Assembly (NCBI GenBank): GCA_945890865.1 | Contig: CAMDDB010000025.1 | Coordinates: 1-40,610, forward strand | Length of the DNA stretch: 40,610 nucleotides | DNA from: Flavobacterium psychrophilum | GTDB lineage: Bacteria; Bacteroidota; Bacteroidia; Flavobacteriales; Flavobacteriaceae | Reading direction: 5' to 3' | In this document: positions 1 to 40,610 of the stretch, piece after piece | How the letters are laid out: each line of letters begins with the position of its first letter | How positions within the stretch are numbered: the first letter of the stretch is position 1 | Notes under the pieces: model-generated | What the model was told of the DNA's origin: nothing | Seen by the model: only the letters and a program-made list of their open reading frames with translations | The model's database searches: none | Program-made: the position numbers and the translations under genes

Positions 1-1067
1 TGTATGCCCAAATTCCAAGTGTAATTCATCTCCTCAATCCAAAATAAATTAGTCCATTTCACACTCAAATGCAAAAATGCATAATGAATCAAATAGATGC
101 TGTAACACATACCCCCTATAATGTAAATTAGAGGTCGGGTGTAAAACCAGTTAAATATACTGCCCTTAAAAGCGGTAATCATGACCAAGCCAATTGAAAT
201 ATTAAAGAAAACCTGATTTCCGATATAATGTTGGGGCTTATAAAAATAGAACAATCCAAAAGTACCGATGAGTCCAATAATATCGTAAAACCAATAACGA
301 ACTTTAAACCAGTTAGGGAACTTCAAATAACTCCAACAAATAATTATCCCTATTGCAAAATTTACGAAATATGCAAAAATGGATCGACCCCAATGTGCCG
401 AAAAAACAAATTCAGTTCGAAAAAATATCGAACCTGCAATTAAGCCTATTAATATCAAAATGCTGATTGCCGAATTTCTTACTTTGAAAACAAGCCAAAT
501 TATCAATGGAATGATAACATAAAACTGTGCCTCTGTTTCTAGACTCCATGTCACAGGATTTATAGGGTTGGCTTCCCCATAAATAAAAACATGACCATAA
601 ATTAAACCCGCCCCAAAATGTTTTAAAAAGACCAATGCATCATCATTCAAAAGAAAAACATGCACTAAATAAAAGAAGAGCAATGTGATGATAAACGGCG
701 GTTCTAAACGAGTCAAACGACGAATAAAATAAGATTTCAACTGAACCTTCTTATCAGTTAAACCCAAATAATATTTTAAAAACGGCAAGGCCAATACAAA
801 TCCACTTATCGCAAAAAAAACCTTCACCCCTAAATCCAAACGCACCCACCACCAAGCCAATGAAAAATTCGTTTTTGCTCCGCCCATTTCAATCAACGCA
901 TTTGATAATCCTAATCCGATTTCTTTGGAAAAGACTGTATTTAAATGGTATAACAAAACGGTTATGATTGCCAAAAACCGCAAGCCATCAATTTCTGGAA
1001 TGAAGTTATTGGAGGCTGTTTTACGTTGGAAAACGTTAATAAGAATTGATTTTATTGAATGTGTCAA
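1..1067 (-). CDS. Acyltransferase family 3 (OafA/YrhL-like) membrane protein, C-terminus cut by window edge
   Basis: Reading the minus strand from 1067 gives an open frame of 355 codons that runs off the left edge. It has the acyltransferase-3 signatures: PEIDGLR at residues 24-30 followed by YH with His41, RRLTRLEPP at 116-124 and WSLETEAQFY at 174-183, with hydrophobic membrane segments between them. Members of this family move acetyl or other acyl groups across the inner membrane onto glycans such as O-antigen, so the likely role is O-acylation of the product of this locus. There is no in-frame ATG before the first motif. An in-frame stop lies nine codons before a TTG at 1065-1067, which I take as the start; the nearby ATG at 1076-1078 is in another frame and stops after four codons. 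Family clear; acyl group and exact start uncertain. Confidence 0.85.
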   Translation of the reverse strand, partial: MTHSIKSILINVFQRKTASNNFIPEIDGLRFLAIITVLLYHLNTVFSKEIGLGLSNALIEMGGAKTNFSLAWWWVRLDLGVKVFFAISGFVLALPFLKYYLGLTDKKVQLKSYFIRRLTRLEPPFIITLLFFYLVHVFLLNDDALVFLKHFGAGLIYGHVFIYGEANPINPVTWSLETEAQFYVIIPLIIWLVFKVRNSAISILILIGLIAGSIFFRTEFVFSAHWGRSIFAYFVNFAIGIIICWSYLKFPNWFKVRYWFYDIIGLIGTFGLFYFYKPQHYIGNQVFFNISIGLVMITAFKGSIFNWFYTRPLIYIIGGMCYSIYLIHYAFLHLSVKWTNLFWIEEMNYTWNLGI

Positions 1068-1126
1068 ATAAGATCCATTAAAAAGACTAATCTAATGTAA
1101 TACGTTGGGAAATTATAAAAGAAGCA

Positions 1127-2266
1127 CTAGTGTTCAATACTTAAAATGGAATCTGCGATATAAGCAAAATTTGCTTTATTCATTTCGGTATGAATAGGCA
1201 AAGACAAAACGCTATCACATAAACTTTCGCTTACTCTAAAAGATCCTTCACTGTAATAGGCTGAACTAAAAGCTTTCTGAAAATGCAAGGGTATGGGATA
1301 ATAAATCATACTAGGAATTCCCTCTTCAGCCAATTTGCTTTTGACCATGTCTCGTGCCTCTTTACCACCTTTTATTTTCAGTGTGTATTGGTGAAAAACA
1401 TGAGTGCTATGCGGAACACGTTTGGGAATTTGTAACCATTCAACATCTTTTAATGCCTCATCATACCAATCAGCGGCTTGACGCCTATTTTCTTCGTATT
1501 GCCTTAAATATTTTAACTTAACATTCAATATTGCCGCTTGTATGGTATCCAATCGGCTATTTACACCTATTACATCATGAACATATTGAACCTTCTGTCC
1601 ATGATTGCAAATCATTCGTAACTTCTCTGCCAATTGATCATTATTTGTAAACAAAGCCCCGCCATCACCATAACACCCTAAATTCTTACTCGGGAAAAAA
1701 CTAGTAGTACCAATATCACCGATACAACCGGCACTTTTATTACTTCCATCTTGGAAAGTATAAATAGCCCCTATTGCTTGTGCTGTATCCTCAATTACAA
1801 ATAAATTATATTTCCTAGCTAGGGTCACTATAACATCCATATTCGCACATTGACCGAATAAATGTACTGGAACAATCGCTCTTGTTCTTTCCGTGATAAC
1901 GGCCTCAACCTGATTTACATCAATACAAAAGGTGTCCGCATCTACATCAACCATCACAGGTATTAAACCCAATAAACCAATAACCTCTGCAGTAGCTATA
2001 TAAGTGAATACCGGGACAATAACCTCGTCACCCGGTTTTAAACCCAAAGCCATCATCGCAATTTGCAAAGCATCCGTGCCATTCGCACAAGAAATTACGT
2101 GCTTTACATTCAAATATTTACTTAAATTAGTTTCAAACTCGTATACGCATGGCCCCTTAATAAATTGAGCATTCTCAATTACCTCTTGGATAGCCCCATC
2201 TATTTCATTCTTTATTTTTTGGTATTGACTTTTTAAGTCTACCATTTGTATTGAACTGGGTTGCAT
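1127..2266 (-). CDS. wbpE: DegT/DnrJ/EryC1 sugar aminotransferase, WbpE/WlbC-like
   Basis: A 379-residue PLP-dependent nucleotide-sugar aminotransferase. The PLP lysine is K194 in SFFPSKNLGCYGDGGA, the NGTDAL phosphate-binding stretch is at 62-67 and IED at 158-160. The C-terminal GIPSMIYYPIPLH stretch is typical of the WbpE/WlbC branch, which aminates UDP-3-keto-GlcNAcA at C3 with glutamate as amino donor. Its ATG at 2264-2266 shares one base with the TAA of the WbpB/WlbA-like dehydrogenase gene, and the two enzymes form a known tandem in which 3-ketosugar formation and amination are coupled. The product would be UDP-GlcNAc3NA, a precursor of 2,3-diamino uronic acids. Subfamily assignment rests on sequence feel plus the neighbouring gene; the general class is certain. 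Confidence 0.87.
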   Translation of the reverse strand: MQPSSIQMVDLKSQYQKIKNEIDGAIQEVIENAQFIKGPCVYEFETNLSKYLNVKHVISCANGTDALQIAMMALGLKPGDEVIVPVFTYIATAEVIGLLGLIPVMVDVDADTFCIDVNQVEAVITERTRAIVPVHLFGQCANMDVIVTLARKYNLFVIEDTAQAIGAIYTFQDGSNKSAGCIGDIGTTSFFPSKNLGCYGDGGALFTNNDQLAEKLRMICNHGQKVQYVHDVIGVNSRLDTIQAAILNVKLKYLRQYEENRRQAADWYDEALKDVEWLQIPKRVPHSTHVFHQYTLKIKGGKEARDMVKSKLAEEGIPSMIYYPIPLHFQKAFSSAYYSEGSFRVSESLCDSVLSLPIHTEMNKANFAYIADSILSIEH

Positions 2267-3297
2267 TAATTCTTTTTCTTTAACTTTTCTAAATCTCTTG
2301 TGGCATAGATTCTTTCGATAATATCTACTACTTTTAGGCCTTCTAGCGCGTTTGCAGTAATAGTATCCCGCCCCTCTAAGGTATTTACCACATTTTCGAT
2401 TACGTAATGATGATTAGCAGCACTTCCCTTGAATGGGCCATAATCGTTTGGCGCATTTGTTTCGGGAAGTTCTGGCATTGTATAATTCTGAATATGACAA
2501 TATTCCACTTCGTTCATATATTGTCCTCCGACTTTGAAACTCCCCTTGGAACCTACAACTGTTATGCTGCTTTCCATATTAGTATCCCATACGGCGGTAC
2601 TAAAGTTTATACACCCTAGCCCCCCATTCATAAACTCAAAATTTACTAAGCCACTATCTTCAAATTCAGTACTCTCAGCGTGATTGAAGTCGGCAAAATT
2701 CGATTTTATGTTCTTGATATCACCAAAAACCCAGTACATGATATCTATAAAATGAGAGAATTGTGTAAATAGAGTACCCCCATCCAAATCTAAGGTTCCT
2801 TTCCAGCCACCTTTTTTGTAATACCTATCATCGCGATTCCAATAACAGTTAACCTGTACGGTGAGTACCTTGCCGATTTTACCACTAACTACAATCTCTT
2901 TCATCCATTTACTTGGTGGGCTATAGCGATTCTGTTTCACCACAAATACTTGTTTACTCATTTGTAATGACTTAAATATAACTGCCTCGCACTCCGCCTT
3001 ATTTAAACCCATAGGCTTTTCGATGACTACATGGTAATGCGCCTCAAGTAGTTGAATGGCATAGGAACAATGATACCCGTTTGGCGTAGCAAGATTTACA
3101 ACATCACTTTCTACTCTTGCCTCTAGAAAATCCTCAATAGATTTATAATATTTCGCACCTTGAGGGAATAATATATCATTTTGAACTTCTGTATTCGAAT
3201 CCACTATAGCAACCACCGAACACCCTGGATATTCATTGGCTATAGTAGCATGCCTCTTGCCGATATGTCCAAATCCAATAATAGAAAAATTTATCAC
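2266..3297 (-). CDS. wbpB: Gfo/Idh/MocA oxidoreductase, WbpB/WlbA-like UDP-GlcNAcA 3-dehydrogenase
   Basis: 343 residues with an N-terminal NAD-binding motif GFGHIGKRH (8-16), EKP at 93-95 and the KQNRY stretch (121-125) found in WlbA/WbpB enzymes. These oxidise C3 of UDP-GlcNAcA to the 3-keto sugar. The C-terminal half carries the substrate-domain GGTLFTQFSHFID segment with its conserved histidine. The start is a GTG at 3295-3297; no ATG lies in frame before the Rossmann motif. It ends in a one-base TAATG overlap with the aminotransferase gene, which supports joint function. In known systems the NADH formed is recycled by a 2-oxoglutarate-linked activity of the same enzyme in some homologues; I cannot tell whether that applies here. 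Confidence 0.86.
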   Translation of the reverse strand: MINFSIIGFGHIGKRHATIANEYPGCSVVAIVDSNTEVQNDILFPQGAKYYKSIEDFLEARVESDVVNLATPNGYHCSYAIQLLEAHYHVVIEKPMGLNKAECEAVIFKSLQMSKQVFVVKQNRYSPPSKWMKEIVVSGKIGKVLTVQVNCYWNRDDRYYKKGGWKGTLDLDGGTLFTQFSHFIDIMYWVFGDIKNIKSNFADFNHAESTEFEDSGLVNFEFMNGGLGCINFSTAVWDTNMESSITVVGSKGSFKVGGQYMNEVEYCHIQNYTMPELPETNAPNDYGPFKGSAANHHYVIENVVNTLEGRDTITANALEGLKVVDIIERIYATRDLEKLKKKN

Positions 3298-3309
3298 TGC
3301 TTGAATTTT

Positions 3310-4530
3310 TTAATTTAAATATTTTTTAAACAATTTTATATATTCATTACTTAAATAAGTAATATTATGAAATTCTTTTACGAATTCCTTGCCTTTCAAA
3401 CCCATTTGCTTTAATTCTTCCTTACCAAGTGCATGCATCTGTAATATACCTTCCTTGATAGCATCAGCGGAGTCTGGTTTTACAATTAATCCACAACCTG
3501 ATAATTCAACGGGATCCTTTATTAAATTGTTTGAATCTAAAATGGGCTTAGCCGCTAACATGTAGTCAAAATACTTATTCGCTGAAACCCCGTGCTTGAA
3601 TAATGGCGTGTCATTTCTTCCTACAAAACATAAATCAAATCTTTGTATATACGATGCCACTTGATTTTTTCTCACTTTAGGAAAAAATAAAATATTCCCA
3701 AATTCTTTACTTTGATTCATTAATTCCTCCTTGAGATAACCATCCCCTACAATTACAAAGGAAAATCTGGCATCGTCCCTCAAGAGTCCAGCAGCCTCAA
3801 CAAAATACTCTAATGCATTGGCCAAACCTAATGTTCCGGTATATCCTATTACAAACCGATCTGACGGTATTTGTTGCAAATATTCAACTGGGGCTAATTC
3901 TTTTTTGAGAACATCTTCATCGAGTCCATTCGGGATATATACGAATTTTGATCCAGCCTGCGCAATTTCTTCAATATGTTCCTTTGCATTAGGCAATAAC
4001 GACACAACGGAATCGGCTTTATTATATCCAAATTTCTCAAACCATCCTATCAGTCTTACTGCGGGATGATTTTTTGATACATCGCCCAACATAACCAAGG
4101 TAAGCGGCCATATATCCCTTATTTCAAATAAAAAAGCCTTAGCTTTATATCTTAATTTCAGCCAATAACCAGTAAGTACTGGAAAGATGGGCATAGAAGA
4201 AACAACAATGATGTCGGGTTTACCAATCAATTTTAATGGTAGAAAGTACACTTTTATGGCAAAAACCATAAAACTCCAAAATCGGAGTATGGATTTTGGA
4301 TTATACTTCGGCGTTTTTACCCAACAGAATTTGGTACCCTCAACGTTCTCGATGTTGAATTGATTGGGTGCATCGGGTAATTCATTAAATACATGGTTAT
4401 ACGAACCGGATATTATAGTCACATTGTAACCTTCTTTAATCCAATTTTTACTAAAATAGTAGTGCCTTTCACCCCAACCTGATGTAGGAGTACCTGCAAA
4501 TTGATTGATAATCCAAATATTCTTTGACAC
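3310..4530 (-). CDS. Glycosyltransferase family 4, WbuB-like
   Basis: 406 residues of GT-B type. The N-terminus (IWIINQFAGTPTSGWGERHYYF) and the EIRDIWPLTLVMLGD segment in the middle are characteristic of the WbuB branch of GT4, which includes transferases for N-acetyl-fucosamine-type sugars. The C-terminal donor-binding part has SANKYFDYMLAAKPIL where the usual EX7E region sits. The start is a GTG at 4528-4530, three bases after the upstream stop; it is the only start that keeps the conserved N-terminus. It lies between the 2-epimerase and WbpB/WbpE genes, so it may transfer the diamino uronic acid or an amino-deoxysugar. Donor and linkage cannot be read from sequence. Confidence 0.85.
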   Translation of the reverse strand: MSKNIWIINQFAGTPTSGWGERHYYFSKNWIKEGYNVTIISGSYNHVFNELPDAPNQFNIENVEGTKFCWVKTPKYNPKSILRFWSFMVFAIKVYFLPLKLIGKPDIIVVSSMPIFPVLTGYWLKLRYKAKAFLFEIRDIWPLTLVMLGDVSKNHPAVRLIGWFEKFGYNKADSVVSLLPNAKEHIEEIAQAGSKFVYIPNGLDEDVLKKELAPVEYLQQIPSDRFVIGYTGTLGLANALEYFVEAAGLLRDDARFSFVIVGDGYLKEELMNQSKEFGNILFFPKVRKNQVASYIQRFDLCFVGRNDTPLFKHGVSANKYFDYMLAAKPILDSNNLIKDPVELSGCGLIVKPDSADAIKEGILQMHALGKEELKQMGLKGKEFVKEFHNITYLSNEYIKLFKKYLN

Positions 4531-4533
4531 TAC

Positions 4534-5613
4534 TTAACTAATTTCCGCTAAAGTCTTACCAATAATATCAGAGGCCCTTCCCCCTCCATATAGTTCAATA
4601 TGTTTATCAAACTTCGAATTGCTAAATTTCTGAAACAATTCTAAAATCAACCCAGTATCTGATCCGGCTAAACGATTAAAATCATTTTGAACCAACTCTA
4701 CCCATTCGGTTTCATTTCTCAATGTGATGCAATATTTGTTAAAAAAATAAGCCTCCTTTTGCAATCCGCCACTATCTGTTAATACCATTTTGCAATTTTT
4801 CAGTAACTCCAACATATCAAAATAACCAACAGGATCTATTATAGAAAAACTAGTATTTATATTTTCCCTTTCTATTATTTTTCTTGTGCGCGGATGCAAG
4901 GGTACTATTACTTTTACGTCCTTGGTGATATTATTAAAAGCTTTAATAATAGCTGTTAACCTATTTAAATCATCCGTGTTTTCTTGTCTGTGCAATGTCG
5001 CTAAAACAAAGTTATTGCTACGCAAACCCAATTGTTTCATAATAGTAGATCTTTCCTCTGATTTATCCGCATAATATATCGCGGCATCCTGCATTACATC
5101 ACCGTTTTTAATAACTTTAATGATTCCATCTCGAATACCCTCATTGTTCAGATTGGAAATGGAAGTATCCGTCGGACAAAACAAAATATCACTTATAGTA
5201 TCCGTCAATATACGATTAATTTCTTCAGGCATGGCCCTATTAAAACTCCTTAGTCCCGCTTCTATATGAATTACCCCTTTTCCAAGTTTTTTTGCCGCCA
5301 ATGCACCCGCTATAGTCGAATTAGTATCGCCATATACGAGCACGTAATCAGGTTTTTCTTTAATGCACAATTCCTCTACCCCCTGTAACATTTGACCCGT
5401 CATTGCACCATGAGAAAGTCCGTTTATATTCAAGTTATATTGAGGCTTAGGTATCTCCATTTCTTCAAAAAATACATCACTCATATTCTTGTCAAAATGT
5501 TGACCTGTATGTACCAGGATTTCTTCAATGTTATTAAAATTGAGAAGAGCCCGAGAAACAACAGCGGCTTTTACAAACTGTGGTCTTGCACCGATAACTG
5601 TAATGATTTTCAT
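4534..5613 (-). CDS. wbpI: UDP-GlcNAc 2-epimerase family, possibly WbpI-like (UDP-GlcNAc3NAcA 2-epimerase)
   Basis: 359 residues with all hallmarks of the non-hydrolysing 2-epimerase family: GARPQFVK at 8-15, HTGQHFD at 35-41, GDTNST at 95-100, HIEAGLRS at 116-123 and PEEINR at 129-134. Such enzymes invert C2 of UDP-GlcNAc (WecB) or of UDP-2,3-diacetamido-glucuronate (WbpI/WlbD). One gene away are WbpB- and WbpE-like genes, so the WbpI role, giving UDP-ManNAc3NAcA, is my preferred reading; a plain WecB role giving UDP-ManNAc remains possible. The ATG is at 5611-5613 after a 31-base gap. The family is certain, the exact substrate is inferred from context. Confidence 0.83.
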   Translation of the reverse strand: MKIITVIGARPQFVKAAVVSRALLNFNNIEEILVHTGQHFDKNMSDVFFEEMEIPKPQYNLNINGLSHGAMTGQMLQGVEELCIKEKPDYVLVYGDTNSTIAGALAAKKLGKGVIHIEAGLRSFNRAMPEEINRILTDTISDILFCPTDTSISNLNNEGIRDGIIKVIKNGDVMQDAAIYYADKSEERSTIMKQLGLRSNNFVLATLHRQENTDDLNRLTAIIKAFNNITKDVKVIVPLHPRTRKIIERENINTSFSIIDPVGYFDMLELLKNCKMVLTDSGGLQKEAYFFNKYCITLRNETEWVELVQNDFNRLAGSDTGLILELFQKFSNSKFDKHIELYGGGRASDIIGKTLAEIS

Positions 5614-5644
5614 TAATTAAATTTTAGATACACCATAAAAATAT

Positions 5645-6961
5645 TCAATTAGAGCGCAGCCGACTTAAAATTATTTGAGGCTTTCCAGAATCTGATGATG
5701 GTATTTCGCTTACTAATTTAAAATACAAATTTACCTCATTGGGAGGTAACTCATTCATTATATGAATTTCGATTTTCTTCAAAATTTCATTCTTGAAATT
5801 CACACCTGGTATATACTCAATACAAATATCTTCAATGGTTTCTTGCACAACCCTAAATTGTTCAATTTCTGTAATTCTGCCAAATATTGCCGTAAAAAAG
5901 TGTACAATTAAACTGTAGCCATTCTTGGTTTTTAAGATGTCTACTTCTCTACCGATAATCTGCTTTATTGTTCGATAAGGTAATGGTGTTTTATCAGAAT
6001 ATGAGTTTAACGCTATAATATCACCTATATCAAATCTAATCAATGGCATGGTGTAATTATCAAGACAAGTCATTAATAATCTTCCCGTTTGACCATCCAC
6101 TACATGGTTATAACTTTCATCAACCACCTCCAAAATGACATGCGTATCATTTACATAATAATGACCATCTACATGTTGGCCTCCAACAACAAAACCTTCA
6201 TTGGAACCATAAGTATCAAATACACGCGTTTTAAATACTTCTTCAATTTTACTGCGATAGTGGTCAAACATTTTATCGCCTAATGAAATAACACATTTAA
6301 AACTGACCTCAATTCCCAATTTTTGTGCAATTCGCGCGTATTCATACAACCCAGAAGCATAACCTATAAAACAGGTATTGGGCTTAATGCATTTACGAGT
6401 AAGAACATGCTTTACCTGCGCTTCTGTTAATCTAAAAGCTTCTTCATAGGTAACATTCATACTGATATCCTTCAACTTTTTCAACAAAGAACGATTTCGT
6501 GACATACCTAATTGCAGAATTGGGTCGCCTAATTGATAACCAGAATTTTTCCATAATATTAGTATCAATGCACGCAACTTTGAATGATCTTCCCTATTGA
6601 CTAAGACCATGCCTGGATTTCCACTAGATCCTCCGCTGTATAATGTGGTAATTTCCTTTAAATCAATTTCTTTTACATGAAATAATTTTATATCGTTATT
6701 AATTAACTTTTTATTTATAATCGGAAATTCTCGAAGTAAATCCTCGCCTTTTTTTGTTTTATCTATATCTATTTTTAGGTCTTGATAAAAAGGGATATTA
6801 TTCGTAGCAAACTTTAAAATATTGAGCAGTTTTTGATTTTGAATCGACAAAATTTCTTGACGTTCTTTTGTTGATTCATTTTTAAAAATTTTAAAGTATT
6901 TGTATATGGAGGTTCTAAATAAAAAATCTGAAATTAAAAATGGATTGAATAGCTTAAACAT
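5645..6961 (-). CDS. CapK/PaaK-like acyl-adenylating enzyme (phenylacetate-CoA ligase family)
   Basis: 438 residues of the ANL-type adenylating superfamily in the short PaaK/CapK branch. Visible motifs are the phosphate-binding TLYSGGSSGNPG (106-117), DTYGSNEG (249-256) in place of the usual YGxTE motif, and the hinge-region RFDIGD (309-314). Known relatives activate a carboxylic acid with ATP, often forming a CoA thioester. CapK-like genes recur in capsule and O-antigen loci without a settled role. Here it could activate an organic acid for acylating an amino sugar made by the neighbouring WbpB/WbpE pair or the 4-aminotransferase. The substrate is unknown. The ATG is at 6959-6961, ten bases after the previous stop. 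Confidence 0.8.
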   Translation of the reverse strand: MFKLFNPFLISDFLFRTSIYKYFKIFKNESTKERQEILSIQNQKLLNILKFATNNIPFYQDLKIDIDKTKKGEDLLREFPIINKKLINNDIKLFHVKEIDLKEITTLYSGGSSGNPGMVLVNREDHSKLRALILILWKNSGYQLGDPILQLGMSRNRSLLKKLKDISMNVTYEEAFRLTEAQVKHVLTRKCIKPNTCFIGYASGLYEYARIAQKLGIEVSFKCVISLGDKMFDHYRSKIEEVFKTRVFDTYGSNEGFVVGGQHVDGHYYVNDTHVILEVVDESYNHVVDGQTGRLLMTCLDNYTMPLIRFDIGDIIALNSYSDKTPLPYRTIKQIIGREVDILKTKNGYSLIVHFFTAIFGRITEIEQFRVVQETIEDICIEYIPGVNFKNEILKKIEIHIMNELPPNEVNLYFKLVSEIPSSDSGKPQIILSRLRSN

Positions 6962-6971
6962 TATACTAATT

Positions 6972-7973
6972 CTAAATCAATGCTTCCTTTAACTGAATAT
7001 ACACAGCATCTATATGATAATTCTTAGCTTTTAATAGATTATTGAATCTGATTTCATTAAGGATGTTCTCATTGTTTATTACAAATTTCATCTTTTCATA
7101 CAATGCTTCTGTGCTTTTTGCTGGAATTATAAAGCCATTTACCCCCTCCTCAATAAGTTCCCTATTCATATTCCAATCACTCCCAATTACAGGCAAGCCA
7201 GCAATGAATGCATCGATAATTACACCAGGAAATCCTTCACCCTGCCAATAAGTAGGAAACAACATACAATTGTAGTTAGAGATAATTTCATATGATTCCT
7301 TACCTCGTTTTTGAAAATCTAAAAATCCTTTATACTCAATGAGCGTTTCGGAATAATCAAAATCTTCTTCTAATTGACCAAAAAAATCAATACTAAATTC
7401 GAGTCCCGTCTTTTGTAATTCATTCGCCGCCTCTATTATTTCCTTTATCCCTTTGCTCTTTGAGATCCTCCCAATATAAACAAATGAAAAACATGATTTC
7501 GGTTCGTCTTGTAATTTTTCTAGAATTGGAAAATCTTTAAAATTTGGAATAACTTTAACATTTTTTAATTCTGTGTGATTTAATAAATCTAATTTTAATA
7601 TTTCTCCTTCAACAATTACATTTTTTAATTTCTTGTAATATTCCCATTTGTATCTCTTAACTCTTATTGCCTCAGGGAAATAACCGCCTATAACCAAATA
7701 GGTGATTTTTTTCAAAATCGATGGTTTCAAAATATCAATAATACGCAATAGACGAAACGTGGATAGTGATGAAGTTGAAAAAAGGATATTATCCCAACGC
7801 TTGAAGAACAGATTAAAAATCAGTTTAACCCATACTAGGGGATTTTGTAGCCATCTGTGTGTATCTATTATTGTTGAATTTTCTATTTTCTTTATTAATA
7901 ATTGATTCTTATACTCTTCTCCTCCTCTTGGTTGATTACCACGGTTAATACCCCCAATAAATAATTGTTTCAA
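6972..7973 (-). CDS. Glycosyltransferase family 4
   Basis: 333 residues, GT-B fold. It has a glycine-rich N-terminus (GGINRGNQPRGGEE), the acceptor/donor hinge motif YIGRISKSKGI at about 166-176 and the C-terminal nucleotide-sugar motif EGFPGVIIDA (246-255) followed by AGLPVIGSD. The start is a TTG at 7971-7973, sharing four bases (TTGA on the minus strand) with the stop of the membrane-protein gene; no in-frame ATG exists before the conserved N-terminus. A retaining cytoplasmic glycosyltransferase; donor and acceptor unknown. Confidence 0.85.
   Translation of the reverse strand: MKQLFIGGINRGNQPRGGEEYKNQLLIKKIENSTIIDTHRWLQNPLVWVKLIFNLFFKRWDNILFSTSSLSTFRLLRIIDILKPSILKKITYLVIGGYFPEAIRVKRYKWEYYKKLKNVIVEGEILKLDLLNHTELKNVKVIPNFKDFPILEKLQDEPKSCFSFVYIGRISKSKGIKEIIEAANELQKTGLEFSIDFFGQLEEDFDYSETLIEYKGFLDFQKRGKESYEIISNYNCMLFPTYWQGEGFPGVIIDAFIAGLPVIGSDWNMNRELIEEGVNGFIIPAKSTEALYEKMKFVINNENILNEIRFNNLLKAKNYHIDAVYIQLKEALI
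7970..7973 (-). other. TTGA stop-start overlap setting a TTG start
   Basis: On the minus strand these four bases read TTGA: the TTG starts the GT4 gene 6972-7973 and the TGA ends nothing in that frame but closes the upstream membrane-protein gene 7970-9346. No in-frame ATG precedes the conserved N-terminus, so TTG is the only reasonable start. It suggests translation by re-initiation. Confidence 0.75.
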
Positions 7974-9346
7974 ATGTTAGGTATTAATTTATTTGTTTTT
8001 AAGTCAGATTTGATTTTTAAACTAGCCAAAATCATAAATAATGGAGTGACAAAAGTTCGCATGGCTGCGTGAAAAGTAGTTAAAATTGAAATTGTAAGAA
8101 TAGCCATCATTACAGCTCTTTGAATATTTTTTTGGTTGAATTGATAAATTTGTAATGGTATAAGTATAAAAAAATAACACGAATAAATAAAACCTAATAA
8201 TCCGTGTTCGGCCAATAATCGCGATAGCTCTACATGGGGTGATACACCAATACGTTCTAAATTTCGCAAAAACCGACTGGATCCGACTCCTACGCCTGTA
8301 ATAAAATTGTCAATCCATAAATCAATATCCTGTTCTAAAATACTGAGCCTTCCTGTCACAAAATGATCAGCTGTTACCTCTTTAGACCCCGACAATGTGC
8401 CCGCAGTTTCACCTTGATAGCGCAACAATAAATTACCTCCTGTGATACCGTTAGCAACTTCAAATACTCCAAATAAACTGAGTAAGGCTATAATTCCAAT
8501 AAATAACGGTTTATTGGTTCGAACTTTATTATTAGTCAATTTATTCGAGTCACGTAAAAATATCAAAATGAAAATACATATGGCTCCAACTATCATTCCT
8601 CCCCTTGAAAAACTAATTAGACCTTGAAAAGTAAATCCTAGGAGAATCACCATGTCAAATATTCGATTCCCGGAGAAATTTAATTTCTTTAAAATACTAT
8701 AAAAGCTTAAAAACATACCTAACCCTAAAACAGTAGAAACTTGATTAGAAGAATGCCCCGCAGTAGTAGCTGATTGAGCTTTTAGTGTAAAAGTAATAGT
8801 TTCGAAATCTGGTGTTTTAACGTAAGTAAAAAATAAGCTAGAAAGGCATGCCCACCATATTAATTTTAATATTTGGTTTAGTTGTATATTAGTTATACTC
8901 AGCATACTAGCATAGGCTATTCCCAATCCAACAGCCAACGGAGCTAAATAATTATTAATAATGTCAAAATAGGTCCTCTGTCCACTAAAATCGTAAAACA
9001 ACGCAGGTGTGACTAACAATGCCATCCAAATACCTCTAGGCTGTCTTATCCCAACGGCTAACAGCCCTAAAATGCCACTTAGTACTAAAAAGTATTTTCC
9101 TACTTCATAAGGTATATAAGGGGATGTTTTTGCCATCCTATCCAATAACTCAAATGATATCAAATAAGAAAAAAGCATAAAGAAAAAAGCAGGCTTTTTT
9201 TTCTGTAAAAGACTATTTGCTTTGAAAAAGTTCGCAAACAATATCACATAAAACCAAATTATTATTGCAAAGGGTGTTAATGTACAAGCAAAACCTAAGC
9301 CTATGTGAGCGACAGTCCAAAATAGGTTTTGGCGGTCCGTTGCCAT
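7970..9346 (-). CDS. O-antigen ligase/polymerase-type membrane protein (Wzy_C/WaaL family)
   Basis: 458 residues of mostly hydrophobic sequence, around ten or more membrane segments. Family signs are SFSRGG (about 245-250), a large periplasmic loop (about 295-370) and SPHVELSRLLAEHG (about 369-382), the histidine-containing motif of the O-antigen ligase/Wzy_C superfamily. Members either attach finished O-antigen to lipid A-core (WaaL) or polymerise repeat units (Wzy). Because the same locus encodes a Wzm/Wzt exporter and I find no Wzx flippase, ligase activity is more likely than polymerisation, but sequence alone does not decide. I start it at the ATG at 9344-9346, five bases after the upstream stop, rather than a TTG at 9359-9361 that would overlap the previous gene. 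Confidence 0.8.
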   Translation of the reverse strand: MATDRQNLFWTVAHIGLGFACTLTPFAIIIWFYVILFANFFKANSLLQKKKPAFFFMLFSYLISFELLDRMAKTSPYIPYEVGKYFLVLSGILGLLAVGIRQPRGIWMALLVTPALFYDFSGQRTYFDIINNYLAPLAVGLGIAYASMLSITNIQLNQILKLIWWACLSSLFFTYVKTPDFETITFTLKAQSATTAGHSSNQVSTVLGLGMFLSFYSILKKLNFSGNRIFDMVILLGFTFQGLISFSRGGMIVGAICIFILIFLRDSNKLTNNKVRTNKPLFIGIIALLSLFGVFEVANGITGGNLLLRYQGETAGTLSGSKEVTADHFVTGRLSILEQDIDLWIDNFITGVGVGSSRFLRNLERIGVSPHVELSRLLAEHGLLGFIYSCYFFILIPLQIYQFNQKNIQRAVMMAILTISILTTFHAAMRTFVTPLFMILASLKIKSDLKTNKLIPNI

Positions 9347-9351
9347 TTTCT

Positions 9352-10485
9352 CTAGAAACAATCAAAAACCTCCTTTTCCAAATGCTGATAGTAGTAATCA
9401 AAAGTGAATTTATAGGCCATTGACTGTCCGTTTTCCGAAATTTCTTTGAGCTCAAAAGCTGAGCGGTTTAACAACTCTTTAAATATTTCTAGCAAACTTT
9501 CGCTAGAAACTTCCTTCATAATAAAACCATTATTTCCGTTTTCTATATAATGGGGTAAACTGCCAACAGGACTTACAACAGGAATAGCTTTATAATTCCA
9601 AGCCTCAGCTACTATTTTGGGAAAACCTTCTGATTTGCTTGGTAATACCAAAATATCTGCCGTTTCTAAATGTTTATGCACCTCAGATTGACTCAGAAAT
9701 CCTGGAAATATGGCATTTATACCAAGTTCAAAACATAATTTTATTAATAGTCCCCTCAACGGACCTTCCCCGATAAAAACCCACTCTTCAAAACGTTCTT
9801 GAGGAAGCTCTTTTAATACTTCCATGAGTAAATCTATACCCTTTGCCTCTTCTATTCGTCCTGCAAAAACTACCTTTAGTTTATGATCGAAGGACTTTTG
9901 AATCTTTTTGCCTTTTTCAAATTGTTCTTGCGTAATACACGGATTCTCAAAACTATGGCAATGTTGTGGTTGATTAGACCAGAAACCATTAATGGTAACC
10001 TTACATTTCAAAAAGTTCTTTTCCAAAAACCAACGCTGAAAACGATATCCAATTGAATTTGAAACATATCCCCAATTATTAGCATACTTAACCCAAAGGA
10101 TATATTTCTTCGGGACAAAAAGAATCAAAGGCAAAACATATACTCCAATGCCCATTGGGACACGAATCTGAACATGCGTGGCGCCTTTTAGACTTTTAAC
10201 TATTTGCCAAATTATTTGAGGCCCTTTATAAAATACACTCAATTTTTGCAACCATGTGTTACCTCCAAAGCTTGGAATTGGGGCGAAACGTATGTTTTTA
10301 CTTGGATAAGATTGTAAACTTGGATTATTTTTATAGGGCTCGATACAAGCTACATGCAACAGTTCATTCCAATATTGTGCCAGGTGGTTCAATTCGGCAA
10401 CAGTTGGGCCCCAACCCACCAAAGTTCCTTCGGGTAAATTCTGATGTGCGGTGTGACTAATCACAACCAATTTCTTTCCCGCCAT
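9352..10485 (-). CDS. Glycosyltransferase family 4
   Basis: 377 residues from the ATG at 10483-10485, which shares one base with the TGA of the preceding gene. A longer frame from a TTG at 10522-10524 is unlikely because MAGKKLVVIS is a natural GT-B beginning. The donor-binding half shows AGRIEEAKGIDLL (about 208-220) and the EX7E motif EGFPKIVAE (286-294), then NYKAIPVVS. Predicted retaining cytoplasmic glycosyltransferase of unknown specificity, in a run of transferase genes of similar, relatively GC-rich composition. Confidence 0.86.
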   Translation of the reverse strand: MAGKKLVVISHTAHQNLPEGTLVGWGPTVAELNHLAQYWNELLHVACIEPYKNNPSLQSYPSKNIRFAPIPSFGGNTWLQKLSVFYKGPQIIWQIVKSLKGATHVQIRVPMGIGVYVLPLILFVPKKYILWVKYANNWGYVSNSIGYRFQRWFLEKNFLKCKVTINGFWSNQPQHCHSFENPCITQEQFEKGKKIQKSFDHKLKVVFAGRIEEAKGIDLLMEVLKELPQERFEEWVFIGEGPLRGLLIKLCFELGINAIFPGFLSQSEVHKHLETADILVLPSKSEGFPKIVAEAWNYKAIPVVSPVGSLPHYIENGNNGFIMKEVSSESLLEIFKELLNRSAFELKEISENGQSMAYKFTFDYYYQHLEKEVFDCF

Positions 10486-11591
10486 CAAATCAATTCCAAA
10501 AATCGTTTCCCAATAATTTCCCAATCATGAGCTTTGGCCCATACTTGACTATGAATTTTTAAACTTTCTTGATTATTCATACAATAATCAATCGCTTGAA
10601 CTATTTCCTGGCCATTATTACCATCCACTAAAACACCCGATTTACGATGATTTACCGCCTCTACTACCCCGCAATATTTAGCCCCAATGACTGGGGTTCC
10701 CACAGCATTTGCCTCCAGCGCTACTATTCCAAATCCCTCAACATCTCCATTGGGTTGATTTTCACTCAGCAAGATGAAAATATCTGCCGCTAGGTAATAA
10801 TCCCACAGTTGGCCATGCGCACCCACAGCACCATGAAATACTATTTTATCTTCTAAACCCAAAGCAATCGCTTGTTGGGTTAACCTTACTTGATTCAAAG
10901 GCTTTCCCACAATATGGTAGACCGCATTCGGAAATTTCTGTAAGACTTCAGGTAGCGCCTTAATCATCCTATGCTGTCCTTTTCTTGGAGATACATGTCC
11001 TACTGTCAACAAGGCTGGACTTCCCTCTAATTTTTTAATACCCGTAAGTGCCAAATCACTTTTATCCAATCCATTAGGAATTACCCTTAACCCCTTATGT
11101 CTGTTTAATATCCAATCCGGCAACAAGGATTCCGTAAACTTTGAAACCGAGATTATATATTGAAATCTGAAAATACTCTGATGGGTTAACTTCCTTAAAA
11201 TTTTGTTGTTGAGATTCACCTCTGTTCCATGCAAAATGCATAAAGTTTTAGCTTTTGATAAAAATAACATTTGGATCCAAATCATCCATAATGAGAACTT
11301 ACCACTCGACCAAATATGGGTATATCCGTGTTCCTTGAATAATTTTACCAATGACAACAGTCGTAAAATGTACGTTAGTTTACCTAACCTTATAAAACGA
11401 AAAACTTGAAATGGCTGGGCCTCATCAAAACTCTTTCGCTCTGCCAAAGAAGTGTAATCATCAGGGGCAATAACATGAATTTCAATATCAGGATTTGCAC
11501 TCAATTGCTTAGCCAAGAACCAAGCATGATGACCGATTCCCCCAGGTCCGGGAGGAAACTCACTACTTATCAATAAAATTTTTTGCTTCAA
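10485..11591 (-). CDS. Glycosyltransferase family 4 (PimB-like)
   Basis: 368 residues with a textbook GT4 layout: LLISSEFPPGPGGIGHHA at the N-terminus, VIPNGLD (170-176), VGHVSPRKGQ (197-206) and the EX7E motif EGFGIVALE (285-293) followed by GTPVIG. The start is a TTG at 11589-11591, with four bases (TTGA) shared with the stop of the upstream GT2 gene; there is no in-frame ATG ahead of the conserved beginning. It resembles alpha-mannosyl- or alpha-glucosyltransferases, but the actual donor cannot be assigned. Confidence 0.88.
   Translation of the reverse strand: MKQKILLISSEFPPGPGGIGHHAWFLAKQLSANPDIEIHVIAPDDYTSLAERKSFDEAQPFQVFRFIRLGKLTYILRLLSLVKLFKEHGYTHIWSSGKFSLWMIWIQMLFLSKAKTLCILHGTEVNLNNKILRKLTHQSIFRFQYIISVSKFTESLLPDWILNRHKGLRVIPNGLDKSDLALTGIKKLEGSPALLTVGHVSPRKGQHRMIKALPEVLQKFPNAVYHIVGKPLNQVRLTQQAIALGLEDKIVFHGAVGAHGQLWDYYLAADIFILLSENQPNGDVEGFGIVALEANAVGTPVIGAKYCGVVEAVNHRKSGVLVDGNNGQEIVQAIDYCMNNQESLKIHSQVWAKAHDWEIIGKRFLELI
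11588..11591 (-). other. TTGA stop-start overlap setting a TTG start
   Basis: The minus strand reads TTGA. TGA ends the GT2 gene 11588-12907 and TTG begins the GT4 gene 10485-11591. The GT4 frame has no ATG before its conserved first strand, so the coupled TTG is the likely start. Confidence 0.75.
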
Positions 11592-12907
11592 TCTAAAGAT
11601 TCAATTAATGATCCTTGGCTCAATTTTAGAGTAGCCAAATTCCAAGACTTGATTAAACTTACTACTGCTAATAGAATCCATAAAGGGAAGGCTAAAAATA
11701 TTAATATTTTTGCTTTCTTATTACCCTTGAATTTATATGGAACATACGATTGTGGCATGTTTTTGATTAGAAATAAAATAGCTTCTTTTGCATTGTAATA
11801 TTTCCTAATCAGATACAAAACACTCGGCACAGGTCTTGGTGCGAATAATGACTTGGGCCGCAAGGCATCCCAACTGCCCATTTGCCGGAGACCGCCCGTT
11901 TCTACTTTTAGATGAATTCGTTTTGAATACGGATTAGAAATTATATTATATTCCCCTAATAAAGATCTTAAACCAAATTCAGAATCCCCCATTCGTTGTT
12001 TCTCAAATTGTCTATCGAACAGTCCCACATTTTCAAAAACAGAACGGTGAACCATGGCATTTCCCGTATCAAATACATCACTTAAGTGAAAATACGCATC
12101 CTTTTTTCCCAAACCACCGCCAACTAATGTATGGGTAACGCCTGCAGAAATTTGAACTTTAAAGAAATCTAAACATTTCAAATGATTCGTTATCCAATCA
12201 GAGTCTACTCGCGAATCATCATCGAATAATAAAATGTATTCCCCGTTAGAGGTTTGAATAGCTCTATTCCGCGCCAACCACAAAGCTTTCTCTTCTTGTT
12301 GAATAAGTTTTATTTTTAAATTCCAACCCTCATAAAATTTAACATCCACCGGTTCGGATTGGTCCACTACGATAACTTCAAAATTCTGATAATACTGAAG
12401 CTCTAAATCCGCTAAAACATCCTTCAAATACTCATACCTATTTAGCGTAGGAATGATCACAGAAACTAAGGGATTTTTCTTTGTGAGAATACCCTCAAAA
12501 GCATTCCAATCCGTATACTTTTGAGATTCAATTGAAACACGTTTTGACGTAACTAGTGCGTTGAAAAATGCGTAAAGCTCAAATAAGGGATTCTTAAAAC
12601 TGAATAATCTTACTATTAGAACGTAAATAAGTTGCACAGGAGAAAAGAACCTACGTATGAAAATGTAATTGTCATTGACATTGGTAATTCTTAAATCTTG
12701 AAGTGGATTTCTATTTTGCTCATTAGATGGAATTTTACCGGATTGTAAGCATTGATATAAAACATCCAATTCGGCCGCCTGTAAATCAGAATATGGGCCT
12801 ATTTCTCCTTTGACACTTCCTGAATCATCAACCAATACCGCATGCGCCATGCGGTTTATCAAGCGATAATAATTAGCGGGTTGTATGTATTTTAGAAAGT
12901 CAAACAT
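11588..12907 (-). CDS. Glycosyltransferase family 2 with long N-terminal extension and C-terminal membrane segment
   Basis: 439 residues. A GT-A domain begins only near residue 147 (VSVIIPTLNRYEYLKDVL); the nucleotide-binding acid VDQSE is near 181 and the metal-binding DDDS at 229-232. Residues 1-145 are an extra region that I do not recognise, with a hydrophobic patch near 90-120. A hydrophobic stretch near 407-426 could anchor the protein to the inner membrane. The ATG at 12905-12907 shares one base with the upstream TAA. An inverting transferase of unknown donor; the extension is longer than usual for GT2 enzymes of O-antigen loci. Confidence 0.85.
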   Translation of the reverse strand: MFDFLKYIQPANYYRLINRMAHAVLVDDSGSVKGEIGPYSDLQAAELDVLYQCLQSGKIPSNEQNRNPLQDLRITNVNDNYIFIRRFFSPVQLIYVLIVRLFSFKNPLFELYAFFNALVTSKRVSIESQKYTDWNAFEGILTKKNPLVSVIIPTLNRYEYLKDVLADLELQYYQNFEVIVVDQSEPVDVKFYEGWNLKIKLIQQEEKALWLARNRAIQTSNGEYILLFDDDSRVDSDWITNHLKCLDFFKVQISAGVTHTLVGGGLGKKDAYFHLSDVFDTGNAMVHRSVFENVGLFDRQFEKQRMGDSEFGLRSLLGEYNIISNPYSKRIHLKVETGGLRQMGSWDALRPKSLFAPRPVPSVLYLIRKYYNAKEAILFLIKNMPQSYVPYKFKGNKKAKILIFLAFPLWILLAVVSLIKSWNLATLKLSQGSLIESLD

Positions 12908-14055
12908 TAATTAAAAAATGCTAACCAATTTTTCTTGAGGATTTCACCTGAAAAATGTTCTTGAACACGATTTGAAGCTATTCCCGCTAATTCACCTAAT
13001 TCTACTTTTGATAATGTATTATACCAATTAAGTCCATTTAAAATTTGCTCCCGTGAAAAATCCTCACATACAAATCCTGCTTTTCTATGCTCCACGATGG
13101 TGCTCATACCGCTAACGGGAGTGACAACCACGGGCAAACCAAGTGCTTGGGCTTCAAGAGTGGAATTGGAAAACCCTTCAGCCCAAGAAGTTTGTAAAAA
13201 CAAATTAGACCGTTCCATAATTTCCCTGATTTCTACTGCACTTTTTTGAGACACTAATTTCACATTATCCTTCAATCCTAAAGCATCGATTAAGTAAATT
13301 AATTTTTCGGCCTCAACACCCGCACCAATTATTGTATAGTTAAAATCATTCCCGTTTTGCTTAAACAGAGCTAAAGCCATCAATGCCAATTCATAACCCT
13401 TAACCCAATGCAATCTACCAACGGAGATAATTTCTAATTTAGTATTGCGTTCCCGAAGGCCCACAAAACCCTCTATTTCATTTTGACCTACCCTAAAAGT
13501 GTCTTGAAGTCCTGGGTGAATTATAACACCCTTAGATTCTATTTTTGAGTAATGCTTATTTAACTTGGATAATAACTCTTGAGAATTGGCTTGGACTTTA
13601 TCCGCTAGTTCTAGTGCTAATGAATAGGATTTATTATGCCAAATCGGGAAAACATTAATATCGGATCCCCTGAAGCTTAATGTCATTTTACAATCCATAA
13701 CACTACTATAATACTCGCGGCCAAATACTAAATTGCCAAATCCAAAATGCAAATAATCCAAATTGGGGGTTGTCCAAATGGGTAGATCTGCTATTAGTTG
13801 TTTTAAGGAACAAGATTTTCTTCTTAAACGTCTATATTTTCCATATTTCAATATCAATAGTATCATAACCTTAGGAATTTGTATCAAACCCCTAACGTTC
13901 GATTTTAAATATTCCTTTTGTTTAACATCAATATTTTTTGTCTTCCGGGATACAAAAAGTATTAGCTCATGTTTTTCTTTGAGCATCGAAATAAATGTAT
14001 TCAAAAATGTTTCTGAAGCTTGGGGCGGATTGGATAATACGATGCCGATTTTCAA
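12907..14055 (-). CDS. Glycosyltransferase family 4
   Basis: 382 residues. The C-terminal donor domain is clear: GRLHWVKGYELAL (213-225) and EGFSNSTLE (293-301) followed by GLPVVVTPVSG. The N-terminal half includes LSFRGSDINV (126-135), seen in transferases of exopolysaccharide loci. The start is a TTG at 14053-14055 in a four-base TTGA overlap with the amidotransferase gene. Donor unknown; the SVGRLHWVKG layout is close to colanic-acid-type GT4 enzymes, a weak hint only. Confidence 0.86.
   Translation of the reverse strand: MKIGIVLSNPPQASETFLNTFISMLKEKHELILFVSRKTKNIDVKQKEYLKSNVRGLIQIPKVMILLILKYGKYRRLRRKSCSLKQLIADLPIWTTPNLDYLHFGFGNLVFGREYYSSVMDCKMTLSFRGSDINVFPIWHNKSYSLALELADKVQANSQELLSKLNKHYSKIESKGVIIHPGLQDTFRVGQNEIEGFVGLRERNTKLEIISVGRLHWVKGYELALMALALFKQNGNDFNYTIIGAGVEAEKLIYLIDALGLKDNVKLVSQKSAVEIREIMERSNLFLQTSWAEGFSNSTLEAQALGLPVVVTPVSGMSTIVEHRKAGFVCEDFSREQILNGLNWYNTLSKVELGELAGIASNRVQEHFSGEILKKNWLAFFN
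14052..14055 (-). other. TTGA stop-start overlap setting a TTG start
   Basis: The minus strand reads TTGA. TGA ends the asnB-type gene 14052-15863 and TTG begins the GT4 gene 12907-14055, whose first conserved strand follows at once. This is the third use of the same junction in the window, each time at the start of a GT4 gene. Confidence 0.75.
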
Positions 14056-15863
14056 TTTAATCCTTCAAGAAACTTAACAAGAGTATACAAGGTCCATAGA
14101 GTTTCTATAGTGGCATTTTTCGTGTCATAGAAATCACTCGTAATTTGTTTAATTCCATTTATATTGAAATTGTGCTTTTCTAGTTTAAACAGATGTGCTA
14201 AAATTTCTTCTTTTAACTCATTTCTAGACCATTCCAACAATGGCGGAGTAAAGCCCTTTTTCTGTTTTTCTACCAACTCCTTTGGGATGTATTTAAACAA
14301 TTCCTGCTTAAGAACCCGCTTTAATTCATAATGGTTAATACCCAAACCACATGTCAAGCTCTCAGCAAAATTGATTACCTCCTTATCCAATAGAGGAACC
14401 CGCACCTCAAGAGAGTTTGCCATGCTCATTCTATCAACTTTAACTAAAATCTTCTGAAGATGAAAATAAAATTCATTCCGTCTTAGATAATCTAACGTAT
14501 TTTTCTTATCCGTTGAGTTAAATGAATACCGGTTTATTGTTTGAGGAGAAATAGTATAACTACCTGTCAAGGATTTAATCATTTCCGGGTCCAAATAACT
14601 TTGAAACGCCATGTTTGCACTGCCTAAATTGGGTTCGCCTAAGTATCCGGTAATGTTTTGGCCAAAATACTTCAGGATTCGCTTCGCAATTTTTCGATTG
14701 TAACTTCCAGGGATTTTATAATAGGGTGCCGAATTGGCAAATGTTAAAAAACGCGGGTATCCCCAAAAAAGCTCATCGCCACCATCACCAGATAACATCA
14801 CCGTATTCGTCTTTCTCGCTATCTTCGAAACTAAATAGGTGGGTAAACTACTGTAATCGGCAATTGGTTCAGACATTTGTTCAAAGTGGTCATCGTATAT
14901 TTCCAATAATTGCTGATTGGTAAACGTTTCAACATGATGGTTTTTTATTCCCAAATGTTTGGCATATTCAATAGCTTTTGCACTTTCATCATACTTTGGA
15001 TCTGCAAAACCAATGGTTATAGCAGAAATGTCTGGGTTAAACTGCTTAGCTTTCGCCGCTACCAAAGTAGAATCTATTCCTCCCGATAAAAAAACACCAA
15101 GAGGGACATCCGCCACCATCTGCCTTTGAATTGCACTATCTAATACATTTCCAACATCAGCCTCCTCTTCATTAATCTTACCAGATGATTCGAAAAACTG
15201 CTGGTATTTGGAGCACATGAACTGCTTTGATGCCAACTCATATACCAAATATTCCCCTACGTTCAACTGATGTATATTTTCCGCAATGGTATTTGGGGCC
15301 AACATATAGCCAAACTGGAGGTACTCACTTAAGCCTACTTCTGAAAACCTCCAATCGTTGCACCAAGGATGTTTTAGAATTTGATTAAATTGACTGCCAA
15401 ATACGATACCATGTGAGGTAGAACTATAAAACAAGGGTTTAATGCCCGCAAAATCACGTGCTAAATATAATTTCTTATCAAAATCATCCCAACAACTAAT
15501 AGCAAACATGCCGTTTAATTCTACAATTGCTTTCTCAAAAGAAATTTTTTGAATTAAATGTAATACTACTTCTGCATCGGAGCCTGATTTCACATCAAAT
15601 AATTGATACTTCTTTTTTAATTCCAAATAGTTGTATACCTCTCCGTTTAACATCAAAGTATAGCGTTTATCATTTGTTGTAAATGGCTGATTACCATTAA
15701 CTGAAATATCCAAAATCGCCAAACGGTTGAAGCCAAATTGTGCTTCATCATTTGTAAATAACTCAGTGGAGTCTGGCCCGCCTCTTTTTGAAATAAGCGT
15801 AAGTTTCTCGAATAAAGAATGTTCAATCAGTTGATTACCTATATTACCAAAAAGACGGCACAT
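14052..15863 (-). CDS. asnB: Glutamine-hydrolysing asparagine synthetase-type amidotransferase
   Basis: 603 residues, normal length for the family. The Ntn-hydrolase glutaminase domain opens with the catalytic Cys2 (MCRLFG), with RGGPDS at 27-32, NGEVYNY at 73-79 and SGSDAEV near 93-99. The synthetase domain has the PP-loop LSGGIDST (259-266) and a SGDGGDELFWGY stretch. True AsnB makes asparagine, but paralogues in O-antigen loci (for example WbpS-like proteins) are linked to turning uronic-acid carboxylates into amides. This locus makes uronic acids at both ends, so uronamide formation is plausible. The ATG at 15861-15863 overlaps the upstream TAA by one base, within the glycosyltransferase run. 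Confidence 0.88.
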   Translation of the reverse strand: MCRLFGNIGNQLIEHSLFEKLTLISKRGGPDSTELFTNDEAQFGFNRLAILDISVNGNQPFTTNDKRYTLMLNGEVYNYLELKKKYQLFDVKSGSDAEVVLHLIQKISFEKAIVELNGMFAISCWDDFDKKLYLARDFAGIKPLFYSSTSHGIVFGSQFNQILKHPWCNDWRFSEVGLSEYLQFGYMLAPNTIAENIHQLNVGEYLVYELASKQFMCSKYQQFFESSGKINEEEADVGNVLDSAIQRQMVADVPLGVFLSGGIDSTLVAAKAKQFNPDISAITIGFADPKYDESAKAIEYAKHLGIKNHHVETFTNQQLLEIYDDHFEQMSEPIADYSSLPTYLVSKIARKTNTVMLSGDGGDELFWGYPRFLTFANSAPYYKIPGSYNRKIAKRILKYFGQNITGYLGEPNLGSANMAFQSYLDPEMIKSLTGSYTISPQTINRYSFNSTDKKNTLDYLRRNEFYFHLQKILVKVDRMSMANSLEVRVPLLDKEVINFAESLTCGLGINHYELKRVLKQELFKYIPKELVEKQKKGFTPPLLEWSRNELKEEILAHLFKLEKHNFNINGIKQITSDFYDTKNATIETLWTLYTLVKFLEGLN

Positions 15864-16780
15864 TAAAAGTGAATTTTATATGGAGATTTTTGTAGGCACT
15901 TTTGAATGATTTTTAAAATTATTGGGCTTTGATGACTAGTAAATATCCATTTGTTCAACATAATAAGTTTAGAACCCATTTCAGGTGCTTCCAGTGGGCA
16001 ATTTTCATGTATTTTAAGTTGACCTCTAATCAATCGATGATAAAGTATAATCTTATATTTTAAAGATAGAGTATTCCAAAAATCCTTATAAACCATTAAA
16101 AACAATTCTTGTTGGTCTAAAACGGATTGATTAGATCCTATGTTATTAGATAAATGTTCGGAACCAGTAGCATCAACGTAATATAAGGTCTCATTCACAA
16201 AAGCAAATAAATTAGCTTTTGTAGATGCTTTAAATTCAAACCAGGAATCTTCGTTAGTTTTTAAGGTTCCCCAATCTCCGTTGAACTCTATATTCCATAG
16301 AATACCGCCTGTTTGCCAAGGCCGAGCGTAATTAATCAACGTTTCCCTTATTTGAGTTAGTCCTAAATTAGAATAACGCCTTTCATGCCTCAATCCGCCT
16401 TCCTTTATGACTAAGGATTTAGCATAAGCACCTGCACAATCACTTTTATTAATGAGTCGTTTCAGACAAGTATCCAAAAAACGAATATCCCACCAATCAT
16501 CCGCATCTAAAAATGCAATATACTGCCCTTTCGCTAATTCTTGTCCCTTTTGCCGTGTTCTGCCAGCGCCTAAGTTAGCATCATTAAAGTAGGTCTTAAT
16601 TCTAGGATCCTTTGGCAGTGTACCGTCATCAAGTTTGTCCTGACCGAAATCATCTATAATTATAAGCTCCCAATTCGTATAGGTTTGAGACAAAACACTA
16701 TTAACCGATCTTAGAATAGTATCATTTTTATTGTAATACGGTATAACAATACTCACCAATACATTAATAAAATCTTGCAT
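15863..16780 (-). CDS. Glycosyltransferase family 2
   Basis: 305 residues with an N-terminal GT-A domain: VSIVIPYYNKND (9-20), IIIDDFG (about 40-46), and the DxD-type motif LDADDWW (91-97). The beginning is highly similar in style to WcaA/WfgS-type inverting transferases. The ATG at 16778-16780 shares one base with the stop of the upstream gene, and the gene ends in a one-base overlap with asnB. Cytoplasmic, inverting; acceptor and donor not determinable. Confidence 0.87.
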   Translation of the reverse strand: MQDFINVLVSIVIPYYNKNDTILRSVNSVLSQTYTNWELIIIDDFGQDKLDDGTLPKDPRIKTYFNDANLGAGRTRQKGQELAKGQYIAFLDADDWWDIRFLDTCLKRLINKSDCAGAYAKSLVIKEGGLRHERRYSNLGLTQIRETLINYARPWQTGGILWNIEFNGDWGTLKTNEDSWFEFKASTKANLFAFVNETLYYVDATGSEHLSNNIGSNQSVLDQQELFLMVYKDFWNTLSLKYKIILYHRLIRGQLKIHENCPLEAPEMGSKLIMLNKWIFTSHQSPIILKIIQKCLQKSPYKIHF

Positions 16781-17634
16781 TAATTACTATTATACTTCCT
16801 AAACTGTAGCTGAAAGATCAACAATAAAATATTTTTAGATTTTTTCAAATCTAAAAATATTAAATATCTAAAAAACATCTTGAATAAACGATTTAATAAG
16901 CTTTTGTGAAAAGTCCCATTTGTTTTAACTGAAATTAATGCTTGAGATTTTAAGCGATTCAAATGATATTCCCCATAATCTCTAGGATAATTTCTATTGG
17001 AAACACTACTATGGTGCAATATACTTGCAGACTTGATTACATATGCGCCTGTTCCTTTTGTATTTACTCGATAGATCATTTCATTATCTTCTCCGTAATG
17101 GAAAAATTCTTCATCAAAAAAATAACCACCGATAGTATTTTTTAATTCAACACAAAAAAACCAACACGCCGCCTGTACAAAATCAACTTTGACCATATCT
17201 GTTTCGATTTTATTTAAAAAATCGCCCACAAACGTATTAAAATTAAATTCTAGATTCTCATTGTCAATTTTTTGTAAGGGACTTAAGACAGAATCTTGAA
17301 CATAATAATTGATTAGACTGCTAGTCAAATTTTCAATTAATTCAATATCGTCGTTTAATAACAAAACATACTTGTAGCCTAAATCAATAGCTTTGTTTAT
17401 TCCTAGGTTGTTAGCTTTACCAAAGCCAAGATTTGTGCCCTGACTAATAATCAAGATATTTTTAATTTTATAATCTTCAATGAACTTTTCAATTATTTCA
17501 AGAGTGTTATCGCTGCTGTTATTATCAACGAATATAATATCCGTATCACGCTCCCACTCTACCCAGGATTTAAGATATTTTCCTAAATGCTCAGCAGAGT
17601 TGTATAAAACGGTAATTATACAGGTTCCTACCAT
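16780..17634 (-). CDS. Glycosyltransferase family 2, rhamnosyltransferase-like
   Basis: 284 residues. VDNNSSDNT (36-44), the NLGFGKANN stretch (68-76) and LLLNDDIEL (91-99) are typical of the WbbL/RfbN-like GT2 branch, several of whose members transfer L-rhamnose from dTDP-rhamnose. Nothing in the window makes dTDP-rhamnose, so the donor could instead be one of the deoxysugars made here. The ATG at 17632-17634 lies three bases after the upstream stop. Composition is strongly AT-rich compared with the transferases at 9-15 kb. Confidence 0.85.
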   Translation of the reverse strand: MVGTCIITVLYNSAEHLGKYLKSWVEWERDTDIIFVDNNSSDNTLEIIEKFIEDYKIKNILIISQGTNLGFGKANNLGINKAIDLGYKYVLLLNDDIELIENLTSSLINYYVQDSVLSPLQKIDNENLEFNFNTFVGDFLNKIETDMVKVDFVQAACWFFCVELKNTIGGYFFDEEFFHYGEDNEMIYRVNTKGTGAYVIKSASILHHSSVSNRNYPRDYGEYHLNRLKSQALISVKTNGTFHKSLLNRLFKMFFRYLIFLDLKKSKNILLLIFQLQFRKYNSN

Positions 17635-17637
17635 ATT

Positions 17638-18756
17638 TTAACTATTTACCATGGTAATAAAATTTTCACCAAATTGCCTTTGTTTTTCACTGTATTGGAA
17701 ATCCGTGGTTTCTCCTCGTTGTTCATATAACACGATTAATAAATCACTCAACCGCCTGTAATCATCTACATCAAAATATTTCGCCTTGGTATCGAGCTGT
17801 TCGATATTAACTTTTAAATTTGAGGCTAGTATAGGTTTATTAAAAAACATACCGTCTTCAATCACGGTACTCCAACCCTCAAATTTAGACGGCTGGACCA
17901 GACCAATTGACTTTTGAATTAGCCCAAGTTGAACTTTGCGATCAATAAATCCTAAACTCTTAACATTCCTTCTGACATTTGGTAGTTCCAACATAGGCAG
18001 AATGTTTTTTTGGAAATGCTCCTCATTTCGTGGGTCATGTTCTTTACCGGTAAACACAACCATAAATGGCAAACAATCCTGATTCAAATACTCAATTGCC
18101 TTGAGAACAAGAATCTGATTTTTGTGCCCCCAAAATTGGTTGGGACAAATAATAAAAGGCCGATCAATTTGAAAATAGTGCAAATCTGTATCTTCAATTT
18201 CATCATTAAATGTCGCAAATCGCAAAATATGTGTTTTGGGAAACGTTTGGTGCGGAAATAATTCCTTCATATGGCTTTCAACAGATTCGCTACTTAAAAC
18301 CAATTTGCGCGCGTTCATAAAGGTATTTAAATATTGTTTTTTTCTTTTTGAAATATCCTCTTTTTCAAATAGGTGAGGCATATCAAAGCACTGAAAATCA
18401 GGAATCCAGTAAAATTGATTTTCTTTTGGAGTCTTACTAAAAAAATCCCATTCATTGAATAATGGAAATATTGCATCTAGTTTTTTATTATATATCCGCG
18501 GTATTTTTATTTTAAATAAATACAACAACACCTTTTTTAGTAATCGTATGTTTTTATTACTATCCATATAGGCCAAATCATATTTGAGATTTTTAAAGGT
18601 TAAATCTAAAAATTTCTCTTCCCGTGAGTCTATAAATAAAATTACTTCGATGTCATTTGGAGCTATTAATTCTATTGCTCTAATCAAATTATAAACATAT
18701 ATTGTTCCCCCAATCCAATTAGGATAATACCTATAAACTATTCCTATTTTTTTCAT
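17638..18756 (-). CDS. Glycosyltransferase family 4
   Basis: 372 residues. The N-terminus has an acceptor-side glycine motif (NWIGGTIYVYNL), and the donor domain has CPNQFWGHKNQ (204-214) and FEGWSTVIED (292-301), a variant EX7E motif common in mannosyltransferase-like GT4 proteins of capsule loci. The ATG at 18754-18756 overlaps the stop of the upstream SDR gene as ATGA. Retaining transferase; specificity unknown. Confidence 0.85.
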   Translation of the reverse strand: MKKIGIVYRYYPNWIGGTIYVYNLIRAIELIAPNDIEVILFIDSREEKFLDLTFKNLKYDLAYMDSNKNIRLLKKVLLYLFKIKIPRIYNKKLDAIFPLFNEWDFFSKTPKENQFYWIPDFQCFDMPHLFEKEDISKRKKQYLNTFMNARKLVLSSESVESHMKELFPHQTFPKTHILRFATFNDEIEDTDLHYFQIDRPFIICPNQFWGHKNQILVLKAIEYLNQDCLPFMVVFTGKEHDPRNEEHFQKNILPMLELPNVRRNVKSLGFIDRKVQLGLIQKSIGLVQPSKFEGWSTVIEDGMFFNKPILASNLKVNIEQLDTKAKYFDVDDYRRLSDLLIVLYEQRGETTDFQYSEKQRQFGENFITMVNS

Positions 18757-19655
18757 TGTAATAGTGTTTTTATACCTTCAAAAATTCCAATCTTAGGCTC
18801 CCAATCGATAAAAGCTTTTAATTTTGATACATCCGCCAACAAATGCATACGCTCTACCTTCCGAATTCTTTCAGGATGTTGTTTAATTGTAATCTTTTCT
18901 CCTAGACAGTATTCAAAAGCTTCTACGATTTCCGTCACCGAATATTCTCGTCCCTGACCTAAATTAAAAATATCAATTCCTTCTTCAAATTTATGCATTA
19001 ACAAATAAATGGCGTTTGCCATATCACTAGTATGAATAAAATCCCTTTTAGGTTCTAAATTACCTAACTCAATTTCTCGCTTCCCTTCGACAATTTGAGC
19101 TTGTATTTCTGGAATCAAATGAGGATTAGTTTCGTTAGGACCAAAAGCATTAAAAAAACGACAAATTATAGTCGGAATACTCGTTCTATTATGTAAGTTT
19201 TGACATAAATATTCACCAGTCAATTTAGATAATCCATAAATATCTAAGGGCCCTGTAGTTTCATCCTCAGAAATACAGTTTTCTAAAATCGGATATACAG
19301 CAGCAGTAGAGGCGTAAAAGATCTTATTAACCGAATCAGTTTGTGCGCATGCATCTAAAATATTCTTTGTACCTTCTATATTAATTTGTGATGATTCAAA
19401 AGGATATTTGTTACAATAGGGGATAAAATGCACTGCCGCTAAATGTATCACCCACTCAGGTTGTATTTCTTTGAAAATTTCAAAAACACGGCTTCTATTA
19501 CGAATATCCTCAACATAAAATTGTTTGTCCGGAATATTTATTAAAGTTCTGTCACCGAAAGAACAATTATCAATAGTATAAATTTCATGGTGTCGAAACC
19601 TAGCGTAAACTGCGCTTCCTATAAAGCCAGATATACCCGTTATTAATATCTTCAT
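18753..19655 (-). CDS. NAD(P)-dependent sugar epimerase/dehydratase (extended SDR)
   Basis: 300 residues with TGISGFIG (6-13), the STAAVYP active-site serine region (116-122), the catalytic Y140 and K144 in DIYGLSK, and RDFIHTSDMANAI later on. These features define extended SDR nucleotide-sugar enzymes such as GalE-type 4-epimerases. The substrate is not clear; a UDP-hexose or UDP-N-acetylhexosamine 4-epimerase is the most conservative guess. The gene overlaps both neighbours by ATGA, sitting between two transferase genes whose donor it may supply. Confidence 0.83.
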   Translation of the reverse strand: MKILITGISGFIGSAVYARFRHHEIYTIDNCSFGDRTLINIPDKQFYVEDIRNRSRVFEIFKEIQPEWVIHLAAVHFIPYCNKYPFESSQINIEGTKNILDACAQTDSVNKIFYASTAAVYPILENCISEDETTGPLDIYGLSKLTGEYLCQNLHNRTSIPTIICRFFNAFGPNETNPHLIPEIQAQIVEGKREIELGNLEPKRDFIHTSDMANAIYLLMHKFEEGIDIFNLGQGREYSVTEIVEAFEYCLGEKITIKQHPERIRKVERMHLLADVSKLKAFIDWEPKIGIFEGIKTLLQ

Positions 19656-20554
19656 AATTTTAATTTAAACAACATTGATAAAAGTCTCAACTTTGACTTT
19701 TTATTAAAAAACAGGTAAAATATCATACATCTCTCCTTAAAATTACAATTACTTAAACAATCAAAATATGACATGTAGAATTTTGTTTTAATAGTTTTGA
19801 TTAATTTCTTATTTTTTAAAAATAACAACTCTGTATTCAACTTTTTCTTAAAAAACGCAAATTGTTTAATCCGTTTGTCCGAATGAGAAATACTATTGGG
19901 TAATATTCTGTATACCGCGGTTCTATAATCTATATAATATAAAGTAGCATTATTCCGAAAAATCGATAATACAATATAAAGATCCCATAACGTATTTTCG
20001 ATAACTGATACATTATTAATCACATCGACCAAACATTTCCTGAACATAAAAGTAGGAGAGTTTAAAAAATTACTCCCCTGTTCAACATAGCCTTCTAAAC
20101 TACTCCAAGACTTTAGACTCAACCGATTTATCTCCGGCAGTTTTATATACTCTTTACTCAATTCATCAAACCAATAGGCAGCTGAAAAAACTAAGCCAAT
20201 ATCATTATTCCCGAGTAATATTTGAAGTTGTTCGTTTAATTTATTGTCGTTCAACCAAAAATCATCTCCATCACATATGGCAATAAATTCACCTTGACAC
20301 TCATTGAATCCCCAAAAAAAATTTTGCTGCATACCTTTGTTTATGCTGTGATTAAACAATTTGAAGTCTATATTCGTATTTTGTCTATTCATCAAAAAGC
20401 CTTCAATCACTTTTCTAGTATTATCAGTAGAACAATCGTTACAAATTACGACTTCAACTTTTTCATCAATAACCTGCTTATCTATTGAACTTAGATTTTC
20501 TAAAATATAATTTTCTTGATTATAGACCAAAACTAAAACACTAATCTTATACAT
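19652..20554 (-). CDS. Glycosyltransferase family 2
   Basis: 300 residues from the ATG at 20552-20554; a TTG three codons upstream is possible but less likely. GT-A motifs are VLVLVYNQENY (6-16), NDCSTDNT (39-46) and CDGDDFW (94-100). The C-terminal third is rich in Lys, Phe and Asn, matching the very AT-rich DNA here. It overlaps the upstream SDR gene by eight bases and follows the deoxysugar genes directly, so it may use that deoxysugar as donor; this is inference from position only. Confidence 0.85.
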   Translation of the reverse strand: MYKISVLVLVYNQENYILENLSSIDKQVIDEKVEVVICNDCSTDNTRKVIEGFLMNRQNTNIDFKLFNHSINKGMQQNFFWGFNECQGEFIAICDGDDFWLNDNKLNEQLQILLGNNDIGLVFSAAYWFDELSKEYIKLPEINRLSLKSWSSLEGYVEQGSNFLNSPTFMFRKCLVDVINNVSVIENTLWDLYIVLSIFRNNATLYYIDYRTAVYRILPNSISHSDKRIKQFAFFKKKLNTELLFLKNKKLIKTIKTKFYMSYFDCLSNCNFKERCMIFYLFFNKKSKLRLLSMLFKLKL

Positions 20555-21443
20555 CTGTATCAATCCAATTTTTAAACTTCACAATTTCAAAATCATTCAG
20601 AATTTTTTGAATTTTAGAATAGTCAAAAATCGTATCTCCTGATTCTAACACCAAATCTCTTTCCGAAAACGGACAGAATTCAATCTCCATTTTATATTTT
20701 TTTGCCACTAAAATACCAACTTCAAGAATCGAAAGATTCTCTCCTATGATATTAAAAACCTCATTTTTAGAAATCAAACTACCAAAATATAATTGCTTAC
20801 AAATATCCATAACATGTGTAAAGGTTCTTCGCATGTCGCCGGATCCAAACACTTTTATGTTCATACCCTTCTTGGCTTGATCCATAAAAAATCCAATAGT
20901 ACCATATGACGACTTTAGTCCCATTTCATTGCCATAGGGCACCCCAATTCTGAATACAGTATAATTTATATTAAATTTTAAGCGGTAAATTTCTAAAATA
21001 TTTTCACACACAAATTTATTCAATGCATATGTTGTCTTAAATTCTTTCTGACTATCTTCTGTCAATTTCTTGTTTTTTTCACCTCTGTAAACTAATCGAG
21101 TGGATGGAAAAATAATTTTATTGTTATAACTACTAAATCTTTTTATATTATCAAGTACGTTGACAAGACCTAATTCATTCAAAATTATATAATCATATGT
21201 GTTCTCGATTGAAATTTCAGTACCCGTTAATCCCGCAAAAAAATAGATTAAATCGTAATTAAAATTTATTCTTTTAACAATTTCTGAATCACTAATATCA
21301 ATTTTTTCATATGTAAAACCTGTATTAATAGCCTTATCATCCTTATCAAATAGAACGATATCTACCAACCCTATATCCTCACTTAAAAACTTTACAAGAT
21401 GACGGCCTAGAAAACCATTACAACCAAAAACAGCAACTCTCAT
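20547..21443 (-). CDS. Extended SDR, putative sugar 4-ketoreductase or epimerase
   Basis: 298 residues. GCNGFLG (7-13) is the nucleotide-binding glycine motif, FPSTRLVY (112-119) holds the serine/threonine region, and Y139/K143 (YALNK) are the catalytic pair. It is a divergent SDR of the type that reduces 4-keto sugars at the end of deoxysugar pathways, and it overlaps by ATGA with the Gfo/Idh ketoreductase gene that follows the 2,3-dehydratase gene. In that setting a 4-ketoreductase finishing a 2,6-dideoxyhexose is the best guess; epimerase activity cannot be excluded. Confidence 0.8.
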   Translation of the reverse strand: MRVAVFGCNGFLGRHLVKFLSEDIGLVDIVLFDKDDKAINTGFTYEKIDISDSEIVKRINFNYDLIYFFAGLTGTEISIENTYDYIILNELGLVNVLDNIKRFSSYNNKIIFPSTRLVYRGEKNKKLTEDSQKEFKTTYALNKFVCENILEIYRLKFNINYTVFRIGVPYGNEMGLKSSYGTIGFFMDQAKKGMNIKVFGSGDMRRTFTHVMDICKQLYFGSLISKNEVFNIIGENLSILEVGILVAKKYKMEIEFCPFSERDLVLESGDTIFDYSKIQKILNDFEIVKFKNWIDTDV

Positions 21444-22432
21444 TGTATATAATTTATAATTGCGTTATTCCTAACTTCCTCGAGTAAATTTATAAAACTT
21501 TGACTTCTCCTAGTTTCATTATATTCGCATACATTGTTTATATCCAAATATAATCTATTTAATAAATGAACAAAGTGATTCTCGGAATCAAATAATTTAC
21601 GCTCTCTTGAATTTTCAATTTCAACCAAAACTTCTGGTTTTACACCTGGTCCCGCTGTAAAAATGCGATTTGCCGTGATTTTGCCCTTGCTGCCCCAAAT
21701 TTCAAGATTACATTGGTAATAATTATCAAAACCAAAATTTATATGCGCGGTTTTTCCACTTCCATCAATTAATAAAGCACCTCCATATAAATCTATGTTT
21801 CTACTCCTATCAAAATTCAAAGAGGAAGTTACATAAAACTGTTGCGAAAAGTCCAATAGTAACGAACTTATAATAATACCATACGCTCCAGCATCGTTCA
21901 ACGAACCTCCGCCTAAAAATTGGGAATAACGTATATTATCCAAATCCTGAAAGGGTGGAAACCCAAACGATGCACTAATTGATCTAATTTCCCCGATATA
22001 ACCATTATTAATTTGTTCTTTTATAAATTTAAATTGCGAGTGGTACTCGAACATAAAATTCTGCTTTACTACTAAATTCTTTTCAATGGCAATCTTGCTT
22101 ATTCGATCAAACTCTATCTTATTTAAAACTATAGGTTTTTCTACCAAAACATGCTTTCCGTTTTCTAATGCTTTACATATCCATTCAAAATGTAAACTAT
22201 TTGGTAATGGTATATAAACCAAATCAATGTTAACGTCTCCTACCACTTCCTCATAGTCCGAAACAATAGTTACATCTTGATTCTCAAAATTTAGGTCGGA
22301 TAACAATGCACTCTTTCTAGAAGCAATCTTCTTAATTGAAAAATATTCACACTCTTCAAATGCCCTTTTCATGTGTTTCTTAAACACATTTGCGTAACCT
22401 AAAACACCAACATTTAAACAGCCTTTACTCAT
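21440..22432 (-). CDS. Gfo/Idh/MocA oxidoreductase, putative NDP-sugar 3-ketoreductase
   Basis: 330 residues from the ATG at 22430-22432 (a TTG two codons earlier is the other option). The Rossmann start is VGVLGYANVFKKH (8-20) and EKP lies at 98-100; GGGSLNDAGAYGI in the second half is the substrate-domain segment. Gfo/Idh enzymes such as KijD10, SpnN and OleW reduce the 3-keto group left by NDP-hexose 2,3-dehydratases in 2-deoxysugar pathways. Its gene overlaps the 2,3-dehydratase gene by eight bases, exactly the pairing expected. Class certain, 3-ketoreductase role well supported by context. Confidence 0.85.
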   Translation of the reverse strand: MSKGCLNVGVLGYANVFKKHMKRAFEECEYFSIKKIASRKSALLSDLNFENQDVTIVSDYEEVVGDVNIDLVYIPLPNSLHFEWICKALENGKHVLVEKPIVLNKIEFDRISKIAIEKNLVVKQNFMFEYHSQFKFIKEQINNGYIGEIRSISASFGFPPFQDLDNIRYSQFLGGGSLNDAGAYGIIISSLLLDFSQQFYVTSSLNFDRSRNIDLYGGALLIDGSGKTAHINFGFDNYYQCNLEIWGSKGKITANRIFTAGPGVKPEVLVEIENSRERKLFDSENHFVHLLNRLYLDINNVCEYNETRRSQSFINLLEEVRNNAIINYIQ

Positions 22433-23825
22433 ACACAAAAGTAGAAATTAAACTGCGCGCTTGGATATTAAAAATATTATTAAATCTAAGTAAACTTTGA
22501 ACTTGGTTCAACGTTAACCAAATATATCTTTCAGGCAAGATCTGATCAAAATCATCGTTTGCTAACACAACAATATTACGATTCACATCATGATAAAACC
22601 TTCCACCTTCTTCTGATAAGTAATTATCAAATAAAACTATTTTACCATTATCAGAGTTTAATAAGTAATCCAAGTAAGGTACTTCGTAACTCGGATCTTT
22701 ATAATCACCAGTAATGCATTGTACTGTTGGGGCTAGTTCAATTATATCAAGGTTTCCGCATTCAATTTTTGACTGTACCAATATATAAATTATTCCATCA
22801 ATTTCCTTCAAAATGAACGCACAAATTCCCGGATTACATGGCCTAATCATTGGTTGGGTCCAATTCGTAACTTCGCGATTCTCTATTGAAACATTGACCC
22901 CAATAACTTCAAAAAATTTATTATCGCGATGATAAATTTTTTGTTCATCATAAATCCAATCCCCTAGATCAAGTAAATTACAATTGCGCGTTATTAGTTC
23001 ATATTGGAATTTTAAATTCGTGATAAATGAAGAGACTTCAAATAAACTATTTAAAATCCCATGATTCTTTTGAGAAGACTTTAATAATGAACGCCCGAAA
23101 ACACTTAAACTTTCGAAATCAATATGTTGGGTGAATTCTTGTAAATTATTAGAAATACCAGATAATACCGTTCTTGTATCCATATTTACTAGATTAGGAA
23201 TTTTTAATAGTTTTTTTATTTGATTTAATGTCAACCAAATAAATTCATCTGATATTTCAACGATTTCTGCATAAACAACAAGATTCCTATTCCTCTTTTT
23301 TAGGAAACGAGCACCTTGTTCAGACTGAAGTTGGTCAATAATTATATGGTCTTTTTTTATATTTTGAAAATACTCCAAAAATTTTGGGGCATTTCCATTA
23401 TGGACTTTAGTGAAGTTGCTTTTTGTCGCTTGTACCGTGGGAGATAATTGAATTACATTAATATTCCCTGGTTCAATTTTCGCTTGAATTAAAAAGTGTA
23501 AAACTCCATCTATAATTTTACACAATATTCCTAGTATTCCAATTTCTGGCTGATTAATAATTGGTTGCTTCCAATTGTTCACATTACCCCAATTAGTCTC
23601 AACTTCTATACCCTCAATAGAAAAGAATTTATTTGATTGGTGCTTGATTTTTCCTAAATTTTCATCGAAACTCCATTGATTTAAATCTTTCAAACTGATT
23701 ATTTCTACATTTACTTTAGTCTTGTTTTTTAAATTCTCAATCCAATCAAATACATAATCAATTTCATGCAAAGACACTTTTGATTGCCCACTTTGGTAAA
23801 TTGATTCAGCGAATTTATCATTCAT
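22425..23825 (-). CDS. NDP-hexose 2,3-dehydratase (EvaA/TylX3/SpnO-like)
   Basis: 466 residues, the usual length for the family, made of two homologous halves. In the first, WKQP (85-88), QPEIGILG (92-99), QAKIEPGN (114-121) and QLSPTVQATKSN (126-137) match family signatures; in the second, WTQP (322-325), QSKIECGN (351-358) and ELAPTVQC (363-370) repeat them about 237 residues later, each half ending in IWLTLNQ. Known members remove the C2 hydroxyl of NDP-4-keto-6-deoxyhexose, starting 2,6-dideoxysugar synthesis in antibiotic producers. The product needs a 3-ketoreductase, and the next gene encodes one. The ATG at 23823-23825 overlaps the previous gene by eight bases. The nucleotide (CDP or dTDP) is not known. 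Confidence 0.9.
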   Translation of the reverse strand: MNDKFAESIYQSGQSKVSLHEIDYVFDWIENLKNKTKVNVEIISLKDLNQWSFDENLGKIKHQSNKFFSIEGIEVETNWGNVNNWKQPIINQPEIGILGILCKIIDGVLHFLIQAKIEPGNINVIQLSPTVQATKSNFTKVHNGNAPKFLEYFQNIKKDHIIIDQLQSEQGARFLKKRNRNLVVYAEIVEISDEFIWLTLNQIKKLLKIPNLVNMDTRTVLSGISNNLQEFTQHIDFESLSVFGRSLLKSSQKNHGILNSLFEVSSFITNLKFQYELITRNCNLLDLGDWIYDEQKIYHRDNKFFEVIGVNVSIENREVTNWTQPMIRPCNPGICAFILKEIDGIIYILVQSKIECGNLDIIELAPTVQCITGDYKDPSYEVPYLDYLLNSDNGKIVLFDNYLSEEGGRFYHDVNRNIVVLANDDFDQILPERYIWLTLNQVQSLLRFNNIFNIQARSLISTFVYE

Positions 23826-24903
23826 TCCTAAGGTAATTTAATAAACTGTTTGAATAGTTTTCCATATTAAAATATTTATTGTAGCAATTTATTACTTCAA
23901 TACAATAAGTCTGATAATTCTCTGTTATTTCAATGATTGCTTTTTCGAATTCGCGTTGATTATTAATGAAAATGCCAATACCGTTTTCACTTACAAAAGA
24001 GTTTAAATCCGAATTTCCAAGAACTATAACTGGTTTACCGTTCCTAAGAAACTCTACTAATTGATTTGATGCAAACCTAATGTTGAAGAAATTTAAATCA
24101 TTTATATTATATGATATTACTCCAATCTGACATTGTTGTAGTACATGATACATTTCGTTTGGTTCAAGAAAAGTTTCTGAAATCTCTATGTTCATCAACC
24201 TCGGTTCTCTTTCAAAAATTTTATAATCAATATATCCATGAAATTTCAAACTATAATCAATATTTTTTTCGGTAAAATATTTTACCAACAAATCAGATTG
24301 GCTTCTGCCACCGTTTATACCTCCTATCTGTAAAATTTGTGGTATTTTGTACTCAATTTTTTTTTCAATTTTTACAGGCGGTAAAACTAACGGTAATTCA
24401 AAAACTTTCAGTTTGTTTGTTATATCATACGTTAGCTTAAATAAATTCAACCTATTTTTATCTTGAATAATCAGATTTGGATGTTTTTTAAGACAATAAA
24501 CCAATAAAAAATTTAATATCCTGTAGATTTTTCTGTTGTATAAATGATTGTCTTTGGTGATAAAATCATGACTCCAAAGATAGGAATTTTTAAATCCAGC
24601 AAAAACAGTATTTATAAATATAAAATTATCTATTGATATAGCATTATCATATTTTCTTGAAAGCCGCCTTAATTGAAAAAACTGTAATATAAAATTAAAG
24701 TTTTTTCTCACAGAACTTAATCCATATTTAAAAAAATTGATTTTAAAGAGCTTCTTGTGGATTTCTAATCCTCTTTCTTCAAAAATAAATATATCGCAAT
24801 CATAATGTATTTCGCAAAAGTCAGTTAAATACCTGACATGTGGATACTGATGCGGGCCAGAATTTGGAAATGGTGTTATTATCAACAGTTTATTCTTTTT
24901 CAC
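23818..24903 (-). CDS. Putative GT-B glycosyltransferase (GT4-like)
   Basis: 361 residues from a GTG at 24901-24903, which gives a natural V/MKKNKLLIITPFPNSG beginning; another GTG at 24919-24921 would add six residues and overlap the previous gene by 11 bases. There is no in-frame ATG. The protein is rich in Lys, Asn, Ile and Phe. GT-B features are weak but present: IGGINGGRSQ (about 198-207) as the hinge motif, a cytidine/uridine-pocket-like ISYNINDLNFFNIRFASNQ region and NGKPVIVLGN (about 300). No clear EX7E motif. It lies between the aminotransferase and 2,3-dehydratase genes, so it is a good candidate for transferring the deoxysugar made there. Confidence 0.75.
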   Translation of the reverse strand: MKKNKLLIITPFPNSGPHQYPHVRYLTDFCEIHYDCDIFIFEERGLEIHKKLFKINFFKYGLSSVRKNFNFILQFFQLRRLSRKYDNAISIDNFIFINTVFAGFKNSYLWSHDFITKDNHLYNRKIYRILNFLLVYCLKKHPNLIIQDKNRLNLFKLTYDITNKLKVFELPLVLPPVKIEKKIEYKIPQILQIGGINGGRSQSDLLVKYFTEKNIDYSLKFHGYIDYKIFEREPRLMNIEISETFLEPNEMYHVLQQCQIGVISYNINDLNFFNIRFASNQLVEFLRNGKPVIVLGNSDLNSFVSENGIGIFINNQREFEKAIIEITENYQTYCIEVINCYNKYFNMENYSNSLLNYLRNE

Positions 24904-24910
24904 ACCGTAT

Positions 24911-26014
24911 CTATAAAACACCTATGACTAATTCCACCTCGTACATTTCCAACCCCAACCCACTAGGCAAATAAAAACCGCATCTTGCCATATTTTCAGC
25001 AACCGGATAGTTTTCACCTTTAAATAAACCCATATTTTGGAAAACGGGCTGTTCATGCATACACCAGAAAAAGGGTCTTGTACCTATTTGAAGCTTTGTT
25101 AATTTTTCAATCGTTTGGTTTTTTAATTCTTCACTTTCCGCGACTAAACCAAAAATCCAATAAATGTTATCAGAGTAATCAGTACTTTCCAAAGGCAACT
25201 GAAATCCTTTTATATCTCTTAGCCCTTTTTGATAGGCCCTTCCTATCTCTCGCTTCTTTTTGATGTGAAAATCAATCTTTTCTAATTGTGCCAAACCTAA
25301 TGCTGCCTGTAAATTCGTCATTCTATAATTCCAACCTAATTCATAATGAACAAACCTTGGTTTATCCGGTTCGAATGCCAGATTTCTCAATTTTCTGCAT
25401 CGCTCAGCCAAATCGGAATTGTTGGTTAAAATCATTCCTCCCTCACCCGTTGTTATATGCTTGTTCGGATAAAAACTAAAAGTACTGATATCGCCAAAAG
25501 AACCTACCCTTTTATCAAAATAGGTTTGTCCATGCATTTCGGCTGCGTCTTCTATAAGATAAATATTATTTAATTTACATAGTTCTATTAATGGATTAAG
25601 ATCAACAGGTAAACCATAGATGTGAACTGCTATAATGGCTTTGGTTTTACTCGTAATTTTCCGAGCTACCTGTTCAATATTCATATTCCAAGTATCGATG
25701 CACGAGTCCACTAATACCGGAGTTGCTCCGCTTCGAACAACTTGTATTATTGGCGAAATTATTGTGAACGTGGGAAGTATCACTTCATCTCCAGGTCCAA
25801 TGCCAAGTGCCGCAATTGCAATATCTAAAGCAGCCGTTCCGTTTGCAACGGCTATACCATATTCACAACCAATGTAGTCAGAAAAGTCATTCTCAAACTT
25901 TTGAATAAAAGGACCCTCACTTGAGATCCAGCCAGTTTCTATACATTCCGTTAAATATTTTAACTCGTTTCCTGAAAGTAAGGGTGTATTAACGGGTATT
26001 GATTTATTTATCAT
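24911..26014 (-). CDS. DegT-family 4-aminotransferase, perosamine synthase-like
   Basis: 367 residues. K185 in SFYPNKHITTGEGG is the PLP lysine; GTAALD (59-64), PTFTIIS (81-87), HIYGLPVD (131-138) and EDAAEMHGQTY (155-165) match GDP-perosamine synthases (RfbE/Per) almost throughout. That enzyme transfers an amino group from glutamate to C4 of GDP-4-keto-6-deoxymannose. No GDP-mannose 4,6-dehydratase is in the window, so it may act on GDP-sugar made elsewhere or on another 4-keto-6-deoxysugar, for example the 2,3-dehydratase pathway product. The ATG at 26012-26014 lies in an 11-base overlap with the methyltransferase gene, suggesting that amination and methylation act on the same sugar. Confidence 0.88.
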   Translation of the reverse strand: MINKSIPVNTPLLSGNELKYLTECIETGWISSEGPFIQKFENDFSDYIGCEYGIAVANGTAALDIAIAALGIGPGDEVILPTFTIISPIIQVVRSGATPVLVDSCIDTWNMNIEQVARKITSKTKAIIAVHIYGLPVDLNPLIELCKLNNIYLIEDAAEMHGQTYFDKRVGSFGDISTFSFYPNKHITTGEGGMILTNNSDLAERCRKLRNLAFEPDKPRFVHYELGWNYRMTNLQAALGLAQLEKIDFHIKKKREIGRAYQKGLRDIKGFQLPLESTDYSDNIYWIFGLVAESEELKNQTIEKLTKLQIGTRPFFWCMHEQPVFQNMGLFKGENYPVAENMARCGFYLPSGLGLEMYEVELVIGVL

Positions 26015-26774
26015 GCTTTTTTAAAATATATGTTACGCCCCATGTATTAACGGATGGTTGTTTCATTGTTTGAAATTCATGAGATTCTATTAACTCAAAA
26101 CCACTGAACTCAGCCATCAATCTAATTTCTGGGGTTGAAAAATGTCGCATAGGATGTGTTTCACTAAAAACTTCAATAGTATTGGATGTTTTGTCTTTGA
26201 CAAAAATTTCAAAATTCACATCTACCACATTTCTATCTTCATCCATTATAGATTTTGCAATTCTAGTAACTTCAATTCTGTCATTTTCAACTTTTCGAAT
26301 ACGTGTTTCAGGCTTTTGAAAATAAACGGCGGGTGTGTACCAAACATCGAATATGAAAACTCCTCCATTATTCAGAAGTTTATGCACTCCTTTAAAACAG
26401 GATAAAATTTCTTCTGTTTTTGTTAGGTAACTCATTACGTGAAAAAGAGAAATTGCAGCATCAAAAGTTTTTGGCAGTGTGAGTTTTGTCAACTCAGCTA
26501 TATTGCCTTGCAACACATCAAAAGATTTGATGTTCTTACCCTTGACCTCCTTAACCATTTCTTCACTCAATTCTATGCCCTGAATGAAACTAATAAAAGG
26601 ATATTTTACCAAATATTCTGCGTGTGCGCCGCTACCACATCCTAGTTCTAGTATGTCAAGACTTTGATTTGGAAAGTGCAATATCAATAACTTAGCTATA
26701 TAGTCTGATTCCTCAGAATATTGTTTTTGATAGTTGATAAGGTCGTAGTAGTAACTGTAAAATTCGAAATTCAT
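26004..26774 (-). CDS. Class I SAM methyltransferase, possibly sugar N-methyltransferase (TylM1/DesVI-like)
   Basis: 256 residues from the ATG at 26772-26774, one base after the previous stop. The SAM motif is ILELGCGSGAH (41-51), with FDVLQGNIAEL as the acidic second strand and LNNGGVFIFDVW later. The FYSYYYDLINYQ start and the RHFSTPEIRLMAEFSGFEL tail follow the pattern of TylM1/DesVI-type enzymes that N-methylate amino-deoxysugars. Its overlap with the 4-aminotransferase gene supports N-methylation of a 4-amino sugar. Methyltransferase class is certain; N- versus O-methylation is inferred. Confidence 0.82.
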   Translation of the reverse strand: MNFEFYSYYYDLINYQKQYSEESDYIAKLLILHFPNQSLDILELGCGSGAHAEYLVKYPFISFIQGIELSEEMVKEVKGKNIKSFDVLQGNIAELTKLTLPKTFDAAISLFHVMSYLTKTEEILSCFKGVHKLLNNGGVFIFDVWYTPAVYFQKPETRIRKVENDRIEVTRIAKSIMDEDRNVVDVNFEIFVKDKTSNTIEVFSETHPMRHFSTPEIRLMAEFSGFELIESHEFQTMKQPSVNTWGVTYILKKHDK

Positions 26775-26775
26775 T

Positions 26776-27204
26776 TTAATCAAATTTTACCAATGACTCG
26801 TCAACGGGAGAAAATCTAACCTTATCCATTTCACCGCAATAGGGTCCTTGTTTAACCTCAATAATTTCACTTTGCTCTAACATCTTAAAGCCATGTCCAC
26901 CATCAGCCAATAGGATAACATCCCCCCGATTAAGAATTCTACTTGTTATGTATTCTTGTTCCGTTGAATAAAAGTCGACCCTTACTTTTCCACTTTTAAT
27001 AAGCAATACTTCTTGCGTGTAATGAACTTCTCTAGGAACCAAGTTGTGCCGGTGTGGTGGTATAATATAGTCTACTGGACGACTCATGTATCCGAGTTGT
27101 TGAGAATCATTATCATTTGTGAAAAACTCGATTCCATCTTTTTCAAAATCACTATAAATTATTATAGCTAATTTATTTTTGTTTTTATATATTTCTTCAA
27201 ACAT
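26776..27204 (-). CDS. Small cupin-fold protein
   Basis: 142 residues. A single cupin domain with probable metal ligands H51 and H53 (PPHRHN) and E65 (YTQEVL), then SGKVRVDFYS and a GDVILLADGGHGF second cupin motif. It lacks the GxHAH pattern of QdtA/FdtA 3,4-ketoisomerases, so I do not assign that role. Similar small cupins are frequent beside sugar aminotransferase/methyltransferase genes, but I know of no defined function. The ATG at 27202-27204 lies 37 bases inside the end of the preceding GT2 gene, the longest overlap in the window; no other start would keep the conserved N-terminal part. Confidence 0.78.
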   Translation of the reverse strand: MFEEIYKNKNKLAIIIYSDFEKDGIEFFTNDNDSQQLGYMSRPVDYIIPPHRHNLVPREVHYTQEVLLIKSGKVRVDFYSTEQEYITSRILNRGDVILLADGGHGFKMLEQSEIIEVKQGPYCGEMDKVRFSPVDESLVKFD

Positions 27205-28040
27205 TTCAATAGTCTTTTAAAATTATAATTTTTAACTTCAATGAAATTATCATTAAACATCATTAAATAAAATATACCTAACAAATGGAAATAAAAAGCC
27301 ACTCCATAAACCTGTGCATCATAATGATACTTCGAAATAGTAATACAATGACGACCCCAAACACTATAACCACAATGCTTAATTATTTCCTTTCGATAGT
27401 TTTGAAAAAAGAATTGCCATCCTTCTGCTAACTTAACTCTATCCAAAGTCATATTATCTCCAGAACTCCCCGTCTTGGCTATTTCACAACTAATAAGAGA
27501 AAATGAATAATTTTTAGCCAAACGCATGCAAACATCATCATCCTGACAGATTGTGTAGCGTAAATCAAAATTGCCTACTGATAATAATGCCTCTTTTTTA
27601 ATCGACAAGGTAATTAGAGATGAGATAAAACCCTGACTTAAAGCTTGAGAATAAGAATCATTAATACCAAGTTCCCATCTTGGTCCATCGACCAAAAGAC
27701 CATAGGTAAATCCAATATCAGCATTTTTTTTAAATTCATTGGCATATAGCTCTAAGCAATTTGGAAGCCACTCATCATCGGAATCTAGAAACGCTAAAAT
27801 ATCATATTGGGCTATTTTGCACCCGGAATTTAATGCCGCATTTTGCCCTCGGTTTGTTTCATGACAAATCAATTTAATCCGCGCATCTGTAAACGACTTA
27901 ATTACCTCAACAGAATTGTCAACAGATCCATCATCTACTATAACTAATTCAAAAATAGTAAAGGTTTGGTTGAGAATACTAGAAATAGCTCTCCCTATAA
28001 GCTGGCCGCGATTATAACAAGTTAAAATTACACTAAACAT
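27168..28040 (-). CDS. Glycosyltransferase family 2
   Basis: 290 residues with FSVILTCYNRGQL at the start, VDDGSVDNS (35-43), NRGQNAALNSG (63-73) and the metal-binding FLDSDDEW (84-91). The C-terminal part is Lys/Tyr-rich and may touch the membrane. The ATG is at 28038-28040, 17 bases after the previous stop. An inverting cytoplasmic transferase; its donor may be the amino-deoxysugar encoded just downstream, but only position supports that. Confidence 0.87.
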   Translation of the reverse strand: MFSVILTCYNRGQLIGRAISSILNQTFTIFELVIVDDGSVDNSVEVIKSFTDARIKLICHETNRGQNAALNSGCKIAQYDILAFLDSDDEWLPNCLELYANEFKKNADIGFTYGLLVDGPRWELGINDSYSQALSQGFISSLITLSIKKEALLSVGNFDLRYTICQDDDVCMRLAKNYSFSLISCEIAKTGSSGDNMTLDRVKLAEGWQFFFQNYRKEIIKHCGYSVWGRHCITISKYHYDAQVYGVAFYFHLLGIFYLMMFNDNFIEVKNYNFKRLLKCLKKYIKTKIN

Positions 28041-28057
28041 TATTTTTTGTAAATCAA

Positions 28058-28966
28058 TTAATATTTAATTTTGTATCTAACTAACCAAACTACCGTTTTG
28101 TAAAAATACTTGATACTTTCTAAATTGATAACTTTCCCAATTGATGCTATAAGATAATTGAAAGATTTCTTCACATTAGAGTATTTTGCGTTCGAAAATC
28201 GTAACTCATTTTTAATATACTTGAGCGCTATATCATGCAGCCAGGAAATTTCCTCTTTGCTCAAAGTTAAATCCCTTCTTCGCATCCAATGGCTAAATAA
28301 ATCTAAATGCATTGTAATCATATTTATCCTTGAATCTTGATTCTCATGAACTCTATATTGATAAAGATGCTCTCTCAAATTTGCAACTTTTCCGCCTAAA
28401 ATAAGACATGTCAAAATCAGATCAGCGTCGGCTGCAGGCCCTGCCAAGAAATCCCATTTGATGTTATTTTGAAGAATAAAGCTGGACTTGAATATTATCG
28501 TTGGACAGTCAAGAAAATTTTGATTAAGGTATTCTGATATGGGCGTTTTATTGTTTAACTCATATAAACCTTGCATTTTATTCCCACTTATTCTATTTAG
28601 GCTTTTACCACTAGAATCTATTTCTTCAATAGCACATCCCAACAAATCATAATCCCCTTTTACTATTTCCTCCAACATCCTTGATAAGAAATTGGGCTTC
28701 ATAATATCATCATCATGAGTGATTAATAAGTATTCCCTGTTTGTGTATTGAAAGGATTGATTAGCAAATAATCGAGAGTTAACATCATTTCTTACTAATT
28801 TTATTCGTTTGTCCTTATATGAATTTAGAAGTTCAGCTGTTGATGAATCTGAACCGTTGTCCATAACAACTAATTCAAAGTCCTCATATGTTTGATTCAG
28901 AATTCCTTCAATTGCAAATTTCAAATATTCAGGTCTATTGTATGTAATCAATACAATTGATATCAT
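28058..28966 (-). CDS. Glycosyltransferase family 2
   Basis: 302 residues. ISIVLITYNRPEYL opens the GT-A domain; MDNGSDSST (35-43) and THDDDIM (83-89) are the nucleotide- and metal-binding sites. The ATG at 28964-28966 overlaps the stop of the SIR2-like gene as ATGA, so the two are probably translationally coupled. Donor and acceptor unknown. It is AT-rich like its neighbours. Confidence 0.87.
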   Translation of the reverse strand: MISIVLITYNRPEYLKFAIEGILNQTYEDFELVVMDNGSDSSTAELLNSYKDKRIKLVRNDVNSRLFANQSFQYTNREYLLITHDDDIMKPNFLSRMLEEIVKGDYDLLGCAIEEIDSSGKSLNRISGNKMQGLYELNNKTPISEYLNQNFLDCPTIIFKSSFILQNNIKWDFLAGPAADADLILTCLILGGKVANLREHLYQYRVHENQDSRINMITMHLDLFSHWMRRRDLTLSKEEISWLHDIALKYIKNELRFSNAKYSNVKKSFNYLIASIGKVINLESIKYFYKTVVWLVRYKIKY

Positions 28967-29838
28967 TTAGTGAAACCCTCCCAAAATTGGTCGTACGTTT
29001 TAAACACAATAGGCTCAACACCCACCGTAGTCAACTCATCCTTATATTTGACGTTACTCATTGATTTTGAATCTAGTACAATATGTACAGGAGTTTTATA
29101 TTCTGGTTGGTTGGCAAAATTTCGTTTCCTCTGATTAAGTAGATAGCGCAAGGCTAGTTCATGTTCTCCAACTGAGGCACCAATAATAAGAATTGGAAAA
29201 TACATAAACCGGGCAAACCAAGTGTCATCCTGATTTAAAATCTCTTGTATGTTAAAGTTATTCTTTCTTTCAAGTTGTTTAAATTTTTTGAATTGGTTTT
29301 CATAAGCAACAATCTGATTTGCCAATGATCGCATTCCAAAATTCATACTGGAAGATTTTTTAATATTACCATTTAAGAAATAAATGGGAATACCATCACA
29401 AACCCCCTTAGTTTCAAACGCAACATTACCAATCGTTTTTGAAATTTTTAAAGTCTTCTTGTCTTCAACAAACAAATTATCGACGTTTAAACTTAATATC
29501 TGACTCGGATGGAATTTAGATAGGAATTCTAAATATTGCTCATTATGTTGGCTTTTAGATAAAACTCTTAACCTTTTTGCAATACACTTTTTCAACTTGT
29601 CCTCGGCAGTATGAGATGAAACTTGGTATAAATCACAATAATCTGTAATGTAGTCTTCAAATTTATAAGACAATAAATTCAACTTATCTTTTCTTAACGG
29701 TAACGTAAACTCGTTGCAAACTTCTTCTAATAAAATAGACCAATCATTTAAAGCACTTGGAACTTGTCCAAATGCCTTGTGGATACCAGAGCCTAAAATA
29801 AGTGTGCAATTTGAAAAGTTCAAACTCATGTGTTTCAT
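28963..29838 (-). CDS. SIR2-like NAD-binding domain protein inside the glycan locus
   Basis: 291 residues. The pattern fits the SIR2-like superfamily: LILGSGIHKAFG (13-24) for the NAD-binding glycine loop, SLNVDNLFVE (116-125) for the TxNxDxLxE segment with N118 and D120, FLNGNI (154-159) where HG is expected, and ILIIGASVGEHELALRYLL (216-234) for the late GxSxxD-type segment. The catalytic histidine position therefore seems to be Asn156. SIR2-like domains outside deacetylases are best known as NAD-degrading effectors in phage defence (Thoeris ThsA, DSR). No partner defence gene is visible here, and the gene is coupled by ATGA to a glycosyltransferase gene. Its role is unknown; the family call is by motif reading only. 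Confidence 0.68.
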   Translation of the reverse strand: MKHMSLNFSNCTLILGSGIHKAFGQVPSALNDWSILLEEVCNEFTLPLRKDKLNLLSYKFEDYITDYCDLYQVSSHTAEDKLKKCIAKRLRVLSKSQHNEQYLEFLSKFHPSQILSLNVDNLFVEDKKTLKISKTIGNVAFETKGVCDGIPIYFLNGNIKKSSSMNFGMRSLANQIVAYENQFKKFKQLERKNNFNIQEILNQDDTWFARFMYFPILIIGASVGEHELALRYLLNQRKRNFANQPEYKTPVHIVLDSKSMSNVKYKDELTTVGVEPIVFKTYDQFWEGFTK

Positions 29839-29866
29839 TATTGGTTAATCAGTAATGAGCTACTAA

Positions 29867-30913
29867 CTAACGTTCAATGAAGCTATCTATTGTTCTTTTG
29901 AAGCCCTCTTCAACGCTAACAATAGGACTCCAACATAGGCCCATCGCCTTGTCTATATTCGGGGAATTCCGACTAATAGGACTTTGCATATATGACAAAT
30001 CATTTTTATCAATGACCTTTTTCAATACCTGCATATTTGATTCAGGATATAATTGCGCGATAATATGAGCCAAATCCAAAATACTATACTCTTCATTTGG
30101 ATTACCTATATTATAGGCCTGACCATTTTCACCCTTCAATAAGACTGTAATAAATCCGATCGTAGCATCTGTCAGATAACAAAACGCCCTCCTAGCGCTA
30201 CCATCACTTTTCAAGACAATGTTTTCTCTGTTTACTGCGTTAGCGACAAAATCAGCAAATACTCTACCGTCATCTAATGCCATTCCTGGACCATAAGTAT
30301 GGAAAGGACGAACAATTTTAGCCTTCACTCCATACTGAACATGATAACTAACACAAATATTTTCACCCATCCTCTTACTTTCTGCGTAACAAGCTCGAAC
30401 CTTGGTTGGATTCAAATATCCAAACGTATCCTCCTCCGTTGGAATTTGTGAGTCTTCCAATTCACCATATACTTCGCCTGAGCTGAAATAAAGGAAGGAC
30501 TCAACATCATGTTTCACCGCTAAATTTAATAAATTTATTGTACCCAAAATATTTGCATTCAATGTACCTACCGGATCTACACCATAGTATTTAGGGGAAG
30601 CCTGACTTGCAGCATGAATAACAAAATGAATCTTTTCATTAGTGTCAAAGGGACATGTTACATCATGTTTTACGATTGATAGCCGATCAACGCCTAGACA
30701 ATGCCTAAATCGGTCATGAGCTTTTCCTAAGTTTCTAACCAGCGCAACAACACGTACATTATGTTTATCCGGTATAGTCAACAATAAATCAACCATGTAT
30801 GCCGGTAAGAAACCACTAGCGCCTGATATTAATACCGTCTTATTGTAAAATAGTTCAATATTTGGTATGCTAGAACGAATTAAATTAATATCTTCTGCTC
30901 GAATGTTAGTCAT
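29867..30913 (-). CDS. Extended SDR (UDP-glucuronate decarboxylase-like fold), candidate branched-sugar reductase
   Basis: 348 residues from the ATG at 30911-30913 (a GTG immediately precedes it). SGASGFLPAY (30-39) replaces the usual GxxGxxG ending, FSSGEVYG (143-150) is the serine region, and Y176/K180 (YAESK) are catalytic. PFHTYGPGM and DGSARRAFCYLTDA are typical of the UXS-like SDR branch. It follows the RfbF-RfbG-RfbH, ThDP-enzyme and FkbM genes, where yersiniose pathways place a reductase (YerF) that reduces the acetyl branch; that role is a context-based proposal. Gaps of 48 and 28 bases to its neighbours are large for this locus. Confidence 0.8.
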   Translation of the reverse strand: MTNIRAEDINLIRSSIPNIELFYNKTVLISGASGFLPAYMVDLLLTIPDKHNVRVVALVRNLGKAHDRFRHCLGVDRLSIVKHDVTCPFDTNEKIHFVIHAASQASPKYYGVDPVGTLNANILGTINLLNLAVKHDVESFLYFSSGEVYGELEDSQIPTEEDTFGYLNPTKVRACYAESKRMGENICVSYHVQYGVKAKIVRPFHTYGPGMALDDGRVFADFVANAVNRENIVLKSDGSARRAFCYLTDATIGFITVLLKGENGQAYNIGNPNEEYSILDLAHIIAQLYPESNMQVLKKVIDKNDLSYMQSPISRNSPNIDKAMGLCWSPIVSVEEGFKRTIDSFIER

Positions 30914-30961
30914 CACAATTATTATGTATTCAACAATTTAAACTGTGTTACGCAAAAATTA

Positions 30962-31900
30962 TTAAGTAAGATCAACAATTAGACTTTTATGTTTCACCGT
31001 ATGTAAAAATAAAAAATTGGTTTCAACTGTTTCGGTTGTAATATCACCGATAGGATCTATTTTTCCCTTGTTCATTGTGAAACAAGTATAACCATTAGTT
31101 GCAAAAAAATCAATAATATCATTCGGATGATAACCAAATTTCGAAGACCATTTTCTAAGCATTTCGGTAAAAACAATTGGTTTATGATTCTTAAACGTTT
31201 CTAATCCACCTTGAAATACAAAGTATTCAGCGCCTTCAACATCACATTTAATAAAATCGACACTAGCAATTTGATGTGAAAGGACATAATTATCGATTGA
31301 ATCCGCTTGGCACTCTACCTGAGTCATACTTTGATTTTGAGTGATATTCATAGACGATGAAGCTCCCGTTAGACTAGGAGAATAAAAAAAAGTTAGCTTT
31401 TCACGTTTCGTTGAAAATGCCAAATTATTTAATCTAATAGTAGTGATTTTATTTAAATTTACATTAATTGAGAGTTGATTGTACGTTTCAGGAATCGGCT
31501 CAAAAGCATAAATTTGAGCTTTGGGGAATTTAAGTGATAGATGAATCGAATACCAGCCGATATTAGCACCAATATCAAAAATCGTATCTCCTTCTTTGAC
31601 CAATTTAAATAACATCTCTGAATCTTCCTTTTCGTAAAATTGAAAATTAAAAGCATCAATTGGTGTTACTCTTTTGTCAAGCACATCAACCTTAAAAATA
31701 GCACCTCCGGGATGATAATTTGTAGATCGGGTTGTAAACAGTACTGAGTCATCATCAATTTCTATTCTCGCAATTTCCGTATCCTTAAGATTTATGGAAA
31801 AATCAAACAGATTTTTGTGAAAATCATGCATTTTATTAATAAAGTCTTCTTTACTAATAATGGAGCTTTTAAATTTGTTTTTAATGTCTGTAATAGTCAT
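30962..31900 (-). CDS. FkbM-family SAM methyltransferase
   Basis: 312 residues. The SAM-binding motif IFDIGANIGWYS (107-118) is followed by YAFEPIPE and, near 216-225, FIKCDVEGAE, the signature of the FkbM family, whose members O-methylate sugars or related hydroxyls. The first 90 residues are an accessory region not assigned. It lies three bases after the ThDP-enzyme gene and before an SDR gene, so its likely target is a hydroxyl of the CDP-derived deoxysugar or of the glycan containing it. The ATG is at 31898-31900. Confidence 0.85.
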   Translation of the reverse strand: MTITDIKNKFKSSIISKEDFINKMHDFHKNLFDFSINLKDTEIARIEIDDDSVLFTTRSTNYHPGGAIFKVDVLDKRVTPIDAFNFQFYEKEDSEMLFKLVKEGDTIFDIGANIGWYSIHLSLKFPKAQIYAFEPIPETYNQLSINVNLNKITTIRLNNLAFSTKREKLTFFYSPSLTGASSSMNITQNQSMTQVECQADSIDNYVLSHQIASVDFIKCDVEGAEYFVFQGGLETFKNHKPIVFTEMLRKWSSKFGYHPNDIIDFFATNGYTCFTMNKGKIDPIGDITTETVETNFLFLHTVKHKSLIVDLT

Positions 31901-31903
31901 GTT

Positions 31904-33715
31904 CTAATTGTGTCGATTAATGATTAATGATTTAGGAGACAAATCATTCGCCATTATTTCTTTTATAGTTTCCAAGTCAATTAGTGGCGACATTTCTTCT
32001 AATGGGGGACTAAAAATGTCAGTGCTTTCCGCTACTGGTATTCCTTTAACCTTCGGTGTAAAGTCTTGCTCTGGGTCCATCATAACTTCAAGTATAACAC
32101 TAGATTTCAAATGAAAGTATTGATCAATAACAGCATTGTAGTTATCTATGCTTTCAAGCCGAAGATAATTATAACCGAAAGCTTGTGCTAAATCTTTGAA
32201 ATTTGGAAAATCAACGCCCGTTTTTTGATCAACAGCGGTGTAATGTCCATTAAACAACATTTTTTGGGTATGTTTAATCATTAAATAACCTAAATTATTG
32301 AAAATAATAATTTTAACTGTTGGTTTTAATTTTGCTATCGTATGCAATTCTTGTAGATTCATCATAATCCCTCCATCGCAATTCAAACAATGCACAGTAC
32401 CATTTGAGTTTTGATTTTTTAGTGCAACTGAAGCACCTACAGCATAGGGCAACCCTACTCCCATTTCACCTAGGCCTTGACTCGTAAACATTTTGTAACC
32501 GCTTACTTCCATAACTTGATGACCGCTGAGTAGCGCCGTTCCCATATCTGTAACAACCACATCACCTTTCGGAATCTGTTTGGATAGTTTATTAAGGAAA
32601 AGATAAGAATTTACGTATTGACTTTCGTTTAAATACTCTTTAGAAACAATAGGAAACTTATCTCGAATTAACGAGCATTCTTTGATCCAACTTTCAGGAT
32701 TAAATTCTGAATTAATTTTTTGATTGATTGCTTCAATAATATTTTTGACATTGTAATTAATTTTGGTGTAACGATTATATTTGTTTAATTCGTTTTCATC
32801 AATATCCACAACCACAATTCGTGCATTTGGAGCAAATTCATTGATTTGATATCCTATTTGTGGAATTGCTAATCGAGTACCTAAACAAAGAATAAAATCA
32901 GACTTTTGTATGATAAAATTGGCATGCCTTTGGCCATACAATCCAAATCGTCCAAAATATTTTGGATTATTATTATCAATAAGATCGATTCCGGACCAAG
33001 TGCTCATGAAGGGCACATTTAGTTTATTTACAAGCTTATTTAATAAGGACTGGCTATTGGAGAGATTAATACCATTTCCAGCAAGAATAACGGGTTTTTC
33101 TGAATAGTATAATTGTTGTAAAATTTGATCTGCGTAATCGTCAGCAATAGTGGTGCCTAGGGTTGAAACAATATTTTTTTTAAACGATTTTTCTTCGATT
33201 AGTTTTGCTTGGATATCAAAGGGTATCTCAATCCAAACAGGTCCTGGTCTTCCAGATTGAGTGATAGTAAAAGCATGTGAGAGTTCATTATAAATATCAT
33301 TTTCATCTAAAACACAAGTAGAATATTTCGTTATATCTTGTACCATTTTAGCAGAATTAAACCCTTGGGTTCCATACATTCTTCCATAGATGTTTTTCAT
33401 GTATCTACTGGGCTCCTGCCCTGAAATGATTACACCTGGTATTGAATCTGCCCAATTGCTGAGAACTCCAGTAACTGCATTACTAGCACCAGCACCAGCG
33501 GTAACAAGAGCTACTGCCATTTTTCCAGAGGTCCGGAAGTATGCAGCCATAGCCATTATCAAAGCTTGTTCATGATGTAAGCAGATAATTTCTGTATACC
33601 CAAGCCTATTTATTGAATCAAAAATATGTGCATTCGCAGAACCAATAATACCAAAAGCTACTTGAATACTTTCTTCTTTGAGCTTTAAAGCAATAATATC
33701 ACTAACTTTTATCAT
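31904..33715 (-). CDS. Thiamine-diphosphate enzyme, acetolactate-synthase fold, YerE-like candidate
   Basis: 603 residues from the ATG at 33713-33715. The ThDP-activating glutamate is E49 (HHEQALIMA), the central domain has GNGINLS (213-219), and the ThDP/Mg motif is CDGGIMMNLQEL (446-457) ending in IFNN (471-474). This is the full layout of acetolactate synthase-type enzymes, but the gene is in a sugar locus directly after rfbH. YerE, a ThDP/flavin enzyme of this family, adds a two-carbon acetyl unit from pyruvate to C4 of CDP-3,6-dideoxy-4-ketohexose in yersiniose synthesis, and that reaction fits the context best. A housekeeping acetolactate synthase is unlikely without ilv neighbours. It overlaps rfbH by 14 bases. 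Confidence 0.85.
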   Translation of the reverse strand: MIKVSDIIALKLKEESIQVAFGIIGSANAHIFDSINRLGYTEIICLHHEQALIMAMAAYFRTSGKMAVALVTAGAGASNAVTGVLSNWADSIPGVIISGQEPSRYMKNIYGRMYGTQGFNSAKMVQDITKYSTCVLDENDIYNELSHAFTITQSGRPGPVWIEIPFDIQAKLIEEKSFKKNIVSTLGTTIADDYADQILQQLYYSEKPVILAGNGINLSNSQSLLNKLVNKLNVPFMSTWSGIDLIDNNNPKYFGRFGLYGQRHANFIIQKSDFILCLGTRLAIPQIGYQINEFAPNARIVVVDIDENELNKYNRYTKINYNVKNIIEAINQKINSEFNPESWIKECSLIRDKFPIVSKEYLNESQYVNSYLFLNKLSKQIPKGDVVVTDMGTALLSGHQVMEVSGYKMFTSQGLGEMGVGLPYAVGASVALKNQNSNGTVHCLNCDGGIMMNLQELHTIAKLKPTVKIIIFNNLGYLMIKHTQKMLFNGHYTAVDQKTGVDFPNFKDLAQAFGYNYLRLESIDNYNAVIDQYFHLKSSVILEVMMDPEQDFTPKVKGIPVAESTDIFSPPLEEMSPLIDLETIKEIMANDLSPKSLIINRHN

Positions 33716-35024
33716 GAACAAATGATAATATTACAGATACCATAAACTCTAAATGTTCACATTTTAGTCCAGGCCAAACGCCAAGCCAAAAAGAGTTATT
33801 CATGATCAAGTCGCAATTCTCGAGTGAACCAACAATCCTTTTATCAATATTTTGGTACGCCGGTTGTTTTAGCATATTTCCCCCAAAAAACAAACGGGTT
33901 CCTATTTTATTGGCTTCTAAGTATTGAACCAATTCATTACGATTAATCTTACTTTCGGGCCTTATGGTTAGCATAAACCCAAACCAAGATGGATCAGAAT
34001 TGGGAGTTGCCACGGGTAAAATAAAATGTTCTTCTAAAGGCTTCATTAAGTCGCACAATATTCTATGATTTTCTCTGCGTTTGGCAACAAATCTGTCTGC
34101 TTTCCGCAATTGATTTAATCCAATGGCCGCTTGGGTGTCAGTCACTTTCAAATTAAAACCAATATGGCTGTAGGTGTATTTGTGATCGTATCCACAAGGC
34201 AATTCACCCAACTGCCAATCAAAACGCTTGCCACAAGTATTATCTTTACCTGTTTCACAATAGCAGTCACGTCCCCAGTCCCTAAAACTCCAAGCGGGTC
34301 GAAGTAATTTTAAATTGTTCACTAGTACGGCCCCACCTTCACCCATTGTAATATGGTGGGCAGGATAAAATGATACCGTGGCCAAATCACCAAAACTACC
34401 CGTTTTCTGTCCATTATAAGTTGCACCCAATGAATCGCAATCATCCTCAATCAACCAAAGATTGTATTTCTCTGCTATTGCGGTAACTACAGCTAAGTTG
34501 AAGGGATTACCCAACGCATGTGCAATCATGATTGCCTTCGTTTTTGGCGAAATCGCTTCCTCCAATAAATTAACGTTGATGTTGTACGTTGGTATGTCTA
34601 CATCCACAAAAACCGGAATGCATCCAAACTGAATCATCGGATTAATTGTGGTTGGAAAACCGGCTGCTACTGTGATCACTTCATCGCCTGGCTTAATCGC
34701 TCTTTCCCCCAATTTGGGAGATGTCAACGAGTAAAACGCGACAAGATTCGCTGATGACCCCGAGTTAACTAAAACTGCGGCTTTACTGCCAAAATAGGCT
34801 GCAAAATCTTTTTCGAAATCTTTTGCATAACGACCAGTGGTAAGCCAAGCATCTAGGGTGGCATCAACCCCATGAAGAATATCGTCCACGTCTAAGACCT
34901 TCCCAGTAACAGGGATATAATCACGTCCAGGAACAATTTCTTGATGGATGTTTTTTGCTATTACAGCACTCAATTGCTCTCTCAGATTGTCTGATGCGAT
35001 GTTTTTATATTCAAATTGACTCAT
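33702..35024 (-). CDS. rfbH: CDP-4-keto-6-deoxyglucose 3-dehydrase (E1, RfbH/DdhC/AscC)
   Basis: 440 residues. It has the DegT fold with the usual PLP lysine replaced by histidine: SFYPAHHITMGEGG with H223/H224. Cysteines C196, C254, C256 and C264 are spaced as the [2Fe-2S] ligands of E1. Both features mark the radical C3-deoxygenase that, with a reductase, makes CDP-3,6-dideoxy-4-ketoglucose. No gene for the reductase (RfbI/AscD/DdhD) is present in the window. It overlaps rfbG by 14 bases and the ThDP-enzyme gene by 14 bases. SpnQ of forosamine synthesis belongs to the same family, so an additional role on the 2,3-dehydratase product is conceivable. Confidence 0.94.
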   Translation of the reverse strand: MSQFEYKNIASDNLREQLSAVIAKNIHQEIVPGRDYIPVTGKVLDVDDILHGVDATLDAWLTTGRYAKDFEKDFAAYFGSKAAVLVNSGSSANLVAFYSLTSPKLGERAIKPGDEVITVAAGFPTTINPMIQFGCIPVFVDVDIPTYNINVNLLEEAISPKTKAIMIAHALGNPFNLAVVTAIAEKYNLWLIEDDCDSLGATYNGQKTGSFGDLATVSFYPAHHITMGEGGAVLVNNLKLLRPAWSFRDWGRDCYCETGKDNTCGKRFDWQLGELPCGYDHKYTYSHIGFNLKVTDTQAAIGLNQLRKADRFVAKRRENHRILCDLMKPLEEHFILPVATPNSDPSWFGFMLTIRPESKINRNELVQYLEANKIGTRLFFGGNMLKQPAYQNIDKRIVGSLENCDLIMNNSFWLGVWPGLKCEHLEFMVSVILSFVHDKS

Positions 35025-36087
35025 TGCTAATAAATAAATTAATATCGTTCTTCATTAAACTCAAAGCACTCTCAGATTGTAAAAAATTCTTATACCACCT
35101 AGCAGTTCTATTTAGAGCTTTATCTGAGTTCCATGTTGGACTCCATCCCAATTGTTTCATAGATTTAGAAATATCCAATGTAAGAAGGCCAGCCTCGTGA
35201 GGTCGTTGAGTATTTTGATCTTCTACAACTACTTTACCCGCATAAAGTTGCGAAATTATCGTTTGACACACTTCATAGACAGTTTTTGCTTCGTCAGTTC
35301 GTGGTCCAAAATTAAAAGCTTCGCAATATGAAGATCCTTTTTCATCCATGGTTTTGGCCAACAAAAGATATCCAAAAATGGGGTCCAACACATGTTGCCA
35401 AGGTCGAACGGCGTTTGGGTTTCTCAAAACTACATCTTCATTATTTTGAGCTGCCCTCACAACATCTGGGATCAAACGATCTTGTGACCAATCTCCCCCG
35501 CCTATGACATTACCTGCCCTTGCCGATGCCACAAAAATGTTTGTGTGTGTAAAAAATGATTTACGATAACTGTCGATCACCAGTTCCGCAGCCGCTTTGC
35601 TGGAACTATAAGGATCGTATCCTCCTAGGGCGTCTGTTTCACGATAAGGGTATAACCATTCATTATTGTGGTATACTTTATCCGTGGTGATACATACCAC
35701 ACAACATTTTTTCTCAAGTACTTTACAAGCTTCTAAGATATTTGCCGTACCCATGACATTTGTGGAAAATGTTTCTATAGGATTCTTATATGAATAACGA
35801 ACCAATGGTTGTGCGGCCATGTGAAAAATAAAGTCTGGCTGTGACTTTTTCACAACTTCTGTTATTTGCAATAGGTCATTCACATCAGCAATATTCGATT
35901 CACAATATGAATCTAAATCTAATTCATTGTAAAGATTTGGGGTTGAATTGGGTGTCAAGGAGTATCCAACAACATTTACATCATTCGATGAAAGCAAATA
36001 AGTCATCCATGATCCTTTGAATCCCGTATGGCCAGTAATTAAAACTGTTTTTTCGCGAAAATAATCTAAAACATCTTTAATTACCAT
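35011..36087 (-). CDS. rfbG: CDP-glucose 4,6-dehydratase
   Basis: 358 residues from the ATG at 36085-36087, seven bases inside the end of rfbF. GHTGFKGSW (19-27) is the NAD-binding loop specific to CDP-glucose dehydratases, TTDKVYHN (134-141) the active-site region, and Y160/K164 in DPYSSSK the catalytic pair. It converts CDP-glucose to CDP-4-keto-6-deoxyglucose, the substrate of RfbH. It is the only NDP-hexose 4,6-dehydratase in the window, so its product may also feed the 2,3-dehydratase or 4-aminotransferase if those accept CDP sugars. Confidence 0.94.
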   Translation of the reverse strand: MVIKDVLDYFREKTVLITGHTGFKGSWMTYLLSSNDVNVVGYSLTPNSTPNLYNELDLDSYCESNIADVNDLLQITEVVKKSQPDFIFHMAAQPLVRYSYKNPIETFSTNVMGTANILEACKVLEKKCCVVCITTDKVYHNNEWLYPYRETDALGGYDPYSSSKAAAELVIDSYRKSFFTHTNIFVASARAGNVIGGGDWSQDRLIPDVVRAAQNNEDVVLRNPNAVRPWQHVLDPIFGYLLLAKTMDEKGSSYCEAFNFGPRTDEAKTVYEVCQTIISQLYAGKVVVEDQNTQRPHEAGLLTLDISKSMKQLGWSPTWNSDKALNRTARWYKNFLQSESALSLMKNDINLFISNESI

Positions 36088-36851
36088 TTCTTCCAAGGTG
36101 CTTTATTGGAATCCCACAAAGCATTAAGGTCATTCTTATCTTTCAACGAATCCATTGGTTTCCAAAACCCATGATGTTTATAGCCCAATAAATTTCCTAA
36201 AGTTGCCAAGCTTTCTAATGGTTCACGCTCCCAAACGGTGCTATCACCTTCAATGAGGTCAAACACATTGGGTTCACAGACAAAAAATCCCCCATTGATC
36301 CATGCCACATCATCAGAGCTCTTTTCGTTGAACCTGTGGACTTGATTTGTATCATCAATTCCCAAAACACCGAATCTGCCATCAGGTTTGATACTAGTAA
36401 CAGTGGCTGATCGACCGTGAGATTTATGGAACTCAACCAACGCATTAACATCAACGTCACTTAGTCCATCGCCATAAGTAAGCATAAATCTTTCGTTTCC
36501 AACGTATTTTTGGATGCGTTTGATTCTGCCGCCGGTCATAGTATCACGGCCGGTATCCACTAAGGTGATTTTCCAGTTATCAGATTCGCGATTGTGAACT
36601 TCAATCTTATTATTCTCTAAATCTATGGTAATATCGCTTTGGTGCAAAAACAGATTGGCGAAATATTCTTTAATTACATATCCTTTATAACCCAAACAAA
36701 CTACAAATTCATTGAACCCTTGAGATGCATAAATTTTCATAATATGCCATAGAATAGGTTTTCCTCCTATTTCTACCATGGGTTTAGGGCGAATGTCCGT
36801 CTCTTCAGAAATCCTGGTCCCAAGACCGCCAGCTAGGATGACTACTTTCAT
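36081..36851 (-). CDS. rfbF: Glucose-1-phosphate cytidylyltransferase
   Basis: 256 residues from the ATG at 36849-36851, four bases after the wzt stop; this matches the roughly 257-residue family length, whereas a TTG six codons upstream would not. GGLGTR (8-13) and RPKPMVEIGGKPI (20-32) are the nucleotidyltransferase signature, and the TYGDGLSDVDV stretch holds the metal-binding aspartates. It makes CDP-glucose from CTP and glucose-1-phosphate, the first step of CDP-3,6-dideoxyhexose synthesis carried on by the next two genes. Confidence 0.95.
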   Translation of the reverse strand: MKVVILAGGLGTRISEETDIRPKPMVEIGGKPILWHIMKIYASQGFNEFVVCLGYKGYVIKEYFANLFLHQSDITIDLENNKIEVHNRESDNWKITLVDTGRDTMTGGRIKRIQKYVGNERFMLTYGDGLSDVDVNALVEFHKSHGRSATVTSIKPDGRFGVLGIDDTNQVHRFNEKSSDDVAWINGGFFVCEPNVFDLIEGDSTVWEREPLESLATLGNLLGYKHHGFWKPMDSLKDKNDLNALWDSNKAPWKKW

Positions 36852-36855
36852 GATT

Positions 36856-38103
36856 TTAGTTTTTAACAATTATTGTTTTTATTACCGGCCTGATTATCCC
36901 ACCGATTTCACCTAGATAATTCGATGATCTCGAATTAGTTTCCAACACATCGAACCTTAATACGGCTTCCTTCATGAATATTATATCTGATGAATTAAAA
37001 ATTAAAAATACATCAATTGTATAAGTCTTATTGTTAAGAAAGTTAGCTGGGATAATATAATCCACAGAATATTCGCCCATAACTTGTTTCTCACTTGGAC
37101 TTCCAACACAAAACACTTTTGAGCTACCTTGATTTAAGTGAATACTCGTGGAAACATCGTCATGGTCAATGGATAAACTATAGGTCACTCTAATTATTAA
37201 ATCATTATCTAATCCAAGCAACTTGTTTTCAGAGCCTAAAACCTTTACCGACTTTAAATTTACTTCATTGCCAGAATCATTGCTAATATAATCTATTGTA
37301 TTAACAAGGTCTTGCTCTAAATAAGTGTCGATCAAACTGTCTACTTCTCCATCTGCAGAAACCTTACCGTTATTTAAAATCAAAGCTCGCGAACATAGTG
37401 AACGAACAGCCTCCATGTTGTGACTTACGAATAATATGGTTCTACCTTCAGAAGTACTAATATTTTGCATCTTCCCAATCGCCTTTTTTTGAAACTCGGC
37501 ATCACCTACCGCCAATACTTCATCCACTACTAAAATTTCTGGATCCAAAAACGCCGCAACCGCAAAACCTAAACGTACCGTCATACCTGAGCTGTAACGT
37601 TTTGTGGGTGTATCGATGTACAATTCACAACCGGAAAAATCGACTATCTCATCAAACTTACGTTGGATTTCTTTCTTGGTCATTCCGAGAATAGCTCCGT
37701 TCAGGAAAATATTTTCTCTTCCTGTTAACTCTGGATGAAAACCTGTTCCTACTTCCAATAAAGAAGCCATGCGACCTGCGCTCTTAATGCTTCCGGTAGT
37801 GGGCGAGGTAATACGACTCAATAATTTCAACAAAGTCGACTTGCCAGCACCATTTTTGCCAATAATTCCTAATACTTCTCCTCGTTTTACTTCGAAGTTG
37901 ATATCCTTAAGAGCCCAAACAAACTCAGCCTTTCCCTTGGAAGTTCGATCGTTGGTTTGACCCACTTTTAAAAACGGATCCTCCTGACCTAATATTTTTG
38001 TTTTCCAAAAACGCTGTACATCCCCTCCAAAAGTTCCCGTGCCAACCGTTCCTAAGCGGTATAGTTTGGATACATTTTCTACTTTTAAGATTACGTCGCT
38101 CAT
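36856..38103 (-). CDS. wzt: ABC exporter ATPase Wzt with C-terminal substrate-recognition domain
   Basis: 415 residues. The N-terminal ATPase has Walker A GKNGAGKST (82-90), the ABC signature YSSGMTVRLGF (170-180), Walker B EILVVDE (189-195) and the switch histidine in FVSHN (225-229). About 145 further residues form a beta-rich C-terminal region, as in Wzt proteins of E. coli O8/O9a, where this domain recognises the modified end of the O-antigen. With Wzm, whose gene ends one base upstream, it exports undecaprenyl-linked polysaccharide across the inner membrane. The C-terminal domain implies that a terminal modification may be the export signal. Confidence 0.93.
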   Translation of the reverse strand: MSDVILKVENVSKLYRLGTVGTGTFGGDVQRFWKTKILGQEDPFLKVGQTNDRTSKGKAEFVWALKDINFEVKRGEVLGIIGKNGAGKSTLLKLLSRITSPTTGSIKSAGRMASLLEVGTGFHPELTGRENIFLNGAILGMTKKEIQRKFDEIVDFSGCELYIDTPTKRYSSGMTVRLGFAVAAFLDPEILVVDEVLAVGDAEFQKKAIGKMQNISTSEGRTILFVSHNMEAVRSLCSRALILNNGKVSADGEVDSLIDTYLEQDLVNTIDYISNDSGNEVNLKSVKVLGSENKLLGLDNDLIIRVTYSLSIDHDDVSTSIHLNQGSSKVFCVGSPSEKQVMGEYSVDYIIPANFLNNKTYTIDVFLIFNSSDIIFMKEAVLRFDVLETNSRSSNYLGEIGGIIRPVIKTIIVKN

Positions 38104-38104
38104 T

Positions 38105-38974
38105 TTATATCGTGTCCATAAAGGACTTCTCTACTCGATTAAATACAAACAAACCAATAATATACACCACAATGGCAAACACCACCGTATATAACAATCC
38201 CCACATATTAATACTTCCCGAGCTGAAAAACGCATAGCGGAACACATCAAATACACTGGTAAGCGGATTCGCATATATTAACCATTGCTTCTCTGGGGAA
38301 ATTTTTTCCAAAAACATACTCGTTGGATAAATCACAGGGGTTACGTACATAGCCAAACCCACGGCAAAACTCATCAACTGGGAAAAATCACGATATTTGG
38401 TGGTCATAGAACTTACGATCATTCCAAGTCCCATTGATATTAAGGCCATTACTATAATTAATAAGGGTAATGTAAATACCAAGGCATTCATTTTCGAGAA
38501 TAGACCCATACCTATAATGAAGGTAATCAACAGTAAAAGCTTTATCCCAAACTGAAACAAATTAGAGGCTGTTATCGCCAACGGTACTATCGCCCTTGGA
38601 AAATAGACTTTCCCAAAGATTCCTTGATTAGCACTGAAAGTGTTGGATGTTCCCGTTAACGAGGTTTGAAAATAACTCCACAGCACATTTCCCCCTAGAA
38701 CAAATAAAAAGTAAGGGGTTCCATCGGAGGGCAATTCCCCCAACCGTCCGAATACCCAATATTGGGTTAAGGAGGCCATCAAGGGCGATATGAAATACCA
38801 TAAAGGGCCTAAAATGGTTTGTTTGTAAATCGATACTATATCGCGACGTATGAATAATATTAATAAGTCGCGGTATTGATAGATTTCTTTGAAGTTAAGT
38901 TTAAATTTCGAGCGCTCGGGTGAGATTTCGAAGAGCCATTTGGTTTGGGGTTCGGGGTTTAAAATTTTGGACAT
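38105..38974 (-). CDS. wzm: ABC exporter permease Wzm
   Basis: 289 residues from the ATG at 38972-38974 (a TTG two codons earlier is less likely). An ABC-2-type permease: a YRDLLILFIRRDIVSIYKQ amphipathic entry helix, ILGPLWYFISPL, then about six membrane segments including PYFLFVLGGNVLWSYF and AMYVTPVIYP. It forms the channel through which the lipid-linked glycan is moved, together with Wzt, encoded one base downstream. Confidence 0.93.
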   Translation of the reverse strand: MSKILNPEPQTKWLFEISPERSKFKLNFKEIYQYRDLLILFIRRDIVSIYKQTILGPLWYFISPLMASLTQYWVFGRLGELPSDGTPYFLFVLGGNVLWSYFQTSLTGTSNTFSANQGIFGKVYFPRAIVPLAITASNLFQFGIKLLLLITFIIGMGLFSKMNALVFTLPLLIIVMALISMGLGMIVSSMTTKYRDFSQLMSFAVGLAMYVTPVIYPTSMFLEKISPEKQWLIYANPLTSVFDVFRYAFFSSGSINMWGLLYTVVFAIVVYIIGLFVFNRVEKSFMDTI

Positions 38975-38992
38975 TGCCAATTATATTGTGTT

Positions 38993-39973
38993 TTATTTAG
39001 TTGAATGTGGTAGTGTTTTGGTCAAGTACCAATTAAAAACCTCTTTCAAACCTTCTTTGAACTTCTTATCAGGCATATAGTTCAATTTTTCGACAGCCTT
39101 GTCAATTGACGCTAAAGAATGTTTAACGTCGCCTTTTCGCTCATCTTGGTAAGTTGGCATCAATTGTAGACTTGAAATCTGATTTAATAAATTCACCATC
39201 TCATTGAGTGTGGTTTGTTCACCGCAAGCGACATTATACACTTCGTTTAACGCATTCTCATTTTCGGTGAACAATGACAAAAGATTGGCTTGAACGGCAT
39301 TGTCGACATACGTGAAGTCCCTACTGGTTTCTCCGTCTCCGTTTATAATGGGTGATTGGCCTTCTAAAAAAGCTTTGCAAAACAAGGGAATTACGGCGGC
39401 GTACGGATTATTGGGATTTTGCTTGGGCCCAAATACGTTAAAATATCTAAGTCCAATAAAATTTAACCCATACGACCGTTGAAATACCTGCGCAAAATCT
39501 TCTACGCATTTTTTAGTAACCGCATAAGGGCTTAATGGGTTTCCTGTTTTATCCTCTACTTTTGGCAATCCTGGATGATCGCCGTAGGTACTGGAACTGC
39601 AAGCTAAAACTATTCTTTCCACTTTTTCATCAACACACGCTTTCAATACATTAACCGTTCCTAATATATTTACTTCCGTACTTCGCATAGGATTTTCAAT
39701 ACTGCGAGGTACAGAACCAAGCGCAGCCTGATGCGAAATCAAATTTATGCCCTTCATGGAATTTATACAGGTTTGAAAATCACAAATATCTCCTTTAATA
39801 AACTCAAACTTTGGATTCCCTAAAAACTCTGAAATGTTTTCAAAATACCCATTACTTAAATCGTCTAAAACTCTTACCAATCCTACACGTTCATCTTTTA
39901 ACAGAGCTTCGACTAGATTAGAGCCAATAAATCCAGCTCCGCCGGTAACTAAAATTTTTTTAGAGTCTGGCAT
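38993..39973 (-). CDS. wbpP: UDP-N-acetylglucosamine(-uronate) C4-epimerase, WbpP/TviC-like
   Basis: 326 residues from the ATG at 39971-39973. GGAGFIGSN (11-19), ALGSVPRSI (84-92), [17 protein letters not shown] (125-141), Y150/K154 (PYAVTK) and [12 protein letters not shown] match WbpP of Pseudomonas and TviC of Salmonella almost motif by motif. These enzymes interconvert UDP-GlcNAc/UDP-GalNAc or UDP-GlcNAcA/UDP-GalNAcA. It overlaps the UDP-GlcNAc dehydrogenase gene by 14 bases, the same pairing as TviB-TviC, so UDP-GalNAcA is the expected product. Confidence 0.92.
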
Positions 39974-40610
39974 CAACCATTTCTTTATTTAAAACGCCTT
40001 TAACATCATATACTACTCCCTTATTCACAATTGCTCTGATATCTAAGTTGGCGAATTCTTTATGCGATACTGCTAAAATAGCCCCGCTGTATTGTGATTT
40101 GGGCAATTCATTCACCACCGTAATCCCATATTCGTGCATTACCTCTTCGGGATTGGCCCATGGGTCGTAAACGTCGACTTGGATGTCGAAATTTTTGAGT
40201 TCTTGGTAGATGTCGATGACGCGGGTATTGCGTACGTCGGGACAGTCTTCTTTGAAGGTAAATCCTAAAATCAAGACTTTCGAGTCAATGACTTTCAAGT
40301 CTTTGCGCATCATCAATTTCACCACTTCCGTCGCAACGTGTTTCCCCATAGAATCGTTTAAGCGTCGTCCAGCCAAAATAATTTCTGGATGGTAACCGAC
40401 TTCCTGCGCTTTTTGCGCGAGGTAGTAGGGATCTACTCCGATGCAATGTCCGCCGACCAATCCCGGCTTGAACTTCAAGAAGTTCCATTTAGTGCCTGCG
40501 GCTTCCAATACCTCTAAAGTATCGATGCCCATCAGGTTAAATATCTTACTCAACTCATTAACAAACGCAATATTGATGTCGCGCTGCGAATTCTCAATAA
40601 CTTTTGCTGC
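39960..40610 (-). CDS. wbpA: UDP-N-acetylglucosamine 6-dehydrogenase (WbpA/TviB-like), N-terminus beyond window
   Basis: The frame is open to the right edge; 216 C-terminal residues are visible of an expected total of roughly 420. [20 protein letters not shown] near the edge, the catalytic cysteine in [26 protein letters not shown] and [16 protein letters not shown] belong to the nucleotide-sugar dehydrogenase family, WbpA/TviB branch. It oxidises UDP-GlcNAc to UDP-GlcNAcA with two NAD. The product feeds the WbpP-like epimerase next door and, at the far end of the locus, the WbpB/WbpE pair. A TTG at 40551-40553 is an internal codon, not the start. Confidence 0.94.

Follow-up and report, generated by a model that had tools for sequence, protein, structure and literature searches.

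The window, the whole 40,610-nucleotide stretch of Flavobacterium psychrophilum DNA analysed here, carries seven consecutive open reading frames (ORFs) on its minus strand (Table 1). ORFs were called mechanically in the window and in all compared loci. Each of the seven frames was open throughout, and neighbours overlapped by 4–14 bases with the starts chosen mechanically. The initial annotation had described these genes as an overlapping cassette in a polysaccharide locus, and every ORF was recovered where it had been placed. The nearby CDP-glucose genes scored 691 bits for RfbH, 477 bits for TIGR02622 and 425 bits for TIGR02623, all exceeding the curated cut-offs. They adjoin a Wzt/Wzm-like ABC exporter, indicating a surface-glycan locus; its best scores (203 bits for the ATP-binding protein and 70 bits for the permease) were both under the curated cut-offs. 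Since 23818–24921 had no match in Pfam or NCBIfam, the label glycosyltransferase rests on its look and its neighbours. An antibiotic cluster was ruled out: the minus strand has 37 ORFs with 100 or more amino acids, and the 31 scanned against Pfam and/or NCBIfam included no polyketide or peptide synthase, with six ORFs (12907–14055, 14052–15863, 15863–16780, 16780–17634, 17638–18756 and 28058–28966) lying outside the scan.

Table 1 Genes of the cassette and of the surrounding glycan locus.
Feature	Position	Strand	Remark
Cupin, metal-type, 142 aa, first gene of module 1	26776..27204	-	Candidate, epimerase/ketoisomerase-like
SAM-dependent methyltransferase (MT), sugar N-methyltransferase fold, module 1	26004..26783	-	
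DegT-family sugar aminotransferase (AT), perosamine-synthase-like, module 1	24911..26014	-	PLP Lys185 present
Probable glycosyltransferase (GT), between the two modules	23818..24921	-	Look and neighbours
NDP-hexose 2,3-dehydratase (DH), EvaA family, module 2	22425..23825	-	PF03559
Sugar 3-ketoreductase (KR), Gfo/Idh/MocA, KijD10-like, module 2	21440..22438	-	3rbv match
SDR, probable 4-ketoreductase closing a 2,6-dideoxyhexose pathway, module 2	20547..21443	-	PF01370
RfbH, RfbG, RfbF, CDP-glucose pathway	33702..36869	-	Scores above curated cut-offs
ABC polysaccharide exporter, Wzt- and Wzm-like	36856..38980	-	Scores under curated cut-offs

The pairing of a 2,3-dehydratase with a Gfo/Idh 3-ketoreductase, on which the initial annotation was built, was borne out for both families, with catalytic residues kept. 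The profile search matched DH to PF03559 (E 6e-143, 473 bits) in two stretches covering both domains, and its lone PDB match at E ≤ 0.001 was EvaA (4j7g, 319 bits). The catalytic residues of EvaA are Glu139 and Glu190, as given in an excerpt of a review (PMC8987622). By alignment they correspond to E118 and E169 of DH, which were invariant in 22 of 22 rows. DH is a member of the 2,3-dehydratase family that keeps the catalytic Glu pair, and dehydration activity is predicted from its sequence. It shares both domains and the Glu pair with EvaA, TylX3, SpnO and OssS, but it lies in a locus of surface-glycan type, and in the DH tree it groups with four metagenome relatives on a long branch; six metagenome relatives, at 69–86% identity, were all full length. 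KR belongs to Gfo/Idh/MocA in Pfam, and in a phmmer ranking against the PDB its top match was 3rbv (165 bits), the next protein scoring 96 bits. 3rbv is KijD10, with Lys102 and Tyr186 as active-site residues; in the alignment, K101 and Y186 of KR fall opposite a Lys and a Tyr of this protein. KR is a KijD10-like 3-ketoreductase, predicted to reduce C3 of a 3,4-diketo sugar, and like KijD10, SpnN and OssT it adjoins a 2,3-dehydratase, whereas the window KR lies outside an antibiotic cluster.

A collection of 84,980 species genomes contained at least 570 stretches encoding relatives of DH, and the best 80 of these by similarity to the window DH were compared as loci. Bacteroidota accounted for 66 of these best 80; of the 80, 51 had an ORF whose top match in the window was a glycosyltransferase, 10 had a Wzt/Wzm-type exporter, and 24 had neither in the sequence examined. 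Cultured relatives with the SDR layout include Flaviaesturariibacter flavus (L027) and Flavobacterium sp. LC2016-13 (L071). KR accompanied DH in 76 of the best 80; in 67 it lay within 250 bp and in nine one AT intervened, so that the pairing is hardly explained by chance. Two of the four KR-less loci lay at contig ends (L016 and L066; the others were L030 and L076). In the genome searches, each of which scored a capped number of first-look candidates per genome, PF03559 was present in 3 of 395 phylum genomes, of which one had been pre-selected, and in none of the 14 control genomes. The expectation that such chemistry would be uncommon on bacterial surfaces therefore holds per genome, but not against the at least 570 relatives, which make the use of DH-KR outside antibiotic clusters recurrent rather than singular. 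In Bacteroidota the pair for 2-deoxygenation recurs, although few genomes have it.

The other half of the cassette has a separate distribution. AT scored 362 bits to the DegT family, and its top PDB match was perosamine synthetase (3bn1, 288 bits, against 201 bits to QdtB); it shares the PLP lysine with this nearest solved aminotransferase, but sits in a conserved cupin-MT-AT trio. Searching with MT at E ≤ 1e-30 gave nine loci, seven from the 395 phylum genomes and two from 249 genomes of the genus, and in all nine the cupin, MT and AT occurred together; the trio of one, L091, sits at a contig start. In L089 and L090, weak relatives of GT (67 and 39 bits) directly follow AT. The window AT was 41–63% identical to seven of the trio ATs and 68–70% identical to two more, and in a quick tree it formed a clade with five of seven trio ATs at SH-aLRT 98 and with six at 97. 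It was only 25–37% identical to the 51 AT matches in the 49 AT-bearing loci among the best 80 of at least 570 DH loci. When the seven phylum trio genomes were scanned for PF03559 (E ≤ 1e-30), none had it, and none is among the three positives of the same 395; their AT should thus act on something other than the DH-KR product. Conversely, MT at E ≤ 1e-30 was found in 0 of 12 DH genomes, with one weak match (E 1e-12) in L081, which has no trio.

MT matched DesVI (3bxo) weakly in sequence (60 bits). Its fold compared strongly with DesVI and TylM1, and it resembles DesVI, TylM1 and KedS8 in fold (18–24% identity in that comparison) and apparently in the active-site region, but C-methyltransferases scored almost equally. 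The cupin had no Pfam match and reached 27 bits to NCBIfam WbuC, under the cut-off of 42. Structure prediction gives it the fold of sugar-epimerase/ketoisomerase cupins, and RmlC-type epimerases scored as well as ketoisomerases. Since the cupin may be either, perosamine as the product of module 1 is not established. A GDP-mannose 4,6-dehydratase (gmd) gene directly precedes the cupin in L093, the one trio locus of nine where gmd adjoins the trio; no gmd relative above 100 bits was found in the window.

The SDR (PF01370, 91 bits) was compared with AT as a neighbour of DH-KR, counting ATs with more than 100 bits to a window AT and SDRs with more than 150 bits. Directly touching the pair (within 300 bp), AT was present in 45, the window-type SDR in 14, both in 0 and neither in 21 of the best 80 of at least 570 loci; within 6 kb, the numbers were 48, 22, 1 and 9. 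This mutual exclusion was not significant across independent pairs when relatedness was allowed for. Six of the nine loci with neither gene within 6 kb have less than 2 kb of downstream sequence; L001 has an FdtA-like ketoisomerase, L053 an RmlD-like SDR and L078 neither of these. A window-type SDR directly behind KR was also found in L019, L042, L065 and L071. At E ≤ 1e-25 the SDR family occurred as a single copy beside DH in 5 of 12 DH genomes, with no other copy in any of the 12, and at E ≤ 1e-40 in 1 of 395 sampled phylum genomes, itself one of the 12. The SDR is probably the 4-ketoreductase of module 2, putatively specific for C4. L042 carries both modules, DH-KR-SDR being followed 5.4 kb away by cupin-AT (63% AT identity), without MT.

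The initial annotation had left two options, a single 4-(methylamino)-2,4,6-trideoxyhexose or a 2,6-dideoxyhexose plus an N-methylated perosamine. From the sequence comparisons we favour, with some confidence, a cassette of two nucleotide-sugar modules placed end to end around a glycosyltransferase, one for a 2,6-dideoxyhexose and the other for an N-methylated 4-amino-4,6-dideoxyhexose. In module 2, DH would strip an NDP-4-keto-6-deoxyhexose of its C2 hydroxyl, leaving a 3,4-diketo-2,6-dideoxy sugar, KR would reduce C3, and the SDR would reduce C4 to give an NDP-2,6-dideoxyhexose, putatively of the olivose/digitoxose class. In module 1, AT would aminate C4 of a separate 4-keto-6-deoxyhexose, and MT would methylate the amino nitrogen, N- being predicted over C- or O-methylation, to give for example N-methylperosamine or an epimer; the cupin is possibly the epimerase. 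Both sugars would be incorporated into the exported polysaccharide.

Alternatively, DH, KR, AT and MT could act in series to make a kedarosamine-like NDP-4-(methylamino)-2,4,6-trideoxyhexose, the SDR having another role; we consider this unlikely, though the most credible of the rivals. The four activities are encoded in a single run of overlapping genes, and the proposal for L-ossamine, in an excerpt of its report (PMC6490886), has a 2,3-dehydratase, a 3-ketoreductase and a 4-aminotransferase, the cluster also holding a methyltransferase gene. According to the same excerpt, that pathway further includes a 3,4-dehydratase and an epimerase, with 4,6-dehydratase genes outside the cluster, and its authors note that a kedarosamine intermediate would arise if epimerisation preceded 3-deoxygenation. 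The 48 of the best 80 loci with AT and without a window-type SDR within 6 kb also fit this scheme. In trees, the window DH and KR cluster with AT-type loci, which runs counter to two sugars. The window, however, adds to the L-ossamine and kedarosamine enzyme set an SDR directly behind KR, as in four other loci, and its AT groups with the trio ATs, whose lineage occurs in genomes without PF03559, and is distant from the ATs of AT-bearing DH loci. The comparison with the best 80 of at least 570 DH loci and the nine trio loci favours two sugars over one, short of proof.

A two-sugar reading in which module 1 makes a 3-amino sugar, with the cupin as 3,4-ketoisomerase, AT as 3-aminotransferase and MT as TylM1-like 3-N-methyltransferase, is improbable. 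The cupin had no match to PF05523 (FdtA) at E up to 1, whereas the DH-linked protein of L001 scored 157 bits in the same search; the cupin scores as well to RmlC-type epimerases as to ketoisomerases, and AT is closer to perosamine synthetase than to QdtB. A remnant or mixed island with one module no longer functional is very improbable: GC is 0.28–0.31 between 18 and 25 kb, below most of the window, and the exact seven-gene order was found in no locus retrieved, but the seven frames are open and overlapping, catalytic residues are kept and the six metagenome DH relatives are full length.

The sole 4-keto-6-deoxyhexose supply recognised in the window, on which module 2 may draw, is RfbH/RfbG/RfbF; the scanned ORFs of the window hold nucleotide-sugar supply genes of the CDP type alone, unlike the RmlB-bearing relatives. 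All 12 DH genomes have RmlB and a single one has RfbG, suggesting dTDP as the nucleotide for DH in relatives. More tentatively, one exported polysaccharide may hold a 2,6-dideoxyhexose, an N-methylated 4-amino-4,6-dideoxyhexose and a YerE-branched 3,6-dideoxyhexose, and across Bacteroidota a common DH-KR core may be completed either by AT, giving 4-amino-2,4,6-trideoxyhexoses, or by this SDR, giving 2,6-dideoxyhexoses, a surface chemistry of 2-deoxysugars that would be largely undescribed chemically.

Excerpts of the literature place 2,3-dehydratases in antibiotic pathways (PMC8987622) or file them under secondary metabolism in a metagenome study (PMC12145609). In open-access searches, N-methylperosamine-type names returned no paper. 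The module was described in no title or opening of an abstract among the matches listed, whether for 3-dehydratases in O-antigen, capsule, Bacteroidetes or Flavobacterium contexts or for 2,6-dideoxy sugars in O-polysaccharides. Of these matches, PMC6124807 and PMC4898787 mean other 3-dehydratases and PMC12211065 matched in a DOI alone, and a review (PMC3210612) contains none of the terms 'methylamino', 'N-methyl' and 'digitoxose'. The S-layer O-glycan of Tannerella forsythia, a Bacteroidota surface glycan, contains a digitoxose residue, according to an excerpt (PMC6120980). PF03559 was found in 1 of 41 genomes of the genus, searched from a Tannerella sp. locus, and this was the pre-selected one, so this digitoxose may be made by another route and was dropped as an enzyme-level precedent.

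The enzyme families of the cassette are already known; here DH-KR, known as antibiotic chemistry, stands in a glycan locus. If the two-sugar reading is right, 2-deoxy and N-methyl sugars are predicted on cell surfaces, and such loci would be a source of enzyme pairs from non-actinomycetes to make rare sugars. 2-Deoxy glycosides are acid-labile, and acid-based sugar analysis may therefore miss such sugars. 2,6-Dideoxyhexoses, N-methylated 4-amino-4,6-dideoxyhexoses and YerE-branched 3,6-dideoxyhexoses have been described chiefly in secondary metabolites or in rare O-antigens.

All seven cassette genes assigned in the initial annotation, encoding a cupin, a methyltransferase (MT), an aminotransferase (AT), a glycosyltransferase (GT), an NDP-hexose 2,3-dehydratase (DH), a 3-ketoreductase (KR) and an SDR, were recovered as ORFs with successive overlaps of 4-14 bases. 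The two least certain labels are those of the cupin, for which no Pfam family was found, and the GT, for which no family match was found. The cassette is part of a 37-ORF minus-strand run (1127 to 40553), which also holds glycosyltransferases and UDP-HexNAc-modifying genes. GC content is 0.28-0.31 across 18001-25000 (minimum 0.28 at 23-25 kb) and reaches 0.40 elsewhere in the window, hinting at separate acquisition; a second dip (0.305) lies at 6-8 kb. A 291-aa ORF (28963-29838) within the sugar operon had no NCBIfam match.

Features of the surface-glycan type locus
Feature	Position	Strand	Remarks
Sugar cassette	27204-20547	-	order cupin, MT, AT, GT, DH, KR, SDR
Wzt-like and Wzm-like exporter genes	36856-38980	-	same 37-ORF run
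RfbF, RfbG, RfbH, CDP-sugar genes		-	same 37-ORF run
O-antigen-ligase-like protein	7970-9361	-	same 37-ORF run

A profile search with DH (22425-23825) matched the 2,3-dehydratase family PF03559 with 473 bits over both domains, and DH matched EvaA with 319 bits. According to PMC8987622, EvaA activity was abolished by mutation of two Glu residues; their counterparts in DH, E118 and E169, are invariant across 22 aligned sequences. The nearest relatives of DH are metagenome proteins. The best PDB match of KR was, by a clear margin, a sugar 3-ketoreductase, and KR retains the Lys-Tyr pair that is catalytic in KijD10. These sequence features indicate that the proposed 2,3-dehydratase and Gfo/Idh 3-ketoreductase pair for 2-deoxygenation is real. 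A search of a collection comprising 84,980 species genomes gave at least 570 stretches that encode a DH relative, and PF03559 was found in three of 395 evenly drawn phylum genomes (one of them pre-selected) and in none of 14 control genomes; the DH family is rare per genome and recurrent overall. Among the 80 loci most similar to the window DH, 66 belong to Bacteroidota, and KR accompanies DH in 76, at most 250 bp away in 67 and beyond an AT in nine.

Searching 395 phylum and 249 genus genomes for MT at E<=1e-30 gave seven and two matches, respectively, and cupin and AT accompanied MT in all nine loci (the amino-sugar trio), in varying gene order and with one intervening ORF in L099. No DH relative was detected in the 13-20 kb around any of these loci, and the seven phylum genomes were not among the PF03559 carriers. 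One of 12 DH genomes had a weaker MT match (L081, E 1e-12), with no trio there. The window AT shares 41-63% identity with the seven phylum trio ATs, five of which a quick tree places with it (support 98%), and 68-70% with the two genus trio ATs, whereas the 51 AT matches in 49 AT-bearing DH loci share 25-37%. In L042:10001-20236 (Bacteroidales UBA4181), a second locus with both modules, DH-KR-SDR is followed 5.4 kb on by GT2-cupin-AT without MT; a search of the whole genome at E<=1e-5 gave no MT. The trio loci lacking DH, the AT lineage and the separated modules of L042 therefore indicate that the trio is a module in its own right, independent of 2-deoxygenation, and the simplest reading is that the cassette would make two sugars. 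The earlier interpretation is partly supported: the 2-deoxygenation pair stands, and of the two product schemes offered, two separate sugars are favoured over a single combined one.

The alternative, that the cassette enzymes build a single 4-(methylamino)-2,4,6-trideoxyhexose, seems unlikely and is retained because of its likeness to L-ossamine, for which PMC6490886 describes a proposed route through a 2,3-dehydratase, 3-ketoreductase, 3,4-dehydratase, epimerase and 4-aminotransferase, and a cluster that includes a SAM-dependent methyltransferase. The cassette parts are equivalent, function by function, to those of antibiotic deoxysugar pathways, but the window differs in its glycan-locus setting, its extra SDR and an AT of separate lineage; the cassette's sugar products are predictions. 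The S-layer glycan of Tannerella forsythia contains a digitoxose residue (PMC6120980), so this sugar class would not be unheard of on a Bacteroidota surface. Since PF03559 was found in only one of 41 genomes, the pre-selected one, of the genus to which G647 (locus L076, Tannerella sp.) belongs, the T. forsythia route of 2-deoxygenation may be different.

The 2-deoxy sugar could be finished by an AT or an SDR, either of which would act on the C4 ketone. In the 80 best loci, the immediate neighbour of the DH-KR block was a DegT aminotransferase in 45, a relative of the window SDR (37-47% identity) in 14, both in none and neither in 21; AT only, SDR only, both and neither numbered 48, 22, 1 and 9 within 6 kb, and 48, 19, 4 and 9 within 10 kb. 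Five of the 12 whole genomes that carry DH are of the SDR type; each has a single member of the SDR family, beside DH, and none occurs elsewhere in the 12. This family occurs in one of the 395 phylum genomes (G001, also one of the 12) and was not found in the other two PF03559 genomes of that draw. With the shared ketone, this pattern suggests that the window SDR is the C4-reductase. The exclusion between AT and SDR gave a Fisher p of 1.5e-11 with relatedness not removed; with it removed, few independent switches were left and the sign test was not significant (median p 0.25). The position of the window DH and KR in AT-rich tree regions, on long branches, also counts against this assignment. 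DH-KR is followed by a formyltransferase and AT in L045:9968-14384 and by an FdtA-type ketoisomerase in L001:5340-8158, which are other variants of how the 2-deoxy pathway is finished.

Synthesis of CDP-4-keto-6-deoxyglucose is encoded in the window. Since RmlB was present in 12/12 DH genomes versus RfbG in 1/12, the DH family in relatives probably uses dTDP sugars. A thiamine enzyme (31904-33721) matched PDB 8rph, a thiamine-pyrophosphate-binding protein, with 539 bits and an acetolactate synthase with 235; within 29867-36869 it adjoins RfbF/G/H and an SDR, and from this setting we infer that it is YerE-like, suggesting that the region would make a CDP-linked C-branched 3,6-dideoxyhexose of the yersiniose type (PMC12247030). 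Of the 31 window ORFs scanned, none was recognised as an RfbI-type reductase. The segments 1127-5613 and 38993-40553 encode a DegT AT, a Gfo/Idh protein and a UDP-GlcNAc 2-epimerase (297 bits, above cut-off), together with TviC-like and partial TviB-like genes, both below cut-off; these genes may supply a UDP-HexNAc uronic or diamino-uronic acid for the same glycan.
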